A stretch of 64,000 nt of DNA. Origin: Phaeobacter sp. G2. Its GTDB lineage: Bacteria > Pseudomonadota > Alphaproteobacteria > Rhodobacterales > Rhodobacteraceae. The DNA lies in NCBI GenBank assembly GCA_025163595.1, contig CP104100.1, positions 3,100,001-3,164,000 of the forward strand, read 5' to 3'. The notes beneath the pieces are model-generated. The model was given only the letters and a program-made list of their open reading frames with translations. It made no database searches and had not been told where the DNA came from. Of the stretch, positions 1 to 64,000 are shown piece after piece (the stretch's first letter is position 1; the number at the start of each line of letters is the position of its first letter). The translations under genes were made by a program, and so were the position numbers.

Positions 1-1
1 G

Positions 2-208
2 GCTACCTTCTTCTATCCGGCATCACCTGGGCGGCCTGCTGTTTCCGGGGCTGTCTCTGCCCTGTCTTCAGCGCCAGCCTTTTTGTCGATCGGTGGGATC
101 GCGGGGAGCGGAACCGTTGCGACTGATGTGGCCGTTCGGGCCGTCAATCTTAACGGCGACAGGGTTGCCCTGGCCGCCAGCCTCATCGCCATTGGCCGAT
201 GGTTCTAA
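2..208 (+). CDS. 3' end of a phage-like structural protein (partial)
   Basis: An open frame runs from the window edge to a TAA at 206-208, giving the last 68 residues of a protein whose start lies outside the window. The tail is rich in Ala, Val, Gly and Ser and ends in Ile-Gly-Arg-Trp-Phe. I do not recognise the family. It is placed 12 bases before the next gene on the same strand, and the genes after it look like phage tail accessory genes, so a tail or fibre-associated protein is the likely context. That role is inference from neighbours only. Confidence 0.45.
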   Translation, partial: ATFFYPASPGRPAVSGAVSALSSAPAFLSIGGIAGSGTVATDVAVRAVNLNGDRVALAASLIAIGRWF

Positions 209-220
209 AGGAGAAACCAC

Positions 221-556
221 ATGATGAAAATCGCCTGCATCTGTATCGCTGGTCTGCCCGGCCAACCGGAAACCACCGCAAGCGTCAACGGCGATACCCT
301 CACCGTCGATGGTGTCGCCTATGACCTGTCCTCCGTACCCGAGGGCGGCTTTGCTGAGCCAGAGGGCGATCACCCGTTTGTGGGGCGCATCGAACGCACC
401 GGGGGCGTTCTGCTCCTGTCTCTGCGCTGGCACTATGACACTGCCACGGCAGAGCCGATCCAGCCCGCCACAGCGCCGGTTCTGACTGTCACCTCAGGGC
501 CAGTCCCAGATCCGGTCACTCGCTTGCCGCAGCCCACCACAGTAGACGAGGACTGA
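221..556 (+). CDS. Small hypothetical protein in a phage-tail-like gene run
   Basis: A 111-residue protein with an AAGGAG ribosome binding site eight bases before its ATG. A second Met follows immediately. The middle reads like a short beta-rich domain (repeated Thr-Val-Asp-Gly type turns) and the C-terminal third is Pro/Thr-rich with a Val-Pro-Asp-Pro stretch, which suggests a flexible tail. No catalytic motif is visible. Its stop codon is four bases from the next start (560), so the two are probably co-transcribed. Context (DUF4376-like neighbour) suggests a prophage tail accessory protein; the function is unknown. Confidence 0.6.
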   Translation: MMKIACICIAGLPGQPETTASVNGDTLTVDGVAYDLSSVPEGGFAEPEGDHPFVGRIERTGGVLLLSLRWHYDTATAEPIQPATAPVLTVTSGPVPDPVTRLPQPTTVDED

Positions 557-559
557 CCC

Positions 560-967
560 ATGAGCTTTTCCCTGCAAATCACCACTCCCGAAGAAATCGC
601 CGTCACGTCCCGCGCCGCCTTGTTGACTGACCTGGCCAACATCCGCTGGAAACATGAAGTGGGCGGCCTCACCTTGCCAGACGGGGCACAAGTCCGCACC
701 GACCGCGAAACCCGCGCCGCTTTGACCGAGGCGGTCAACTCGCTATCAAATGGGCTGATGCAGGCTCCAATTGCCTGGAAGATGGCCGCAGGCTGGACGG
801 ATCTGTCGCAACAGGATCTCGAAGCGATCACCGCCGCCGTGTCAGCTCACGTGCAAGCCAGCTTTGCCGCTGAGCGCACCGTCCAGGCGCAGATCGAGGC
901 GCAGGAAAATTTGACCGGCTTTGACCTTCAAACCGCGTTTACAGCGGCTTTAAACGCCTCCCAGTAA
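560..967 (+). CDS. DUF4376-like phage tail accessory protein
   Basis: A 135-residue, Ala/Thr-rich, largely helical protein. Its pattern (an early Ser-Arg-Ala-Ala-Leu segment, a middle with several Trp residues around Trp-Lys-His and Trp-Thr-Asp, then a helical C-terminus with repeated Ala-Gln-Ile-Glu-Ala) resembles DUF4376 proteins, which are found in phage tail-fibre modules. This match is from memory of the family. The start follows the previous stop by only a few bases, so translation is probably coupled. It is the best indicator that the left edge is prophage or prophage-remnant DNA. Confidence 0.55.
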   Translation: MSFSLQITTPEEIAVTSRAALLTDLANIRWKHEVGGLTLPDGAQVRTDRETRAALTEAVNSLSNGLMQAPIAWKMAAGWTDLSQQDLEAITAAVSAHVQASFAAERTVQAQIEAQENLTGFDLQTAFTAALNASQ

Positions 968-1012
968 TGGGAGGTTAAAGGGTGCTACAACACCCAAAGA
1001 TGGAGACCCACC

Positions 1013-1210
1013 ATGACAATGAAGATTTCCAGCGTCATCAACTGCCTGAAAGCAGCGATGGAGAAGCACGGCGACCTGCCGCTTTACACCTTCGACAGCG
1101 ACATCAAGGCGCTTGATATTGCCCCCTGCCGCGACGGTATCCAGCGGACAACTGACGGAGTGCCAGAAAAGCCAAACGAACTCGTTTTGGAATTCGTGCC
1201 CTGCGACTAA
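1013..1210 (+). CDS. Small hypothetical protein
   Basis: A 65-residue protein with a GGAG ribosome binding site six bases before the ATG. It starts with a Met-Thr-Met-Lys-Ile segment and has two central acidic stretches. No signal peptide, membrane segment or metal-binding motif is visible. It has the look of the small adaptor-like proteins found in phage or conjugative cargo, but I do not recognise it. It follows the DUF4376-like gene by 45 bases on the same strand. Confidence 0.5.
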   Translation: MTMKISSVINCLKAAMEKHGDLPLYTFDSDIKALDIAPCRDGIQRTTDGVPEKPNELVLEFVPCD

Positions 1211-1668
1211 TCCCCGAAACCGCACCCGTAGATGGAGGTGAAATTGTGGAGCGGCTGAAACGTTAAAGAGCGGGTGCAGCACAAGCACCCACTCTCAATG
1301 CCTGTGACAACAAGCTAACGGCACCCAAATACACGGACGGGTCAAGTGCCTGTCAATGACCATAGCAAGCATAAGTGTTCAAAAGCTTAACCCTACAACC
1401 AAAACCCCACCCCTTAACACGGGTCCAAATTCTCACAATGACCCCGCCGACCAGCGCAAGCTTCATGGCCGCTCCCTGTCCTCGAGGACCCGGCCTTCAT
1501 GAGGCAAGCCCCTATTCTCATCACAAAACCGCCCATATCTGAAACATTCGAAGCGAAAACACCCCAAAACGTGAGGAAATCATCTTAAACACGAAAAGCA
1601 TGTGGATCACCAATTGCTCTTGACCCAGTGTTTAAGCTAGCAACCGCGCAAATATGGAGGACAAAGCT
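1211..1668. other. Intergenic stretch before the Panacea gene
   Basis: About 450 bases without a credible gene. Just after the small CDS there is an imperfect hairpin (1268-1277 pairing with 1285-1294, one mismatch), with no T-run, so it is at best a weak terminator. The rest is AC-rich and shows no clear repeat. The promoter of the downstream gene pair presumably lies close to 1600-1650, where AT content rises, but I cannot assign boxes confidently. Confidence 0.4.
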
Positions 1669-2184
1669 ATGTATGATGCTCGTGTCATCGCGAACGAGGT
1701 TCTGAAGGCCGCTTGGGAAAACGGTCATGACGTCACTCAGATAGACCTTCAAAAGATATGCTACTTCCTACATGGACATCACCTCGTCGATCATGGTCAA
1801 CCGATGATAGCCTCCACCTTTGAGGCTTGGGACTACGGACCAGTTCAAAGAAGCCTATACAATCAGTTTAAGAAATTTGGTAGCCAATCCATCACCGAAC
1901 TGGCTGTAGCATTCGACCCTATCCGGCAGAAAGAAAAGCCGCTCCCATCGGTAACGACAAACTCCATCCGCGAGACTATTGCCAAACACTTGCCAAAGTA
2001 CCTGAGTATTCCCAGTTTTGAGCTTGTTGAAATGACCCACCAACCCGACACCCCTTGGTCCAAAACTCGTTCAGATGCCATCAATTCCGCTAATATTGGA
2101 ATGAGAATTTCAAATGATCTGATCGTTGACCTGTTTGAGGGCTTGCATTGCTCTGAGGAGGCTATGTTTGCGAAGTCCGCGTAA
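1669..2184 (+). CDS. Panacea-domain (SocA-like, DUF4065) putative antitoxin
   Basis: A 171-residue protein. The start at 1669 is preferred over the ATG at 1654 because a GGAGG sits eight bases upstream of it. The N-terminal part contains the family's hallmark pattern: a Leu-Gln-Lys-Ile-Cys-Tyr-Phe helix, then Ala-Trp-Asp-Tyr-Gly-Pro-Val. That corresponds to the Leu-Qk-Lxx-Y and W-xxGPV motifs of Panacea/SocA proteins (residues about 27 to 60). Proteins with this domain act as antitoxins that neutralise very different partner toxins, or as proteolytic adaptors (SocA). Its stop codon overlaps the start of the next gene, the usual layout of such pairs. Confidence 0.8.
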   Translation: MYDARVIANEVLKAAWENGHDVTQIDLQKICYFLHGHHLVDHGQPMIASTFEAWDYGPVQRSLYNQFKKFGSQSITELAVAFDPIRQKEKPLPSVTTNSIRETIAKHLPKYLSIPSFELVEMTHQPDTPWSKTRSDAINSANIGMRISNDLIVDLFEGLHCSEEAMFAKSA

Positions 2185-2902
2185 AAGAGAGATTATTAAT
2201 CTCCTAAACAGATATCAGTTCATTGATTTTGCTATTGCCGTTTCCAAGCCTCGAACAGAACGTAAAGAGCACCTTAGATCCTATGTGAACCGTAGGAAGG
2301 GAAACTGGATCTCTTACAGCGGCTTCCGGAGTCAAATCGGAAACATAATGGGTGTCAGTCGAGGTCTCGACCCATCTTCAGGTATGGATTTTGATGGCAT
2401 CAAGAGGTCTCTAAAAATCGTCTGTAATAAAAAGGACCTCGAAAGCAATGTCAGCATAGCTAAACTCTTGTTTGATTTTGCACGCCCTCAAAGCTGGACC
2501 GCCTACGACAACCATCACCGAAACCCTCTACTTTTTGGCGTACAGCGTGAAGTGCCTATGGGAATTCAACACTACGTAGTCGACGGAGATCGAGGGGCGT
2601 TTCAGTTTGTCTACCCAAGAAGCCGTGAGCTAACACCTGATGAATTACATATCTGTCTTTCTCTAGTTTACTATAACCACGTCTCAGAAGATGCTGACTT
2701 TGGCGACTTTGACGTCGAAATGATTGACCTCAGCAGGCCAGGATTTGTTGGACCGAGAGGCGGCTGGAGGGCTGAACCACATCGAGTGCCACGACTTCAC
2801 AGATTGCCTAAAGCCGAGATCGCTGATCGTGCCTTCCTCAATGAAGAAGCAGATCTAATCTATCAATTCCTAATGGAGCTCGCTGAAGAACCGGATGAGT
2901 AG
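2168..2902 (+). CDS. Unrecognised partner of the Panacea protein, candidate toxin
   Basis: Most of the reading frame is a coherent 244-residue protein if translation begins at the TTG at 2168, inside the end of the Panacea gene (an ATG at 2126 in the same frame would overlap more). The N-terminus is basic with several Arg/Lys clusters. The middle holds Asp-Asn-His-His-Arg-Asn, and the C-terminus is acidic and helical. I do not recognise a known toxin fold. The 17-base overlap with the Panacea gene indicates coupled translation. Base composition is lower in GC than the core genes downstream, which fits recent acquisition. A toxin role is inferred only from the pairing. Confidence 0.55.
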   Translation: MRSPRKREIINLLNRYQFIDFAIAVSKPRTERKEHLRSYVNRRKGNWISYSGFRSQIGNIMGVSRGLDPSSGMDFDGIKRSLKIVCNKKDLESNVSIAKLLFDFARPQSWTAYDNHHRNPLLFGVQREVPMGIQHYVVDGDRGAFQFVYPRSRELTPDELHICLSLVYYNHVSEDADFGDFDVEMIDLSRPGFVGPRGGWRAEPHRVPRLHRLPKAEIADRAFLNEEADLIYQFLMELAEEPDE

Positions 2903-2969
2903 AGAATGTGCGCCAAGATGGCAAAGGGGAGCGCAGGGCCAACCATAGCCCCCCCCAGGGAGTGTTTCT

Positions 2970-3197
2970 ATGCGAAAACCGAAGTCAGTCCGTGAGCGCG
3001 CCGCCCGCGCTCTCTGCATGTCGCAGGGCCATGAGCCAAACATAACAATGGATGGTGCGCCCATGTGGCACTCTTTCCTGGAAGAGGTGGACGTCGTCTT
3101 AAAAGCGGTGCTGAAGCCTGAATGCTGGGAGGCCTTGAAAGATGCCCCTGATGAGCTGGACGCCGAGCATCTTCAAAAGCCTTTAAACATCCTTTAA
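2970..3197 (+). CDS. Small hypothetical protein
   Basis: A 75-residue protein with a GGGAG motif upstream of its ATG and a strong terminator directly after its stop. The N-terminus is very basic (Arg-Lys-Pro-Lys-Ser-Val-Arg-Glu-Arg), followed by a short helical, slightly acidic C-terminal half with Trp residues. No known domain is recognised. It lies 67 bases after the putative toxin gene on the same strand and may belong to the same accessory module. Confidence 0.5.
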   Translation: MRKPKSVRERAARALCMSQGHEPNITMDGAPMWHSFLEEVDVVLKAVLKPECWEALKDAPDELDAEHLQKPLNIL

Positions 3198-3201
3198 AGA
3201 C

Positions 3202-3244
3202 ATCCGCCGCCCGACGATTTAAACGGTTTGGGCGGCGGATTTTT
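3202..3244 (+). terminator. Rho-independent terminator
   Basis: A perfect 11-base-pair GC-rich stem (3202-3212 with 3230-3240) around a 17-base AT-rich loop, followed directly by a run of T. It closes the accessory gene run and separates it from the prpE region. Confidence 0.88.
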
Positions 3245-3364
3245 GGAGTTTGAAACGGGAAGTGTCCCAAACATCCCTCGCCGCCTCAAACCAGCCGCGC
3301 GGCTATGGGCTGGTCAAACTCTCGATTTGGGGTTAGAAAACAGGGAATTCGCCAAATTAGTTTG

Positions 3365-3407
3365 CTGCAACGCGAAGTGTCCCGCACTGCAACGCGAAGT
3401 GTCCCGC
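3365..3407 (+). repeat. Two tandem 21-bp direct repeats
   Basis: Positions 3365-3385 and 3387-3407 are identical, separated by one base, giving a 22-base period (two helical turns). A third partial copy of the core GAAGTGTCCC occurs at 3259-3268. The array lies between the accessory region and the prpE promoter. Its role is unknown; it could be a binding site array for a regulator or recombinase, or a remnant of a mobile element end. Confidence 0.7.
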
Positions 3408-3483
3408 TACAATCCCGCTACATACATCCAGCTACATCCCCCGTAATCGAGCCTCACATTCTTAGCCAGGCCAGGTTAGCAAA

Positions 3484-3578
3484 TTTGCAAAAACTGTTAA
3501 AAACTGCCCGACAGTCCGCAATACCGCTGGGTTTGCAAAAATTTGCAGGGTCTTTGCGGCCATAGTGCAAATTTTTGC
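3484..3578 (+). promoter_or_regulatory. Cluster of TTTGCAAA-type operators before prpE (putative ScfR/PccR sites)
   Basis: TTTGCAAA occurs at 3484-3491 (inside the palindrome GCAAATTTGC) and at 3532-3539, followed two bases later by TTTGCAG at 3542-3548. A further GCAAATTTTTGC lies at 3567-3578. In Rhodobacter sphaeroides the short-chain acyl-CoA regulator PccR recognises paired TTTGCAAA elements before propionyl-CoA genes; that is knowledge of the family. The same elements occur before pccB and scfR in this window, which supports the assignment. The set lies about 90 to 190 bases before the prpE start. Confidence 0.7.
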
Positions 3579-3670
3579 GCGGCGCTGTGACGCAAGGTTA
3601 TGATGATTACTTGCTCCAGAGCCACGCTTACGCGTAACTCGGTTGAGAACAAAACGCGTGGAGGACGCCG

Positions 3671-5563
3671 ATGTCTTACAAAGAGATATATGCCAACTGG
3701 AAAGCCGATCCTGAAGCCTTTTGGATGCAGGCCGCCGAGGCAATTGATTGGGTGGAGGCCCCAACCAAAGCGCTGACCGACAAAGGTGAGGGGCTTTATG
3801 AATGGTTCGCGGATGCCCGCGTCAACACCTGCTACAATGCGGTGGATCGCCATGTAGAGGCCGGCAGAGGGGAGCAGACAGCGATCATCTATGACAGCCC
3901 CATCACCTACACCAAGCGCGAAATCTCTTATGTGGAGCTGCGCAACCGCGTAGCCAATCTGGCAGGCGCCCTGCGGGCCAAGGGCATCGAGAAGGGCGAT
4001 CGCGTCATAATCTATATGCCGATGATCCCCGAGGCGCTGGAGGCCATGCTGGCCTGCGCCCGTATTGGCGCGGTGCATTCGGTTGTCTTTGGGGGCTTTG
4101 CCGCCAATGAGCTGGCGGTGCGCATTGATGACGCCACCCCCAAGGCCATCATCGCCGCCTCCTGCGGGTTGGAGCCTGGCCGGGTGGTGCATTATAAACC
4201 GCTGCTGGACGGGGCTATAGATCTGGCCGCACACAAGCCTGATTTCTGCGTTATTTTGCAGCGAGAACAAGAGGTTGCCGAGCTCGTCGAGGGCCGGGAT
4301 GTCAACTGGCACGGCTTTCAATATGGTGTGGAACCGGCCGACTGTCTGCCAGTGGAAGGCAATCATCCTTCTTATATCCTCTACACCTCGGGCACCACGG
4401 GCCAGCCCAAGGGGGTGATACGTCACACCGGCGGGCAATTGGTGGCGCTGAACTGGTCGATGAAAAACATCTACAACGTTGATCCGGGCGATGTGTTTTG
4501 GGCGGCGTCCGATGTGGGCTGGGTCGTCGGACACAGCTATATCTGCTACGCGCCGCTGATCCATGGTAACACCACCATCGTCTTTGAGGGCAAACCCATC
4601 GGCACGCCAGATGCGGGCACCTTTTGGCGGGTGATCTCGGAACATAAGGTCAAAAGCTTCTTCACCGCCCCCACCGCATTCCGTGCGGTAAAACGCGAAG
4701 ACCCCAAGGGCGAATTTGTCGGCAAATACGACCTCAGCTGCCTGGGTCAGGTCTATCTGGCTGGCGAGCGCGCCGATCCTGATACCATCACCTGGGCGCA
4801 GGAAAAGCTGAATGTGCCAATTGTAGACCACTGGTGGCAGACCGAAACCGGCTGGTCGATTGCCGCCAACCCGCTTGGCATTGAAGAACTGCCCACGAAA
4901 CTTGGCTCCCCTGCGGTGCCAATGCCGGGCTATGAGGTGGATATCCTGGACGAAGGCGGCCATCCCGTTGCTGCCGGAGAGCTGGGGGCCATTGCTATCA
5001 AGCTGCCCCTGCCCCCTGGCACCTTGCCAACCCTGTGGAACGCCGAAGCGCGCTTTAAGAAAAGCTATCTCACCACCTTCCCCGGGTATTACGAAACAGG
5101 TGATGCGGGCATGAAGGACGAGGACGGCTATCTCTATATCATGGCGCGCACGGATGATGTGATCAATGTTGCCGGCCACCGCCTGTCCACTGGCGCCATG
5201 GAAGAGGTGCTGGCAGGCCACCCGGATGTGGCGGAATGCGCGGTGATTGGCGTCGCTGATCCGCTGAAGGGCCAGGCCCCACTGGGCTTCCTCTGCCTCA
5301 ATGCCGGTGTCGATCGCGACCCCAGCGAAATAGTGGCAGAAGTGGTCAAGCTGGTGCGCGAAAAGATCGGCCCTGTGGCCGCCTTCAAACTGGCCGTTGT
5401 GGTCGACCGGTTGCCCAAGACCCGCTCGGGCAAGATCCTGCGAGGCACCATGGTCAATATTGCCGATGGCACCCCCTGGAAAATGCCGGCCACCATTGAT
5501 GACCCGGCAATTCTGGATGAAATCACCGGTGCCCTGCAGGGCCTTGGCTTTGCAAAGGCCTAA
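3671..5563 (+). CDS. prpE: Propionate-CoA ligase PrpE
   Basis: A 630-residue AMP-forming acyl-CoA synthetase that converts propionate, ATP and CoA to propionyl-CoA. The ATP-binding loop Tyr-Thr-Ser-Gly-Thr-Thr-Gly lies near residue 237, the adenylation motif Trp-Trp-Gln-Thr-Glu-Thr-Gly-Trp near 388, and the catalytic Lys in Lys-Thr-Arg-Ser-Gly-Lys-Ile-Leu near 588. The length matches PrpE. The N-terminus has the Tyr-x-x-x-Tyr ... Trp start of acetyl/propionyl-CoA synthetases. A GGAGG precedes the ATG by six bases. Putative ScfR operators upstream and pccA, pccB and mcm elsewhere in the window favour propionate over acetate as substrate. It appears monocistronic. Confidence 0.93.
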   Translation: MSYKEIYANWKADPEAFWMQAAEAIDWVEAPTKALTDKGEGLYEWFADARVNTCYNAVDRHVEAGRGEQTAIIYDSPITYTKREISYVELRNRVANLAGALRAKGIEKGDRVIIYMPMIPEALEAMLACARIGAVHSVVFGGFAANELAVRIDDATPKAIIAASCGLEPGRVVHYKPLLDGAIDLAAHKPDFCVILQREQEVAELVEGRDVNWHGFQYGVEPADCLPVEGNHPSYILYTSGTTGQPKGVIRHTGGQLVALNWSMKNIYNVDPGDVFWAASDVGWVVGHSYICYAPLIHGNTTIVFEGKPIGTPDAGTFWRVISEHKVKSFFTAPTAFRAVKREDPKGEFVGKYDLSCLGQVYLAGERADPDTITWAQEKLNVPIVDHWWQTETGWSIAANPLGIEELPTKLGSPAVPMPGYEVDILDEGGHPVAAGELGAIAIKLPLPPGTLPTLWNAEARFKKSYLTTFPGYYETGDAGMKDEDGYLYIMARTDDVINVAGHRLSTGAMEEVLAGHPDVAECAVIGVADPLKGQAPLGFLCLNAGVDRDPSEIVAEVVKLVREKIGPVAAFKLAVVVDRLPKTRSGKILRGTMVNIADGTPWKMPATIDDPAILDEITGALQGLGFAKA

Positions 5564-5575
5564 CAGCTGAGCCTT

Positions 5576-5609
5576 GTGGTCGAAGGGCAGCCCAACCTTT
5601 CGACCACAT
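5576..5609 (+). terminator. Hairpin after prpE, possible terminator
   Basis: A perfect 10-bp inverted repeat (5576-5585 with 5600-5609) starts 12 bases after the prpE stop codon. There is no T-run on the plus strand, so it may instead stabilise or process the 3' end of the prpE message. Confidence 0.45.
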
Positions 5610-5734
5610 AACGCACAGCTCTGCCGGTTTCTTGTCCGATGAGCTAAATTCTAGAAAAGGAAACAGAATTTACCTCTGGTTTCCCTTGCAACCGCAAACC
5701 ACAGCTCTACCCTGCCGCGCAGGAGATGAGCAAA

Positions 5735-7165
5735 ATGAACACAGATGATATTTGGCGCCTGAGCGCCACCGAACTTTCCACCCGAACCCGCGCTGGCGAT
5801 GTTTCCGCCGAAGCGGCGGTGCAGGCCTCGATTGACCGGATGAATGCGGTGAACCCCGGCCTGAACGCGGTGGTCGAAGACTTGAGCTCCGAGGCCCTGA
5901 CCCGTGCCCGGGAACTCGATAAAGCCCGCACAGCCGGTGCGGCGCCGGGGCCGCTTCAGGGGCTGCCTGTCACCATCAAGATCAACGTCGATCAGGAAGG
6001 CCATGCCACCTCTAACGGGGTGACAGCCTTGAAAGACCTGATTGCCCCCGGGGATGCGCCCGTGGTCGCGAATCTGGAAAAAGCCGGCGCCGTGGTGATT
6101 GGCCGAACCAATACACCCGAGTTCTCCTTTCGCGCCGATACGGACAACCCGCTGTTTGGCCGCACCCATAACCCCTGGGGACGACATATTTCCCCCGGCG
6201 GCTCTTCTGGGGGGGCGGGTGCAGCAGTGATGGCAGGCATCGGCGCCCTGGCCCATGGCAACGATATCGGCGGCTCGCTGCGGTTTCCGGCGGCTGCCAA
6301 TGGTGCGGTGACGGTTAAACCAGGTCTAGGACGTGTGCCCGCCTGGAACCCCAGCCAAAAGGCCGAACGCGGCATGCTGGCGCAGTCCATGTCGGTACAG
6401 GGGCTGATTACCCGCTCGGCTGCGGATCTGCATCTGGCGATGCCTTCGCTGATTGCACCAGATCCGCGCGACCCGTTTCATGCCCCCCTCCCCTGGCGTG
6501 GCGCGCCTCTAGACGGCCCGATCAAGGTTGCCTTTACCCGCAACACCTTTGGCTATGACCTGCACCCGGAGGTCAATCTGGCGCTGGAGACCGCGCGCGA
6601 TGCGCTGACAGATTCCGGGTATGTCGTTGAAGAGGTCGAGCCCCCCAATGCCTTTGACGCCGGGCGCACCGGCTATCGGGCGCTGATGGGCGAAGTCTAC
6701 GCAATGATGAAGCAGGATGTGGACGCCGCCGGATCCGATACCGTGCGACAGATCTTTGAGGTCTATTTCCAGGAGTTCCCGCCCTTTGCCGGCACCGAGC
6801 TGTTGCAGATGATGGCCAAGCGCAGCCACTATGCACGCGAATGGTCCCTGTTCATGCAGGACTATCCTCTGGTTCTCACGCCGTTTCTGCCGCAGCCGTT
6901 TTTCAAACCCGACCGCGATACTGAAGGTGCGGAAGGCGTGCATGAGGTTCTGGGCTGCGCCGTCTATTCCTATGCAATGAATTATCTCGGCCTGCCTGCG
7001 GGCTGCGTCCCTGCACGACTGGCACCACTGGCAAGCGGTCCCCAGCCGATCAATGTGCAGATCGTCGCCCGTCGCTGGCGCGAAGACATGGCGGTGGACG
7101 CCTGCATTGCGATCGAGCAGCGCGTTGGAAGGTTCAGTCCACACCTGTGGGATCTCATGGCCTAA
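5735..7165 (+). CDS. Amidase signature family enzyme
   Basis: A 476-residue amidase-signature hydrolase, probably cytoplasmic, acting on an amide or related bond; the substrate is not predictable. The Ser-cisSer-Lys triad region is clear: Leu-Pro-Val-Thr-Ile-Lys near residue 83, and the Gly-Gly-Ser-Ser-Gly-Gly-Ala signature near residues 154-160, followed by a conserved Gly-Gly-Ser-Leu-Arg-Phe-Pro-Ala block. The start at 5735 is preferred because AGGAG (5721-5725) is nine bases upstream; the ATG at 5726 touches the AGGAG. The gene stands alone on the plus strand and is followed by a terminator. GatA is less likely since no gatB/gatC neighbours are seen. Confidence 0.85.
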   Translation: MNTDDIWRLSATELSTRTRAGDVSAEAAVQASIDRMNAVNPGLNAVVEDLSSEALTRARELDKARTAGAAPGPLQGLPVTIKINVDQEGHATSNGVTALKDLIAPGDAPVVANLEKAGAVVIGRTNTPEFSFRADTDNPLFGRTHNPWGRHISPGGSSGGAGAAVMAGIGALAHGNDIGGSLRFPAAANGAVTVKPGLGRVPAWNPSQKAERGMLAQSMSVQGLITRSAADLHLAMPSLIAPDPRDPFHAPLPWRGAPLDGPIKVAFTRNTFGYDLHPEVNLALETARDALTDSGYVVEEVEPPNAFDAGRTGYRALMGEVYAMMKQDVDAAGSDTVRQIFEVYFQEFPPFAGTELLQMMAKRSHYAREWSLFMQDYPLVLTPFLPQPFFKPDRDTEGAEGVHEVLGCAVYSYAMNYLGLPAGCVPARLAPLASGPQPINVQIVARRWREDMAVDACIAIEQRVGRFSPHLWDLMA

Positions 7166-7219
7166 ACCAAACCCTGCCGCAGCAGGTGTTTTGACCCGAG
7201 CCATGCCATCAAACTCCAA

Positions 7220-7251
7220 GGGAGCGGGCGGTGCATCAGCCGCCCGCTCCC
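7220..7251 (+). terminator. Strong hairpin after the amidase gene
   Basis: A perfect 12-bp GC-rich stem (7220-7231 with 7240-7251) and an eight-base loop, followed by a TGTCTGTCTGT stretch that is T-rich but not continuous. It lies about 55 bases beyond the amidase stop. Confidence 0.65.
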
Positions 7252-7329
7252 TGTCTGTCTGTGGGTGAATATTGCCAGCGAACTGCAGTGCCGCCGGACG
7301 CCTTGCGGACCAGACGCCACAAAAAGAAA

Positions 7330-7356
7330 CCGGGAAATGGATCAGTCCATTCCCGG
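7330..7356 (-). terminator. Terminator facing left, probably for nadK
   Basis: A stem (7330-7341 with 7346-7356, one bulged base) which on the minus strand is followed by TTTCTTTTT. The minus-strand nadK ends 271 bases to the right, and the stretch between is gene-free, so nadK transcripts probably end here. The 7252-7626 interval otherwise shows no gene. Confidence 0.6.
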
Positions 7357-7626
7357 CATCTTTCATACCATGAAAACTAGCTCACACAGGACGATCATTC
7401 GCCAAGGGCCAAAATCGTCTCTGAAAACAAGGGGTAGCTTCAGCAGAATGCACACAACGCCAAAACTGCAGCTACCGTACCGCCAGGATGCCCCAATCAA
7501 AGCGGACCAGGCCAGCCTTTTCACAATAACCTGATCGCATTTCGCACAAAATTTCTACAGCTGGGAAATAAAGTCACAGTTATTCGCTTGAAATTTCTTG
7601 CCTTTCACAATTCCCAAAGGAAGGCC

Positions 7627-8382
7627 TCAGGTGAACTGCTCGGAGATGAGGCGTTCCTCCAGGCCATGGCCTGGGTCAAACAGAATCTTGTGGCGGATGC
7701 TGGGTTCGGTCTGAATTTCGACCCACTGAATATCCGGGCAGGAGATAGAATCCGCATCCGCCATAACCGGGCGCTTGTCTGCTTCCAGCACGTCAAAGCG
7801 CACTTTGGCACCGCTGGGCAGCAACGCCCCCTGCCAGCGACGCGGTCGAAAAGCCGCAATTGCTGTCAAGGCCAGCACATCCGAGCCAATCGGCAGGATC
7901 GGCCCATGGGCGGAATAGTTATAGGCGGTGGATCCCGCCGGCGTAGAGACCAGCGCCCCGTCACAGACCAGCTCTGCCAGTCTTTGGCGCCCGTCGACCG
8001 ATATCTTCAGCCGCGCCGCCTGCGGGCCCGCCCGCAACAGGGAAACCTCATTAATCGCCAAGGCCTTGTGGACGGCCCCATCGCGGTCCATCGCAGTCAT
8101 CGACAATGGGTTGATAATTTCTTCCTCTGCCGCCTCAAGCCGGGCAAGCAGACCATCCTCATGGTATTCATTCATCAAAAACCCAACCGTGCCCCGGTTC
8201 ATACCATAGACCGGCAAGGCCAGATCAACCGCCTCGTGCAGGGTTTTCAGCATAAAGCCGTCCCCGCCAAGCGCCACAATCACATCGGCATTTTCCGGCG
8301 GCGCATTGCCGTGCAATTTGACCAGGGTGTCACAGGCCGTTTGCGCCACGGGGGCATCACTGGCCAAGAAGGCGATTCTCAT
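7627..8382 (-). CDS. nadK: NAD kinase
   Basis: A 251-residue ATP-NAD kinase that makes NADP from NAD. The Gly-Gly-Asp-Gly phosphate-binding motif is at residues 39-42, the Asn-Glu of the Ile-Asn-Glu-Val segment is in the middle, and Gly-Ser-Thr-Ala-Tyr-Asn-Tyr-Ser-Ala begins the conserved active-site block. The length fits the short alphaproteobacterial NadK. I chose the ATG at 8382 because family members begin right before the Met-Arg-Ile-Ala-Phe strand; an upstream in-frame Met at 8433 adds 17 unlikely residues. It is divergent from glyA across a 187-base promoter region. Confidence 0.93.
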   Translation of the reverse strand: MRIAFLASDAPVAQTACDTLVKLHGNAPPENADVIVALGGDGFMLKTLHEAVDLALPVYGMNRGTVGFLMNEYHEDGLLARLEAAEEEIINPLSMTAMDRDGAVHKALAINEVSLLRAGPQAARLKISVDGRQRLAELVCDGALVSTPAGSTAYNYSAHGPILPIGSDVLALTAIAAFRPRRWQGALLPSGAKVRFDVLEADKRPVMADADSISCPDIQWVEIQTEPSIRHKILFDPGHGLEERLISEQFT

Positions 8383-8569
8383 TGTCACAAAACCCTGTTT
8401 CCGGAGTGAGCCATTTTGTTCCGAAACAAGCACAGCCGAGCCACAAAGACCAGTGTTGCCGCTCTATGTTCGGTTATTGCCGCTTTACAGCCTTTAAGAT
8501 CTGTGAAGTTTCCGATAGGAAATCTCTCAGATTACCCAATCTTGCCACTTGTTACTTAGCGGAGCCACC

Positions 8570-9865
8570 ATGACAGCGACCACCCGTGATCCCGGATTCT
8601 TCACTCAATCCCTCTCTGAGCGTGACCCAGAACTCTTTGGCTCAATCACCGACGAGCTGCACCGCCAGCGCGACGAAATCGAGCTGATTGCCTCCGAGAA
8701 CATCGTTTCCGCTGCCGTAATGGAAGCGCAGGGCTCTGTGCTCACCAACAAATACGCCGAAGGTTACCCCGGTCGCCGCTATTATGGCGGCTGCCAGCAC
8801 GTCGACGTTGCGGAAAACCTCGCCATTGACCGCGCCAAGCAGCTGTTTGGCTGTGAGTTTGCAAATGTGCAGCCCAATTCCGGTTCCCAGGCCAACCAGG
8901 GGGTGTTCCAGGCGCTGATCCAGCCCGGCGATACCATCCTTGGCATGGATTTGTCTGCTGGTGGTCACCTGACCCATGGTGCGCGCCCCAACCAATCGGG
9001 AAAATGGTTCAACGCCATTCACTACGGTGTGCGCGAAGGCGACAACCTGATCGACTATGATCAGATCCAGGCGCTGGCAACCGAGCATCTGCCCAAGCTG
9101 ATCATTGCAGGCGGCTCTGCCATCCCACGTCAGATCGACTTTGCCAAGTTCCGCGAAATTGCTGATTCCGTTGGCGCCTATTTCATGGTCGACATGGCCC
9201 ATATCGCCGGTCTGATTGCCGCTGGAGAGCACCCCTCGCCCTTCCCGCATGCCCATGTGGCAACCACCACCACCCATAAAACTCTGCGCGGCCCGCGCGG
9301 CGGCATGATCGTCACCAATGACGCGGATATCGCCAAAAAGGTCAACTCGGCGATCTTCCCCGGTATCCAGGGTGGCCCATTGATGCATGTGATCGCAGGT
9401 AAGGCTGTTGCCTTTGGCGAAGCGCTGCGCCCCGAGTTCAAAGAGTACCAGAAACAGGTTCGCGCCAACGCGGTCGCCCTGGCAGATGAGCTGATCAAAG
9501 GCGGGCTGGATATCGTCACCGGCGGCACCGACACCCATGTGATGCTGGTCGATCTGCGCCCCAAAGGCGTGACCGGCAACATCGTCGACAAGGCCCTGGG
9601 CCGCGCCCATATCACCACCAATAAAAACGGCATCCCCTTTGACCCGGAAAAGCCAATGGTGACCTCTGGTATCCGTCTTGGCACCCCTGCGGGCACCACC
9701 CGCGGTTTTGGTGAGGCTGAATTCCGCGAGATCGCTCAGCTGATCGTCGAAGTGGTCGATGGTCTGGCCGCCAATGGCGAAGAAGGCAATGCCGAGGTCG
9801 AGGCCACTGTCCGTGGCAAGGTCTCTGCGCTTTGCGCCAAATTCCCGCTCTACCCCAACCTCTAA
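8570..9865 (+). CDS. glyA: Serine hydroxymethyltransferase
   Basis: A 431-residue PLP enzyme interconverting serine and glycine with transfer of a one-carbon unit to tetrahydrofolate. The PLP-binding Lys is in Thr-Thr-Thr-His-Lys-Thr-Leu-Arg-Gly (Lys237). The N-terminal Glu-Leu-Ile-Ala-Ser-Glu-Asn and the [13 protein letters not shown] blocks are intact. The ATG at 8570 is chosen from the family N-terminus; an in-frame ATG at 8549 adds seven residues. A strong terminator follows, so the gene is transcribed alone. Confidence 0.97.
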
Positions 9866-9891
9866 GGTCGGATAAGCAACGTAATGACAGG

Positions 9892-9924
9892 GGCGCCGCT
9901 GGATCTTTCAGCGGCGCCTTTTTT
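9892..9924 (+). terminator. Rho-independent terminator of glyA
   Basis: A nine-bp perfect stem (9892-9900 with 9910-9918) and a nine-base loop, followed by six T (9919-9924). It begins 26 bases after the glyA stop. Confidence 0.92.
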
Positions 9925-10055
9925 CATACCTGCTAAACGTGATCTCGACGCGACCACGACGTTTGTAGCGGCGCTTCCACATAGACACAGAGCACGGCAA
10001 TATGGGCGTCTGTCTGCACCTTCGCCGAGGCTGGGGTTGCAAGGTCACCCTGCGA

Positions 10056-11099
10056 TCAGATGATTTCATCCTCATCAAACATTGGATCGTCGGCCAGCTG
10101 TGTTGAATGTTCATCCATCGCGTCCTCGGCCTGTTCTACTGACCGAACCCGTGCGAGATGGAACACCGCATCGCCTTCGTTCACAATCGGCAAGACCGCG
10201 CGCCCGACAATGATACCGCTGAAAGGTGCCTCGATCTCACGTTCCAGTTCTCCAAAGGGATCAGAGACAACACCGAGCAAATCCCCTTTGTGGACCAGTT
10301 CACCGTCGGATTTCAGACTGCGAAACAATCCGCCCATCGGCGCGCGCAGCCATTTGCTGGCGGTACAAAACTGCGGCTGCCCCTTGGACGCAGCAACGCC
10401 ACGCCCTGAAATCATGCTGAGCGATTTCAAGACCCGCAAAATTCCGACCTGCCCAGCGCGCACAGACACCTCGTCAAAGCGCAAGCCTTCGCCAGCTTCA
10501 TAGAGCAAAACAGGTGTTCCCAGATCTTGGGCCGCCTGCCGCAAAGACCCTTCGCGGATTGTCGATTCCATGATGATTGGCGCCCCAAAGGCATCCGCCA
10601 GCTTACGGATCTCGGTTTCACCCGGTGACACCCGCACCTGCGGGTAGTTGGTGCGGTGGATGGCGGCTGAATGCAAATCAATACCGAGATCCGCCCGCGA
10701 CACAATCTGGGTCAAAAACTGATTGGCCAGTCGCGCAGCAAGCGAGCCGCCTTCGCTGCCGGGAAAGGATCGGTTGAGATCCCGCCTGTCGGGCAAGTAG
10801 CGAGATTTGTTGATAAACCCAAATGAGTTCACAATCGGCACCACGATCAATGTCCCGCGCATTCCGCGCAAAGCAGAGGACTTGAGCAAGCGGCGCACGA
10901 TCTCGATGCCGATCACTTCGTCGCCGTGGATACCGGCGCTGACAAACACCGTGGGCCCGTCTAGTTTCCCATGGACCACATGCACAGACATCATGACCGG
11001 TGTGTGATCAGACAAGGAACTGACCGGCAAATCAATGGTCTGGCGGCTACCCGCGGCCACCACTTCACCGCCGATTTCGAACGCAGGCCGTTTGGGCAT
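10056..11099 (-). CDS. Succinylglutamate desuccinylase/aspartoacylase-type zinc deacylase
   Basis: A 347-residue M14-type zinc hydrolase of the AstE/AspA family. The zinc ligands are visible in Gly-Ile-His-Gly-Asp-Glu (about residue 58) and in the second His of Asp-Leu-His-Ser-Ala. The substrate-binding Asp-Leu-Asn-Arg-Ser-Phe-Pro-Gly segment is also present. The C-terminal part resembles a lipoyl-like beta barrel (Leu-Val-His-Lys-Gly-Asp ... Glu-Ala-Pro-Phe-Ser-Gly), as in the YkfC/AstE group. The start overlaps the rimK stop as TAATG, so it is translationally coupled to the amino-acid ligase. An acyl-amide removing role connected with RimK-like ligation is inferred. Confidence 0.82.
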   Translation of the reverse strand: MPKRPAFEIGGEVVAAGSRQTIDLPVSSLSDHTPVMMSVHVVHGKLDGPTVFVSAGIHGDEVIGIEIVRRLLKSSALRGMRGTLIVVPIVNSFGFINKSRYLPDRRDLNRSFPGSEGGSLAARLANQFLTQIVSRADLGIDLHSAAIHRTNYPQVRVSPGETEIRKLADAFGAPIIMESTIREGSLRQAAQDLGTPVLLYEAGEGLRFDEVSVRAGQVGILRVLKSLSMISGRGVAASKGQPQFCTASKWLRAPMGGLFRSLKSDGELVHKGDLLGVVSDPFGELEREIEAPFSGIIVGRAVLPIVNEGDAVFHLARVRSVEQAEDAMDEHSTQLADDPMFDEDEII

Positions 11100-12004
11100 T
11101 AGCCTTTGCCCTTTGTCTTGGTGGCACCGGGCTTTGCGCTCTTCTCGATGAACTCAATGATCTTGCCTGCGATATCAAGGCCGGTTGCCTTTTCGACACC
11201 TTCCAGACCGGGAGAGGAGTTCACTTCCATCACCAGCGGCCCATTGTCAGAGCGCAACATATCAACGCCACAGGCATTCAACCCCATCGACTTGGCGGCG
11301 CCAACCGCAGTGGCACGTTCGGCAGGCGACAGCTTGATCACCTCAGCTGTGCCCCCGAGATGAAGGTTGGAGCGGAATTCGCCCTCGGCGCCTTTGCGTT
11401 TCATCGCTGCCACCACCTTACCGCCAATTACAATCGCGCGGATATCGGTGCCGCCGGCCTCTTTGATAAATTCCTGTACCAGGATATTTGTTTTTGTCGC
11501 CCGAAAGGCCTCGATCACGGATTTGGCAGAGCGGTCAGTATCCGCCAAAACCACGCCCATGCCCTGGGTGCCTTCCAGCAGTTTGATGACCAAGGGCGCA
11601 CTGCCTGCCACTTTCAGAACTTCTTCGGTTTGTTTGGGATCATGGGCAAATGTGGTTGCCGGCAGGCCGATACCATCGCGCGCCAACAGCTGCATTGAGC
11701 GCAGCTTGTCACGTGAGCGGCCGATGCCGACGCTTTCGTTCAATGGATAGACACCCATCATTTCAAACTGCCGCAACACTGCCATGCCATAGAAGGTAAT
11801 GGATGCGCCAATCCGAGGGATCACCGCGTCATAGCCTGTCAGCTTTTCGCCGTTGTAATAGATTTCGGGACGCCGCGACACGATGTTCATGTAGCACCGC
11901 AGGGTGTCGACAATTCGAATTTCATGGCCGCGGGCCTCGGCGGCTTCAACCAGGCGTTTATGGGAATAGAGATTCGGATTTCGGGCAAGCATGACAATTT
12001 TCAT
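11099..12004 (-). CDS. rimK: RimK-type ATP-grasp ligase
   Basis: A 301-residue ATP-grasp protein like RimK, which adds glutamate residues to ribosomal protein S6 or to other acceptors. It starts Met-Lys-Ile-Val-Met-Leu-Ala-Arg. It carries an ATP-grasp core with [20 protein letters not shown] and [13 protein letters not shown]. The last block holds the metal-binding Glu and Asn. Length matches RimK. The ATG overlaps the stop of the rimB-like gene by four bases. The true acceptor is unknown. Confidence 0.9.
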
Positions 12005-12456
12005 GAAGGCGAGCTCCTTTCATCAGAGTGTTGGGCCGAAACTGGCGTCGTCAGATTGCTTTTGCTGGGATCGACAAGGATATTGTGTCGCCGCAAAGCG
12101 GTGCGTCCGACAATCATTCGAAACTTCATGTCTGAGCGCTCAGTCAGCGACAGATCGATCTTCCACAGGCGGCTGCCAATCCGAAACTTGGTTCGAATGA
12201 TGATACGGGACTGCGGGATGCCACTGGTGTTGCGAATATCCCGTTGGTCGAAAATCGGGCATTCCACATCCGTATCCAGCGCGTCATCATCGAACCGGGT
12301 GTGAAACTTGACCCAAGGGACGCCATCGCGTTCAAAGCTCACGATATCGGTCGCATGCAGGGCAGATGTACGCGCCCCGGTGTCTATTTTTGCTTTGAGG
12401 TTTCTGAGACCCAGAAGCGGCAGATCGACACGCTCCCGCCAGCCAACAATGAGCAT
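12001..12456 (-). CDS. rimB: RimB-like retropepsin-fold protease
   Basis: About 151 residues (start at 12456 chosen from GGAG nine bases upstream; in-frame starts at 12492 and a TTG at 12516 are alternatives). The hallmark is [13 protein letters not shown], an Asp-Thr-Gly aspartic protease-like loop, followed by the conserved Arg-Thr-x-Phe and Met-Leu/Ile-Val-Gly-Arg-Thr-Ala-Leu blocks of the putative ATP-dependent zinc protease family (PF05618). In Pseudomonas, RimB cleaves or limits RimK-modified S6. It is the first gene of a tightly overlapping rimB-rimK-deacylase operon. Confidence 0.82.
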
Positions 12457-12618
12457 ACAACGCATCTCCAGTTTCTCTATCGCATCCACCATGACAGCTT
12501 CATGCAGGTGTACCAACCTTATTTGTTGAGCTGGATTAGGTAGATGCTGCAGTCGCGTGCTGCCAGGACCCCGCGCCGAACCTCCCTCAACAGGCCGGTA
12601 ACTAGACCGTTCTGCAGG

Positions 12619-12984
12619 TCAGATAAACCCACGCCAACGCAAAACAGTCACCAGCAGCACAAACACCACCAGTATAGCGAAGGCCATACTGCCCAGGATC
12701 TCGAGCATACGTCCCTTGCGGCGATCTGCGGTGTCGATCTTTTTCAGGTGGTTTCTCACTTCCCGCGCTGCCTGTTGCAGGGATTTTTCATCCTGGGTCT
12801 GGCGCAGCTTTGGATGCTCCAACATCGGCAAAGCGTTGGCCAGACGCATCCCTTGTTTATAAATTCGCCGCGGCAGCTGACGCCGCGCCTTGCCCAAAGC
12901 GGATGCCAGATCCCCCGAGACCTCGGCATGGGATCTCAACAACTCCTGCACCTCTTCGATATCGGCAAAGATGTCTTGCGCCAT
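12619..12984 (-). CDS. Hypothetical protein with C-terminal membrane anchor
   Basis: A 121-residue protein with a long helical, charged N-terminal part (about residues 1-90, heptad-like Leu spacing and many Gln/Glu/Arg) and one hydrophobic segment near residues 96-114 ending in a basic tail. The architecture is that of a coiled-coil tail-anchored protein on the inner face of the membrane. I do not recognise the family. It lies upstream of rimB on the same strand, but about 160 bases away, and head to head with the alpha/beta hydrolase. Confidence 0.6.
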   Translation of the reverse strand: MAQDIFADIEEVQELLRSHAEVSGDLASALGKARRQLPRRIYKQGMRLANALPMLEHPKLRQTQDEKSLQQAAREVRNHLKKIDTADRRKGRMLEILGSMAFAILVVFVLLVTVLRWRGFI

Positions 12985-13108
12985 TGATCTGTGCTCCGCT
13001 TTTGGGACGCTGTGCTCGCCCCGGTTTCCTGCCCCCAGTAGTTACCGCAAGCGTCCCTGCGCCTCAATGGGTCTGGCCATGCCCTGGCCGCAAGGCTATC
13101 ACTGGCGC

Positions 13109-13867
13109 ATGCTGAACTACATTCTACATGGTACCCCCACCGATAAACCTCCCTTGCTGGTTGCCCATGGTCTCTATGGATCTGCGCGCAATTGGGGGGT
13201 GATCTGCAAACGGCTCGCGGATGAGCGCCAGGTTGTTGCCGTTGATCTGCGCAACCACGGGCAAAGCGCCTGGAGCGACAGCCACAGTTATCCGGAAATG
13301 GCCGAAGACCTGGCCGAAGTCATCGCAGCGCACGGGGGCCATATGGATGTGATCGGCCACTCCATGGGCGGCAAAACCGCCATGATGCTGGCCCTCAACC
13401 ACCCGGAAATGGTGCATCGCCTGATTGTCGCCGATATTGCGCCTGTGCCCTATAGCCACAGTCAAATTCAATTCATCGACGCAATGCGCGCAGTGAATTT
13501 TGACCAGGTGGAACGGCGCGGCGATGTTGAGCAACAATTGGCAAAAGCGGGTGTCGAACCCGCCCTGCAGAGCTTTTTCACCCAGTCCCTAGATATCCCC
13601 AACAAGGGATGGCGGCTCAACCTGGACACCCTGGCGCGGCATATGCCCGACATCATGTCTTTCCCTGAGACCGAGGCCCAATGGCAGGGATCTGTGCTCT
13701 TTCTGTCTGGTGGCAATTCGGACTATGTGCGGCGCGAAGACCGCGACGTCATCCTCGCCCGTTTCCCCAACGCCCGCTTTGCCAAGATCCCCGGGGCCGG
13801 TCATTGGCTCCATGCAGAAAAGCCGCGCGCCTTTGAGGCCAATGCCCGCGCCTTTCTCAACGCCTGA
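13109..13867 (+). CDS. Alpha/beta hydrolase (YbfF-like esterase)
   Basis: A 252-residue alpha/beta hydrolase. The nucleophile elbow Gly-His-Ser-Met-Gly-Gly is at residues about 88-93, the oxyanion region is Val-Ala-His-Gly-Leu-Tyr-Gly, the acid candidate is in Gly-Gly-Asn-Ser-Asp-Tyr-Val, and the catalytic His is in Gly-Ala-Gly-His-Trp-Leu-His. The pattern Asp-Leu-Arg-Asn-His-Gly-Gln-Ser is typical of the YbfF/epoxide-hydrolase-like group. Start at 13109 is chosen because the domain begins there; the frame is open further upstream, without similarity to the family. The physiological ester substrate is unknown. Confidence 0.85.
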   Translation: MLNYILHGTPTDKPPLLVAHGLYGSARNWGVICKRLADERQVVAVDLRNHGQSAWSDSHSYPEMAEDLAEVIAAHGGHMDVIGHSMGGKTAMMLALNHPEMVHRLIVADIAPVPYSHSQIQFIDAMRAVNFDQVERRGDVEQQLAKAGVEPALQSFFTQSLDIPNKGWRLNLDTLARHMPDIMSFPETEAQWQGSVLFLSGGNSDYVRREDRDVILARFPNARFAKIPGAGHWLHAEKPRAFEANARAFLNA

Positions 13868-13950
13868 CTGCCATAAACAGGACCACCCCAAAGTCCGTGA
13901 GCTTTGGGGGCCACCTTTTGCCAGATTGGTGGGTCAGTCCCGTGAAACAG

Positions 13951-14142
13951 TTAGTGGGCTGCGTTCTGATAGAGCTGACGCGCCACCAGCCAGGCCACCG
14001 GCAGGCCCAGAACCGCGCCGCCAACGGCCGCAAGCAAGATCGCATTTACCGACACAAATCCAGCCACCAGAACGGCGATAACACCGACGCCAGCCAGGCT
14101 ACTGCCGATCAGGGAATAAAGAATGGATGCAAGGCGTAACAT
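13951..14142 (-). CDS. Small two-helix membrane protein
   Basis: A 63-residue hydrophobic protein with a classical AGGAGG ribosome binding site six bases before the ATG at 14142. Two transmembrane segments are visible: about residues 8-30 and 33-52. It ends in a short basic tail. An in-frame ATG 13 codons upstream lacks such a ribosome binding site. Function is unknown; small proteins like this are common in the family and may bind larger membrane complexes. Confidence 0.65.
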   Translation of the reverse strand: MLRLASILYSLIGSSLAGVGVIAVLVAGFVSVNAILLAAVGGAVLGLPVAWLVARQLYQNAAH

Positions 14143-14229
14143 ACAGGCCTCCTCGACTATTGGGTTTCGAATGTGAATCACGTCTTACCCAAATCAGCGC
14201 ACCCGTTCTTTGATCCGGATCAGTTCACC

Positions 14230-14628
14230 TCAAAGCCCCATGCCGCGATCGACAGGTTCCTCTACCGGCGCCCCAGCCTCTTTCCAGTCAGCAAAACCAC
14301 CTAGGTTGTAGACCTCGTCGTACCCCATGTCTTTCAGCAGCTTGCCCGCAAGGGCCGCACGGCCACCACTGGCGCAATGCAGTACCACAGGGCGATCCGC
14401 ACGCAGGGCCACATCATAAAAGGGGCTGGCAGGATCGGCGCGAAACTCCAACATCCCACGCGGAATATGATGCGATCCAGTCGCGCGTCCCTGCGCTTCC
14501 AATTCAGGGGCGTCTCGCACATCGAGCAACAAAGCCCCTCGCGCGATCAACTCCTGCGCCTGGGCCACCGGAATGCGCTCCACTGCCGCATTTGCTTCAG
14601 CCATCATCTCTTGCAAGGAAATTGCCAT
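14230..14628 (-). CDS. Rhodanese-domain sulfurtransferase
   Basis: A 132-residue single-domain rhodanese. The active-site loop is His-Cys-Ala-Ser-Gly-Gly-Arg, with the Cys that carries the persulfide. Other landmarks are Leu-Leu-Asp-Val-Arg-Asp near residue 35 and Asn-Leu-Gly-Gly-Phe-Ala-Asp-Trp near the C-terminus. The start has an AGGAGAG ribosome binding site. No signal peptide, so it acts in the cytoplasm on sulfur transfer or thiosulfate. It is the last ordinary gene before the IS-rich region. Confidence 0.9.
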   Translation of the reverse strand: MAISLQEMMAEANAAVERIPVAQAQELIARGALLLDVRDAPELEAQGRATGSHHIPRGMLEFRADPASPFYDVALRADRPVVLHCASGGRAALAGKLLKDMGYDEVYNLGGFADWKEAGAPVEEPVDRGMGL

Positions 14629-14907
14629 TTATCTCTCCTGGAGCTCATAGGCATCACCGGATGCCTGCCGCTTTGATCCAAGATGGCGCTGTTCGAAAGC
14701 TGAGAAAACCCCTGTTCAACGGGATGTGACCATTTGGCCAAAGGCAAATCATACAGGTCAACACCGCGATGTATTGCCCAGTCATCGTCACTCCTGGCGG
14801 CGAAACCGTCACGCGGCTTTGTTGATGGCATGGATGCCCCCTCCCGCCGGCATCACAATGTGCCAAGGTGATGTTTTCTGAAGACATCACAGAAGGAGAG
14901 AGCAACC

Positions 14908-15300
14908 ATGTCCGAAGTTACCGTTATCGGGATTGATCTTGCAAAGCGCGTTTTCCATTTGCACGGCGCGCGCGACGATGGATCTGTCATGTTCCGCAAG
15001 CAGCTTTCACGGGCTCAGCTGCTCGCGTTCATTGCCTAACATCCGAGGTGCATTGTAGCCATGAAAGCTTGCGCCACGGCACACGGGTGGGGGCGCGAAT
15101 TTGAGACGCTCGGGCATGACGTGCGATTGATCCCGCCGAACTATGTGAAACCTTTCGTGAAACGTCAGAAGAACGATGTGACGGATGCCGAAGCGATTGT
15201 GGAGGCAGCATTACGCCCAACCATGCGTTTTGTCCCCGTGAAGACGGAAGATCAGCAAGCGCGCGCCATGCTGTTTCGAACACGGCAGATGTTTGTCGGC
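14908..15300 (+). pseudogene. IS110-family transposase, N-terminal fragment with internal stop
   Basis: The frame opens with Met-Ser-Glu-Val-Thr-Val-Ile-Gly-Ile-Asp-Leu-Ala-Lys, the start of the DEDD/RuvC-like domain of IS110 transposases. A TAA at 15037-15039 interrupts the frame, which then continues in the same phase through the conserved Lys-Arg-Gln-Lys-Asn-Asp-Val-Thr-Asp-Ala-Glu-Ala-Ile segment. Similarity ends near 15300, and only about a third of the protein remains. The bases before 14908 resemble the left end of such an element. It is non-functional and marks the left edge of the island. Confidence 0.82.
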
Positions 15301-15371
15301 CACCCTATGGGCGATGCTGACGAAACAAGTTGAAGCAGCGCGGATTACTGTACATTTAGCCCGTCTCCGAG

Positions 15372-15898
15372 ATGGTCTGGGTTCCGCCGCCGAATGGTAA
15401 GCGCGGGCGAACCCAGAGTTTCAGTGATGCGGCGATCCAGGCGGGCCTCAGCCTGAAGGTGCTGTTCGGAATGCCGCTTCGGCAGAGTGAGCCAGTGAAG
15501 GCGCCACGGGTTCGAGCCCACTGGCGAACGGGGGTCGTTCAGAGCCTGTTGCGTTTGCCGGGTCTGGATTGGTCTGCGCCGGATTCCAGCACATTGAGCC
15601 GAGGTCAAAAGACACTGAACGTGAACCTGCCGTATGGTGGTTCCAAGGGCCCACGGAACCTCCTTGTCGACAGCGCGGGGATCAAGGCCGAAGGCGAAGG
15701 CGAGTGGAATGCTCGCAAGCATGGTGGTCCAAAACGTCAGCTCTGGCGCAAGATACACATAGGAATTGACAAAGAAACGCTGGAAGTGCGAGCCGTGGAG
15801 GTAACGACCAGCAGTACCTGTCACAGAACCCGCAGGATAACTCCGTCCGGGGAAAGGGAGAGTCTGTCCTTCAGTCGATTTGCGCAACAAAGCCGCTC
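15372..15898 (+). mobile_element. Degenerate IS5-family element, copy 1 (right end intact)
   Basis: A decayed IS5-family transposase: N-terminal part (Asn-Gly-Lys-Arg-Gly-Arg ... Ala-Ala-Ile-Gln-Ala), a disturbed region, then the Val-Asp-Ser-Ala-Gly-Ile-Lys-Ala-Glu-Gly-Glu-Gly-Glu-Trp catalytic segment with a conserved Asp. After residue about 145 the frame jumps directly into the terminal sequence, so the C-terminal half is deleted. The end carries the terminal inverted repeat GATTTGCGCAACAAAGCC at about 15879-15896. The same last 75 or so bases are found, reverse-complemented, at 28421, on the other side of the polyene-like cluster. Confidence 0.85.
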
Positions 15899-15957
15899 AG
15901 ATCTGTTGGCTGAACTTGAGGGTTGTATTAACGATACTGACCCCGCCAAAGCGGGAC

Positions 15958-16674
15958 TTAGGAACAGCCGCCATCAATGCTGATCTGCTGGCCGGAAATG
16001 AACCCGGCCTTGTCGCTGGCCAGATAGCCGACGAGGGCGGCAACTTCCGCGACCGTGCCGGCGCGGCGTGCTGGCGTCATTTTGACCAATTCGTCGTAGT
16101 TGCTGAGGTTGGTAGTTTCGGCGGTGTCGATCAGCCCCGGGGCCACCACATTGGCGGTGATGCCACGCGAGCCGTATTCCTGGGTCAAGGATTTCATCAG
16201 GGGCAGGAACCCGCCCTTTGCAGCGGCGTAGTTGGTCTGGCCGCGATTGCCGCGCACAGCCGTGAGGGAAGACATCGCAATAATGCGCCCCCATCTGCTG
16301 CGCAGCATTGGCATGATCAGGGGCCGCACCGCAGAGTAAAAGCTTGTCAGATTGAGGTCGATGACATTTTTCCAGTCGTCAAACGCCATCGCGGCAAAGG
16401 GTTTGTCGATTTGCCCACCGACGCAATGCACCACCACCTGTATCGGCCCATCCGCAGCAAGCGCCTCCAGCTGATTGGCGGCCTCGGGGGCCAGAATGTC
16501 CAGCTGCAGAGCCACGGCGCTGCCGCCATTTGCCGTGATGTTGTTCACGCAGGTCTGCGCCTGATCCAGATTTTTGTTCGCATGAACAAAGACATGCATC
16601 CCCATTGCCGCCAACTCACTGCTCACGGCCTGCCCAATCGGGCTGGATCCGCCTACCACCAAGGCCCGCTTCAT
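15958..16674 (-). CDS. 3-oxoacyl-ACP reductase of the polyene-like cluster (ApeQ-type)
   Basis: A 238-residue short-chain dehydrogenase/reductase. The Gly-Gly-Ser-Ser-Pro-Ile-Gly nucleotide loop starts at residue 8, the Ser of the catalytic triad lies at 135-136, and Tyr149 with Lys153 form Tyr-Ala-Ala-Ala-Lys. Length and motifs match FabG. It would reduce the beta-keto group after each condensation. It is the last gene of the minus-strand operon and overlaps the dehydratase gene upstream by four bases, the usual KR/DH coupling of aryl polyene operons. The stop lies about 60 bases from the IS5 end. Confidence 0.88.
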   Translation of the reverse strand: MKRALVVGGSSPIGQAVSSELAAMGMHVFVHANKNLDQAQTCVNNITANGGSAVALQLDILAPEAANQLEALAADGPIQVVVHCVGGQIDKPFAAMAFDDWKNVIDLNLTSFYSAVRPLIMPMLRSRWGRIIAMSSLTAVRGNRGQTNYAAAKGGFLPLMKSLTQEYGSRGITANVVAPGLIDTAETTNLSNYDELVKMTPARRAGTVAEVAALVGYLASDKAGFISGQQISIDGGCS

Positions 16675-17096
16675 TCTGCTTCTCCCTGCATCTTGAGGGT
16701 TGCGCGTCCCTCGATGTATCTCTGCCCCTGAGAGCTGATTTCAAAATCATAAAGGGCACCGTTGCCGTCAAAATGCAGCTGACGGGCCGTGATATGCAGA
16801 TTGTCAGAGCAATCAATCACTGTGGAGGTCAGGAAGTTGACGTTCTGCAGACCAATCAACAGGCCAGTATGGTTGCCTTTCAAATCCCCAATCGAGGCAT
16901 GGGCCGCTGCTGCTTGTGCCCCAAGCTCAACAAGATTGGCGGCGTATAGGATACCGTTTAACCGCAGTGGGTAATCTACCCCACCGTGAGCCACGCCCAG
17001 GCAGTGGATTACCGTGTCGTCGACCGAAATAATCCGTTCAATCAGCCGCATTGCCCCCTTGTGGGGCATGCGTTCCAATACGTCGTCAAAGGTCAC
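16671..17096 (-). CDS. Hotdog-fold dehydratase-like protein (ApeP-type)
   Basis: A 141-residue protein beginning with the Met-Pro-His-Lys-Gly-Ala-Met-Arg-Leu segment (residues 10-18), typical of ApeP and related hotdog dehydratases, and with a central helix in Asn-Leu-Val-Glu-Leu-Gly-Ala-Gln-Ala-Ala-Ala-Ala-His. In known systems ApeP pairs with ApeI to remove water from the 3-hydroxyacyl-ACP. The gene overlaps both neighbours by four bases. His12 is the candidate catalytic residue. The family call rests on the motif and the position between ketosynthase partner and reductase. Confidence 0.8.
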   Translation of the reverse strand: MTFDDVLERMPHKGAMRLIERIISVDDTVIHCLGVAHGGVDYPLRLNGILYAANLVELGAQAAAAHASIGDLKGNHTGLLIGLQNVNFLTSTVIDCSDNLHITARQLHFDGNGALYDFEISSQGQRYIEGRATLKMQGEAE

Positions 17097-17884
17097 AGCA
17101 GGGTCACCTCTAGGTTTAAATTCATCCCACCGTTGAGCCCAAGAGTAACATCTCCTGCGTCTCTTTCGACTAGTTTTTCAAACAGGGGAAGGATGGAAAA
17201 CACCGGGTTCAAGGTTGCAAGCGCTGCTTGGGCATATCTGGTCCGGGGTGGTGTTTCAGCCCGTTGTGCCAGCGAGAAGGCGATGCTGGCAAAGGACTGT
17301 GGGCTTTGTCGGCTGGACAGGGCCAGACCGGCACCAGCGGGGCAGGTCAGGAAATGTGATGTATCAAGCGGTGCAGGCAGCGGCGCATCAAACAGCACCA
17401 CCCCAACAGGGCGCTGTTCAAGCTGCACCTGCAACAGGGCCTTTAGCAGGCTGGATCCTGCGGTATGATCGGCGCCACATATGCTGGTGGCGGCTGTCTT
17501 GATGCTCTGTGCAATGGTCCACTGGCCCGAGGCCGCATTATGCACCGAGTTCTGGAACCGTGTGGGTCGGATTGCCATGGTCGGGCCGCGCAGCGCTTCC
17601 AGGATCAGCTGTAGGGTCTCGCCTTCTCCATAGGCGGAGCCAAAGACCCAGGCGGCATCCTGTGCCAGTGCCGGGGCAATGTTTTCCGCCGCCTGTATCG
17701 CCAGAAGCGTTTGCGGGCTATAGCGCCGACGGGCGCGCGCAGGGATGCTTTCGGGGCTGGGTTTCCAGCTTTCGGGGAAGGTGGTGAAACTGGCGGTCGC
17801 AAGTGATTTCGCCAGGGGCTCGGTATGCTCTTTTGAGGGCGCGATCAGCGAAACGGCATCTACAAAGATCTGTGTCTGGGTCAT
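17093..17884 (-). CDS. Ketosynthase-like partner, chain-length-factor type (ApeC-like)
   Basis: A 263-residue protein starting at 17884, the ATG that overlaps the stop of the ketosynthase gene by four bases. It resembles the beta-ketoacyl synthase N-terminal-like family (PF13723): Arg-Tyr-Ser-Pro-Gln-Thr-Leu, then Phe-Gln-Asn-Ser-Val-His-Asn-Ala-Ala-Ser-Gly. No active-site Cys of the Ser-x-Ala-Cys type is present; the corresponding region reads Ile-Cys-Gly-Ala-Asp-His. It should therefore act as a non-catalytic partner that shapes the chain-length pocket. In aryl polyene systems it forms a heterodimer with the ketosynthase encoded next to it. Confidence 0.78.
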   Translation of the reverse strand: MTQTQIFVDAVSLIAPSKEHTEPLAKSLATASFTTFPESWKPSPESIPARARRRYSPQTLLAIQAAENIAPALAQDAAWVFGSAYGEGETLQLILEALRGPTMAIRPTRFQNSVHNAASGQWTIAQSIKTAATSICGADHTAGSSLLKALLQVQLEQRPVGVVLFDAPLPAPLDTSHFLTCPAGAGLALSSRQSPQSFASIAFSLAQRAETPPRTRYAQAALATLNPVFSILPLFEKLVERDAGDVTLGLNGGMNLNLEVTLL

Positions 17885-19071
17885 CGGCTTAGCACCAATG
17901 CGCAGTTGGAGCCGCCAAAGCCAAATGAGTTGCTGACCACATGTTTCAAAGGTGCGTTGCGGCATTGTGCGGCGACGTTTGGTAGGGCCTTGGGATCCAG
18001 TTTTTCGAGGCCGGGGTTGCCGGGAATGATGCCGTGTTCCAGCGCGTAGAGACACAACACCGCCTCGGCGGCACCAGCGGCGCCCAGGGTATGGCCAATG
18101 GCGCCTTTCAGAGAGGAGGCGGGGACCTGCGCGCCGATCGCAGAGCTGACGGCCTGAGCTTCGGCCGCGTCATTCACAACCGTGGCGGTGCCATGCAGAT
18201 TGACGTAGTCGATATCGCCCGCTGTGAGGCCGGCACGTTGGAGCGCCTGACGGATTGCTGTGGCGGCCCCGGCCCCGTCTTCGGGAGGGGTGGACATATT
18301 GGTTCCATCCGAGCTTTCGCCAAAACCGCTCATCCGGATGCCGTTTTTACTGTCACGTTCGACGATCAAAAAGGCTGCGGCCTCGCCGATGGACAGGCCA
18401 TCACGGTTGCTGTCACAGGGTTTACAGGGGCTGCGTGAGATCAGTTCCAGGGACTCAAACCCATTGAGCGAAGTCAGGCAGAGACTGTCGACACCGCCAA
18501 CCAGCACCGCATCACAAAGACCGGCTTCGATGAGTTGATAGGCGTCAACCAGCGCCTTTGCGGAGGAGGAGCAGGCGGTTGAAATCGAATAGCTTGGACC
18601 CTGGAAATCCAGATAGTCCTGCAGAAAAGCCGCAACAGCCTGTTGGCTGTCATGATGGCGCATCGAATAGCTTTTGGGCATTGGAGCGTCGTCATCCCGC
18701 GCGCGATAAACACGTTCCAGCATCTCAACGCCCGCGGTGGAGGTGCCTATGACGATGCCACAGCGTAGCGCGCCCCATTTTTCCCTCGTTGCCAGTGCAG
18801 CCTGATCAAAGCCATCGCTTCCCAGTGCGGCCAGGGCCAGGCGGTTGGCTCGATTGTCATAGGCGCTCAGCTCAACCGGAAAGCGGAGGTCGGCCAGGTC
18901 ATCAACTTCACCGAGAAAACAACTGAAGGGCAGGTCCAGATGATGCTCTGCGCGCAACCCGGAGGTGCCATTACGCAGCGCCGTCACATGGGCGGCATGT
19001 CCGCGACCCAGGCAGGACACAAGCGTGCTATGGGAAATGCCGATATTATTGGCACCTGGTAAATTCGTCAT
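17881..19071 (-). CDS. Beta-ketoacyl-ACP synthase of the polyene-like cluster (ApeO-type)
   Basis: A 396-residue condensing enzyme with the complete triad: Cys167 in Ser-Thr-Ala-Cys-Ser-Ser-Ser, His293 in Asn-Leu-His-Gly-Thr-Ala-Thr, and His327 in Gly-Ala-Ile-Gly-His-Thr-Leu-Gly. The length matches KAS II/FabF and the ends are intact. It would add two-carbon units to the carrier-bound starter. The start overlaps the exporter gene. It is the only complete ketosynthase in the cluster, which is notable since known aryl polyene loci as I recall them carry two or more. Confidence 0.9.
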   Translation of the reverse strand: MTNLPGANNIGISHSTLVSCLGRGHAAHVTALRNGTSGLRAEHHLDLPFSCFLGEVDDLADLRFPVELSAYDNRANRLALAALGSDGFDQAALATREKWGALRCGIVIGTSTAGVEMLERVYRARDDDAPMPKSYSMRHHDSQQAVAAFLQDYLDFQGPSYSISTACSSSAKALVDAYQLIEAGLCDAVLVGGVDSLCLTSLNGFESLELISRSPCKPCDSNRDGLSIGEAAAFLIVERDSKNGIRMSGFGESSDGTNMSTPPEDGAGAATAIRQALQRAGLTAGDIDYVNLHGTATVVNDAAEAQAVSSAIGAQVPASSLKGAIGHTLGAAGAAEAVLCLYALEHGIIPGNPGLEKLDPKALPNVAAQCRNAPLKHVVSNSFGFGGSNCALVLSR

Positions 19072-21263
19072 AGGTCTTCATTTCGTTTTGTCTGTGCAAG
19101 AGTCAGAAACAGCATCAACATCAATCCCATAGTCACTGTTGCACCTATCTGATGAAGGATCTGAACTTCAGAAAGAGAAAGAACAAGGAAGGCGATCAGG
19201 GTGGATCCCGCGCATACAAAGACTGATCTGGCAGAGGTCTTGCTGTCTTTGTCTCCCTTCATGCCGGTCAGGATGAGATCATAATCCACGCCAATTCCCA
19301 CAACAAGAGCCATAGCGACGATGTGAAAGATGCTGAACGCACCGTAAACCGCGATGATGATGCAGGCGCTGCCGCCCAGAACCGCGCAGCAAGTACGGAA
19401 AATGCGCAGGGCTTCACTCCGGCTGCCCAGTCCAACAGCCAGCACCCCCATACCGCAGAGCAATCCAGCAAGAAGCCAGGAGGCAATGCGATTGCGCAGA
19501 TCTGTCATGGTTTGGCGAATGGGGGCCAGTAGGTCGACCAGCTCAGCGCCTGGGGTGGTGAGGGTCAGATCCAACTGAGAGCTGCCCTGTGGCAAGACCA
19601 GTTCAACCCTTTCCTTCCAGCGCCCCTCTGAGACCGACAGCCGCCTGGCCAAGCCCTGCAATTCCGGAAACCTGCTCAGGTCTTCCGGCTGCAGGCCTGG
19701 GGCCAGGAGGGCGCGTTCAAACGCAAGGGTCTGTTGCTCGGCAAAGGCGACGGCCATGCCTGCCTGCTCCAGTGCCAGTTCTGCCTCGGCTTGGAAGTCG
19801 GAAACTGAGCTGTGAAGGGCGCGCGAGGGGGAGAGCCATTGAGAGAGCATCTGATACGAGTGCAAATCCCCGTCTTCGATAGCCTGATCCAATTTCGCTG
19901 CCAGTTGCACCTCGTTTTCAAGCAGCGCGCTGAGCGTTTCGCCCTCTACGTCGATGGCATATGTGCTGGAGGGCAGGACCAGTTTTTGGTTCAATTCCGC
20001 CAGCTCTGTGCGGATGTGCTCTGGCGGTTCAAAGAGAGTGATGGGGGGTGGTTGATTAAACAGTACCACTGTGACGAGCCCAGCCCCAATGAGCGTGGCC
20101 TCGATCCAGGCCTTGGCAGGCAGGTAAAAGCCAAAGGCGCTGAGCGCGACGCCGCGTATTTCCGCCCTTTTGGGCACGGGCATCACGACGGAGGCAATGG
20201 CGGCGACGGACAGCCCGACCAGGATAAAGACCCCGGCTTGAACCAATGCGGGAACCTGTGTGCCAACCATGGCCAAAAACGAAAGCCCGGTGGTGGCAGC
20301 GCCCAGCAGGATCAGCCTATTGGCCTTGCTGCGGCGACTGCCATGATGGGCCATGACATGGATCGGATAGTCCAGTGCCAGCCCCAAAAGAACGCCACCA
20401 AAGGCCAGGGCCAGAATATGCACCGAGCCAAATGCCAGATTGACCACGCCAATGGCTGCGGCCACTCCCAGGGCGAGGGGGAGAAAGGTATGCACCACCA
20501 AGACCACCGAGCGCAGTGACCAGATCAGCCAAATCACCAAAAGCAGGCTGGCGATAGTTGAGGCGCGCGCCGAGGCTGTGGAGTTGAACTGGGTGGTCTC
20601 TGCGGCGATCACCCGGACCCCTAGCAGATGCGCCGTCATCCCCTCATGAGCAGCAAGGTCACGCAGTGCCGATGACCAATCCTGTAGCGCCTGGGCGTCA
20701 AAGGGGAACTGTACCAAGCGGATATGCAGAATTGCTGCGGAGTTATCATTGGATTGCCAAACGCCGTTTACAACCGGGAAGGCGTCTCCGGGGCTCTCAA
20801 ACCGCTTTATGATGCGCCAATAGCTTCCTGTTGGATCCCGCAGGAAACGGTCCCCAAACACAATGCTGGCCGCATCGGAAAAATAGTCTTTTGCCTCTAC
20901 GAGCCGCCGAACCATGCCCGGGCTCTCCAGATCCGACTGTGCTGGCGGGGCCAGCTTGAGCCGGTTTTCCCAGACCCAGCTGTCAAATTCTTCCGAGGGG
21001 GCCGGCGTGGTGACAAGAACCTCATCGACCAAAGGGTCTTGCCTCAGGTGGTGTGCAATTGCTTTTGCTGCTCTGTTGCGCTGGGAGACCTGCGGGTGGC
21101 TGAGCGCGACAAGCACATCCAGCCCGGTACCATCGGTGAGAGAGGGGAGGCCGGCATTGTCCCCGACGGTCAGGGCCTCGGTGTCAGAGCTGATCGTGAC
21201 CCAGGGCGCCAAGAGCAACACCAGTCCGATCAGACCCAGAACAGCCAAGGTAATCCGCGTCAT
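19068..21263 (-). CDS. MMPL/RND-type membrane exporter
   Basis: A 731-residue integral membrane protein with the RND layout: one N-terminal helix, a large periplasmic domain, five helices near residues 235-350, a second periplasmic domain, and five helices near the C-terminus. Blocks such as Gly-Leu-Ala-Leu-Asp-Tyr-Pro-Ile-His (first half) and Gly-Val-Asp-Tyr-Asp-Leu (second half) hold the acidic residues expected for proton-driven transport. Similar MMPL proteins export hydrophobic lipid-linked products in aryl polyene, xanthomonadin and hopanoid systems. It overlaps its neighbours by four bases on each side. Confidence 0.88.
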   Translation of the reverse strand: MTRITLAVLGLIGLVLLLAPWVTISSDTEALTVGDNAGLPSLTDGTGLDVLVALSHPQVSQRNRAAKAIAHHLRQDPLVDEVLVTTPAPSEEFDSWVWENRLKLAPPAQSDLESPGMVRRLVEAKDYFSDAASIVFGDRFLRDPTGSYWRIIKRFESPGDAFPVVNGVWQSNDNSAAILHIRLVQFPFDAQALQDWSSALRDLAAHEGMTAHLLGVRVIAAETTQFNSTASARASTIASLLLVIWLIWSLRSVVLVVHTFLPLALGVAAAIGVVNLAFGSVHILALAFGGVLLGLALDYPIHVMAHHGSRRSKANRLILLGAATTGLSFLAMVGTQVPALVQAGVFILVGLSVAAIASVVMPVPKRAEIRGVALSAFGFYLPAKAWIEATLIGAGLVTVVLFNQPPPITLFEPPEHIRTELAELNQKLVLPSSTYAIDVEGETLSALLENEVQLAAKLDQAIEDGDLHSYQMLSQWLSPSRALHSSVSDFQAEAELALEQAGMAVAFAEQQTLAFERALLAPGLQPEDLSRFPELQGLARRLSVSEGRWKERVELVLPQGSSQLDLTLTTPGAELVDLLAPIRQTMTDLRNRIASWLLAGLLCGMGVLAVGLGSRSEALRIFRTCCAVLGGSACIIIAVYGAFSIFHIVAMALVVGIGVDYDLILTGMKGDKDSKTSARSVFVCAGSTLIAFLVLSLSEVQILHQIGATVTMGLMLMLFLTLAQTKRNEDL

Positions 21264-21841
21264 TGCGACACAAACCTGATTTGACGGTTTTGATTGCCTG
21301 CCATTTCAAGGTCGATGGCCTGCAAGGTCTCACCACAGCCGGAAAAGACAATGCTGCCGCCGCCATTTTGGCGCAGCGAAATGCGGGCGGTCCAACCCGT
21401 TGATGTGGATGTAATCTTATGGGGCAGCGGCGGCAGCTCAGAAATGCCCTGATTGAACACTGCCGCTTGCAGGACAGTGAAAAACGCATGCATGCGTTTG
21501 GGAATTGCGCGGGTGATCTCTGTTCCGTCACGCTGGATGGTGATGGTCTTGGCGCCGATTGTCATCTCTTCTGCTTTGGGCGTGATTTGCCGCCGCACCA
21601 GGGATTTATCGCGGGTCAGGACAAAGACACCGCCATTTTGGACTGCAGTGCCAAAGGCCGGATGTACAATGGTTTCCACGTAGGCCACTGAGCCGTCCAC
21701 AGAAATGGGCTCTGCCCTCAAGGCGAGCTCCAGCGTTGCAGGGGCCGGCTGCGAGCAGCTTGGCTCAGCGGCGCCAGATATCGAAGAAGTTGAACCAGTT
21801 ATAAGGATCGACGCGACACCAGCCTTCAAGAGCCTTTGCAT
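21260..21841 (-). CDS. LolA-like periplasmic carrier protein
   Basis: The ATG at 21841 gives a 193-residue protein with a signal peptide (Met-Gln-Arg-Leu-Leu-Lys, then a hydrophobic run ending near Ala-Ala-Glu). The mature part has the beta-strand spacing seen in LolA-like proteins of aryl polyene loci, where it is thought to move lipid-linked polyene across the periplasm after the MMPL exporter. The start lies inside the end of the acyltransferase gene, and the stop overlaps the exporter start, so all three are coupled. The LolA-like assignment relies partly on position. Confidence 0.68.
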   Translation of the reverse strand: MQRLLKAGVASILITGSTSSISGAAEPSCSQPAPATLELALRAEPISVDGSVAYVETIVHPAFGTAVQNGGVFVLTRDKSLVRRQITPKAEEMTIGAKTITIQRDGTEITRAIPKRMHAFFTVLQAAVFNQGISELPPLPHKITSTSTGWTARISLRQNGGGSIVFSGCGETLQAIDLEMAGNQNRQIRFVSQ

Positions 21842-22694
21842 AGTCCTGCGCCATATGTGCAGCGGCTTCAGCGCGCTCGGGTCGTGGCACAGGCGCCCCA
21901 TCATAGAACTGTGTGAATTCAGCGGCATAGTGGTCTCTGGATTCCCATCTGGCGAAACTAAGGATAATTGGAACCCTGGCTGCCATTGCAGTCAGGTAGG
22001 GGGATAGGGGCACTTCTATATCATCGCCCAGAAATGAGACATCCTGTTTTGCACGTACAGTCGCATCGGGCAGCCGATCCCCCAGAATAGCCACAAACTC
22101 GCCGCGGCTCAGGGCATCAGAGACCTGGATCATCGCCATGGGGCCATTTTCCAAAGCGATGATCTTTTCACTGACGTCCGGGTTGATGCCCTCCAAAATG
22201 CCGGTGCTTTTGCTGGCGTGTTGCGTGAACATCATATAGCGAACGGACAGGCCTGGAAGTTCACGATCCAACGCTCTGAGGGCTTCAAAACTACCGTAAT
22301 GCGCGCCCAGCAACACGGCCCCTTTGCCCTGGTTTACAAGGTCTTGAATAGGCTCCGCACCGCGCGTCGACACGGTAAACTGCTCAACCCCGCGCCCCAA
22401 CAACCGCACCCGGTCAAAGAAGGCATGACTGAAAGTCCTGGCGTGCCGCATGCGTTCCAATAGCGTTGGTGCGCGGCCCAGAATGCGGGTGAGAAAGGCG
22501 ATCGAGGCTCGGGTGCTCAACCGTCGTTTGTCGATCGCAAAGACCAATGCAATACCCCAGAGCAGGGGCACGTATATCAGGCTTGGGGGTCTGCTTGCCA
22601 GTAGCCGCATGAATTTCAACTGCCACAAAGACCCAGATTCCCTGGCTTTGGTCCAGCCAGTCGCCTGGTCCACCCCGGTTTCTTGCTCAGCCAT
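21765..22694 (-). CDS. LpxL/HtrB-like lysophospholipid acyltransferase
   Basis: A 309-residue acyltransferase of the lipid A lauroyl/myristoyl transferase family. The His-x4-Glu-like catalytic pair lies in Gly-Ala-His-Tyr-Gly-Ser-Phe-Glu, followed by Arg-Tyr-Met-Met-Phe and Gly-Asp-Arg-Leu-Pro. An N-terminal hydrophobic helix (about residues 40-55) would anchor it in the inner membrane. In aryl polyene clusters such enzymes are believed to attach the polyene, or a fatty chain, to a lipid backbone. It is translated from a start overlapping the preceding hotdog gene by eight bases. Confidence 0.82.
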   Translation of the reverse strand: MAEQETGVDQATGWTKARESGSLWQLKFMRLLASRPPSLIYVPLLWGIALVFAIDKRRLSTRASIAFLTRILGRAPTLLERMRHARTFSHAFFDRVRLLGRGVEQFTVSTRGAEPIQDLVNQGKGAVLLGAHYGSFEALRALDRELPGLSVRYMMFTQHASKSTGILEGINPDVSEKIIALENGPMAMIQVSDALSRGEFVAILGDRLPDATVRAKQDVSFLGDDIEVPLSPYLTAMAARVPIILSFARWESRDHYAAEFTQFYDGAPVPRPERAEAAAHMAQDYAKALEGWCRVDPYNWFNFFDIWRR

Positions 22695-22989
22695 TGGTCG
22701 GCCGCAGTTCTACCCGCGCATTTGCCAGGGTTTCTGTCCCTGAGATCCACGCAAGTTTCGCAAGGGTGCCCCCTGCCCCTATTTCCAAGGTGATTTCATA
22801 CGGCTGATCTGGGATGAGTTGGCGCAGAAACTTCATGCGTTGAACGCATTTAATCTCATATCCGATGTCGCGTAAGGCCTGTTCGGCCAGCCCCAACAGA
22901 ACCGCCCCGGGAACAATTGGGTTCCCGGGGAAATGGCCGTCCAGGCACCTGGACTTGGGATCAACGCCCTCTGATCTGATCAGCTGCAC
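22687..22989 (-). CDS. Hotdog-fold 3-hydroxyacyl-ACP dehydratase (ApeI/FabZ-like)
   Basis: About 100 residues. The signature Asp-Gly-His-Phe-Pro-Gly-Asn-Pro-Ile-Val-Pro-Gly is the FabA/FabZ active-site strand with the catalytic His. The protein is shorter than FabZ, like ApeI subunits. The start is uncertain: GGAGG stands seven bases before a GTG at 22989, while a TTG two codons upstream (22995) is closer to the GGAGG. The GTG is preferred. It should act with the ApeP-like protein encoded in the same operon. Confidence 0.78.
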   Translation of the reverse strand: MQLIRSEGVDPKSRCLDGHFPGNPIVPGAVLLGLAEQALRDIGYEIKCVQRMKFLRQLIPDQPYEITLEIGAGGTLAKLAWISGTETLANARVELRPTNG

Positions 22990-23032
22990 AGCCAAGCCTC
23001 CGAGCAGATGTGCCGGATCGGATAGTTGGGGG

Positions 23033-23434
23033 TTACTTTAGGCAAAAGATCACATCGTTGGTCAGGTTTTCGATCCAGCTGTTGTAGCGTTTGTGGATGG
23101 TGTTCTTTTCGGCGTCGAATTTCATGTTCTTTGAGTCTCTGTAAGAGATCTTGAAGGCCTGGCTGCTGTATTCAACGTCAACTTCAACATAATGTTTGCC
23201 GCGCACCGTCAGTTGGCCGATCAACTTGCCTTGTGCGACACGGCTGAACTTCCAGCCACGTGCCGAGCTGCAGGTTTTAAGGGCATTCTCCACACCACGG
23301 ATCGTGGTGTTCTTTGATGTCACTTCGCTGAGCTGAACATAGGACGTCCGGACTTTCTGCAGAGCCGCCGCGGTTGTCGCTGTCAGCGGTTGCAGGGCAA
23401 GGGCGCCCAGGAAGGCATAGGTCAAAAGTTTCAT
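23033..23434 (-). CDS. Secreted hypothetical protein of the polyene-like cluster
   Basis: A 133-residue protein with a clean signal peptide (Met-Lys-Leu-Leu-Thr-Tyr ... Ala-Thr-Thr-Ala-Ala-Ala). The mature part is basic and rich in Lys, Ser and Tyr, with two Cys (Cys in Lys-Thr-Cys-Ser-Ser, and a C-terminal Phe-Cys-Leu-Lys) that could form a disulfide. I do not recognise a family. It sits in the operon between the glycosyltransferase and the dehydratase genes, and overlaps the former by four bases, so it very likely belongs to the pathway, perhaps as a periplasmic or outer-membrane accessory. Confidence 0.72.
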   Translation of the reverse strand: MKLLTYAFLGALALQPLTATTAAALQKVRTSYVQLSEVTSKNTTIRGVENALKTCSSARGWKFSRVAQGKLIGQLTVRGKHYVEVDVEYSSQAFKISYRDSKNMKFDAEKNTIHKRYNSWIENLTNDVIFCLK

Positions 23435-24189
23435 TTCGTCTCTCCTCGATTATGTTTCTGGTCAATAAGTCCCAAGGCCTTCAAAAAGCCCATTGGGCGC
23501 AGGCCTCTAAGAAGTAGAAATTCGGTGACGAGCCCAAACAGCCGCATGAAGTCACGCAGGGGGTCAAAGTGGCTTGGGCGCAGGACAAAGCCCTCATAGC
23601 GGGCTTTCAGGGGCACGTATTCAAAGGGAATTCCCTTCTCCGCAGCATAGAGCAGTGCGGCGGTTTCAAATTTGAACCCCCCAATATGGCGCCTGGGAAT
23701 GTCCAGCCGCTTCAATGCGGTCGCGGGGTAGAGCCGCATGCCACATTGGGCGTCCTTGATCCGGCGGCCGCAGGCCCAGCCAATAAAGAAGTTGCCAAAT
23801 TTGATGCCTTTGCGGCGGGACCCGGGCATGTTTTCCATATCGGCAGAGCGATCCCCCATGACAATGGCCAGGGGATTATCCTGATGCTGCGCCAGAAATT
23901 TGGGGATATCCGCAGGGTCGTGCTGCATATCAGCATCCAGCACGATCACTGCCGTTGCACCTTTGTCCAGTGCCGACTGGAAGCCTTCGACCAGGCGATC
24001 CCCCTTGCCCAGGTTGATCTCGTGACGCAGCACAGTAGCTCCGGTATTGGATAAGGAGCCCGCCGTGCCATCCGTTGATCCATCATCGACCACAATGACC
24101 TTGTCCACCAAAGGGATGGTTTCCTCGACCACCTGCCGAACGGTCAGGATCTCGTTGTGTGCCGGGATCAGAGCAAAAGGACTGGCCAT
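23431..24189 (-). CDS. Family 2 glycosyltransferase
   Basis: A 252-residue GT2 protein. The nucleotide-sugar site begins with Ile-Pro-Ala-His-Asn-Glu, followed by Val-Val-Asp-Asp-Gly-Ser-Thr-Asp-Gly-Thr, and the metal-binding Asp-x-Asp lies in Val-Leu-Asp-Ala-Asp-Met-Gln-His-Asp-Pro. The C-terminal part lacks clear multiple transmembrane helices, so it is of the short, DPM1-like type. GT2 enzymes are regular members of aryl polyene clusters and may glycosylate or link the lipid head group. The start is well placed after the methyltransferase gene, 16 bases apart. Confidence 0.86.
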   Translation of the reverse strand: MASPFALIPAHNEILTVRQVVEETIPLVDKVIVVDDGSTDGTAGSLSNTGATVLRHEINLGKGDRLVEGFQSALDKGATAVIVLDADMQHDPADIPKFLAQHQDNPLAIVMGDRSADMENMPGSRRKGIKFGNFFIGWACGRRIKDAQCGMRLYPATALKRLDIPRRHIGGFKFETAALLYAAEKGIPFEYVPLKARYEGFVLRPSHFDPLRDFMRLFGLVTEFLLLRGLRPMGFLKALGLIDQKHNRGETK

Positions 24190-24205
24190 GAGGGATCAGC
24201 GTCCG

Positions 24206-24940
24206 TTATCGGCGCGCGACATATTCGGAAAAACAGCCCAGCAACGAGTTGTGCTCGACCGTTGTGAACCCGGCTTTGCGCAGGCTGTCCAATACGTTTT
24301 CTATTGGTACCATCTGATCCATGGATTCCCAGTAATAGCGCATCAGACGAAACACATTGCGGTCTCTGGTCAGGATCATCGCCACTGTCGGCAGGATATG
24401 CTTGAAGTAGAGGCGGAACAGGGCCTTGGGAATGGCTTTTTCTGGTACTGTCACATCCATGATCAGCACCTTGCCGCCGTCTTTCAGAACCCGGTGATAT
24501 TCAGTGAAACTGTCATCTAGGCTGTCCACATGACGCAGGGCAAACCCCATGGTCAGAAAGTCGAAGCTTTGGTTTTCAACGGGCAGTTTTTCTGCTGTGG
24601 ACTGGTGAAAAGTGACCGGAACACGTTTCTTGGCCTCTGCGATCATGCCGGCCGAGGGTTCAACGCATTCAATCTGTTTGGGGTCATCCAGAATGGTCAT
24701 CAGCGCCCGTGCCACCTGACCGGTGCCGGTGGCAACATCAAGCACCCGCATCTCGGAGGTCACACCATTGCGGCGCAGGGCCTCGCGGCGATACCAGTCG
24801 CCAGAGCCGAACCAGCCCCATTTTGCGATGGCCTCATAGTTTTTAGCAGTGTCGTCAAACACCTGACGCAGGAAGGCCTGCTTTTCTGCGTGTGACTCGT
24901 AATACTCACCAACTACGATTGGTTTGTTGCCGTCGGACAT
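24206..24940 (-). CDS. SAM-dependent methyltransferase (UbiE/COQ5-like)
   Basis: About 244 residues from an ATG at 24940 (an in-frame start at 24973 adds 11). The SAM-binding motif I is Val-Leu-Asp-Val-Ala-Thr-Gly-Thr-Gly-Gln-Val-Ala, with Glu in the Cys-Val-Glu-Pro-Ser segment (motif II) and Phe-Asp-Phe-Leu-Thr-Met-Gly (motif III). The family includes UbiE and the methyltransferases that modify the aryl head of polyene pigments. It is the first gene of the long leftward operon, so its promoter is in the 24941-25147 interval shared with the divergent plsC-like gene. Confidence 0.84.
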   Translation of the reverse strand: MSDGNKPIVVGEYYESHAEKQAFLRQVFDDTAKNYEAIAKWGWFGSGDWYRREALRRNGVTSEMRVLDVATGTGQVARALMTILDDPKQIECVEPSAGMIAEAKKRVPVTFHQSTAEKLPVENQSFDFLTMGFALRHVDSLDDSFTEYHRVLKDGGKVLIMDVTVPEKAIPKALFRLYFKHILPTVAMILTRDRNVFRLMRYYWESMDQMVPIENVLDSLRKAGFTTVEHNSLLGCFSEYVARR

Positions 24941-25147
24941 TGATAAGACCTTGTCGCCTAGATATTCGGCCAAAACTCTCGAATCAGATCCTTGGCTCTT
25001 CAGCGCAACTTATACCAGTAGAGAAATCAAGCCTGCCAGCCCTGCAAGGTGCTAAACCTACACGGCGCAGTGGTTTTAAAAGGTGTTTGTTGCGTTACAT
25101 TCGACGTGTATAGACGGTTTTGCCCTCGTACCAAGCTGATGGAAGTC
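24941..25147. promoter_or_regulatory. Divergent promoter region of the polyene-like cluster
   Basis: A 207-base interval between the leftward methyltransferase operon and the rightward acyltransferase gene. It is AT-richer than its flanks. I could not assign convincing boxes by eye, and no long palindrome was found, so only its position argues for promoter activity. Confidence 0.45.
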
Positions 25148-25924
25148 ATGAATACCTTTGCCCACGAAGAAAACGTTCAGTCAAAACGGCTTTTGCCATA
25201 TTTAGCTGCCTGGCTAAGAACCCGTGTCTATGAAGCCTTCGTTTTCCTGGTCAGTATTACAGCAGGCGCCTGCATCATTTTTTACCTGCATTGGCGGCCA
25301 ACGCCGGTATTGGTGCGCCGATTGCTTCGGTTTTGGTCATGTGGGTATATTTATGGTGCCAAATACATCCTTGGGGTGACTTACAAGATCGAAGGTCGGG
25401 AACACATTCCCGCTGGGCCTGTGATCTATATGGGCAATCACCTTACCGCCTGGGAATCTGTGATGATGACGGTGCTGGTGCCCCATGTGAACATGGTGAC
25501 CAAGCGCGCTGCTATGTCTATTCCGGTGTTCGGTTGGGGTTTGAAACATGCGCCAATGACCCCCATTGATCCCGAGACCCCAGGCAAGAACATCCGCCGC
25601 CTGTTGAAAGAGGGTAAGGCCTCGATCCGCGAAGGTAGGAGTATGGTCATTTTTCCAGAAGGGTCCCGCGTTCCCATCGGAGAAACCCGCCCCTACGCGC
25701 GTGGGTTTGAGATCCTGTACAAACACTGCGGTGTGCCGGTTGTGCCTTTTGTGACGGATTCAGGTCTTCATTGGCCATCGGGCTACGCGACAAAACCACC
25801 CGCAGTGATTACGTTGCGGTTTCTGCCGCCCATCGAAGCGGGCAAAAACCCAAATGAATTTGCAGCAGAGCTGGAAGAAAGCGTTCGCACGGAGGCGGCA
25901 AAACTGATGGCTCCGCAGGTATAA
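25148..25924 (+). CDS. PlsC-type 1-acyl-glycerol-3-phosphate acyltransferase homologue
   Basis: A 258-residue membrane acyltransferase. It has a hydrophobic N-terminal segment (about residues 27-47) and the catalytic block Gly-Asn-His-Leu-Thr-Ala-Trp-Glu-Ser, which has the spacing of the family motif but Glu in place of the usual Asp. Phe-Pro-Glu-Gly-Ser-Arg follows. The start at 25148 is preferred, with an in-frame ATG at 25139 also possible. It is transcribed opposite to the rest of the cluster. It may acylate the lipid that carries the polyene. The Asp-to-Glu exchange is unusual but is seen in some relatives. Confidence 0.8.
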   Translation: MNTFAHEENVQSKRLLPYLAAWLRTRVYEAFVFLVSITAGACIIFYLHWRPTPVLVRRLLRFWSCGYIYGAKYILGVTYKIEGREHIPAGPVIYMGNHLTAWESVMMTVLVPHVNMVTKRAAMSIPVFGWGLKHAPMTPIDPETPGKNIRRLLKEGKASIREGRSMVIFPEGSRVPIGETRPYARGFEILYKHCGVPVVPFVTDSGLHWPSGYATKPPAVITLRFLPPIEAGKNPNEFAAELEESVRTEAAKLMAPQV

Positions 25925-25974
25925 GCCTGCGAGCCAAAATTCGCGGACCTGAGCCAAAGCGCACAGAGAGCGGG

Positions 25975-27321
25975 CTAGCTCTGCAATCCGGCTTTTTTCA
26001 ACAGTTCTAGCGTTGTTGCGCGGGTGATCTTTCCGGTAGCAGAGCGGGGAATTTCGGGTAAAAATAACAGCTTTTTAGGAACAAAGGCTGCATCGAGATG
26101 GCGCAAGAGGTGGCGGCGCACCAGGCTGCGTATCTCAGACTCTGACAGGGAACTGTCCAGAGGCGGCACCACTGCTATGGCCAGGGCATCGGTCTCGCTG
26201 CGCTTGTCGTGCAGGAAAACCCCATCGGATATTTCGGAAACCTCCGAAAGGATCGCATTCAAGGCCGCAAGCCTGTTCCGCTTTCCTCGCACGCTCACCA
26301 TGTCGCCGGCGCGGCCAAGCAGGGTAAAGCGCCCATCGGGATGTTGCTCGATCTCGTCTTCCAGCGCGATAGGTTCTGGCAGATGCGGTGCAGAGGCCAG
26401 GCAGATGGCCTGCGCCTTTTTCAGCTCAAACCCAGCCGAGAGGCTCCAAGCCTGTTCATGTGCGGTTTGTCGCAGCGCCATGGAGCCGGTCTCGGTGCTG
26501 CCATATATCTCCATGACCTTCAGGTTTTCTCTGCGGGCCAGTTTCTGAGCCAGCGCCTGAGGGAAGGGCGCTGTGGCGGAGAGCACGCAGATGATTTCCG
26601 GTGCGGCCAAAATGGCAGCCTCAAGAAACCGCAGATGTGCAGGGCTGGTGATCAGTACAAGTTTGGAAATTCCGCAGGCGCGCGCCGCCTCAACCGCCGC
26701 TTCCAGGTCGGCGGGATAAAAAATGGTGTCCCGATAGGTCGCATGACCAAAACCAAGCGTGGCAAAGATTGTGGCTTCCAGCCCGTACATATGACCATGC
26801 GGCGTGGTGCCCAGCAGGCCGACCTCTGATGGGGACGCATCCAGATCCTGAATGATCTGATCGGTTATCGCCGCACCGCCGCGTAGCATCTTCCAGGTTT
26901 TGACGTTACATTTTGGCTGCTTGGTCGAGCCTGAGCTATAAACGCGAATTTCTGTGGAACTGTCTTGCAGCAGTGTTGCAAAGTCCCGAACCTCTACCTG
27001 TCCGGGCTGCGCAGCTTCAAACGACAGGCGGGGTGCAAGCGCGTCATGATCTGCGTTGGTGCTCAGAATGACTGGGGCGGGCGCATCGGAAATCGCGGAG
27101 CGGATCGCCTCTGGTGCCAGCGAAGGCGGCAGGACAATCGTTTGTTTGTTCAACAACCCGGCGACAATGCCGAGGGAGAATTGGTAGCGATCCTGAAACA
27201 GGTTGCAGATCGATCCCGCCCCCTGCACCTGACCGCGCAGGGCAGCAATATCGGTGACAAATTGCTTTTGATCAATAGTGCCATCTTTTGAAAAGAACAG
27301 GTTTCTGTCTGCTGCATACAT
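25975..27321 (-). CDS. Adenylating acyl/aryl-ACP or CoA ligase (ApeH-like)
   Basis: A 448-residue ANL-superfamily adenylating enzyme. The ATP-binding loop is Tyr-Ser-Ser-Gly-Ser-Thr-Lys-Gln-Pro-Lys; Tyr-Gly-Ser-Thr-Glu-Thr-Gly-Ser is the central motif; and the C-terminal Lys is in Arg-Ser-Ala-Thr-Gly-Lys-Ile. It is shorter than acyl-CoA synthetases (about 500 to 600 residues), as in aryl-starter ligases of polyene pathways, which load 4-hydroxybenzoate or a related aromatic acid onto the carrier protein. It follows the carrier and membrane-protein genes in one operon. The substrate is inferred. Confidence 0.8.
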   Translation of the reverse strand: MYAADRNLFFSKDGTIDQKQFVTDIAALRGQVQGAGSICNLFQDRYQFSLGIVAGLLNKQTIVLPPSLAPEAIRSAISDAPAPVILSTNADHDALAPRLSFEAAQPGQVEVRDFATLLQDSSTEIRVYSSGSTKQPKCNVKTWKMLRGGAAITDQIIQDLDASPSEVGLLGTTPHGHMYGLEATIFATLGFGHATYRDTIFYPADLEAAVEAARACGISKLVLITSPAHLRFLEAAILAAPEIICVLSATAPFPQALAQKLARRENLKVMEIYGSTETGSMALRQTAHEQAWSLSAGFELKKAQAICLASAPHLPEPIALEDEIEQHPDGRFTLLGRAGDMVSVRGKRNRLAALNAILSEVSEISDGVFLHDKRSETDALAIAVVPPLDSSLSESEIRSLVRRHLLRHLDAAFVPKKLLFLPEIPRSATGKITRATTLELLKKAGLQS

Positions 27322-27323
27322 GT

Positions 27324-27962
27324 TCAGATGTCCAATTTCTTCCAGGTATCACGCTGCATTATCAATGATATAGAGCGCTGCCAGGTTTCCGGCCGTTTAA
27401 ACCGAAGGCGGGCAATTTCATGAGATATGACAAACCACAGCACCTGAGCAACCAGAAGCGTGACCAATATCACGCTAGCAAGGGGGCGCAGGGGTTCACT
27501 CCCAAGGGCCAGTAGGCCCAAACCAGCGCAAAACAGACCGACGCCCAGCCAGACCCCGCATTGCCGCCTTAGGTAGGCCGTGAACTCTGCAGATGGGTTT
27601 GGTCCTAGATGAGCGGCGGTGACGAACTGGAGCAAAACGCTGGGCTGCCCGCGCAGTAGATTGTGGCCAAAGACATAGGCCATGCTCAGATTGATTGCGA
27701 TGACGGCGAGATAGGGCACAAATTGCAGCTCTGGCTTCAAGAACGCCAGGAGCACCCCCAAGGTCCCCCCGATCCTCAGCAGGATTAGTCTGGCCCATTG
27801 AAGGCCGCAGACATCACGCAAGAACAGCGAAAAGACATGCAGGGTGAACAGAATGAAGACAGCATTCAGCAGAGGCGAAGCGAACAGCCAGCAGGAGACG
27901 AGCAAGGCACCCGTGACGGCCGCCCTCAGATGAGGAGGCCAGCCTGCTGGATTTAGGCTCAC
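27324..27962 (-). CDS. Multi-pass membrane protein (COG4648-like, ApeG position)
   Basis: A 212-residue membrane protein with about five to six hydrophobic helices and short loops. It starts with a GTG that overlaps the carrier-protein stop by four bases (GTGA), so coupling is clear; the ATG at 28007 would overlap further. Proteins of this kind sit next to the carrier and ligase genes in aryl polyene loci; the activity is unknown. A possible role is in membrane placement of the starter unit, but that is inference. Confidence 0.75.
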   Translation of the reverse strand: MSLNPAGWPPHLRAAVTGALLVSCWLFASPLLNAVFILFTLHVFSLFLRDVCGLQWARLILLRIGGTLGVLLAFLKPELQFVPYLAVIAINLSMAYVFGHNLLRGQPSVLLQFVTAAHLGPNPSAEFTAYLRRQCGVWLGVGLFCAGLGLLALGSEPLRPLASVILVTLLVAQVLWFVISHEIARLRFKRPETWQRSISLIMQRDTWKKLDI

Positions 27963-28252
27963 GTCTTGCGGTTTTCCGCGATGTGACTGGAAAGAGCACG
28001 CACGCAAGAGAAGATCTCTTCGTTACGCTCATCATCGGAGCGCAGTTTGAAGCCATAGGTCTCGCTGATGGCAAAGGCGATTTCCAGGGCGTCGATGGAG
28101 TCAAGCCCAAGCCCCTCACCGAACAAAGGAGCATCAAAATCGATTTCCGCAGCAGTCACGTCATCCAGAACCAAAGCCTTCACAATCAATTCAGCGACTT
28201 CAATCTGTAGCTTTTCAAAATCGCCCTGATCTGCAAGTTGGGTTACTGACAT
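27959..28252 (-). CDS. Acyl carrier protein of the polyene-like cluster
   Basis: A 97-residue carrier protein with the phosphopantetheine attachment site Gly-Leu-Asp-Ser-Ile-Asp-Ala-Leu-Glu, Ser52. A GGAG ribosome binding site precedes the ATG at 28252 closely; an in-frame ATG at 28273 adds seven residues. The remainder is acidic and helical as expected. It holds the growing chain during elongation. It is the first gene of the operon, with the IS5 end only about 170 bases upstream of its start. It is the only carrier protein seen in the cluster. Confidence 0.93.
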   Translation of the reverse strand: MSVTQLADQGDFEKLQIEVAELIVKALVLDDVTAAEIDFDAPLFGEGLGLDSIDALEIAFAISETYGFKLRSDDERNEEIFSCVRALSSHIAENRKT

Positions 28253-28420
28253 GTCTGCTCCATTTTTTGGCACTGCCCCGAAGCAGATTTCGCTACGGCC
28301 TGTTTAGTGGCAATTTATTATCTGCCGGGAACTGTTCCGTCTAGCCAGAAATGGGGCGAGTTTATTCGCTATCATGCACAATCACCAGACGAGTAACCTG
28401 GAGGCTTAGTGAAGTGGCCC

Positions 28421-28895
28421 GGCTTTGTTGCGCAAATCGTCTGAAGGACAGACTCCCCCTTTCCCAGGACGGAGTTATCCTGGGGGCTCTGTGACAGGTT
28501 TGCCAAGAGCGGTGTAGCGGTTCAATACGGCGATCCGGATTTGGATCTCAGCGATCTATCGCTCGAAGTCTCGGGCCATCAAGGATTGGTCCAATTGCTT
28601 CACACAGTGCATCTTGGTCTCGACGCGGCTCCTGCGGTGATATCCGCTGCATCGCTTCCAAATGGTTCGATCGAGGTAGCGCGAGGCATCCACTGCATCG
28701 TTCCGAGCGATGGCTCCGGCCGGGGTGGGTTGCCGCGGTTTGGCGTTCTTGCGTGGTGGTAGGACAGCATGGGCACCACGAGCGGCACTCGCGTCATGGC
28801 ATTTCTTTGTCAATTCCTATGTGTATCTTGCGCCAGAGCCGACGTTTTGGACCACCCTGCTTGCGAGCCTTCCACTCGCCTTCGCCTTCGGCCTT
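28421..28895 (-). mobile_element. Degenerate IS5-family element, copy 2
   Basis: On the minus strand this reads the Lys-Ala-Glu-Gly-Glu-Gly-Glu-Trp catalytic segment, then a deletion and frame change, then the transposase C-terminus (Pro-Pro-Arg-Lys-Asn-Ala-Lys-Pro, Tyr-His-Arg-Arg-Ser-Arg-Val-Glu-Thr-Lys-Met-His-Cys, Ser-Leu-Met-Ala-Arg-Asp). The terminal repeat GGCTTTGTTGCGCAAATCG is at 28421-28439. The last 80 bases are nearly the same as the end of copy 1 in opposite orientation. The N-terminal half of the gene is missing: similarity stops abruptly at about 28895 where other coding sequence begins. Confidence 0.85.
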
Positions 28896-29187
28896 GAGCC
28901 GGGAGCTTGCGCCGTCGCGTAGGACTGCAGGTCTGCTCAAGCAGCTGCGGGAAATCCTTTTTCTCGAACACGTCGACGATCCTGGTCGGGTTGAATCAGG
29001 GTTCTTCGCGGCCATTGACCCCGCCGATCCGGTCGTCGAGGATATCTGCCTGCTGGCGGAGGGTCTGGCCCAAGCATTGCGCAACTCTCCGACCGTCTCG
29101 GGACTTCTTGGCTGTTCGATTGATGTCAATGGCACACAAGGTCCTCATTACAGCGTCGAAGCCCAAAAAATGGGAGACCTGAAATGA
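28896..29187 (+). pseudogene. 3' fragment of a gene cut by the IS5 element
   Basis: An open frame with coding character begins at the IS boundary and ends with a TGA that overlaps the next start (ATGA). About 90 residues remain, with an Arg-Glu-Ile-Leu-Phe-Leu-Glu-His-Val-Asp-Asp segment and a helical Ala/Leu-rich centre. The N-terminus is lost. I do not recognise the family. The coupling to the downstream gene suggests a former two-gene operon. Confidence 0.5.
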
Positions 29188-29609
29188 GCGCAGAACTTTC
29201 CCACCGAGAGTTTCTGTTGGCGTTAACTGCGGATGCAGTGATGCAAGCGCGCATCGTGCGTGACCAGCTCCATGAAGTCATCATCCCGTCACTGCCTCCG
29301 CATAGGTGCGTGCTTGCCGAGGCAGTGAAACGCCACCTGCATGCGGATGCACTGCTCACTGAGCCACTTTTGCGCGACCTGGAGATCTTGATCGATTTCA
29401 TGCGGGTAGAAATCGAAAAAGGTATTCAGACAACGTGGATCGCCGATGAGCACAAAGTGCATGGCGGCCATCATGAGCGCCATTTCGATACGCGCGCACA
29501 TTCTCTGGCGGTCGCTGTCGGGAATCCGATCGGCCTGTACGAAGCCGCCACCGAAGTCATCGACTATGCGAAAGCCGAGCGTCTGATTGACGATCTTCTT
29601 CAAGAATGA
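29184..29609 (+). CDS. Hypothetical protein after the truncated gene
   Basis: A 141-residue, mostly helical, His-rich protein; a His-Gly-Gly-His-His-Glu-Arg-His cluster sits in the middle and could bind a metal. No known domain is recognised. It begins with an ATG overlapping the stop of the truncated gene by four bases. The gene itself seems intact, but it has probably lost its original promoter to the IS insertion. Confidence 0.55.
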   Translation: MSAELSHREFLLALTADAVMQARIVRDQLHEVIIPSLPPHRCVLAEAVKRHLHADALLTEPLLRDLEILIDFMRVEIEKGIQTTWIADEHKVHGGHHERHFDTRAHSLAVAVGNPIGLYEAATEVIDYAKAERLIDDLLQE

Positions 29610-29614
29610 GCCAA

Positions 29615-29639
29615 GACGGCGCCTATCATCGGCGCCGTC
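29615..29639 (+). terminator. GC-rich inverted repeat after the His-rich gene
   Basis: A nine-bp perfect stem (29615-29623 with 29631-29639) with a seven-base loop, six bases after the stop. There is no T-run on either side, so it may be an RNA-stability hairpin and not a true terminator. Confidence 0.45.
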
Positions 29640-29688
29640 ATCTTGAGGGCAGAGATGCCCAGGGACTGGTTTAGACAACCAATCTCAT

Positions 29689-29732
29689 GCGTGCCGACAC
29701 CCATACCTTCTGCTGCTCAAGCGTCGGCACGC
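29689..29732 (+). repeat. Inverted repeat in the gap before tRNA-Leu
   Basis: Positions 29689-29698 pair with 29723-29732 (10 bp), with a 24-base loop and a short CTTTTG after it, so weakly terminator-like. The remaining gap 29733-30035 shows no gene, no transposase similarity and no copy of the tRNA end that I could find. Confidence 0.35.
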
Positions 29733-30035
29733 CTTTTGACAGAAATCGGCGGTGATACCGCGGAGAACGCAATTCTGGGCCAACCCGGATAGCGGGGCGG
29801 TGCAGTTGTCGAGGATGGCCTGGGTTTGTCAGACGGTTGTCGAGAGGCGCATTTCGTAGCCAGTGTATGCGGAGGATTTTCCTGTCGCTTTGGTCTCCGC
29901 CCTCGCAGCTTCAGCGAGTAGATTCTGGTCGGGATGCGGACCCCATAAGGTGGAGCAGTTTGTGGGGCAATTTGAGAACTCAAAATGGCAAACCCCTTAA
30001 AAAACATATCTTGTTGATTTTTAGGGGAGTGATCT

Positions 30036-30122
30036 TGGTGCCCAGGAGAGGACTCGAACCTCCACATCGTTGCCAATACTAGCACCTGAAGCTAGCGCGT
30101 CTACCAATTCCGCCACCTGGGC
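30036..30122 (-). tRNA. tRNA-Leu (anticodon CAG)
   Basis: Read on the minus strand the gene begins GCCCAGG and ends CCTGGGC, A, CCA, so the seven-bp acceptor stem is perfect and the CCA is encoded. The anticodon loop is TTCAGGT, giving CAG for CUG codons. A long variable arm, as expected for leucine, follows the anticodon stem. Its 3' end points to lower coordinates, toward the IS-rich island. Confidence 0.95.
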
Positions 30123-30338
30123 AGGTGTCGTGTTGGGGCCGTATAAGGCGATGCGCGGCGGGCGTCAAACGGAAAAGCAAAGCTAGGGCCATAAAAAATC
30201 ACGACACCGTGCAATAGCAGGCAGGATCCGGGGAGGTTTCCATAGTCAGGTTTCTTTTCAACAGCTTATCCCGCCAGCCAGAGGGAGGTCAGAGGGCGGG
30301 TAAAGAGGGAAGTAAGAGGGCCAAATTTTCTTCCCTAT

Positions 30339-30352
30339 TTGATCCTGCGCAA
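30339..30352 (+). promoter_or_regulatory. FNR/FnrL-like half-site pair before hemN
   Basis: TTGATCCTGCGCAA fits TTGNN-N4-NNCAA. In Rhodobacter species hemN is activated under low oxygen by FnrL, which binds such sites. The element is only about 25 to 35 bases before the likely start codons, so if it acts as an activator site the transcript leader would be very short. Chance occurrence cannot be excluded. Confidence 0.4.
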
Positions 30353-30377
30353 AGCGAGACCACGGATTAAGGGACAA

Positions 30378-31742
30378 ATGGGAGTCATGAAACAGATTGA
30401 TCGCCTTGCCGCGCTTGGGCTTTTTGACAGCCGCGTGCCCCGCTATACTTCCTATCCCACCGCGCCGGTGTTTAGCCCCAATATCGGGCTGACGTCGCAA
30501 CAGCGACAGCTGGCAACCCTGGACCCAAAGGTTCCGGTGTCGGTCTATATCCACATCCCCTTTTGCGAACGCCTGTGCTGGTTCTGCGCCTGCCGCACCC
30601 AGGGCACCCAATCGCTGAGCCCGGTTGAGAGCTATATAGGCACGCTGGAGGCCGAGCTTGCCTTGCTGGCAGACACCCTGCCAAAGGGCCTGCGCATGGG
30701 GCGACTGCATTGGGGCGGCGGCACACCCACCATCCTGCCCCCTGCTTTGATCCACAGGCTGGCGCGCGCCGTCAAAGACGTGTTTGCGCAGACCCCCGAC
30801 TGGGAGTTCTCGGTGGAAATCGACCCAACCCTGGTGGACCGGGACAAAATCGCCGCCCTTGCCGCCGAAGGCATGAACCGGGCCAGTATTGGCATCCAGG
30901 ATTTTGATCCCCTGGTGCAAGAGGCCATTGGCCGCCAGCAGCCCTATGAGGCAACCCTGGCCTGTGTCGAGGATCTGCGCGCTGCTGGGATTACCTCGCT
31001 GAATGCCGATCTGGTCTACGGTCTGCCGCATCAAACCCCGGCTCGCATGGCGGATACGCTGGACAAGGTGCTGAGCCTCAAGCCCGACCGCATCGCCCTG
31101 TTTGGATATGCCCATGTGCCTTGGGTTGCCAAGCGCCAAAAGCTGATTGATGAGACGGTTCTGCCGGATGATCAGGCGCGCTTTGCCCTGGCGGGACAAT
31201 CGGCAACCGCCTTTGCCGAAGCCGGGTTCCAAGCCATCGGTATCGACCACTTTGCCCTGCCGGACGACGGCCTGGCCAAGGCGGCGCGCACCGGTCATCT
31301 GCGACGCAATTTTCAGGGCTATACCGAAGACATCTGCCCTGCCCTCATTGGTATTGGTGCCTCGTCTATCTCGCGGTTTCCGGGCGGCTATGTGCAGAAT
31401 GCTGCGGCCACTCCGGCCTATATCAAACATATCGAAGCCGGGCACCTGGCTGGCGCACGAGGCCACGAAATGACGCAGGAAGACCTGATGCGCGCGCGCG
31501 CCATTGAGATGATCATGTGTGATTTTGCCCTGGACCGAGAGGCTCTTTCGCAGCAATTTGGTGCGCTGACCGCCGGGCTGGACACAGATTTACAACAGGT
31601 GGTTGCCCGCTTTGGCGATCTGGTCAGCCTGACGGATGCAAAGCTGGAAATCACCGAAGAGGGACGCCCGATGACCCGGATTATTGCCAGCCTGTTTGAT
31701 GCCCACATGCCAGCGGATGCCAAATTCAGCCGCGCCTCATAA
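30378..31742 (+). CDS. hemN: Oxygen-independent coproporphyrinogen III oxidase
   Basis: A 454-residue radical SAM enzyme that decarboxylates coproporphyrinogen III in haem synthesis when oxygen is scarce. The iron-sulfur cluster ligands are Cys63, Cys67 and Cys70 in Phe-Cys-Glu-Arg-Leu-Cys-Trp-Phe-Cys, the HemN form of the radical SAM motif. Gly-Gly-Gly-Thr-Pro follows. The N-terminal Pro-Arg-Tyr-Thr-Ser-Tyr-Pro-Thr-Ala segment marks true HemN and separates it from HemW-like proteins. Start: ATG 30378 or ATG 30387; neither has a perfect ribosome binding site. An FNR-like site lies immediately upstream. Confidence 0.93.
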   Translation: MGVMKQIDRLAALGLFDSRVPRYTSYPTAPVFSPNIGLTSQQRQLATLDPKVPVSVYIHIPFCERLCWFCACRTQGTQSLSPVESYIGTLEAELALLADTLPKGLRMGRLHWGGGTPTILPPALIHRLARAVKDVFAQTPDWEFSVEIDPTLVDRDKIAALAAEGMNRASIGIQDFDPLVQEAIGRQQPYEATLACVEDLRAAGITSLNADLVYGLPHQTPARMADTLDKVLSLKPDRIALFGYAHVPWVAKRQKLIDETVLPDDQARFALAGQSATAFAEAGFQAIGIDHFALPDDGLAKAARTGHLRRNFQGYTEDICPALIGIGASSISRFPGGYVQNAAATPAYIKHIEAGHLAGARGHEMTQEDLMRARAIEMIMCDFALDREALSQQFGALTAGLDTDLQQVVARFGDLVSLTDAKLEITEEGRPMTRIIASLFDAHMPADAKFSRAS

Positions 31743-31834
31743 CGCGGAACATACCGTAAATTCAAAAAAGTGGAGGCGCGCCATCTGGCCCGCCTCCCCT
31801 AGAAGTCATGTAAGTCTTGCCGCCCAATCTGGGA

Positions 31835-33190
31835 TCAGAACCCCCGGGTGGCCCCGTGCTTGGCATAGATTGCGGCGATCTTTTTCACCGCCTCTTCCGG
31901 GCTCAGCTCTTCGCTTTCACCGCTGCGGCGCGAGGTCAGTTCAACCACGCCGTTTTTCAGACCACGGGGGCCAACGGTGATGCGCCAGGGCAGGCCAATC
32001 AGATCCATGGTGGCAAATTTTCCGCCGGCGCGTTCTTTACGGTCATCATAAAGCGGCTCCAGCCCCAGCGCGGTCAGCGCCGCATACAGCTGGTTACAGG
32101 CAGCGTCCGCCTCGTCATCGCCCTGCTTGAGGTTGACGATACCACAGTGGAACGGCGTCACGCCTTCGGGCCAGATGATGCCCTTGTCGTCATGGCTGGC
32201 TTCGATGATGGCGCCCAACAGACGCGACACGCCAATGCCATGCGAGCCCATGTGAACCGGGGTGGGTTTGCCGTCTGGCCCCTGAACGGTTGCGCCCATG
32301 GCCTCGGAATATTTGGTGCCAAAATAGAAGATCTGGCCAACCTCGATACCACGCGCCACCCGGCGGCGCTCTTCTGGCACCTCGTTGAACAGCGCCGCGT
32401 CATGGGTCTCATCGGTGCGGGCATATTTTGAGGTGAACTCCTCCAGCACGCTCTGACACTGCTCGACACTGTCATAGTCGATTTCACGATCCCCAAAACT
32501 CAGATCGGTGACGGCGCTATCATAAAAGACCTCGCTTTCACCGGTTTCCGCCAGCACCAGGAACTCATGGGTATAATCGCCACCAATTGGCCCGCCGTCA
32601 GCGCGCATCGGAATGGCTTGCAGGCCCATGCGTTCATAGGTGCGCAGGTAGCTAACCAAGTGACGGTTATAGGCGTGCAGCGCGTCCTCCTGGGTGAGGT
32701 CGAAATTATACCCGTCCTTCATATAGAATTCGCGCCCCCGCATCACGCCAAAGCGCGGACGGATCTCATCGCGGAATTTCCACTGAATATGATAAAGGGT
32801 CAGCGGCAGATCCTTGTAGGAACTGACGTTGGCACGGAAAATATCGGTGATCAGCTCTTCATTGGTGGGACCATACAGCATATCGCGGCCATGGCGGTCG
32901 CTGATGCGCAGCATTTCGGCCCCATAGTCATCATAGCGACCGGACTCTTGCCACAGATCCGCCGATTGGATGGTGGGCATCAGCATCGGAATGTGGCCGG
33001 CGCGCTGCTGCTCTTCGTGCACGATGCCTTCAAGCTTTTTCAGCACTTTGAAGCCAAGCGGCAACCAGGAATAGATGCCAGCAGAGGATTGCTTGATCAT
33101 TCCGGCGCGCAGCATGTAGCGGTGGCTGACAATTTGGGCCTCGGAGGGGGTCTCTTTCAGAACAGGCAGGAAATAGCGGGACAGGCGCAT
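31835..33190 (-). CDS. proS: Prolyl-tRNA synthetase
   Basis: A 451-residue class II aminoacyl-tRNA synthetase of the short alphaproteobacterial type, lacking the large editing insertion of E. coli ProS (which is about 570 residues). Class II motif 2 is seen in [10 protein letters not shown], and motif 3 is in Gly-Ile-Gly-Val-Ser-Arg-Leu. The ATG at 33190 is chosen because ProS proteins start Met-Arg-Leu-Ser-Arg-Tyr-Phe. The frame is open upstream without family similarity. It charges tRNA-Pro; it is convergent to hemN. Confidence 0.96.
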
Positions 33191-33465
33191 AATGGCTCCA
33201 GAGCTGATGTGGTTCGTGTTTTCGCGATCCCGCCCGGTGTAGTGGCTGCGACGAAGGCGAGCAAGAGCAGAGGCACGAAAGCACGGGCCGCCTGGCAAGC
33301 TGCCGGCCCGACCACAGGTGATTTTTACCGGCCTGTCAGCGCGATGTTGTCACTTTTCCATCCGAGCAGCGCAAAAATAACTTGAACGACCATACAGGAA
33401 TATATCTGTTAGCGGAAACCTCACTGCCAGCCCGGAGCTGCTTCGCTGTCTTTAAGGAGAAAGAC

Positions 33466-34830
33466 TTGACCAAAACCATTCTTGAACCAGCCCGTGAGAT
33501 ACCGGTGATCCATGAAACCGAAGTGCTGGTGGTGGGCTCCGGCCCCGGCGGGCTGGCCGCGGCATTGGCTGCGGCACGGGCTGGTGTTGCCGTGGCTCTG
33601 CTGGACCGGTTTGGCTGTTTTGGTGGCAATATCACCACCGTCGGCGTGGAGGGTTTTGCCTGGTATCGTCACGAGCAAACGGTTGAGGCCGGGGGGATAG
33701 GCTGGGAATTCGAAGACCGTGCCAAATCCATGGGCGCCGCCGTACCCGAAAGCCAATCCCTGTCCTATGAGCTGGACAGCGAGGGCTTCAAACTGGTGGC
33801 AGACAAGCTGGTAGAAGAGGCCGGAATCCACCCCATGCTGCACCGGGTCTTTGTGGCCCCAATCCGGGAAGGCAGCCGTGTCACCGGCGTCATTGTCGAA
33901 AGCAAGGCAGGCCGCGAAGCGGTGCTGGCCAAACGGGTGATCGACGCCACTGGTGATGCGGACATTGCCCATATGATGGGGGCGCCTACAATGAAAACCC
34001 CGGTGGAGGAAATGCAGGCGGCCAGCGTCATGTTCCACATCGCAGGTGTCGACAAGCAAAAATTCATCGAGGGCGTCAAGGCCGACCCGCAGACCTATGC
34101 TGACTGGTCCACCGGTGAATGGCAGGTCGAAACCTCCGGTAAAGAAGACGAGATGTATTCTCCCTTTTTGGCCAAACCCTTTGGACAAGCGATCCGCGAC
34201 GGGGTGATCCCCGCGCATCTCAACACCATTGGCGGCACCTGGGGCGCGGTGCATGACAGTGGCGAGATGACCTATATGAACCTGGTGCATCTGGCAGGCA
34301 TCGACGGCACCGACCCCGACAGCATGACCCAGGGCGAAATCGAAGGCCGCAAACAGGCCATGTTGGCGATAAAAGCGCTGAATGCCTACACGCCGGGCTG
34401 CGAAGCGGCGCGGTTGCGCAATTTTGGCATGACCATCGGCATTCGCGACACCCGCAAGATCGACGCCCACCACAACATTACCGAGGATGAGACCCGCAAT
34501 CAGGGCCGCTTTGACGATAGCATCGGGATTTATCCGGAATTTATTGATGGTTATGGCGTGTTGATCCTGCCCACCACCGGACGCTATATGCAGATCCCCT
34601 ATCGCGCCATGTTGCCAAAGGGAGTCGAAGGCCTGCTGGTGACCGGTCGCGCCATTGGTGGCGACAGAATCGCCCATGCCGCCACCCGCAACATGGCCTG
34701 TTGTGCCGTCGCGGGCCAAGGCGCAGGCATTGCTGCGGCCCTGTCCGTCAAATCAGACTGCGCGCTGGAGGCTGTGGACATCACCGCTTTGCAGGCGGAA
34801 CTGAAACGCCAAGGCGTCAGGATCGAGTGA
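33466..34830 (+). CDS. FAD-dependent oxidoreductase (FAD_oxidored family)
   Basis: About 454 residues from a TTG at 33466, which has AAGGAG seven bases upstream; an in-frame ATG at 33382 lacks one. The dinucleotide-binding fingerprint Gly-Ser-Gly-Pro-Gly-Gly-Leu-Ala-Ala-Ala-Leu-Ala-Ala-Ala-Arg-Ala-Gly is near residues 23-40, then Gly-Gly-Asn-Ile-Thr-Thr-Val-Gly. The Gly-Arg-Ala-Ile-Gly-Gly-Asp-Arg segment near the C-terminus is typical of PF12831 proteins. The substrate is unknown. No electron-transfer partner is encoded next to it. Confidence 0.82.
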   Translation: MTKTILEPAREIPVIHETEVLVVGSGPGGLAAALAAARAGVAVALLDRFGCFGGNITTVGVEGFAWYRHEQTVEAGGIGWEFEDRAKSMGAAVPESQSLSYELDSEGFKLVADKLVEEAGIHPMLHRVFVAPIREGSRVTGVIVESKAGREAVLAKRVIDATGDADIAHMMGAPTMKTPVEEMQAASVMFHIAGVDKQKFIEGVKADPQTYADWSTGEWQVETSGKEDEMYSPFLAKPFGQAIRDGVIPAHLNTIGGTWGAVHDSGEMTYMNLVHLAGIDGTDPDSMTQGEIEGRKQAMLAIKALNAYTPGCEAARLRNFGMTIGIRDTRKIDAHHNITEDETRNQGRFDDSIGIYPEFIDGYGVLILPTTGRYMQIPYRAMLPKGVEGLLVTGRAIGGDRIAHAATRNMACCAVAGQGAGIAAALSVKSDCALEAVDITALQAELKRQGVRIE

Positions 34831-35052
34831 CCTGCCCCATCCCGGCCCCTTCCTCGACCAGGGCGCCCCCCCCCGGCAACACAGCCTGGGTGGGATTCGC
34901 AGGGGCCGGAGCACGCGCCAAAGCGGGACTTTCGGCGCAAAAAACAGCTCAGATTAACCCCAGAGCCACCCGCTCCTCTTGCAAGGGGCGCGGCCTTGGG
35001 CGATGACTGAGCAAAGATCCTACGGATCAGTCCGCAAAAAGGCAGCGCAGTC

Positions 35053-36135
35053 ATGGCCCTTCCGGCAAAAAAACAGTTCAAATACTGGGGCATTGCCGCC
35101 CTGATTTTTTCCATTGTGATGTGGTCGCTGGGCGACGTTTTACTGCCATTTGTGCTGGGCGCAGCCATTGCCTATCTGATCGACCCTGTTGCTGATCGAC
35201 TGGAAACCATGGGGCTCAGTCGGTCGACGTCCACGGCTGTGATTGTCGTGTTCTTGATGCTGATCTTTTTGCTGGCTTTGCTTGTCTTGCTGCCGACGCT
35301 GATCAATCAGCTGATTGATCTGACCGAGACCCTGCCCAAGGCCTTTCTGGATCTGCGAGCCTTTGCGCAGACTCATTTCCCTTCTGTCTTTACCGAAGGC
35401 AGCCGGGCGCAACAAACCATTGCCTCGATTGTTGGCACCTTGCAGGGCAAAGGGATTGAACTGGTTGAGGGCATCGCCGGATCCGCAGTTTCGCTTCTGA
35501 ATGTATTGGTATTGTTTATCATTGTTCCAGTGGTTGCCGTCTATTTGCTGCTCGACTGGGATCGTATGATAGCCCGTGTGGACGAACTGCTGCCGCGTGA
35601 TCACGCCCCAATCATCCGCCGCCTGATGTCGCAGATCGACGCGGTTCTGGCCTCCTTCATTCGCGGCATGGGCACCGTCTGCCTGATTCTGGGCAGCTAC
35701 TACGCTGTCACCTTGATGCTTGTTGGCCTCAACTTTGGCCTGGCGGTTGGCTTTATTGCCGGAATGGTCACCTTCATTCCCTACCTCGGAGCGCTGATTG
35801 GCGGCGCGTTGGCCATTGGCCTGGCCCTGTTCCAGTTCTGGGGCGATTGGTGGTCGATTGGCATCGTCGGCGCCATCTTTGCTTTTGGACAGGTGATCGA
35901 AGGCAACTACCTGACCCCCAAACTGGTGGGTAACTCCGTCGGATTGCACCCGGTCTGGCTGTTGCTGGCGCTGTCGGTTTTTGGCGCCCTTTTTGGATTC
36001 GTTGGTATGCTGGTCGCCGTGCCCCTGGCCGCCGCACTCGGGGTGGTTGCGCGTTTTCTGGTAGAACAGTATCTCGACAGCCGATTGTACCGGGGCTTGG
36101 AACACCCGGCCTTGCAGAAAAAAGACGAGACCTGA
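35053..36135 (+). CDS. AI-2E family transporter / PerM-like permease
   Basis: A 360-residue membrane protein with about eight hydrophobic helices: two or three at the N-terminus, a long soluble stretch near residues 80-145, and five at the C-terminus. The Gly-Phe-Ile-Ala-Gly-Met-Val-Thr-Phe-Ile-Pro-Tyr-Leu-Gly block is the family signature. Family members are exporters of AI-2-like molecules or Na/H-linked carriers; the substrate here is unknown. The stop lies one base before the hdaA start region, so the two genes are expressed together. Confidence 0.88.
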   Translation: MALPAKKQFKYWGIAALIFSIVMWSLGDVLLPFVLGAAIAYLIDPVADRLETMGLSRSTSTAVIVVFLMLIFLLALLVLLPTLINQLIDLTETLPKAFLDLRAFAQTHFPSVFTEGSRAQQTIASIVGTLQGKGIELVEGIAGSAVSLLNVLVLFIIVPVVAVYLLLDWDRMIARVDELLPRDHAPIIRRLMSQIDAVLASFIRGMGTVCLILGSYYAVTLMLVGLNFGLAVGFIAGMVTFIPYLGALIGGALAIGLALFQFWGDWWSIGIVGAIFAFGQVIEGNYLTPKLVGNSVGLHPVWLLLALSVFGALFGFVGMLVAVPLAAALGVVARFLVEQYLDSRLYRGLEHPALQKKDET

Positions 36136-36136
36136 A

Positions 36137-36856
36137 ATGGCCCAACAGCTGAGCTTTGATTTGCCCGCCAAAACGGCCCTGGGGCGGGATGACTTTTTTG
36201 TCGCCCCCTCCAATGCCATGGCTGTGGCCCTGTTGGACCCTTCCTTTCACTGGCCCAGCGGCAAACTGGTCCTGACCGGCCCTGCCGGCTCTGGCAAGAC
36301 CCATCTCGCCCATGTCTGGGCCAGTCAGACCGGTGCCAAGATCCTGCAGGCCAGCAGCCTGCGGGAAGACCAGGTCCCCCAGCTGGCGCAGGCGCCGGTG
36401 GTGGTGGAGGATGTTCCGGCCATTGCTGGCAACCCTGAGGCCCAAAATGCCCTGTTCCACCTGCATAATCTGGTTCTGTCCAATGGTCATGCGCTGATGT
36501 TGACGGGGCGGGCCGCTCCGAATCTTTGGCAGCTGTCGCTGGCAGATCTGCAAAGCCGGGTGCAGGCCGCGACCCACGCCGAGCTGCAAGCCCCGGATGA
36601 TGCGCTGCTTGCCGTGGTTCTGGCAAAACTGTTTAACGACAGGCAGGTAACGCCAAAACCTGATGTTATACCTTATCTGGTAGCCCATATGGATCGCTCA
36701 TTTGCAGCTGCGGCTGTCATCGTAAAACAGCTTGATAGTCTGGCGCTCTCCGAAGGACGCACCCTGTCGCGCCCTCTTGCGGTCAGGCTGATGTCACAAG
36801 ACCTTCCAAATGATCCGCTACAAGTAACCAAAAATGTCGCATATACCAGCGATTGA
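36137..36856 (+). CDS. hdaA: DnaA-related regulator of replication initiation (HdaA)
   Basis: A 239-residue AAA+ protein without the DNA-binding domain of DnaA. It begins Met-Ala-Gln-Gln-Leu-Ser-Phe-Asp-Leu, a beta-clamp-binding motif, with Walker A Gly-Pro-Ala-Gly-Ser-Gly-Lys-Thr at residues 48-55, and a Walker B-like Val-Val-Val-Glu-Asp-Val. Hda proteins bound to the sliding clamp stimulate ATP hydrolysis by DnaA to prevent re-initiation. The stop overlaps a frame that continues into the ppx upstream region; the next gene begins 57 bases later. Confidence 0.85.
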   Translation: MAQQLSFDLPAKTALGRDDFFVAPSNAMAVALLDPSFHWPSGKLVLTGPAGSGKTHLAHVWASQTGAKILQASSLREDQVPQLAQAPVVVEDVPAIAGNPEAQNALFHLHNLVLSNGHALMLTGRAAPNLWQLSLADLQSRVQAATHAELQAPDDALLAVVLAKLFNDRQVTPKPDVIPYLVAHMDRSFAAAAVIVKQLDSLALSEGRTLSRPLAVRLMSQDLPNDPLQVTKNVAYTSD

Positions 36857-36912
36857 CCCAAATCTGGGCATGGCCCATCGTGATAACACAAAGCAGAATT
36901 GATGAGGCGACC

Positions 36913-38457
36913 ATGACCCCAGCCAAGGCCAGCTCCGCCCCCGATGGAGGCCCTTTTGGTCGCCCCGTTTTTGAAGACCCCAGCGCCCGCGCCCTATCGC
37001 GAGTAGGCGTGGTTGATGTCGGCTCCAACTCGGTTCGTATGGTGATCTTTGACGGCGCTGCACGTAGCCCGGCCTATTTCTACAACGAAAAGATCATGTG
37101 TGCCCTGGGCGCGGGCCTGTCGGAAACGGGCAAGCTGAACCCCAAAGGGCGCGTCCGGGCGCTGGCAGCGCTGCGCCGGTTCCAGCATCTGGCCCAAGGC
37201 ATGGGGCTGCCGGGCCTGTCGGTGGTGGCCACAGCCGCAGTGCGCGACGCCGAGGATGGCCCGGAGTTCTGCGAGGAAGTCCTGCAGGAAACCGGGCTGA
37301 AAATCTGGGTGATTGACGGGCGCGAAGAGGCCCGGCTGTCTGCCCAGGGTGTATTGCTAGGCTGGCCCGGGTCTTATGGGCTGGTGTGCGATATTGGCGG
37401 CTCCTCGATGGAGCTGGCTGAAATCCACGATGGTGAGGTTGGAAAGCGTATGACTTCCTCGCTTGGGCCGCTAAAACTGCGTGACATCAAGGGCGGGCGT
37501 CGCGGACGCAAGGCGCATATATCTGCGGTCATGAAGGAGCTGAGCACCGAAATGGGGCGGCAGACGGATCGTCTGTTTCTTGTCGGCGGCAGCTGGCGCG
37601 CCATTGCCCGTGTCGACATGATGCGGCGCGGCTATCCCTTACGGGTTTTGCATGAATACCGAATGACCGCGCGGGATGTCCGTGAAACCCTGAAATATAT
37701 CGACACCAATGATATCGAAGATCTGCGCACCGCCTGTGGTATCTCTGCCGCGCGGATGTCGCTTGTGCCCTATGCCATCGACGTGCTGTCGCGCCTGGTC
37801 AAAACCTTCAAGCCCAAAGATATTGCGGTGTCCAGCTATGGCATTCGCGAAGGCCTGCTCTATGAGCAGATGCCGCAGCGGCTGCGCAACCGGGACCCGC
37901 TGGTGGAATCCTGCCGCTTTGCCGAGTCCAAAGACGCGCGGCTGCCAGGCTTTGGCAAAACGCTCTATGATTTTGTTCTGCCGCTGTTCAGCTCTGGCCC
38001 GCACGCCCAGAAGCGCCTGATCAAGGCCGCTTGCCTGCTGCATGACGTCAGTTGGCGCGCCCACCCGGATTATCGCGCCGAAGTCTGCTTTGATAATGCA
38101 ACCCGCGCCAATCTTGGCGGCTTGAAACACTCTGAACGGATTTTTCTCGGCCTGGCCCTGCTGCATCGCTACCGCAACAAAAGACAGGGCACTGCCTTTG
38201 AGTATCTTTACGACCTTTTGGACGAAAAGGGCCAAAAAGAAGCTGAGATCCTAGGCAAGGCCATGCGTTTTGGCGCTATGCTGATGGTCAGCGAAGAGGG
38301 CGATATTGGCACGTTGAAATGGCAGCCCCGCAAACGTCATCTGTGTTTGGAACTGCCCCGCGCCTGCGAGGATCTGTTTGGTGAAGTGGCCGAGAGCCGT
38401 CTGAAATCGCTGGCCGAGGCCTTAGAGGCTGAGCTCAGCGTCAAGATCACCAAATAA
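36913..38457 (+). CDS. ppx: Ppx/GppA family exopolyphosphatase
   Basis: A 514-residue protein from an ATG at 36913 with GAGG upstream; an in-frame ATG at 36853 overlaps hdaA and is unlikely. Sugar kinase/HSP70/actin-fold phosphate motifs are clear: Gly-Val-Val-Asp-Val-Gly-Ser-Asn-Ser-Val-Arg (residues about 30-40), Ala-Thr-Ala-Ala-Val-Arg-Asp-Ala, and Asp-Ile-Gly-Gly-Ser-Ser-Met-Glu. A C-terminal helical HD-like domain follows. It degrades polyphosphate or pppGpp. In related genomes a polyphosphate kinase gene often precedes ppx; here none lies between hdaA and ppx. Confidence 0.9.
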   Translation: MTPAKASSAPDGGPFGRPVFEDPSARALSRVGVVDVGSNSVRMVIFDGAARSPAYFYNEKIMCALGAGLSETGKLNPKGRVRALAALRRFQHLAQGMGLPGLSVVATAAVRDAEDGPEFCEEVLQETGLKIWVIDGREEARLSAQGVLLGWPGSYGLVCDIGGSSMELAEIHDGEVGKRMTSSLGPLKLRDIKGGRRGRKAHISAVMKELSTEMGRQTDRLFLVGGSWRAIARVDMMRRGYPLRVLHEYRMTARDVRETLKYIDTNDIEDLRTACGISAARMSLVPYAIDVLSRLVKTFKPKDIAVSSYGIREGLLYEQMPQRLRNRDPLVESCRFAESKDARLPGFGKTLYDFVLPLFSSGPHAQKRLIKAACLLHDVSWRAHPDYRAEVCFDNATRANLGGLKHSERIFLGLALLHRYRNKRQGTAFEYLYDLLDEKGQKEAEILGKAMRFGAMLMVSEEGDIGTLKWQPRKRHLCLELPRACEDLFGEVAESRLKSLAEALEAELSVKITK

Positions 38458-38516
38458 GGTCTGCTGACGTGATCACATGGGAGCTCTGCCTTGGCAGCGA
38501 CCGCATGTGCTATCGC

Positions 38517-38921
38517 TCACAGATCTGTGGACCCGTCGCCTGCCCCGTCAGCTGAGCCACCTTCAGGTGGCGTGCTGTCTGGTTCATCTGGTTTACGGCG
38601 AATGATGATATCGCCATTGGGCAAGATTTCCGGCGCCTCATAGTGGCTCCAGTCTTCGACCTTGCCCGCGATTTCTGTCAATGCCGGCCCCATTTCCGCC
38701 AGGAAACTCTGCATTGAGGGGCCAATCTGAGACATCAGCCCTTCCAGCTCCTCCAGGGAAGGCGCCATTTCTTCGCGCAAGCCTTTCCAAAACAGCTCAG
38801 CCCCGCGCTCCATCAGGCTGGAGCCCCCACTGTCGCCATCCTGCGGGACACTGTCCTGGGCAACAAGCGGCGAGGCCATCAAAAAACTGGCGATCAGGGC
38901 GGGAGCAAAAATATGTTTCAT
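38517..38921 (-). CDS. Secreted hypothetical protein
   Basis: A 134-residue protein with a signal peptide (Met-Lys-His-Ile-Phe-Ala-Pro-Ala, hydrophobic run, cleavage near Val-Ala-Gln-Asp). A helical middle with Met-Ser-Gln-Ile-Gly and Leu-Ala-Glu-Met-Gly segments is followed by Pro-Asn-Gly-Asp-Ile-Ile-Ile-Arg-Arg-Lys-Pro and a low-complexity Pro/Gly/Ser/Asp tail. It is of a kind often seen in Rhodobacteraceae and sometimes labelled AAA+ family, though no Walker motif is visible. Function is unknown. Confidence 0.65.
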   Translation of the reverse strand: MKHIFAPALIASFLMASPLVAQDSVPQDGDSGGSSLMERGAELFWKGLREEMAPSLEELEGLMSQIGPSMQSFLAEMGPALTEIAGKVEDWSHYEAPEILPNGDIIIRRKPDEPDSTPPEGGSADGAGDGSTDL

Positions 38922-38951
38922 GGGGTCAATATAGTCTCTCTGTGTAAAAAT

Positions 38952-39947
38952 TTAAGTCAGCCCAAGATCCAATGAGACCGGAAAATGATCAGACGCCGCC
39001 AATAGCGCCTCCCGCAGGGGAATGTCGCCATAACACTCGGCATCCTCAAACGGGTGCCAGATACGCCAGCGCGGTGCGTAGGCCTCCAACCCGTGGGAAA
39101 TCATGATATAATCAAGAAGCGCACCAAAATAGCGCTTGGTTGCGGCGTTGTAAAACCGGGAGGTCGAGGGCTGCACAATCTCGCGCGGTTTCAGCAGACC
39201 TTGTGCATGGGGATCGGTCAGCTCTGTCCCCATGACGATCTCAACCGAGGATTTTCCAAACAGGCGCTCATATTCGTCCAGCCCTGGACCGTCATTGAGA
39301 TCCCCCATGACAATCACATGTTCGCCGGCCTCGGTGTGGTCTGCGACACGCCGATGCAGCCAGATCGCCTGGGCCAGCTGCTTGCGCCGGTTGGCGATGG
39401 AGAGCCGCACCACGTCTTTGGCGTTTTCAGCCCCATGGGGGGCCTTTGATTTCAAATGCGCACCGATCAGGCGCAAAGTCATGCCCTTTTTGGTGTTGAC
39501 CCGCAGTTCCAGCGGCGGCTTGGAAAACCGGACCCGGTCCCTCCGGTCATCCACATCCAGATCAATATGAAAGCTATCATCAAAGCGTGGCGTGTCTTTG
39601 CTGACCTGGGGATCCACCTTCACGGTCAGCACCGTTGGATCATAGAGCAGCGCGATTTCTTGATGGGTGTCGGTGGCAAAACCGGAAACCGCAGTATCCG
39701 TGCGCAGGCCTGCCTCGGCGGCAAAGCGTTCCAACGCTCTTCTACAGCTCTGATTTCGCCCGGTGTTGGGTGCCTCCACGACCATAACCGCATCCGCATC
39801 CAGGCGTTGCAGCACATGGGCAATACCCCGGCCCTGGGTGTAGCGATCGACGCCATAGCGCCCAGAAGATTCACCATCGAGCATCAAATTGTCAGCATCG
39901 TCAAACAGATGCGCAAACCATTCGATATTATAGGTGACCAGGCGCAT
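38952..39947 (-). CDS. Endonuclease/exonuclease/phosphatase family protein
   Basis: A 331-residue protein of the EEP superfamily. The conserved blocks are Thr-Tyr-Asn-Ile-Glu-Trp-Phe near the start, Gly-Ala-His-Leu-Lys-Ser-Lys, Val-Met-Gly-Asp-Leu-Asn-Asp, and the final Ser-Asp-His-Phe-Pro-Val-Ser. These supply the metal and catalytic residues of phosphodiesterases. The start at 39947 is preferred over a GTG at 39956. It overlaps the DnaJ-like gene by about 20 bases, so the two are co-transcribed. The phosphodiester target is unknown. Confidence 0.85.
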   Translation of the reverse strand: MRLVTYNIEWFAHLFDDADNLMLDGESSGRYGVDRYTQGRGIAHVLQRLDADAVMVVEAPNTGRNQSCRRALERFAAEAGLRTDTAVSGFATDTHQEIALLYDPTVLTVKVDPQVSKDTPRFDDSFHIDLDVDDRRDRVRFSKPPLELRVNTKKGMTLRLIGAHLKSKAPHGAENAKDVVRLSIANRRKQLAQAIWLHRRVADHTEAGEHVIVMGDLNDGPGLDEYERLFGKSSVEIVMGTELTDPHAQGLLKPREIVQPSTSRFYNAATKRYFGALLDYIMISHGLEAYAPRWRIWHPFEDAECYGDIPLREALLAASDHFPVSLDLGLT

Positions 39948-40626
39948 GTTTTTCACATCCGTTGATCTGATCCCAGGCGCGGTTGATATCTATCATGCGT
40001 TTTTCCGCCAGCCGCACGGCCTCTTCCGGCACTCCGCGCCCGATCATTGCATCCGGATGGGTGTCGCGCACCAGCTTGCGCCAGTATTTTCGGATCTCCT
40101 CACGCGGCATATCCGGGGGCACGCCAAGCACCGTATAGGGATCCTTGGGCGCATCCGGGACAAATCGCGCCCTAAGCGCCTGAAACTGCTGTGGTGTCTG
40201 GCCAAAGATCCGGCTCACATCCTCCAGAAACTCGTTTTCACCGGGATGATAAAAGCCATCTGCCATGGCGATATGGAACAGCCCCTCCATCAGATCACAC
40301 AGGGTGCTGCTGTCCGAGGCAAACATCCGTTGGATACGCGCCGCATAGTCCTGATATCCGGCAATATCTGTCCGAGCCATATCAAAGACCCGCGCCGCGC
40401 CGGCCTCGTCGTTTTGGGCGATCTGGAACACTTCGCGAAAGGCGGTGACCTCATCCCGGGTGACCTGGCCATCTGCCTTTGCCATCTTGGCGCCCAGAGC
40501 CACCACCGCAATGGCAAAGGCTACCGATCGCTCGGGCGGGGTGCGCAGACGGTCAAAAACATCCGCAAGGCTTTCGCCCTTTCCAAGCGCAGACAGCGCA
40601 TCTGAGATTCGGGACCAAAGAGTCAT
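39928..40626 (-). CDS. DnaJ/TerB-type DjlA-like co-chaperone
   Basis: A 232-residue protein with two parts. Residues about 25-150 resemble a TerB-like helical domain with acidic residues (Ala-Lys-Ala-Asp-Gly-Gln-Val, Ala-Met-Ala-Asp-Gly-Phe-Tyr). Residues about 160-225 form a J-domain with the diagnostic His-Pro-Asp in Asp-Thr-His-Pro-Asp-Ala-Met. The J-domain would stimulate a DnaK. No membrane anchor is visible, unlike E. coli DjlA. It overlaps the EEP-family gene downstream. Confidence 0.85.
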   Translation of the reverse strand: MTLWSRISDALSALGKGESLADVFDRLRTPPERSVAFAIAVVALGAKMAKADGQVTRDEVTAFREVFQIAQNDEAGAARVFDMARTDIAGYQDYAARIQRMFASDSSTLCDLMEGLFHIAMADGFYHPGENEFLEDVSRIFGQTPQQFQALRARFVPDAPKDPYTVLGVPPDMPREEIRKYWRKLVRDTHPDAMIGRGVPEEAVRLAEKRMIDINRAWDQINGCEKHAPGHL

Positions 40627-40729
40627 ATCAATACCTTAGCTGGAAACCCAGCCGATGTCAGTGCTGCCCCGCGTTGCCGCTGCACACCGCGGCGGGCAAC
40701 TGGCAAATCACCGCCGGTGGCGTCTGATT

Positions 40730-41335
40730 TCAGCGCAGATGGCGGCGCCCGTGGGGCGTGTCGAACTCAGCCTCAAACCCCATCGGGCCGGTCTCAAAAC
40801 TGATCCGCGGATCAGACATTGGCATCACCTCTTGCAAAGCGCCCGCCTCGGGGTGGGAAATCACCAGGTGGTGCAGCCGACAGCCCTGCTGCTGCAGGCT
40901 GGGCGCCGGATGGGCGGAATGCCACTCAATCAGTGCTGGAAACATATTGTCATAGGGCAGAATCCCGTCCGCCGGCACCGCCATATCCCACTTCAGATCG
41001 CCCCGCGTCAGCGAAACAGGCTCCCCTGCCCCTTTTGGCAGCCCGGCCAGTTGTGCGGGCAGATCGGTGCAGCGGCAAATCCAGTTGCTGATCCGGGGCG
41101 CCCCGGTAAACCGGTCCAGATCAAACCAGCAGGGGCGCCGCTGGGGGGTGGCAGATGGATCAATGGCGATGGCTTCAAGATAAAGCCCATCCGCCAACCC
41201 AAGCAGGTAATTATGGGTGCCAAACATCGCATGTTGCCCGCCCGGCTGCAGCGCCACACCAAGCGCCTCTTCCACATGAACCCGCGCCTCTTCCAGAGTT
41301 GCGCCTGCGACGGCCAGGTGATCCAGTTCCATCAT
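40730..41335 (-). CDS. VOC superfamily (glyoxalase-like) protein
   Basis: A 201-residue protein beginning Met-Met-Glu-Leu-Asp-His-Leu-Ala-Val-Ala, the first beta strand of VOC metalloproteins with a metal-binding His. A second His-Leu region (Leu-His-His-Leu-Val-Ile-Ser-His) lies near residue 160. The spacing resembles Glyoxalase_3-like members, which carry two halves in one chain. It may bind or isomerise a small metabolite. Ribosome binding GGAGAG precedes the ATG. Confidence 0.75.
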   Translation of the reverse strand: MMELDHLAVAGATLEEARVHVEEALGVALQPGGQHAMFGTHNYLLGLADGLYLEAIAIDPSATPQRRPCWFDLDRFTGAPRISNWICRCTDLPAQLAGLPKGAGEPVSLTRGDLKWDMAVPADGILPYDNMFPALIEWHSAHPAPSLQQQGCRLHHLVISHPEAGALQEVMPMSDPRISFETGPMGFEAEFDTPHGRRHLR

Positions 41336-41595
41336 GCTCTCCTATTTTGGCCACACCCTAGCCGGCCTCTTGCGACATTCAAGCGCAAAGCTAAGGAGGT
41401 GATCACTGGCAGACATTCATAGTTTGGAAACCATAAGGTACTGCCAGCGCTTGAATTATGGCCTGCCCCCTATGAAATTAAGAAAACTTTGGACATGGCG
41501 CGGGCTTCAGATAATGAGGCCCCTTCTTCCATGTCCGTGTCAAAAGCGCGCCAGGACACCTGGTGCCGTGTGAACGAGGTATAGGAGGTCATCTG

Positions 41596-42063
41596 ATGCT
41601 GATCCAAGGTTCAATGAGCCAGGAACTACTGTCGAGCCTGAACAGGAAATCGACAAAGATGAATGGTGAGCAAGCAGAAAAGCTCGCAGCCTTTCTGTCC
41701 AGTTTCGAGCCTGACAAGCTATTGGACACCAATGCCCGCACAATGCTCATTCAGGTCAAAGACCCGGACCTGGGCAGCGGAAATAATCTTGACGCAGCCT
41801 TGGCGGGGTCAGGCAGCGCGGCAGCCGAGCGGGTAGCCCAATCCGGAGCCGATGCGGCCTTGCGCGCGGACCGTCCGCTGCCGCCACAGGAAAGGCAGGG
41901 AATTTCGACCGTTGACGACGAAATTGTCGAGCTGATCGCCGCCACCGTTGAGGCCTATGATTCAACCAGTGAAGACGCGTTGAGTTTAGGCGACACCGTT
42001 TTGGCCGCCTTGGAAGAGGCGGGCTATGATAAGTCGCAACCGGCCATCGATTTTTACGCGTGA
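41596..42063 (+). CDS. Hypothetical protein
   Basis: A 155-residue protein, start chosen at 41596 because AGGAGG lies about seven bases upstream (the frame is open to 41563). It is Ala/Ser/Leu-rich, acidic and without clear membrane segment. A stretch with Asp-Asp-Glu-Ile-Val-Glu-Leu-Ile lies in the last third. I do not recognise a family. It ends convergently with the methylmalonyl-CoA mutase gene, with about 170 gene-free bases between. Confidence 0.5.
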   Translation: MLIQGSMSQELLSSLNRKSTKMNGEQAEKLAAFLSSFEPDKLLDTNARTMLIQVKDPDLGSGNNLDAALAGSGSAAAERVAQSGADAALRADRPLPPQERQGISTVDDEIVELIAATVEAYDSTSEDALSLGDTVLAALEEAGYDKSQPAIDFYA

Positions 42064-42232
42064 GGGGCCGCAACGGCTGCGCACACCAGATCCAAGCCAG
42101 TGCAAGGCCGCGCTCCCAAACCGGTTTAAGGCTGCAACACATATGGGCGCAGGATCCCCCGCGCCCATAAATCTGATGACCAGAATATCCGGCGGATCCA
42201 GTCCATGACCGGATCTGCACCTGTGTCTTTGC

Positions 42233-44362
42233 TCAGCTGCGGGCTTCGCGGATCAGTTTCAGGACATCCTGCGCCGCTTCGGGGATGTTGGTGCCAGGGC
42301 CAAAGATCGCTTTGACGCCGTTGTCATAAAGATACTGGTAGTCCTGCTGCGGAATAACTCCGCCGCAGATCACAAGAATATCCTCGGCGCCCTGCTCTTT
42401 CAGTTCCTTTACCAGCTGCGGTGCCAGGGTTTTGTGACCTGCCGCCTGGGATGAGATACCGATAACATGCACATCATTGTCGATGGCATCCTGCGCCGCC
42501 TCTGCGGGGGTCTGAAACAGTGGACCTACGTCCACATCAAACCCGATATCGGCAAAGGCTGTGGCGATTACCTTGGCGCCCCGGTCGTGCCCGTCCTGGC
42601 CCATCTTGACCACCAGAAGACGCGGGCGACGCCCTTCTTCTTCGGCAAAGGCTTCGATGCTTTTCTGGATCTCGGCAAAGCCTTCGTCGCCTTCATAGGC
42701 CGCGCCATAGACCCCCGCCAGAGTTTTCACCTCGGCGCGGTGACGGCCAAATTCTTTTTCCATCGCCATGCTGATTTCTCCAACTGAGGCCCGCATCCGC
42801 GCCGCTTCGACGGCAGCTTCCAGCAGGTTGCCGCCATTTTTGGCACGATTGGTCAACTCATCCAACGCAGCCTGACACGCCGCCTCGTCGCGCTCGTCGC
42901 GCATTTTCTGCAAACGGGCAATCTGGCTTTCGCGCACGGCCACGTTGTCCACGTCCAGGATGTCGATCGGGTCTTCTTTTTCCTTGCGGTATTTGTTGAC
43001 GCCGACAATCACCTCTTCGCCGCGGTCGATCATTGCCTGACGACGGGCGGCGCTTTCCTCGATGCGCAGCTTGGGCATGCCAGAGGCCACAGCCTTGGTC
43101 ATGCCGCCCATTTCCTCAACCTCCGACATCAGCGCCCAGGCCTTGTCGATCAGCTCGTTTGTCAGGCTTTCCACATAGTAAGAGCCCGCCAGCGGGTCGA
43201 CCACATTGGTGACGCCGGTTTCTTCCTGCAACACCAGCTGAGTGTTACGGGCAATACGCGCCGAGAATTCGGTGGGCAGCGCGATGGCTTCGTCCAGCGC
43301 ATTGGTGTGCAGCGATTGGGTGCCGCCCAAAACCGCCGACATCGCCTCATAGGCGGTGCGGATCACGTTGTTATAGGGGTCTTGTTCCTGCAGGGACACG
43401 CCCGAGGTCTGGCAGTGGGTGCGCAGCATCTTGGACCGGTCGGACTTGGCGTCAAATTCGGTCATGACGCGATGCCACAGGGTGCGCGCCGCGCGCAGTT
43501 TGGCAATTTCCATGAAGAAGTTGGTGCCAATGGCAAAGAAAAAGCTGAGACGGCCGGCAAATTTATCCACATCCATACCCGCCTCGGTAGCGGCGCGGAC
43601 ATATTCGCGACCATCAGCCAGCGTATAGGCCAGCTCCTGCACCAGATTGGCGCCGGCTTCCTGCATGTGGTAGCCGGAAATCGAGATCGAATTGAACTTG
43701 GGCATCTCATTGGAGGTGTATTCAATGATATCCGAGATGATCTTCATCGAAGGCTCTGGCGGATAAACATAGGTGTTGCGGACCATGAATTCCTTCAGAA
43801 TATCGTTCTGAATGGTGCCCGCCAGCAGTGCCTTGTCATGGCCCTGCTCTTCGCCCGCCACGATGAAGCTGGCCAGGATCGGGATCACCGCGCCGTTCAT
43901 GGTCATCGACACCGAAACCTTGTCGAGCGGAATACCGTCAAACAGGATCTTCATGTCCTCAACAGAATCGATGGCAACGCCAGCCTTGCCCACATCGCCC
44001 ACTACCCGTTCGTGATCGCTGTCATAGCCCCGGTGGGTGGCCAGATCAAAGGCCACGGAAACCCCCTGCTGGCCCGCTTCCAGATTGCGGCGGTAAAAAG
44101 CGTTGCTCTCTTCGGCGGTGGAAAAGCCCGCATATTGCCGAATGGTCCAGGGGCGGCCTGCATACATCGTGGCCTTGACGCCACGGGTGAAAGGGCCAAA
44201 GCCGGGCAGCGTGCCCATATGCGGTAGCTCGGCGGTGTCTTCAGCCGTATACAGCGGCTTGACCTCAATACCTTCCAGTGTCTTCCAGGTCAGGTCTTCG
44301 AGTGGGCGGCCACGGAGCTCTTTTTCAGCCAGAGCCCGCCAATCGTCTGTCTTGCTTGTCAT
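42233..44362 (-). CDS. mcm: Methylmalonyl-CoA mutase
   Basis: A 709-residue adenosylcobalamin enzyme converting (R)-methylmalonyl-CoA to succinyl-CoA. The N-terminal catalytic domain has Thr-Ile-Arg-Gln-Tyr-Ala-Gly-Phe and [10 protein letters not shown]; the C-terminal B12-binding domain has Asp-x-His-x-x-Gly with His592, then Gly-Ile-Ser-Ser and Val-Ile-Cys-Gly-Gly. The single-chain length matches the one-subunit enzyme. It is the last step of the propionyl-CoA route; pccA and pccB lie upstream on the same strand. No methylmalonyl-CoA epimerase is visible here. The gene overlaps the sulfotransferase-like gene by 38 bases. Confidence 0.97.
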
Positions 44363-45260
44363 GGGATCTTCCTCTTGTCATATCTGTTTGGGGCAGGTTT
44401 AGTCCTGCCGCCTGGTGTTCTGGATCCTGGACCAGCTGCGCCAGCCCATCGGCGCCGGCAGTCAGCCACATCAGATCATCTGAATAATTCTCGCGCAGCA
44501 TGGCGCTTTGGGTTTCGTCAAAGGGGCGCCAGCGCCCCTCTCCTTCGGGCAGCTCAAGGGCTGTGTTTGTCAGCACATGGGCCCGCAGATCTTCCAGCCG
44601 CAAGGAGGCGTTGAGCCGCACCCGTGCATGGTTGCGCGGGGCTTCGCTGTTGCTCAGCAGTTGCAGTTGCAGTTCAGGGCGGCCGCAAAAGATCTCAAAG
44701 GGCAGGACCTGGATCTCCACCCCGGGCATGGCGCAGGCGATATCGGAAATAACATCGCGCCAGCTGCGGCTGCTCTCGGCAAGGTTTTGCAATTGCAAAT
44801 GCGACGGGACGCGGTGCCCCCGGGTGACCGCATAGGTCAGGGCAGAGGTCCAGTAGCTTTCCAGGCTGCGAATATTGAGCGCCACAGAAGAAATCTGGCC
44901 ATCAAAGGCTTCGGCGTAGCGTGCCAGCCGCTCCCCGACGCCACTATAAAGCCCGCCGAGCCGCAGATTTGTGCGGGTGCTGCCGATGAGGTTTTCATCA
45001 CTGACAATAAGTTGCTGAATGCCGCGCTCCCGGCTGTGGTTCAGGTTCATCCTGATCCGCCCCTGCGCCCGTTTTGCCAGCGCTGTGGAATTCACCACCG
45101 AAGGTGTGGGCAAGACCCCGTGCAGCAAGCCATTGCGGGTGCGTCGTGGTCCCCAAAACCCTATCCCTTGCGTTTCAAGCTCTGCTGCATTCTGGCGCAG
45201 GTATTCCTGAAAAGAGGTGGTGGCACAGCGGTGTGCCCCAAGATGAAGACAGGTTTGCAT
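44325..45260 (-). CDS. Sulfotransferase-like P-loop protein
   Basis: A 311-residue protein from an ATG at 45260. The first strand-loop reads [13 protein letters not shown], which has the outline of the PAPS-binding loop of sulfotransferases (Lys/Arg ... Thr-Thr-Ser). A second basic region with [10 protein letters not shown] follows, similar to the Arg-x-Pro-x4-Ser motif in spacing. The gene lies inside the propionate operon and overlaps mcm by 38 bases. The substrate and the reason for the coupling are unknown. A general P-loop protein is an alternative. Confidence 0.55.
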
Positions 45261-45440
45261 CGCATTTCCAATTCTTTGGACGGGAGGCGCGTTCCGCACC
45301 TCTGAAAAGGGAGACTGCGCGATCATTGTCCACAGACCCTCTCAAAGCGATTAACAAGCGTGGTTTTTTTTCTGCAAACAGGCCGATTGCCCATCGCATT
45401 TATGCGCCATGCGCATATATTGAGGCCAACAGGAGAGATT

Positions 45441-45887
45441 ATGAAACCAATCCTAGCCCTTGTTTTGTCGAGTTTTCTTCCGCTTACCCTAGCTGTAGCA
45501 GCCCAAGCTTCAGAGCCTGAGCCCCCCACGCTTGTGCAGCCCGGAGAAGAGGTCGATCTGTCCAGTTTTCTGTGGCACAAGCGCCCAATTGTTGTCTTTG
45601 CCGACAGCCCGGAAGACCCCCGGTTCAAAGAGCAAATGATCCTGTTGACCAGCGAAGCAGAGGCCTTACTGGAACGCGATGTCGTGGTCCTGACCGATAC
45701 CACCCCAAAACCCACCTCGGCGCTGCGCAAGCAACTGCGCCCGCGTGGGTTCATGCTGGTTCTGGTGGGCAAGGACGGGGGCGTGAAGCTGCGCAAACCA
45801 CATCCCTGGACAGTCCGCGAGCTGTCGCGCACCATCGACAAGTTCCAGGACCGTTTGCGAGAGGTCGAAGATCGGCGCGAGAACTGA
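45441..45887 (+). CDS. DUF4174 secreted protein
   Basis: A 148-residue protein with GGAG before its ATG at 45441, and a signal peptide (Met-Lys-Pro-Ile-Leu-Ala-Leu-Val, cleavage near Ala-Gln-Ala-Ser). The mature part has Arg-Pro-Ile-Val-Val-Phe-Ala-Asp-Ser-Pro near residue 50 and Phe-Met-Leu-Val-Leu-Val-Gly-Lys-Asp-Gly-Gly-Val-Lys-Leu-Arg. That is the thioredoxin-like outline of DUF4174, without a catalytic Cys pair. It is periplasmic and transcribed opposite to the propionate genes around it. Confidence 0.78.
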   Translation: MKPILALVLSSFLPLTLAVAAQASEPEPPTLVQPGEEVDLSSFLWHKRPIVVFADSPEDPRFKEQMILLTSEAEALLERDVVVLTDTTPKPTSALRKQLRPRGFMLVLVGKDGGVKLRKPHPWTVRELSRTIDKFQDRLREVEDRREN

Positions 45888-45948
45888 GAGCCATTCGCGC
45901 GCCAGCCGCGCCTTTTACGCATGGGAGTTTGCGCGTTTGGCCAGGGGT

Positions 45949-46449
45949 TTAGCCGTTGCTGCGCACGTAGATCACTGCCTTGGCCTGTGAATCCACAATC
46001 ATTACGCCGTGCCCTTCGGGGATAAAGGCCATGCGCGAGCTGGGGTTCATAATCGCCTGATGGTAGATGGATTTCACCAGCTCGCTCATGCAGTTGACCC
46101 CGGCCAGGCCGGAGTTGAGCACGCTGATCCCATGCGGCAGATCGCGCGACATGATCGCTTCGACCAGCGCATTGGGGGATTTGTCGCCAACCTTGAACAC
46201 CACCGGCTGCCCATCGGCCAGCATCTTGAGCCCGGTATCCACCGAACGCGCGGCGCCAAGCAGCGACGAGATGCGTGGGCTGTCGGTGTGAAACACTGCC
46301 GCCGTGCAGGTGCCGTTGGATTTGAAGAAATAGGTATCGCCCAGTGTGACCCATTCGGAGAGCTGAACACGCAGCTCGTCTTCCTTGTCCAGCGCGCAGC
46401 CGGACAGAAGAAACAAAGCCGAAATCAACGTTACTGCCAGTCGAAACAT
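45949..46449 (-). CDS. Predicted lipoprotein
   Basis: A 166-residue protein from an ATG at 46449. The N-terminus is a lipoprotein signal with Leu-Leu-Ser-Gly-Cys as lipobox (Cys about residue 18). The mature domain has Gly-Thr-Cys-Thr-Ala-Ala-Val-Phe and a second Cys in Val-Asn-Cys-Met, possibly a disulfide. The protein is probably anchored in the outer membrane. I do not recognise the family. It follows pccA on the same strand with a gap of about 190 bases. Confidence 0.7.
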   Translation of the reverse strand: MFRLAVTLISALFLLSGCALDKEDELRVQLSEWVTLGDTYFFKSNGTCTAAVFHTDSPRISSLLGAARSVDTGLKMLADGQPVVFKVGDKSPNALVEAIMSRDLPHGISVLNSGLAGVNCMSELVKSIYHQAIMNPSSRMAFIPEGHGVMIVDSQAKAVIYVRSNG

Positions 46450-46635
46450 GTGCCACCCTGCGATAAACCAATGGGATTGATCTCGCACAGAGGTCTGAAG
46501 ATTTGGTGCATGCACCTGCATTGCATGTGGAAAAAGCAGGCTCAGCGCGACCCGAAGGTCGCAACTGACACCGGAATTTCGCGGCCAGAGCACCCTGCCC
46601 CGCCCGTGAAATCCGGCTTATGCCTGCCTCTGTGA

Positions 46636-48687
46636 TCACCCCTCAAATTCCATGATCACTTCGTCAACTGCCAGGCTGTCGCCTGCACTTGCGTTGATCT
46701 TGGCAATCACGCCTTTCCTTTCGGCACGCAGAATGTTTTCCATCTTCATCGCTTCAACCGAACACAGGGCCTGGCCTTCCTGGACTTCGTCGCCAACCTC
46801 GACATCGATTTTCACCACCAGACCGGGCATCGGACAGAGCAGCAGTTTCGACGTATCAGGCGCCACTTTTTCCGGCATCAGTTCGGCCAGTTCCGCCTGA
46901 CGCTTCGTGCGCACATGCACTTTGATATCAGCACCACGGGACCGGATCCGGAAGCCACCCGAAATCTTGCCCACTTTCAGCACCAGCGGGGTGCCATCCA
47001 CATCGATTGTCGCCAGCTGATCTCCCGGCGTCCAATCGCTGGCGATGCGCATGGCCGCGCCATCCTGGAAGGTGACCGTGGCCCCCAACTGGTCGGCCTC
47101 AATGCTGACCGGGAAGTTCTGCCCCTGCAGGGTAACAACCCAGTCGCTGCCAACCCGGCGCTCGTGATTGTCCATCCGGCCAGACACCCGCGTGCGGCGA
47201 ATTTCGGCAACCCGGTGCATCGCAGCCGCCGAGGCCGCAATCCGGCGCAGCGCCTCTTCGGGCAGATCAACACCAACAAAACCTTCGGGATACTGTTCTT
47301 CGATAAAGGCGGTGGTCATGGCGCCCTCAATGAAGATCGGGTGATCCATCACCGCCGACAGGAAAGGCAGGTTGTGGCCAATACCTTCGACCTCAAACCC
47401 GTCCAGTGCATTGCGCATCGCCTCAATCGCCTGATCGCGGGTGGGTGCCCAGGTGCAAAGCTTGGCGATCATCGGGTCATAATACATCGAGATTTCGCCG
47501 CCCTCATAGACGCCGGTATCATTGCGCACCGCGATACCCGCGCCCGCAGGCGCATCGCCCTGCCATTTGCCATTATCCAACAGCGGACCACCCGACAGCT
47601 CAGCCGGGGGACGATAGCGGGTCAGACGGCCAATCGAGGGCAGAAAGCCCCGATAGGGATCTTCGGCATAAAGACGGTTTTCAATCGCCCAGCCGTTCAG
47701 CTGCACGTCGTCCTGCGAGATCGTCAGCGGCTCACCATTGGCGACCCGGATCATCTGTTCCACCAGGTCAACACCGGTGATCAGCTCAGTCACCGGGTGT
47801 TCCACCTGCAAACGGGTATTCATTTCCAGGAAGTAGAAGTTCTTATCGCCGTCCACGATGAATTCCACGGTCCCGGCAGAGGCATAATCCACCGCCTGAG
47901 CCAGGGCGACAGCCTGCTCCCCCATGGCCTTGCGGGTGGCCTCATCCAGGAAAGGGCTTGGCGCTTCTTCCACAACCTTCTGCTGGCGACGCTGGATCGA
48001 ACACTCGCGCTCGCCCAGGTAGATGCCATTGCCATGGGCATCGCAAAGCACCTGAATTTCGATATGGCGCGGTTGCGTCACAAATTTCTCGATAAAGATC
48101 CGGTCATCACCAAAGGAACTCGCCGCCTCGTTCTTGGAAGACTGGAAGCCTTCGCGGGCCTCTTCGTCGTTCCAGGCAATTCGCATGCCTTTGCCGCCAC
48201 CGCCAGCTGAAGCCTTGAGCATCACCGGATAGCCGATCTCGCGCGAGATCTTTACCGCCTCATCGGCGTCTTCGATCAGGCCCATGTGACCAGGAACTGT
48301 GGAAACACCCGCTTCCTTGGCGATTTTCTTCGAGGTGATCTTGTCACCCATCTTTTCAATGGCCCCCACAGGCGGGCCAACAAAGGCTACACCCTCGGCC
48401 GCCAGGGCCTCAGCGAACTTGGAGTTTTCCGACAAAAAACCATAGCCAGGATGAACCGCCTGAGCGCCGGTTGCGCGAATGGCCTCCATCACCTTATCGA
48501 TAACAATATAGGACTGATTGGCAGGGGGCGGGCCGATATGAACCGCCTCATCGGCCATTTGCACATGCAGGGCCTGCTTATCCGCATCCGAATAGATGGC
48601 AACGGTTTTGATACCCATCTTGCGGGCGGTCTTGATAACACGGCAGGCGATCTCGCCCCGGTTCGCGATCAGGATCTTTTCAAACAT
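46636..48687 (-). CDS. pccA: Propionyl-CoA carboxylase, alpha (biotin) subunit
   Basis: A 683-residue biotin-carboxylase/biotin-carrier protein. It begins Met-Phe-Glu-Lys-Ile-Leu-Ile-Ala-Asn-Arg-Gly-Glu-Ile-Ala (start at 48687; 12 residues upstream are not family sequence). The ATP-grasp region has Gly-Gly-Gly-Gly-Lys-Gly-Met-Arg, and the biotin site is Glu-Ala-Met-Lys-Met, with Lys648 about 35 residues from the end. A linker region binds PccB. With PccB it makes methylmalonyl-CoA from propionyl-CoA, ATP and bicarbonate. Confidence 0.96.
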   Translation of the reverse strand: MFEKILIANRGEIACRVIKTARKMGIKTVAIYSDADKQALHVQMADEAVHIGPPPANQSYIVIDKVMEAIRATGAQAVHPGYGFLSENSKFAEALAAEGVAFVGPPVGAIEKMGDKITSKKIAKEAGVSTVPGHMGLIEDADEAVKISREIGYPVMLKASAGGGGKGMRIAWNDEEAREGFQSSKNEAASSFGDDRIFIEKFVTQPRHIEIQVLCDAHGNGIYLGERECSIQRRQQKVVEEAPSPFLDEATRKAMGEQAVALAQAVDYASAGTVEFIVDGDKNFYFLEMNTRLQVEHPVTELITGVDLVEQMIRVANGEPLTISQDDVQLNGWAIENRLYAEDPYRGFLPSIGRLTRYRPPAELSGGPLLDNGKWQGDAPAGAGIAVRNDTGVYEGGEISMYYDPMIAKLCTWAPTRDQAIEAMRNALDGFEVEGIGHNLPFLSAVMDHPIFIEGAMTTAFIEEQYPEGFVGVDLPEEALRRIAASAAAMHRVAEIRRTRVSGRMDNHERRVGSDWVVTLQGQNFPVSIEADQLGATVTFQDGAAMRIASDWTPGDQLATIDVDGTPLVLKVGKISGGFRIRSRGADIKVHVRTKRQAELAELMPEKVAPDTSKLLLCPMPGLVVKIDVEVGDEVQEGQALCSVEAMKMENILRAERKGVIAKINASAGDSLAVDEVIMEFEG

Positions 48688-48824
48688 TGGCAGTCCCTTG
48701 TTCTTTTGTATGCCGAAATGCAAAACGCCGCAGGCGAGCTCTGGGCTCGCCGGCGGCGCTTGCGTGAGTATCTGCTGTCGCCCGAAGGGGCTGACAGATC
48801 AGTGAAACTGGTGCTGTAGTCGCC

Positions 48825-49028
48825 CTAGCAACGGCCAGGGTTTTCCTTGCAATAGATAAGATTGGCCGCTGTACCGACGGCCGCACCGGTGAGCAAATGC
48901 CCCCCCAGCAAAGCCGATCCGACGGCCCCCGCACCGGCGCCAAAGGCGACTTGTTCGCCGGTGGTGTCGCCACAGGCTGACAGGGCCGTGCAAAGCCCCA
49001 ACGCAGATGTGAAAAGGATTGCCCGCAT
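48825..49028 (-). CDS. Small lipoprotein with glycine-zipper region
   Basis: A 67-residue protein with a lipoprotein signal (Ala-Leu-Ser-Ala-Cys, Cys19). Its mature part is Gly/Ala-rich with a zipper-like repeat (Gly-Ala-Gly-Ala-Gly-Ala-Val-Gly), then two Cys near the C-terminus. It sits between pccA and the other small genes of the propionate operon. Such small lipoproteins are frequent in this family; the role is unknown. Confidence 0.68.
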   Translation of the reverse strand: MRAILFTSALGLCTALSACGDTTGEQVAFGAGAGAVGSALLGGHLLTGAAVGTAANLIYCKENPGRC

Positions 49029-49308
49029 AGTATTTTAACTCCTTTTTGTGGAGAGCGCTGCTCTCTTCTCCAACAAGCAGTTGTCGGGCCAGCGGGCAAC
49101 AAATCAGTGTGTGAGCCGCAAAAATGAGCAGCCCTGCGCCCAAAGGTGCTGCGCGCTCGGCGGGCTTTCGCCACTGGCGCCGCCCTGCCCGCACCGCGAG
49201 CCTGTTCAGCAGGGTTAAACAACGGGGCGAAGCCCACAATCCGACCGACGAGGACAGCGCCCACGCCCCGCCCCCGCTGGTCGCCTGCGCCTGGCTTCGC
49301 CCCGCGCA

Positions 49309-49665
49309 TCACAGGCTCTTCCCCTCAAAGGCTTCCGGAAAAGACCGCTGAGCCAGTTCGACATCAAGAACCAGAAGAGCCTCATAGGAGGCCGGATCAA
49401 AGGGATCTTCTGCGGGGAGAACTTCCCGGCCAAAAAGCCAGCTCAATCGGCCCGCATCCAGGTTGCCCCGTTCAAAGGGCTGGTCGCCAAACTGCTGCAA
49501 CAAAGCCTGCATAAAGGCGGCATCAGCACGCCGGTCTGCCGGTTTGCGATCCCGGAACCGTTCGCGTTTGGTCAGCTCGGTCACCCCTTTGGGATTGGGG
49601 CGACGAACGACAAATTGAAAATCTGTTCCCGGCAGACGGCCAGGAAACCCTCGGTGCTTTAGCAT
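49309..49665 (-). CDS. Hypothetical protein of the pcc operon
   Basis: A 118-residue basic protein from an ATG at 49665. It begins Met-Leu-Lys-His-Arg-Gly-Phe-Pro-Gly-Arg-Leu-Pro-Gly-Thr-Asp-Phe. The first half is very rich in Arg/Lys, the second half contains Asp-Pro-Phe-Asp-Pro-Ala-Ser-Tyr and an acidic helix. I do not recognise it. It lies in the pccB to pccA interval on the same strand and is probably conserved among relatives of this organism. About 280 bases to its left are gene-free and GC-rich. Confidence 0.6.
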   Translation of the reverse strand: MLKHRGFPGRLPGTDFQFVVRRPNPKGVTELTKRERFRDRKPADRRADAAFMQALLQQFGDQPFERGNLDAGRLSWLFGREVLPAEDPFDPASYEALLVLDVELAQRSFPEAFEGKSL

Positions 49666-49734
49666 GATGGTGCCTCCGATCCGGCACCCCGAGGGACGGC
49701 TGGGGCCGGCCACAGGGCCGGACCCCATGTGTCG

Positions 49735-49875
49735 TTACTTGTATTTTCCGGTGTATACTGGCTCAACCGAGATGGGTTCGGGATCGACCACAACGAACTC
49801 TTCTTCACGGTTACCACAGGCGGCAACCATCGCCAGCAGACCTGCCAGCGTGATAAACTTGATGCTCTTGGACAT
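49735..49875 (-). CDS. Very small lipoprotein (46 residues)
   Basis: Translating the minus strand from the ATG at 49875 gives 46 residues ending in a TAA. The N-terminus Met-Ser-Lys-Ser-Ile-Lys-Phe-Ile-Thr, the hydrophobic run and the Val-Ala-Ala-Cys lipobox (Cys20) make a lipoprotein signal. The mature peptide is short and acidic with Pro and Val repeats. CAGGAGACAG stands a few bases before the ATG. Size and position agree with a conserved but overlooked member of the operon. Confidence 0.72.
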   Translation of the reverse strand: MSKSIKFITLAGLLAMVAACGNREEEFVVVDPEPISVEPVYTGKYK

Positions 49876-50089
49876 TTCTGTCTCCTGAATGTGTTTACGA
49901 GACCGCCAAGACCTACTGCCTTGTCCAGCCTCAACCTCAATTTGCGAAGGGTACTGTGACCATTCGCGCCAAGGATAGCCGGATTACCGGGTGAATCACA
50001 TCGAAAACCACCCCTCACAGGGGGCTGTGGCCGCAAAGCCGCAAAACACCGCCCATGGCAAGAGTGCGCCGCAAGATGTTGTAGAGACA

Positions 50090-50665
50090 TCAAAAAGCCT
50101 CCCAAATGCAGCGACCTTCACCAGGACGATAGGCTTCAAAAAACTGGGTTGCGTCGGGATCCGGGGTGCCAAATTCTACCGGGCGGTCCGAAAAGGAGAT
50201 CACCACCATGCTGGGGGACAGGGCATGCTGGGCCAGATAGTCCAGCGCCAGCGAGTCGCACAGATAGTCCATATCCGCAGCGCTGCGCTGGAAATCCGCG
50301 CCCGCTTCTACGCCCGCTTCTGCCCCCTCCGGCGCCTGACGCGAAATTCCGGGCACAACAAACCGGAACCGCGCCCAAAGCGCACCAGGACTGTCGTCCA
50401 GCAAGACTTCCGACAACAGCACCTGCTGCCCCGAGGGCACCGTCACAGGCACAAAGGCCCCAGAAAGCGCGGCCTCCTCAGCCTCAAGGATCTGAGTCGT
50501 AAGCAGCAGACAAAGGCCACTGCCAAAAAAGACCTTTTGTACAGGGGGAAACAGCCAATCACCAAATCCGCAACCCCACCCCCCAATGACTTGGGCTCCT
50601 CCGGGCGGGGCTGCTGGCGCTGCGCCACTGGCGCGCGCTGTCTGGTATTGGTGCTGGCAGATCAT
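50090..50665 (-). CDS. DUF6497-like protein of the pcc operon
   Basis: A 191-residue protein with the motif pattern of a Rhodobacteraceae family of unknown function: Val-Pro-Ser-Gly-Gln-Gln-Val-Leu-Leu-Ser-Glu-Val, Arg-Phe-Arg-Phe-Val-Val-Pro-Gly-Ile, Asp-Met-Asp-Tyr-Leu-Cys, Val-Val-Ile-Ser-Phe-Ser-Asp-Arg-Pro-Val and Gln-Phe-Phe-Glu-Ala-Tyr-Arg. I recall this as DUF6497, but the name should be verified. A hydrophobic segment near residues 45-60 suggests export or anchoring. It overlaps the gene upstream by four bases. Confidence 0.65.
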   Translation of the reverse strand: MICQHQYQTARASGAAPAAPPGGAQVIGGWGCGFGDWLFPPVQKVFFGSGLCLLLTTQILEAEEAALSGAFVPVTVPSGQQVLLSEVLLDDSPGALWARFRFVVPGISRQAPEGAEAGVEAGADFQRSAADMDYLCDSLALDYLAQHALSPSMVVISFSDRPVEFGTPDPDATQFFEAYRPGEGRCIWEAF

Positions 50666-51159
50666 TGTCCAGTCTCGGCCTCTTTGTCAAACCCTGTTGT
50701 AGATTTGTGCAGTTTTACTTCTGATTGCGCGCTCTTTAAGCGCTTCTTGTCTCGCATTGCATGTCGCAGCCAACGGCTGCGCTTTGCCTCATCCGCCAGT
50801 ACCGCCTTGATTTCAGAGGCCAAGTTACCCGGAACCCGCCCAGCCACACGGCCACCCGCTGTGACCAGCAAGCCATCGCCCTGCTCTTCGACCTTCACCA
50901 CTGGAGAAAAGCCCCGCACGGCCTGAACCGCCCGCCACATGTCTTGGCGGATCTGCTGCGCCAGTCGCAGCGGATCCGCTGGAGGTAACACCACGGACAC
51001 GGCGACATCAAAGCGCGGCGGGACTTGGCGCGCCACTGTCAAAGAGCCCTCTTCGCGAAAGATATGCCACTTGCCGCGCATCACGTTGCGCCAAGCCCAC
51101 AAACCGCAAGCAGACCACCAGCTTCGAGCGCGCCGCAAACCACAGCTGACACCGTGCAC
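50662..51159 (-). CDS. Hypothetical basic protein downstream of pccB
   Basis: A 165-residue protein that begins with a GTG at 51159; several in-frame later starts are possible. The N-terminal part is Arg/Trp-rich; the central part has Phe-Asp-Val-Ala-Val-Ser-Val-Val-Leu-Pro-Pro and Val-Arg-Gly-Phe-Ser-Pro-Val-Val-Lys-Val-Glu-Glu-Gln, and the C-terminus is strongly basic with Lys-Lys-Arg-Leu-Lys. No known domain is recognised. It sits between pccB (105 bases away) and the DUF6497-like gene, sharing the operon. Confidence 0.58.
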   Translation of the reverse strand: MHGVSCGLRRARSWWSACGLWAWRNVMRGKWHIFREEGSLTVARQVPPRFDVAVSVVLPPADPLRLAQQIRQDMWRAVQAVRGFSPVVKVEEQGDGLLVTAGGRVAGRVPGNLASEIKAVLADEAKRSRWLRHAMRDKKRLKSAQSEVKLHKSTTGFDKEAETGQ

Positions 51160-51264
51160 GCCTGATCTTTCCGAAGCCCTGTCATTGCCTCACGCTTTCC
51201 TTTTCATCTTTCCAAAAATACCTTCGGGGGTGCGGGGGCAGACAGCCCCCGCGACAACACCCGC

Positions 51265-52797
51265 TCAAAGCGGAATGTTGTCGTGCTTTTTCCACGGATT
51301 TTTCAGTGACTTGCCCCGCAGGGAGGCAAAGGCACGCGACACCCGGCGGCGGGTGGATTTGGGCTGGATCACCTCGTCAATGAAGCCCCGCTCGGCTGCC
51401 ACAAAAGGATTAGCAAACCGGTCCTCATAGTCTGCTGTATGGGCCGCGATCTTTTCCGCATTACCCAGATCGGCGCGGTGAATGATCTCGGTGGCACCCT
51501 TGGCGCCCATCACCGCAATTTCAGCGGTCGGCCAGGCGTAGTTGAAATCGCCGCGCAGGTGCTTGGAGGCCATAACGTCATAGGCACCACCATAGGCCTT
51601 GCGGGTGATCACAGTGACCTTTGGTACCGTGGCTTCGCCGTAGGCGAACAGCAGCTTGGCACCATGTTTGATCACACCGCCATATTCCTGGCTTGTGCCA
51701 GGCAGGAAGCCAGGAACATCCACCAGGGTCAGGATTGGAATTTCAAAGCAATCACAGAAGCGCACAAACCGCGCTGCCTTGCGCGAGCTGTCGATATCAA
51801 GGCAGCCCGCCAGCACCATTGGCTGGTTGGCAACCACACCCACGGTCTGGCCTTCAAGGCGGATAAAGCCGGTGATGATGTTTTTAGCGTAGTCTTCCTG
51901 GATCTCGTAGAAATCCCCCTCATCCGCCACTTTGGTGATCAGCTCTTTCATATCGTAGGGCGAATTGGGGTTCGCCGGGATCAGCGTATCCAGGCTGTCC
52001 TCGATCCGACCGGGTTCATCAAAGAAGGGCCGCACCGGCGGCTTTTCACGATTGTTGAGCGGCAGAAAGTCAACCAGGCGGCGGACCTCGGCCAGGGCCT
52101 CGACATCGTTTTCAAAGGCCGCATCAGCGACAGAGGACTTTTTGGTATGGGTGGACGCCCCGCCCAGCTCCTCGGCGGTGACGACCTCATTGGTGACAGT
52201 CTTGACCACATCCGGGCCGGTCACAAACATGTAAGAGGTGTCTTTCACCATAAAGATAAAATCAGTCATCGCGGGCGAATAGACCGCACCACCGGCGCAG
52301 GGCCCCATGATTACCGAGATCTGCGGCACAACGCCGCTGGCCATGATGTTGCGCTGAAACACTTCAGCATAGCCTGCCAGCGAGTCGACACCTTCCTGGA
52401 TCCGGGCACCCCCAGAATCATTCAAACCGATGATGGGCGCGCCGTTCTGAATGGCCATATCCTGGATCTTGCAAATCTTTTGCGCATGGGTTGCGGACAG
52501 GGACCCGCCAAAGACCGTGAAATCCTGGCTGAACAGATAGACCATGCGCCCGTTAATGGTGCCCCAGCCGGTGATGACACCATCCCCCGCAGGCTTTTGT
52601 TCTTCCATGCCAAAATCGGTGCAGCGGTGCGACACAAACATGTCGAACTCTTCAAAACTGCCCTCATCCAGCAGAAGCTCGATCCGCTCGCGTGCGGTCA
52701 GCTTGCCACGCCCGTGTTGCGCATCAATGCGGCGCTGGCCGCCACCAAGTCGCGCGGCATCGCGACGGTCTTCCAGCTCGGACAGAATATCTTTCAT
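51265..52797 (-). CDS. pccB: Propionyl-CoA carboxylase, beta (carboxyltransferase) subunit
   Basis: A 510-residue carboxyltransferase. Start at 52797 is chosen because family members begin [12 protein letters not shown]; the frame is open upstream. The biotin and acyl-CoA sites are seen in [22 protein letters not shown], and the C-terminal Gly-Gly-Ala-Tyr-Asp-Val-Met segment. It forms the complex with PccA. It is the first gene of the leftward run to mcm, and TTTGCAAA-type elements precede it. Confidence 0.97.
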
Positions 52798-52865
52798 GGC
52801 ACAGATCCCCATATAGAATTTGTCGCAGACTACCGCCGAGAGGCGCCAAGCCAAAGGCCTAAATG

Positions 52866-52917
52866 GCAAATTTGCAAACATTTTGCATATCAATATCGAA
52901 TAGTTGAATATTTGCTA
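52866..52917 (-). promoter_or_regulatory. TTTGCAAA-type operators before pccB
   Basis: TTTGCAAA at 52871-52878 lies within GCAAATTTGC (52866-52875), followed three bases later by TTTGCATA at 52882-52889. A partial TTTGCTAA is at 52911-52918. The set is about 70 to 120 bases before the pccB start on its own strand. It matches the PccR/ScfR elements found before prpE and scfR. Confidence 0.75.
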
Positions 52918-53039
52918 ATCCCCTCGCATTGTTTCCAAATTCGATTCAATGCAACACATTCTTGCCGTAATGCGTTCACCCTTCGTTCAGCATCAAGGTC
53001 GCAGGATCAGGCTCGTCTCAATCAAATTCGGGCAGAGCA

Positions 53040-54356
53040 ATGTTAAGTCGCGATGAAATAATCAAGGCCATGCAATACGAGCGTTTCCACATCAGCAACC
53101 CGCTCAACACCACGGGCAGCGCCCCGATCAAGATAACCTACCAATATGCTGGCGGAAGCGAACCTGGAGACCTGCCTACGCAAGCATACTATGACGGATG
53201 GCGCCGCATGGAGAACGCAGAAAAAGCCAGCTTTGAGGCGGCATTGGAGCATATTGAAAGCTACCTCAACGTCGATTTTGTTCAGACCAAACGTACCAGT
53301 GACCCGGATTTGAACGTGGCAGCCGTCAGCCTACCCGGCGCCACCATTGGCAGCGGTGGCTACAGCATTCGTTACCAAGACAAGAACATAACCCAATGGG
53401 ATGGATTTGTTGCCTATGACGCAACACTGAACCTCTCCTCTGAGCGCTATACAGACCTGCTGCTGCATGAGCTGGGACATGCCATGGGTCTGCGCCATAC
53501 ATTTGAAGCCGATACTCCCCTGCCGACCCAATATGAAAGCAACCTATTTTCTTTGATGTCCTACCGGGCCAACCCCTTCAACGGCGCGCATAGTGATGCG
53601 CTTATGCTGTTTGATGTGCTGGCCCTGCAAAACATCTGGGGCGCTGCAGTCAACAATGAAGAAAACAGCCGCTACACTGGCTGCAGGACCAATACCGTGG
53701 ACAGCATCTGGGACAGTGGCGGCATCGACGCCCTGGATGCAACGGGTCGCACACACCCGGTGACCCTGGACCTGCGACAAGGGGCTTTCTCTTCCTTTGA
53801 TACGGAGCATGACCTGATTATAACCTTCAGCACCGAGATCGAAAACGCCTATGGAGCCAAGGGCAATGACCGGGTTATCGGCAATGGTTTGGACAACCTG
53901 CTGCGCGGCCATGGCGGCAGGGATCTTTTGGCGGGCAAAGGCGGCGACGACCGGATGAAAGGCGGGGCTGGCGGTGACACCCTGTGGGGCGATCAAGGGG
54001 ATGATGTGATGCTTGGCGGCCGTGGCGGCGACCGGATGCGCGGTGGAAGTGGCGATGACTTTCTCAGTGGCAACCGCGGCCAAGACAGACTGGATGGTCA
54101 GGCCGGTGATGATTTTCTGATCGGCGGACGCGGCAAAGATGTCTTCATCTTCAAGAACAATGGCGGCTCGGATACCGTCGGCGACTTCAAACCCGGCAAA
54201 GATCTTCTGAATATTATCGGCCATGGCACCAGCGCGGATCTGCTGGATCAGGCCCGCGACACAGACGAGGGGCTCTTGTTTGAATTTGGCGCCGGTGACA
54301 GCCTGCTGCTACAGGATGTCACATTGGACAGCCTGGGCGATGACTTTCTCGTTTGA
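53040..54356 (+). CDS. Serralysin-like (M10) RTX metalloprotease
   Basis: A 438-residue secreted zinc endopeptidase. The zinc site His-Glu-Leu-Gly-His-Ala-Met-Gly-Leu-Arg-His lies near residues 144-154, and the Met-turn Ser-Leu-Met-Ser-Tyr is near 172-176, as in serralysins. From about residue 278 to 370 there are nonapeptide RTX repeats (Gly-Gly-x-Gly-x-Asp type) that bind calcium, followed by a C-terminal tail with a hydrophobic ending suited to type I export. No signal peptide and no ABC exporter genes in the window. It is divergent from pccB and shares its promoter interval. Confidence 0.9.
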   Translation: MLSRDEIIKAMQYERFHISNPLNTTGSAPIKITYQYAGGSEPGDLPTQAYYDGWRRMENAEKASFEAALEHIESYLNVDFVQTKRTSDPDLNVAAVSLPGATIGSGGYSIRYQDKNITQWDGFVAYDATLNLSSERYTDLLLHELGHAMGLRHTFEADTPLPTQYESNLFSLMSYRANPFNGAHSDALMLFDVLALQNIWGAAVNNEENSRYTGCRTNTVDSIWDSGGIDALDATGRTHPVTLDLRQGAFSSFDTEHDLIITFSTEIENAYGAKGNDRVIGNGLDNLLRGHGGRDLLAGKGGDDRMKGGAGGDTLWGDQGDDVMLGGRGGDRMRGGSGDDFLSGNRGQDRLDGQAGDDFLIGGRGKDVFIFKNNGGSDTVGDFKPGKDLLNIIGHGTSADLLDQARDTDEGLLFEFGAGDSLLLQDVTLDSLGDDFLV

Positions 54357-54404
54357 GACGATCTTAGAATAGACAATCCCAAAAAGCTAATCTAAGCCCA
54401 AGAT

Positions 54405-55616
54405 ATGCAAAATTCCCCAAGCTCCCCAAAGCGCGTACTGAGCAAACCGCATATTGCAACATTGATCCTGCTGGCCGGTCTCTCCGCGCTGGGGATGAAC
54501 CTGCACCTTGCCGCTCTGCCCAGCATGTCCAGCCATTTCGAGGTTGACTACCGAGTGATGCAGCTGTCGGTTTCGCTGTACCTCGCTGGCAACGCAGTTG
54601 TGCAGATATTTGTGGGGCCCATTTCGGACCAGATGGGACGCCGCCCGGTGCTCCTGGCCAGCATGGCTTTGTTTCTGGTGGCGACGGTGGGCTGTATCTT
54701 TGCCACCAACGTGGAGGTGTTCTTCTTTTTCCGGGTGGCGCAGACTGTCGTCGCCGCCACCATGGTGCTAAGCCGCGCCGCGGTGCGGGATATGTATGAT
54801 ACCAATGACGCAGCCAGCATGATCGGCTATGTCACCATGGGAATGGCCATTGTCCCGATGATTGGCCCCGCCATCGGCGGCTTTCTGGACCAATGGATGG
54901 GCTGGACTGCTGTGTTCTGGGCGCTCTTTTTGATGGGTGCCCTGACCCTAGCGATTACCTATTTTGATTTTGGGGAAACCGCACACAAAAGCGGCAAAAC
55001 GCTGGGTGCACAGTTCGCCGAATACCCTGAACTGCTCTGCTCTCCCCGCTTCTGGGGCTACTCTCTGGCCTCAGGCCTCGCCTCTGGCTCATTCTTTGCC
55101 TATCTCGGCGGCGCACCTTTTTTGGGGACCGAAATTTATGGCCTCAGCAGTGCGGAAATTGGCATCTACCTCTCTGCACCGGCTGTTGGTTACTTCGTTG
55201 GCAACTTTCTCTCGGGTCGGTTTTCTGGTCGGGTCGGGATCAACCGAATGGTGCTGTGGGGCTGTATCATCAATGGGGTTGGCGTGCTCGTTTCGCTCAT
55301 TATCGCCCTGGCAGGTGCTGATACCTTCCTCACCTTCTTTGGCTTTATGTGCTTTGTCGGCCTGGGCAATGGAATGGCCATTCCCAATGGCACCACTGGC
55401 GCGATTTCCGTCCGCCCGCATCTGGCGGGCACCGCCTCCGGCCTGAGCGGCGCCATTATGATTGGTGCCGGCGCTGCGCTGAGCGCCTATGCCGGCTTTC
55501 TGTTGAAACCCGATTCTACGGCTGTGCCTCTCTTGCTGTTGATGTTTGCCACCGCCATCGCCGGGCTGGTGGCGATCCTGCTGGTAATCCTGCGTGAAAA
55601 GCAATTGAACAGCTAG
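54405..55616 (+). CDS. Bcr/CflA-family multidrug efflux MFS transporter
   Basis: A 403-residue membrane protein with twelve hydrophobic helices. The MFS motif between helices 2 and 3 reads Gly-Pro-Ile-Ser-Asp-Gln-Met-Gly-Arg-Arg-Pro, typical of the 12-TM drug/H+ antiporter family. The Arg-Ala-Ala-Val-Arg-Asp-Met-Tyr segment in the middle of helix 4 region is typical of Bcr/CflA. Substrate unknown. It follows the protease gene by about 50 bases and may share its transcript. It stands before scfR. Confidence 0.85.
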   Translation: MQNSPSSPKRVLSKPHIATLILLAGLSALGMNLHLAALPSMSSHFEVDYRVMQLSVSLYLAGNAVVQIFVGPISDQMGRRPVLLASMALFLVATVGCIFATNVEVFFFFRVAQTVVAATMVLSRAAVRDMYDTNDAASMIGYVTMGMAIVPMIGPAIGGFLDQWMGWTAVFWALFLMGALTLAITYFDFGETAHKSGKTLGAQFAEYPELLCSPRFWGYSLASGLASGSFFAYLGGAPFLGTEIYGLSSAEIGIYLSAPAVGYFVGNFLSGRFSGRVGINRMVLWGCIINGVGVLVSLIIALAGADTFLTFFGFMCFVGLGNGMAIPNGTTGAISVRPHLAGTASGLSGAIMIGAGAALSAYAGFLLKPDSTAVPLLLLMFATAIAGLVAILLVILREKQLNS

Positions 55617-55661
55617 ACTCAGGATCCATTCATCCGGAGCCTAACTTGCCGCGTCTGTAAC

Positions 55662-55699
55662 TTTGCAATTATACTTCCCCTGGATAGCAGGTTTGCAAA
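55662..55699 (+). promoter_or_regulatory. TTTGCAAA-type operators before scfR
   Basis: TTTGCAAT at 55662-55669 and TTTGCAAA at 55692-55699 lie on one face of the helix, 30 bases apart, and about 10 to 48 bases before the scfR start. They could mediate self-repression of the regulator. Confidence 0.62.
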
Positions 55700-55709
55700 G
55701 GTATCTCCA

Positions 55710-57098
55710 ATGGCGACACAGAAACTCTATGCAGGGGCAAAACTGCGCGAAATGCGGACCCGGCTTGAGCTGACACAAAAAGGATTTGCAGCCAAGCTCG
55801 GCGTGTCATTGCCCTACCTCAACCAGATGGAAAACAACAACCGGCCGGTATCGACCACCGTCGTTCTGGCGCTGGCGCAGGAGTTTGGCCTGGATGTGAC
55901 AGAACTGTCGACAGGCGACAGTGAGCGGCTGGTGAGTGACATGCGCGAAGCCATTGCTGATCCGGTCTTTGCCGATGAGCCCCCGCCCCTGGCCGATCTG
56001 CGGCTCACCGCCTCCAATGCCCCTGCACTGGCCCGCGCCTTTCTCAGCCTGCATCGCGCCTATCGCCAAACCCATGAACGGCTTGCCTCGCTGGATGAGG
56101 CCCTGGGGCGCGAGGATTCCCGCATTCAGGCCAGCCCCTGGGAAGAAGTGCGCGACTTTTTCCATTATTGCGACAACTACATTGATGCCATGGACCGGGC
56201 CGCCGAACGCTTTGCCGGGTCCGCAGATGTGCGGCTTGCTGCCACAACTGCGCTGGAAAACGCCGGCATCACCATTTCCATCACCGATATGGACGGGCTG
56301 CGCGGCTATGATCCGAGCACCCGTACGCTGCGGCTCTCTAACCGCTCCAGCCCGCCGACGCAGGTGTTTCAGCTGCTGTTGCAGGTGGCGTTGCTTAGTC
56401 AGGAAAGCCTGCTGGAGGCGACATTGGATTTTGCCCGCTTCCAAAGCGATGAGGCCCGAGCCATCGCCAAAATTGGCCTCGCCAACTATTTCGCCGGGGC
56501 CGCGCTGATGCCCTATGGTCGCTTTCTTGCTGCCGCCCAAGAAGACCGTCACGACCTGGAACGCCTCGCCACCCGGTTTGGTGCCTCAATCGAACAGGTG
56601 GCGCATCGCCTTTCAACGCTGCAACGTCCCGGCGCCAAGGGTATTCCGTTTTTCTTCGTCCGCGTGGATCAGGCAGGCACCATCACCAAACGCCACTCTG
56701 CCACACGGCTGCAATTTGCCCGTTTTGGCGGTGCTTGCCCTCTGTGGAACGTGCACCGCGCCTTTGAAACGCCCGGGCGTTTCCTGCGGCAATTGGCCGA
56801 AACCCCGGACGGGGTGCGCTATATCTCGCTGGCGCGGGATGTGTCCAAATCAGGCGGCTCCTTTGGCTCGCCCGTGCGGCGCTACGCCATCTCTCTGGGC
56901 TGCGAAGTGCGTCATGCTCAGGCCCTGGTCTATGCTGACAATCTGGAAATGAGCCATGCCTCCGCCTATGAGCCCATCGGCATTTCTTGCCGCATCTGTG
57001 AGCGTAAAACCTGCCATCAGCGCTCGGTTCCGCCATTGGAACGCCGCCTCAGCATCAACAATGATCAGCGCGGTATTCTGCCCTACGAAGTAAGCTGA
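55710..57098 (+). CDS. scfR: Short-chain fatty acyl-CoA regulator ScfR/PccR (XRE family)
   Basis: A 462-residue transcription regulator. Residues about 9-63 form an XRE-type helix-turn-helix (Leu-Thr-Gln-Lys-Gly-Phe-Ala-Ala-Lys-Leu-Gly-Val-Ser-Leu-Pro-Tyr). The centre is a degenerate IrrE/ImmA-like domain without the His-Glu-x-x-His. The C-terminal part has the family's Cys pattern, Ile-Ser-Cys-Arg-Ile-Cys-Glu-Arg-Lys-Thr-Cys-His-Gln-Arg. In Rhodobacter, PccR senses acyl-CoA and controls propionyl-CoA genes; in mycobacteria the related PrpR does so. TTTGCAAA elements before this gene and before prpE and pccB support the role. Whether it acts as activator or repressor cannot be seen. Confidence 0.9.
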   Translation: MATQKLYAGAKLREMRTRLELTQKGFAAKLGVSLPYLNQMENNNRPVSTTVVLALAQEFGLDVTELSTGDSERLVSDMREAIADPVFADEPPPLADLRLTASNAPALARAFLSLHRAYRQTHERLASLDEALGREDSRIQASPWEEVRDFFHYCDNYIDAMDRAAERFAGSADVRLAATTALENAGITISITDMDGLRGYDPSTRTLRLSNRSSPPTQVFQLLLQVALLSQESLLEATLDFARFQSDEARAIAKIGLANYFAGAALMPYGRFLAAAQEDRHDLERLATRFGASIEQVAHRLSTLQRPGAKGIPFFFVRVDQAGTITKRHSATRLQFARFGGACPLWNVHRAFETPGRFLRQLAETPDGVRYISLARDVSKSGGSFGSPVRRYAISLGCEVRHAQALVYADNLEMSHASAYEPIGISCRICERKTCHQRSVPPLERRLSINNDQRGILPYEVS

Positions 57099-57130
57099 AG
57101 ACCAGCGCCCCCAGAGCTGAACAACAAAAT

Positions 57131-57150
57131 GGGGGGCGTCAAACGCCCCC
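57131..57150 (-). terminator. Terminator facing left after the DUF465 gene
   Basis: A seven-bp stem (57132-57138 with 57144-57150) and five-base loop, which on the minus strand is followed by ATTTTGTTGTT. It lies 70 bases downstream of the minus-strand DUF465 gene. Confidence 0.7.
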
Positions 57151-57220
57151 TGATACTCGTGACTGAACATATCACTGCGCTGTCTCAATCTGTTTCAGAT
57201 CTTCGCAGCCCTGGCAGACA

Positions 57221-57460
57221 TCAGGCCTTGGCCAGGATGTTCCAGATCTCGTCTTTCAATGCGCCGCGCTTTTTGCGCAGCTCCACCTCGGCCAGCTCTT
57301 CCAGTGGCTCGACGTTGGTTTCGGCGCGGTGTACCGCGCGGTTGACCTCATGGTACTCATCCGCAAGCTTGGAAAAATGCGCATCGTTTTGTTTCAACTG
57401 GCTCATGGCTTCCACTTTGTCGGGGAATTCTTCTGCCAGTTCATGGGGGGTATTGGACAT
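57221..57460 (-). CDS. YdcH-like DUF465 protein
   Basis: A 79-residue helical protein with the DUF465 pattern: Leu-Ala-Glu-Glu-Phe-Pro, Ala-His-Phe-Ser-Lys-Leu-Ala-Asp-Glu-Tyr-His-Glu-Val-Asn, and a C-terminal Leu-Arg-Lys-Lys-Arg-Gly-Ala-Leu-Lys-Asp-Glu-Ile segment. It is probably a coiled-coil in the cytoplasm. The function is not known. It is transcribed alone on the minus strand. Confidence 0.88.
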   Translation of the reverse strand: MSNTPHELAEEFPDKVEAMSQLKQNDAHFSKLADEYHEVNRAVHRAETNVEPLEELAEVELRKKRGALKDEIWNILAKA

Positions 57461-57609
57461 CTGTTCGCTCCTTATATTTGGGTCAAGAACAGGCTATTGC
57501 CCCCAGCCCTCCGTCACATTGACGCGGATCAAACAAACATCTGAAAACACAAATATGGCGGCGTTTTTTTCTACCCCAAATCCCGCATACAACCGGCCCA
57601 GCCGCCGAC

Positions 57610-57649
57610 GAAAAAAGCCGCCGTTCCCAAACAACAGGAACGACGGCTT
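57610..57649 (-). terminator. Rho-independent terminator of the bet genes
   Basis: A 13-bp stem (57615-57627 with 57637-57649, one G-T pair) with a nine-base loop, followed on the minus strand by TTTTTT. It lies about 28 bases beyond the betA stop codon. Confidence 0.9.
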
Positions 57650-57676
57650 GCCGCCTTTGTGGACTGCAAAACAGCC

Positions 57677-59335
57677 CTAACGCTGGCTCTCCTGCCAGTT
57701 TTTATTGAACCAGGGTTCGGCATTAGAGGCGGGCAACCGCCGTCCCAGAATATGGTCTGCCGCCTTCTCCCCGGTCATGATAGAGGGGCCGTTCAGGTTG
57801 CCATTGGTAATGCGTGGAAAAATGGAACTGTCGGCAACGCGCAGCCCTTCGACGCCAATCACCCGACATTCAGGATCAACCACTGCCATCGGATCCTCCA
57901 GCGCGCCCATTTTGCAGGTGCCACAGGGATGATAGGCGCTTTCCGCATGTTCACGGATAAAGCCGTCAATCTCCGCATCGCTTTGCAAAGCGTCACCAGG
58001 CTGGATTTCGTGCTTCACAAAGGGCGTCATGGCCTCCTGTGCAAAGACCTCTCGCGTCAAGCGCACACATTTGCGGAAATCGATCCAGTCCTGTTCCGTC
58101 GACATATAGTTAAAGAAAATCTTTGGCGCCTCTTTGGGGTCGGCGCTGGCGAGGGTAATCTCGCCGCGCGATTCTGAACGCATCGGCCCCACATGGGCCT
58201 GAAACCCGTGCCCTTCAGCCGCAGCCTGACCGTCATAGCGCACCGCAATGGGCAGGAAATGGTATTGGATATCTGGATAATCGACCCCTTTGTCGGACCG
58301 GATGAAGGCCGCGCTTTCAAACTGGTTCGAGGCCCCCAGCCCGGTCTTGCTAAAGAACCACTGGGCCCCAACCCAGGCCTTGCCCAAAAGGTTCCAGTAT
58401 TTGAACAGGGTGATGGGCTGTTTGCAGGCATATTGGAAATAGAATTCCAGGTGATCCTGCAGGTTTTTCCCAACGCCGGGGCGGTCTGCAACCACCTCGA
58501 TGCCATGCTCCGCCAGCTGTTCCGCCGGGCCAATGCCCGACAGCATCAACAGTTTCGGCGAATTGATTGAACTGGCGGCCAGAATGACCTCGATCTCGGC
58601 CTCAATGACCTCAACCTTGCCGCCGCGCTCAATCTCGACCCCGGTGGCGCGACCTTCGGTGATCACCACCTTGCGGGCAAACCCCCGGATCATCTCGCAA
58701 TTGTCCCGCTTGAGCGCAGGCCGCAGATAGGCATTGGCGGCTGACCATCGCTGGCCTTTGTAGACGGTCATCTCCATCGGGCCAAAGCCCTCTTGCTGCT
58801 CACCGTTGTAATCTTCGGTCACCGGGTAGCCCGCCTGCGCGCCGGCCGAGACAAAGGCATCATGCAGCGGATTGTCGCGGGGGCCACGGGTCACATGCAG
58901 CGGGCCATCCGTGCCGCGCCAGTCGGCATCGCCGCCCTGCCCGCGACTGTCCCAGGTTTCCATCCGTTTGAAATAGGGCAGCACATCCGCATAGGACCAC
59001 CCCTGGGCGCCGCTTTCGGCCCAGTGGTTGTAATCGCCCGCGTGGCCGCGCACATAGACCATGCCGTTGATGGAAGAAGAGCCGCCTACCACCTTGCCGC
59101 GCGGTGTCACCAACTCACGATTGTCCAAATGTGGCTCGGGCTGGGATTTGTAGCCCCAGTCGTAGAGCGACATATTCATCGGATAAGACAGCGCACCCGG
59201 CATCTGGATCAGCGGCCCGACATCCGTGCCACCATGTTCGATAACCAGAACGGATTTCCCCGCCTCAGACAGACGATAGGCCATGGCGCAGCCCGCCGAG
59301 CCCGCCCCAACAATCACATAATCCGCTTTCATCAC
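57677..59335 (-). CDS. betA: Choline dehydrogenase
   Basis: A 552-residue GMC-family FAD enzyme that oxidises choline to betaine aldehyde. The FAD fingerprint [11 protein letters not shown] is near residues 8-18; the active-site His is in [12 protein letters not shown]; and the GMC signature [11 protein letters not shown] is near residue 85. Length matches BetA. It is the last gene of the bet operon, 200 bases after betB with hairpins between, and followed by a strong terminator. Confidence 0.96.
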
Positions 59336-59380
59336 TTCTCTCCGTCGCGCATTTGGGGCTGGTCAAGGCAGCCGTCAGGC

Positions 59381-59536
59381 CCCGCGCGCCGGCGCGGGCT
59401 CGTCCTTGAGGCAGCCCAAAATCGCCTCTTCATTGGCTTGAGATCTGCTGAGGCAGGCATCGCGGCCTCAGCAGCCCCCTTGTCTTTGCCCATTCGGGCA
59501 ACGGGGCGGGTGGGTGGGCGTTGCCTGAATGGGCAA
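59381..59536 (-). repeat. Three consecutive hairpins between betB and betA
   Basis: Stem 1 is 59381-59387 with 59392-59398 (7 bp); stem 2 is 59445-59453 with 59466-59474 (9 bp); stem 3 is 59486-59503 with 59519-59536 (18 bp, one mismatch), ending just at the betB stop codon. None is followed by a T-run in the operon direction. They may cause partial termination, processing or stability differences between the betB and betA parts of the message. Confidence 0.75.
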
Positions 59537-60994
59537 TCAGAACGCCGCCTCGACATCGCCCATACGCACGTAAACCGATTTCACCTGGCTAAAATGCTTG
59601 ATCGCCTCTTTGGAGTTCTCACGCCCCACACCGGATGCCTTGACCCCACCAAAAGGCGCTTCAACAGGTGCGTCGTTGTAGGAGTTGATAAAGCAGCTGC
59701 CGGCCTCCAGATTGCCAATCACCCGGTGTGCGCGGGTGAAATCCTTGGTGAACACCCCGGCGGACAGGCCGAACTCGGTGTCATTGGCGCGGGCCACCAC
59801 CTCTTCTTCGCTGTCAAAATCCAGTACTGACATGACCGGGCCAAAAATCTCTTCGCGGGCAATTGTCATATCATCGGTGACATCGGCAAACACGGTGGGC
59901 TGCAGGTACCAGCCCGGCATGTCGCAGCGTCCGCCGCCACAGAGCAGCCGCGCCCCCTCGGCTTTGCCCTTTTCAATGTAGCCCAGAACGATATTCATCT
60001 GGTGTTCATTGACCATGGGACCAAAACTGGTCGCCTCATCCATGGGATCGCCAATAACCGCATTGCCGGTCCGTTCCGCCAAACGCGCCAGGAATTTCTC
60101 CTTGATGCCTTTTTGAACAAACACCCGCGTGCCATTCGAGCAGACCTGCCCGGAGGAGTAGAAATTGCCGTTAATGGCTCCGCCCACGGCATTGTCGATA
60201 TCCGCGTCATCAAAGACGATCATTGGCGATTTGCCACCCAGCTCCATGGTGACATGTTTCATGTCCGCAGCGGCCGCAGCATAGACCTTCTTACCGGTGG
60301 GCACCGATCCGGTCAGCGAAACCTTGTCGACGCGGGGATCTGTCACCAGCGCGGCCCCCACCTCGCCCATGCCCTGAACCACGTTAAAAACCCCGGCTGG
60401 CAGCCCGGCCTCATGCAGGATCTCGGCAACCTTCAAGGCACAGAGCGGCGTGGCCTCAGAGGGTTTGAACACCATGCTATTGCCACAGGCCAGCGCAGGC
60501 GCGCCCTTCCAGCAGGCAATTTGCGTTGGGTAGTTCCAGGCCCCAATCCCAACACAAAGCCCCAGGGCCTCGCGCATGGTATAGACCCAGTCCTCGCCCA
60601 GTGGGATATGCTCTCCGGTCAGGCTGCCAGCCAGGCCGCCAAAATACTCCAATGCGTCGGCACCAGAAGTGGCATCCGCCACCAGAGTCTCCTGCAGCGG
60701 CTTACCGGTATCATAGGTTTCCAACACCGAAAGTTCGTGATTGCGCGCGCGGATGATATCAGCAGCCCGGCGCAGGATGCGGCCACGCTCAGTCCCACTC
60801 ATCTTGGCCCAGGCCTTTTGAGCAGCCTTGCCGCTGGCAAGGGCCTGTTCAACGATGGCCGGGGTTGCGGCGTGTACCGTGGCAATCTGGTCGCCGGTCG
60901 CAGCATAAATCACCGGGATTGGCGTTCCGGCTGTGTCTTCGACATAGGCGCCATTGATGAAATGGCTGGCTTTGGGTTGGGCGGGATGAGTCAT
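59537..60994 (-). CDS. betB: Betaine aldehyde dehydrogenase
   Basis: A 485-residue NAD(P)-dependent aldehyde dehydrogenase producing glycine betaine. The general base Glu is in Met-Glu-Leu-Gly-Gly-Lys-Ser-Pro, and the catalytic Cys in [18 protein letters not shown] and Gly-Asn-Ser-Met blocks are in place. BetB members share the C-terminal Asn-Ser-Tyr-Asn and Gly-Gly-Val-Lys-Ala-Ser-Gly blocks. It follows betC by 62 bases on the same strand. Confidence 0.96.
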
Positions 60995-61056
60995 GATTTT
61001 ATGCCTCCGGCGGGGATATTTGGGGCCAAATGAACTGGCGGTATTTAAATTTCGGG

Positions 61057-62571
61057 CTATTCGCCACGGGGAAAGCGTTTGTTGTCCTCAAGCGTGTTGA
61101 GATCCATGTGGTTGCGCATGTAGCGCTCGGAGGCTTTTTGCAGTGGCTGGTAATCCCAGGGGTAGTACCCCCCCTGGCGCAGGGCCTCATAGACCACCCA
61201 ACGACAGGCCTGGCTGGCGCGGACATCGGCGTCAAACCGGGCCAGATCCCAGCGCGCTTCGGACTTGGCCTTGAGCGTCTGAAGGGTGCCTGCATGGGCC
61301 GGATCATCTGCCAGATTGTTACGCTCCAGCGGGTCGGCCTCCAGATCAAACAGCTGATCCGGGTCCAGGCTGCAGCGGTTGTATTTCCACTTGCCATAGC
61401 GCAGGGACACCAGCGGCGCATAAGAGGCCTCGGCGGCATATTCCATTGCTACCGGAGCGCTGCGCTCCACACCTTTGGCCAGGGGACACAGATCTTCGCC
61501 ATCGGTCCAGGGGGCGATCTCTTCCATGGGCAGACCGGCCAGCGCCCCCAGGGTCGGGTTCACATCCAGCGTTGACACCGGAGTTTCAACCAGCCCTGCA
61601 GGCAGGTCAGGCGAGGAAATCATCAGGGGCACCCGCGCCGAGCCGTCATAAAAGCTCATCTTGAACCAAAGGCCCCGCTCGCCCAGCATATCGCCATGAT
61701 CCGAGACAAACAGGATGGTGGCTTCTTGCCGGGTGTCTTCCAGCACCTGCAGGATCTCTCCGATCTTGTCATCCAGATAAGAGATATTGGCAAAATAGGC
61801 GCGGCGCGCCCGTTTGATATGGTCCTCGGTGATGTCAAAGCTGCGCCAGTCATTGGCGTCAAAGATCCGCTTGGCGTGGTTGTCATGATCCGCGTAGTCC
61901 ATCGCCGGGGTCTGCGGCAGCAGATACTCGCAATCCTCATAGAGATCCCAGTATTTTTTGCGGGCGACATAGGGATCATGGGGATGGGTAAAGCTGACCG
62001 TCAGTGCCCAGGGGCGGTCGTCCAAGCCACGCGACAGCTCATACAGCTTGGCGGTGGCATTATAGGCGACCTCATCATCGTATTCCATCTGGTTCGAGGT
62101 CTCGGCAACCCCGGCCCCGGTGACCGAGCCCATGTTGTGATACCACCACTCGATACGCTCACCAGGTTTGCGATAATCCGGCGTCCAGCCAAAATCGGCG
62201 GGGTAGATATCGGTGGTCAGACGGTCCTCGAACCCATGCAGCTGGTCGGGGCCGACAAAATGCATCTTGCCCGACAGGCAGGTGTAATAGCCGGCGCGGC
62301 GCAAATGATGGGCATAGGTGGGAATATCAGAGCGGAACTCAGCCGCATTATCATAAACGCCAGTGCGCGAGGGCAGCTGCCCCGACATAAACGAAGCACG
62401 CCCCGGCGCACAAAGCGGCGACGCGGTATAGGCATTGGCAAAGCGGGTTGAGCGCGCCGCCAGCTTTTTCAGGTTTGGCGCATGCAGCCAGTCCGCGGGC
62501 CCATCCGGAAACAGTGTCCCGTTCAACTGATCAACCATAAGAACCAGAATATTTGGCTTTGTCATCTGCAT
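61057..62571 (-). CDS. betC: Choline-sulfatase
   Basis: A 504-residue sulfatase that hydrolyses choline-O-sulfate to choline and sulfate. The catalytic motif is Cys54-Ala-Pro-Gly-Arg58, of the Cys-x-Pro-x-Arg type, so the Cys must be changed to formylglycine by a dedicated enzyme not seen here. N-terminal metal ligands are in Met-Val-Asp-Gln-Leu-Asn, and [10 protein letters not shown] is the typical downstream block. No signal peptide, so it acts in the cytoplasm. It is the first gene of the bet operon, divergent from betI. Confidence 0.95.
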
Positions 62572-62840
62572 TACGTCCTATGTTTTCAGGGGCTTCACCC
62601 CATTTTGTTCCGTTCGTCTTAGCCCCACACCGGAGCGATACTTTGTTTACGTCACTTTCTGACGCGCGGCCTCCCTGTCGACGGTGCAAAGGCGGCAAGT
62701 CAAAGCCTGTCAATGGAGCGAGGCTCCCATGATGGTTGTTGCGCCCGTGGACCTGGACGCGTGGAGTTGGCCCTGTGGAGTTGGCCCTGTGCACATCGAA
62801 AGGCCTTCTAGCATGAAAACCTACCCCTCCAAACATATTT

Positions 62841-62856
62841 TTGAATGGTCATTCAA
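62841..62856. promoter_or_regulatory. Palindromic operator between betC and betI (putative BetI site)
   Basis: TTGAATGGTCATTCAA is a perfect 7-bp inverted repeat with a two-base spacer, located 57 to 73 bases before betI and about 270 bases before betC. TetR-family regulators such as BetI bind palindromes of this size, and published BetI sites contain TTGAA half-sites. The rest of the 324-base interval shows no gene; the part nearer to betC holds a GC-rich stretch. Confidence 0.72.
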
Positions 62857-62913
62857 GTTTAGTTTGAGACATCAACAGTTGAAACCTGCCTCCAAGTGGC
62901 GCAAAACTTCGTC

Positions 62914-63489
62914 ATGGGAAGAAAACGCATTAGAGACATTCGCAACGAAGAGCTGATCGCAGCCACCATTGTCGCCGTTCACAAACGCGGCTACTCTGTT
63001 GTTACAATGGCAGAAATCGCGCGAGAGGCTGGTGCCTCTGCGGCATCGATCAACTATTACTTCGGATCAAAGGAAGGCCTGATGGAGGCCACTATGCGGC
63101 ATTTGCTGCGTAAATTGCGCACCGCGATGATTGCTGGCTACAGCGCAGCCAGAACGCCGGAAGAGCGGCTTTATGCGGTAATGGATGCCAATTTCTCGGA
63201 TGCGCTTTTTACTGTGCCGCAGTGCAGTCTCTGGATGCAGTTCTGGGCCAACGCCCCCTATTCACCCCGCCTTGCGCGGCTGCATCGAATCAATCGCACC
63301 CGTGTCCGCAGCCATGTGCGGGCTGAGCTGGCCAATCTGTTGCCCGCTGAGCAAATCGAAACAGCGCGCAGCGCCCTGCAGTGCTATATGGATGGCGTCT
63401 GGCTACAAGCTGCGCAATCAGAAAGCAGTGTCGACGCCAAAGCTGCCCGCCTGGCAGCGCACCGGGTGGTGGATCTGTCCCTCTCCTAG
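62914..63489 (+). CDS. betI: TetR-family regulator BetI
   Basis: About 191 residues from an ATG at 62914 (an in-frame ATG at 62896 adds six). The N-terminal helix-turn-helix has Thr-Met-Ala-Glu-Ile-Ala-Arg-Glu-Ala-Gly-Ala-Ser, then the typical Ile-Asn-Tyr-Tyr-Phe-Gly-Ser-Lys-Glu-Gly-Leu. The C-terminal ligand domain has Trp-Met-Gln-Phe-Trp-Ala-Asn-Ala, a BetI-like feature. BetI represses betaine-synthesis genes in the absence of choline. It is transcribed opposite to betC-betB-betA, around the operator. Confidence 0.92.
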   Translation: MGRKRIRDIRNEELIAATIVAVHKRGYSVVTMAEIAREAGASAASINYYFGSKEGLMEATMRHLLRKLRTAMIAGYSAARTPEERLYAVMDANFSDALFTVPQCSLWMQFWANAPYSPRLARLHRINRTRVRSHVRAELANLLPAEQIETARSALQCYMDGVWLQAAQSESSVDAKAARLAAHRVVDLSLS

Positions 63490-63559
63490 TCCCATTCAGC
63501 CAAGGCCTGCGCACTCGACAGTGTTCTGGTGCCATCACGAGACTACCAGTTTGGCGGGG

Positions 63560-63970
63560 TCAGGGCGATGAATGCTTGAAATACCGATGCTCTGTGCGCC
63601 TGGGCAAGTAGATCAACTCCAGAACCGTCTCGGACACCTTTTTGATCTCGTAGCATAACCCGGTGCCACCCTGGCTATCCCACGCATAAAGGTAGGGGCC
63701 AAAACCGTCAAATTCATTGCAAAACGGCATCACCGACAGATATTCCAAAGAGGTCAGCGCACCGCCGTAGTTGCTCTGCCTCTCATTGCCGATAATTGTA
63801 AATTGATCCTTGCTATCGGTCTCGGAAAACCAGTTCCCCTGCAACTGCTTAAGCACCCTGTCCTCTTCGTTTGGCGCCCGCACCTTTACCGATCGCAAGG
63901 CAATCTCTACCGAATGGTCAAAGAGCCCGACCCAGTCTCCTTCGATCTGCACCGGCGTTGCTTTGGCCAT
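63560..63970 (-). CDS. Hypothetical protein, possibly 5'-partial
   Basis: A 136-residue protein if it starts at the ATG at 63970. The frame, however, stays open to the window edge (codons read Pro-Pro-Glu-Val-Phe-Ala-Thr-Leu-Arg-Gly before the Met), so the gene may be longer. It is rich in aromatic and acidic residues, with Gly-Asp-Trp-Val-Gly-Leu near the start and Gly-Gly-Thr-Gly-Leu-Cys-Tyr-Glu near the end. I do not recognise a family. Confidence 0.55.
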   Translation of the reverse strand: MAKATPVQIEGDWVGLFDHSVEIALRSVKVRAPNEEDRVLKQLQGNWFSETDSKDQFTIIGNERQSNYGGALTSLEYLSVMPFCNEFDGFGPYLYAWDSQGGTGLCYEIKKVSETVLELIYLPRRTEHRYFKHSSP

Positions 63971-64000
63971 CCCCCGTAAGGTCGCAAAAACCTCTGGCGG

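Follow-up and report, generated by a model that had tools for sequence, protein, structure and literature searches.

Aryl polyenes are yellow protective pigments. In Xanthomonas, 3-hydroxybenzoate (3-HBA) is a diffusible factor. The arc set of Azoarcus BH72 comprises the ketosynthase (KS) ArcK, a partial KS (ArcJ), dehydratases, a reductase, a glycosyltransferase, acyltransferases, a methyltransferase, an exporter and LolA, together with the AMP ligase ArcT, ArcU, an acyl carrier protein (ACP) and the chorismatase ArcB (PMC3949708, Table 1); ArcT adenylates 3-HBA and 4-position benzoates (PMC3949708). The E. coli ape pathway is predicted to start from 4-hydroxybenzoate (4-HBA), a ubiquinone intermediate, and the gene table of that report lists no chorismatase (PMC8253772).

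We analysed a 64,000-nucleotide stretch of DNA (the window) whose host belongs to Pseudophaeobacter. A first-pass annotation had placed an aryl polyene-like cluster of fifteen genes in three transcription units at 15958–28252. Open reading frames are present at or near all of these positions, as 11 minus-strand genes followed by one on the plus strand and three more on the minus strand, and the catalytic residues it had named were found: KS Cys167/His293/His327, ACP Ser52 (counted from the ATG at 28252) and Tyr149/Lys153 of the short-chain dehydrogenase (SDR). The features are as follows.

15352..15894, plus strand: decayed remnant of an IS5-type (DDE_Tnp_1_5) element (Pfam PF13737/PF01609 on 15372-15983)
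15895..15956, plus strand: 3' remnant (last ~20 codons) of an FkbO/Hyg5/XanB2-type chorismatase gene (tblastn, blastn)
15958..16674, minus strand: ketoreductase (KR), FabG-type SDR, ApeQ/ArcH position (PF13561 155 bits; NF009466 223.8 bits, cut-off 222; Tyr149/Lys153)
16671..17096, minus strand: hotdog dehydratase DH2, ApeP position (PF22817, ApeP-like, 15.3 bits, below the cut-off of 27; hhalign P 99.1 to the Azospirillum and 93.8 to the Pseudoalteromonas counterpart)
17093..17881, minus strand: chain-length-factor (CLF) partner, ApeC type, shortened, without the KS cysteine (PF13723 80 bits; alignment A1); start unsure, upstream frame open to 18055
17881..19071, minus strand: ketosynthase, ApeO type, Cys167/His293/His327 (NF006618 441 bits; PDB 7f28_B, 6qsp_A; tree)
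19068..21263, minus strand: MMPL/RND-type exporter, ApeM/ArcP position (PF03176 32.2 bits; hhalign P 99.1 to the Pseudoalteromonas counterpart)
21260..21841, extendable to 21928, minus strand: LolA-related periplasmic protein (no Pfam match; hhalign P 97.6 to an annotated Azospirillum LolA-related protein, unconfirmed against the Pseudoalteromonas counterpart at P 2.4)
21765..22694, minus strand: LpxL-like lysophospholipid acyltransferase, LPLAT (PF03279, Lip_A_acyltrans, 21.4 bits, just below the cut-off of 22.3; hhalign P 99.9 to a Pseudoalteromonas acyltransferase)
22687..22995, minus strand: hotdog dehydratase DH1, ApeI position (PF07977, FabA-like, weak at 17.7 bits against a cut-off of 23; hhalign P 96.8 to the E. 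coli and 94.7 to the Pseudoalteromonas counterpart)
23033..23434, minus strand: small protein with a secreted-looking N-terminus (hhalign P 99.3, E 8e-21, 32% identity to L007:6305-6694)
23431..24189, minus strand: GT2 glycosyltransferase (PF00535 74.8 bits; P 99.5 to Pseudoalteromonas GT2)
24206..24940, minus strand: UbiE-like SAM methyltransferase (PF01209 108.9 bits; P 100 to the Azospirillum counterpart, only 15.9 by hhalign to the E. coli ape methyltransferase)
25139..25924, plus strand: PlsC-type acyltransferase, ApeD position, a single-gene unit (PF01553 61.2 bits; P 97.4 to the E. coli counterpart); start unsure, GTG at 25049 possible
25975..27321, minus strand: adenylating acyl-ACP ligase, ApeH/ArcT position (PF00501 40 bits; P 99.8 to the Pseudoalteromonas ligase)
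27324..28007, minus strand: membrane protein, ApeG/ArcU position, start unsure (placed by gene order; hhalign P only 10-26 to ApeG-position proteins)
27959..28252, minus strand: acyl carrier protein, Ser52, starter-ACP (ApeE/ACP1) type (NF006617 115.6 bits, cut-off 70; hhalign P 99.5 to Pseudoalteromonas ACP1 vs 83.7 to ACP2)
28420..28907, minus strand: a further decayed copy of the IS5-type element seen at 15352..15894, in inverted orientation and just beyond the shared block described below (inverted repeats)

The KS scored 441 bits against a cut-off of 407 for NF006618/PRK09185, and the ACP also exceeded its NF006617/PRK09184 cut-off. Curated Pfam cut-offs were passed by the KS, the CLF (Ketoacyl-synt_2), the FabG-type SDR, the MMPL exporter, the GT2, the UbiE-like methyltransferase, the PlsC-type acyltransferase, the AMP-binding ligase and the PP-binding ACP, and by no family for the small secreted and membrane proteins. 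The solved structures closest to the KS are ApeO chains (7f28_B, 6qsp_A), and by profile those closest to the CLF are the ApeC chains 7f28_A and 6qsp_B. In the KS tree, the protein falls together with ApeO of E. coli and Pseudoalteromonas in an ApeO-type clade of 30 rows (support 100/100), while E. coli FabF/FabB and two KS paralogs from its own genome fall outside; grouping with housekeeping FabF, which would have told against the aryl polyene class, was not seen. The parts by which aryl polyene loci are broadly recognized are present, namely an ApeO-type KS paired with a shortened ApeC-type CLF, a dedicated ligase with a starter ACP, a FabG-type KR with two hotdog dehydratases (the latter by profile comparison only), and a lipid-attachment and export module of acyltransferases, GT2, MMPL and LolA-like proteins. 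The GT2 and the LpxL-like acyltransferase at 21765-22694 are a split counterpart of ApeJ, and the small secreted protein is related to the product of the first gene in the E. coli ape locus. Profile comparison did not confirm counterparts of ApeG, ApeL or the E. coli methyltransferase.

By tblastn, all 15 genes were matched in identical order in three sister species, and all 15 again in three other genera of Rhodobacteraceae, where the ACP-membrane-ligase block has moved. An Azospirillum plasmid and a Roseomonas plasmid each matched 12 of the 15, lacking the LolA-like, membrane and secreted proteins in that search. Since the same genes recur across these hosts, a chance collection of genes is ruled out. 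DNA common to the window and the three sisters stops at 15892-15894 and at 28329-28371, and beyond the shared block the sister flanks, as far as compared, have no match to the window; the shared DNA ends at both cluster borders, and the unit is therefore the cluster itself.

The core of the gene set described by the first-pass annotation stands, but one part is missing from the window species: a chorismatase gene, overlooked along with its loss, has been cut off at the end of an insertion sequence. In the three sister species, which probably include P. arcticus, a full-length chorismatase adjoins fabG. The sister protein (G001; L021:7057-8115) scores 80.7 bits with PF21168 (cut-off 27) and 240 bits with TIGR04444, below the cut-off of 325, and matches PDB 5ag3 at 180.9 bits; the starter that it forms could be 3-HBA or 4-HBA. 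Its only significant tblastn match in the window is 15894-15953 (residues 333-352, 80% identity, E 8e-5), and by blastn the remnant is 84% identical to L021 over 58 nt (E 4e-14). The terminal GGCTTTGTTGCGCAAATC end of the IS5-type remnant abuts it, and inverted repeats join the two IS5-type copies (I1, 109 nt, 93%; I2, 80 nt, 94%). Two whole-genome searches of the window species found no second chorismatase copy and no FkbO/Hyg5 homolog, and both genomes of the species share the loss with an identical junction. Chorismatase was present in 4 of 16 genomes searched, all four carrying the cluster (the fourth, G398, has a diverged copy), in 0 of 7 Pseudophaeobacter genomes without PF13723, and within the examined stretch at 20 of 80 CLF loci, including that of sister G008. 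It is not universal within the KS subclade, and none was found within the 17-21 kb examined at L052-L055.

Starter supply was also sought elsewhere in the genome. UbiC (PF04345) was found in 0 of 11 genomes searched, the window genome included, PF01947 had no match in the window genome, and the lone PF00221 ammonia-lyase match genome-wide lies on another contig (C6), away from the cluster; with FkbO/Hyg5 also absent, no known source of hydroxybenzoate was found in the window genome. Ubiquinone-10 is nevertheless the main quinone of Pseudophaeobacter (PMC4127530), so the search leaves the source of 4-HBA in the genus not found.

These results could mean that pigment synthesis ended with the chorismatase and that the rest is a dead or dying relic, a reading for which the truncated gene with no other copy, the absence of another known hydroxybenzoate-forming enzyme and the decayed insertion sequences at both cluster ends all speak. 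We consider it improbable. Between the two genomes sharing the loss, the cluster dN/dS is 0.120 (117 synonymous, 43 nonsynonymous changes), and the aligned parts of all 15 genes are free of stops and gaps; the data reject a neutral split of changes (p about 5e-37, calculated from rounded values). Values against the three chorismatase-keeping sisters are 0.136, 0.135 and 0.109; neighbouring control genes gave 0.175, on 31 changes only. Chorismatase is likewise absent genome-wide from G015 and G349, two genomes in which the cluster itself was read, and was not found in G535, for which only the presence of the CLF family is known. Purifying selection on the 15 genes between genomes that share the loss therefore suggests that the pathway is probably still running in the window species on another aromatic acid. 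Recombination could have carried the junction between strains, which would weaken the argument on when the gene was lost.

Taking together the observed gene identities, class, sister chorismatase, truncation and selection, we regard as likely a xanthomonadin/arcuflavin (xan/arc)-type island for making and exporting an aryl polyene. The chemical steps, the lipid or sugar anchor and the starter source are what we infer from gene content. The ligase would load hydroxybenzoate onto the single ACP, and KS-CLF, the FabG-type KR and the two hotdog dehydratases would extend it iteratively to a conjugated aryl polyene. Methylation of the head group is likely the task of the UbiE-like enzyme; LPLAT, PlsC and GT2 would place the chain on its anchor, and the MMPL, LolA-like and small secreted proteins may transfer it to the outer membrane. 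In the ancestral unit of the genus, the chorismatase beside fabG would have made the starter from chorismate, until, in the window species, an IS5-type element took away everything except the 3' end, apparently at a time when the two sampled strains had not yet diverged. As the cluster has been under purifying selection since the loss, it would now most likely run on hydroxybenzoate from elsewhere, either 4-HBA from ubiquinone synthesis or 3-/4-HBA imported from outside. Such a switch is chemically plausible because ArcT accepts 3-HBA and 4-position benzoates and the E. coli route is predicted from 4-HBA. More tentatively, at somewhat under even chances, the species has changed the aromatic starter of a working pathway, its ligase now using 4-HBA from the ubiquinone pool or hydroxybenzoate that neighbours release; if so, head groups would differ between the pigments of sister species or, alternatively, the window species would be coloured only in the presence of neighbours or of phenolic matter.

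The cluster had been called xanthomonadin/flexirubin-related; xanthomonadin/arcuflavin-like holds, because of the single KS, the single ACP and the chorismatase in the sisters, and the flexirubin and E. coli/Vibrio types do not. A locus of flexirubin or E. coli type, fed by an aromatic amino acid ammonia-lyase or 4-HBA and with its second ACP and KS elsewhere, would suit the match of the small secreted protein and the chorismatase-free E. coli gene table with its predicted ubiquinone-derived starter (PMC8253772), but is highly unlikely: Pseudoalteromonas queries (E 1e-4) for the second ACP (ApeF), thioesterase ApeK, DUF3261 protein ApeN and ammonia-lyase had no match in window positions 9001-38000, the query for the second KS (ApeR) matched there the cluster KS alone, only one of six KS-like places in the genome lies in the window, no ammonia-lyase is linked to the cluster, and the sisters carry chorismatase instead. 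A FabF-like type II system that makes a non-aryl lipid, such as an acyl chain of polyunsaturated or ladderane-like kind, would fit ligase, ACP and KS families common to lipid pathways, weak hotdog models and the missing starter source, but the ApeO and ApeC affinities and the chorismatase beside fabG in three sisters and at a quarter of CLF loci make it very improbable.

The lineage had been thought unusual for such a locus. That point is weaker than it had seemed: many Alpha- and Betaproteobacteria have clusters of this sort, the loci including those of Azospirillum, Roseomonas, Acidocella, Acetobacter and Bombella, and published antiSMASH results already contain 'aryl polyene' calls for Alphaproteobacteria (PMC8262860, PMC11426391). 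Within Rhodobacteraceae the cluster is still rare, with 4 of 394 genomes, its own included, having a similar one. With the present cluster, the range of xanthomonadin/arcuflavin-type pigment clusters comes to include a marine roseobacter genus, and sisters with and without chorismatase offer a ready natural experiment on the origin of the aryl starter. It is also a possible cause, by correlation only, of the yellow colour of Pseudophaeobacter arcticus, of which DSM 23566T is recorded as forming yellow colonies, with no pigment assigned (PMC4127530).

Compared with known systems, the plasmid loci of Azospirillum ramasamyi and Roseomonas haemaphysalidis share the order ACP-membrane-ligase-DH-LPLAT-LolA-MMPL-(others)-KS-CLF-DH-FabG, and among the compared counterparts the LolA-like protein was matched to theirs only. 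They differ in sequence (KS 44-45%, CLF 26-35% identity), in having halogenase-like, deacetylase and MipA genes, for which queries found no match around the present cluster, and in showing no chorismatase match in the stretch examined. The ape clusters of E. coli CFT073, Xenorhabdus doucetiae and Acinetobacter baumannii share the ApeO-ApeC pair, ligase, starter ACP, two dehydratases, reductase, acyltransferase, exporter and the related small first-gene product; the E. coli CFT073 type differs in ApeF, ApeR, ApeK and ApeN, of which no counterpart was found here, and in its methyltransferase. Xanthomonas xan/pig, as described in PMC3949708, shares a KS with an unusual CLF, a ketoreductase, a dehydratase, an acyltransferase and the chorismate-utilizing XanB2; its product is brominated, whereas no halogenase-like flavoenzyme gene was found around this cluster, although one stands beside the ACP in G015, G349 and G398. 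Azoarcus arc differs in being split over two loci with a separate resorcinol pathway, and in its halogenase, polysaccharide deacetylase, MltA-interacting protein, antiporter, reductase ArcF and regulators. It shares one KS with a partial-KS partner, one ACP, an AMP ligase, two dehydratases, a reductase, two acyltransferases, a glycosyltransferase, LolA, an exporter, a methyltransferase and a hypothetical gene between ACP and ligase (PMC3949708), as well as the chorismatase, of which the window species keeps the remnant.

The fifteen genes in three transcription units that the first-pass annotation had read as an aryl polyene cluster were confirmed within window positions 15958–28252, and the catalytic residues it gave proved correct when checked in the sequence. 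The features concerned are:

15958–24940, minus strand: unit 1, eleven genes
25139–25924, plus strand: unit 2, one gene, an acyltransferase
25975–28252, minus strand: unit 3, three genes
15352–15894 and 28420–28907: IS remnants, inverted decayed copies of one IS, directly outside the block of DNA shared with sister species

Matches above the Pfam cut-off were obtained for a FabG-type SDR, the ketosynthase (KS), its shortened partner (CLF; Ketoacyl-synt_2), MMPL, GT2, a UbiE-like methyltransferase, a PlsC-type acyltransferase, an AMP-binding ligase and a PP-binding ACP. The LpxL-like acyltransferase (LPLAT) and both hotdog proteins matched below threshold, the LolA-like protein had no match in the Pfam search, and the small secreted protein and the membrane protein gave nothing over any Pfam family cut-off.

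The KS passed NCBIfam NF006618 (441 bits, cut-off 407) and the ACP passed NF006617 (115.6 bits, cut-off 70). The solved structures closest to the KS were 7f28_B (239 bits) and 6qsp_A (229 bits), the next one scoring 156 bits, and a profile of nine CLF sequences found three matches among solved structures, with 7f28_A and 6qsp_B on top. 7F28 is the A. baumannii ApeO-ApeC pair. 6QSP is the X. doucetiae ApeO-ApeC (PMC8358021). In a midpoint-rooted tree of 36 KS rows, with the FabB row on a long branch, the window KS fell inside a 30-row clade (support 100/100) together with E. coli and Pseudoalteromonas ApeO, and E. coli FabF, E. coli FabB and two KS paralogs from the same genome (G000) fell outside. 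Its own group was an 11-row subclade (96/93) of nine Rhodobacterales and two other alphaproteobacterial rows. The tree took in part of the best 80 CLF loci described below and was built without two ApeR proteins and the G000 KS-like places L139, L140 and L141; the Xanthomonas sacchari KS (L010, 33%) was left out because its neighbourhood is of another kind. Grouping of the KS with housekeeping FabF, which had been named as an observation that would overturn the aryl polyene reading, was not seen; a housekeeping FabF or fatty-acid pathway was dropped on this tree, and the original class assignment was right.

The DNA common to the window and three sister species (G001, probably P. arcticus, G004 and G008) runs from 15892–15894 to 28329–28371. 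Because it ends at the edges of the cluster and the sister flanks examined do not match the window, the cluster appears, from this sequence comparison, to have moved as one unit. Both of the inverted IS copies are decayed; they possibly form a composite-transposon arrangement. Other features of the surrounding DNA are a decayed IS110-like transposase fragment with in-frame stops beside the IS5-type remnant (14908–15340; identity judged by eye), a pair of short ORFs on the plus strand that match no Pfam family and lie between the right IS remnant and a tRNA (28753–29609), that tRNA-Leu (CAG) past the second IS remnant, a possible integration landmark (30036–30122), and a row of minus-strand genes resembling AstE/AspA, RimK and an ATP-dependent zinc protease (10056–12516).

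The most informative part of the cluster is a chorismatase remnant. In the three sister species, a gene for a ~350-residue protein is convergent with fabG. Its product matched PF21168 (chorismatase FkbO/Hyg5-like; 80.7 bits in G001, 78.3 bits in G008) and TIGR04444 (240 and 242 bits, respectively, under the cut-off of 325), and its best solved relative was 5ag3 (180.9 bits). The window and a second genome (G010, a Pseudophaeobacter MAG assigned to the species of G000) keep the last ~20 codons alone; the break coincides with the end of the IS5-type remnant, and this junction is identical in both. Neither protein search nor family search found a further copy in G000 or G010. The family search over 16 genomes found chorismatase in four: G001, G004, G008 and G398, a member of another genus in which the gene is diverged and placed at the opposite end of its cluster. 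A second loss in G004, where '1 TGA' was flagged, was rejected, as the alignment of query residues 1–349 was stop-free and the family search found no stop. Chorismatase was absent by family search from all seven genus members lacking the CLF family PF13723 and was not found in five genomes carrying it (G000, G010, G015, G349, G535); four more KS-subclade rows (L052–L055) had none within the 17–21 kb examined. From this pattern and the remnant itself, chorismatase accompanies the cluster in this genus, but not throughout the KS subclade.

We asked whether the cluster remains in use. The reading frames of the fifteen genes are all open in the window, as are the aligned parts of all fifteen in G010 (444 of 449 codons for the ligase), and one stop in the GT2 row of G008 is the gene end five codons earlier. 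Counted by Nei-Gojobori over the whole cluster, G000 and G010 differ by 117 synonymous and 43 nonsynonymous changes (dN/dS 0.120); comparison of G000 with G008, G001 and G004 gave 0.136, 0.135 and 0.109. The G000/G010 control of five neighbouring genes gave 0.175 on 31 changes, with one gene alone at 1.6. A neutral split of the cluster changes was rejected (p about 5e-37, rough test). Since the truncation is common to both genomes, the changes between them are expected to have arisen after it, barring a transfer of the junction by recombination. A dead cluster was dropped on dN/dS; the low ratio together with the shared truncation argues for a pathway that would work on another starter source rather than a relic.

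External 3-hydroxybenzoate (3-HBA) can feed XanB2 mutants. In Azoarcus, the chorismatase homologue ArcB produces both 3-HBA and 4-HBA; ArcT can activate 3-HBA as well as 4-position benzoates (PMC3949708). An ammonia-lyase starter was set aside, the PF00221 match in the genome not being at the cluster. UbiC (PF04345) was found in none of 11 genomes searched (G000 and ten relatives) and PF01947 in none of six; by the UbiC search no 4-hydroxybenzoate source was found in those 11, although the genus makes ubiquinone-10.

PF13723 occurs in 5 of 12 genus genomes, 4 of 394 family genomes and 3 of 390 in an order sample overlapping that of the family (own genome included throughout). A CLF-profile scan of named genomes gave at least 581 confirmed stretches, of which the best 80 come from Alpha-, Beta- and Gammaproteobacteria (as named). 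Scored by bit-score thresholds chosen for this analysis, the stretches around CLF at these best 80 loci held KS in 76, ligase in 61, LPLAT in 62, chorismatase in 20 (including G008), a halogenase-like flavoenzyme in 23 and ammonia-lyase in none; for the 49 of them with a stretch of at least 20 kb, the counts were 49, 48, 48, 16, 20 and 0. An antiSMASH survey of 15 genomes including Pseudophaeobacter sp. EL27 reported seven arylpolyene clusters (PMC6316421), so that an antiSMASH call in Pseudophaeobacter may already be in print. That survey aside, our PMC search found no description of the cluster in Pseudophaeobacter and no paper joining aryl polyene and chorismatase.

Compared with the E. coli ape genes listed in Table 1 of PMC8253772, counterparts of ApeF, ApeK, ApeN and ApeR were not found around the window cluster, and an E. 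coli-type ape cluster was set aside, as the second ACP, thioesterase and DUF3261 were not found there. No ape genes were seen in the CFT073 stretch 1095000–1140000 (L005), which yielded no match in the gene comparison. In profile comparisons, the ACP was closer to the starter ACP (P 99.5) than to the second ACP (P 83.7), and the small secreted protein resembled the product of the gene that opens the E. coli ape locus (P 99.3); ApeG (P ≤26), ApeL (P 2.4) and the E. coli methyltransferase (P 15.9) were not confirmed.

Three genera of the family outside Pseudophaeobacter carry a tryptophan-halogenase-like flavoenzyme between fabG and ACP (L023:6697–8040, L024:11329–12621, L025:6935–8242); the Pseudophaeobacter genomes searched gave weak partial matches alone, none at the cluster. 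Table 1 for Azoarcus BH72 includes ketosynthase ArcK, partial KS ArcJ, dehydratases ArcI and ArcS, reductase ArcH, GT ArcE, acyltransferases ArcD and ArcR, chorismatase ArcB, halogenase ArcA, methyltransferase ArcM, exporter ArcP, LolA ArcQ, AMP ligase ArcT, ArcU and ACP ArcV (PMC3949708). Deacetylase and MipA-type queries had zero matches around the window cluster, and the arc comparison covers genes other than the antiporter, ArcF, ArcL and regulators. Within that scope, the window has counterparts of all the arc genes named except the halogenase and the chorismatase, with the small secreted protein as an extra. Judged by its genes, the cluster is nearest to the xan/arc subtype among known aryl polyene clusters.
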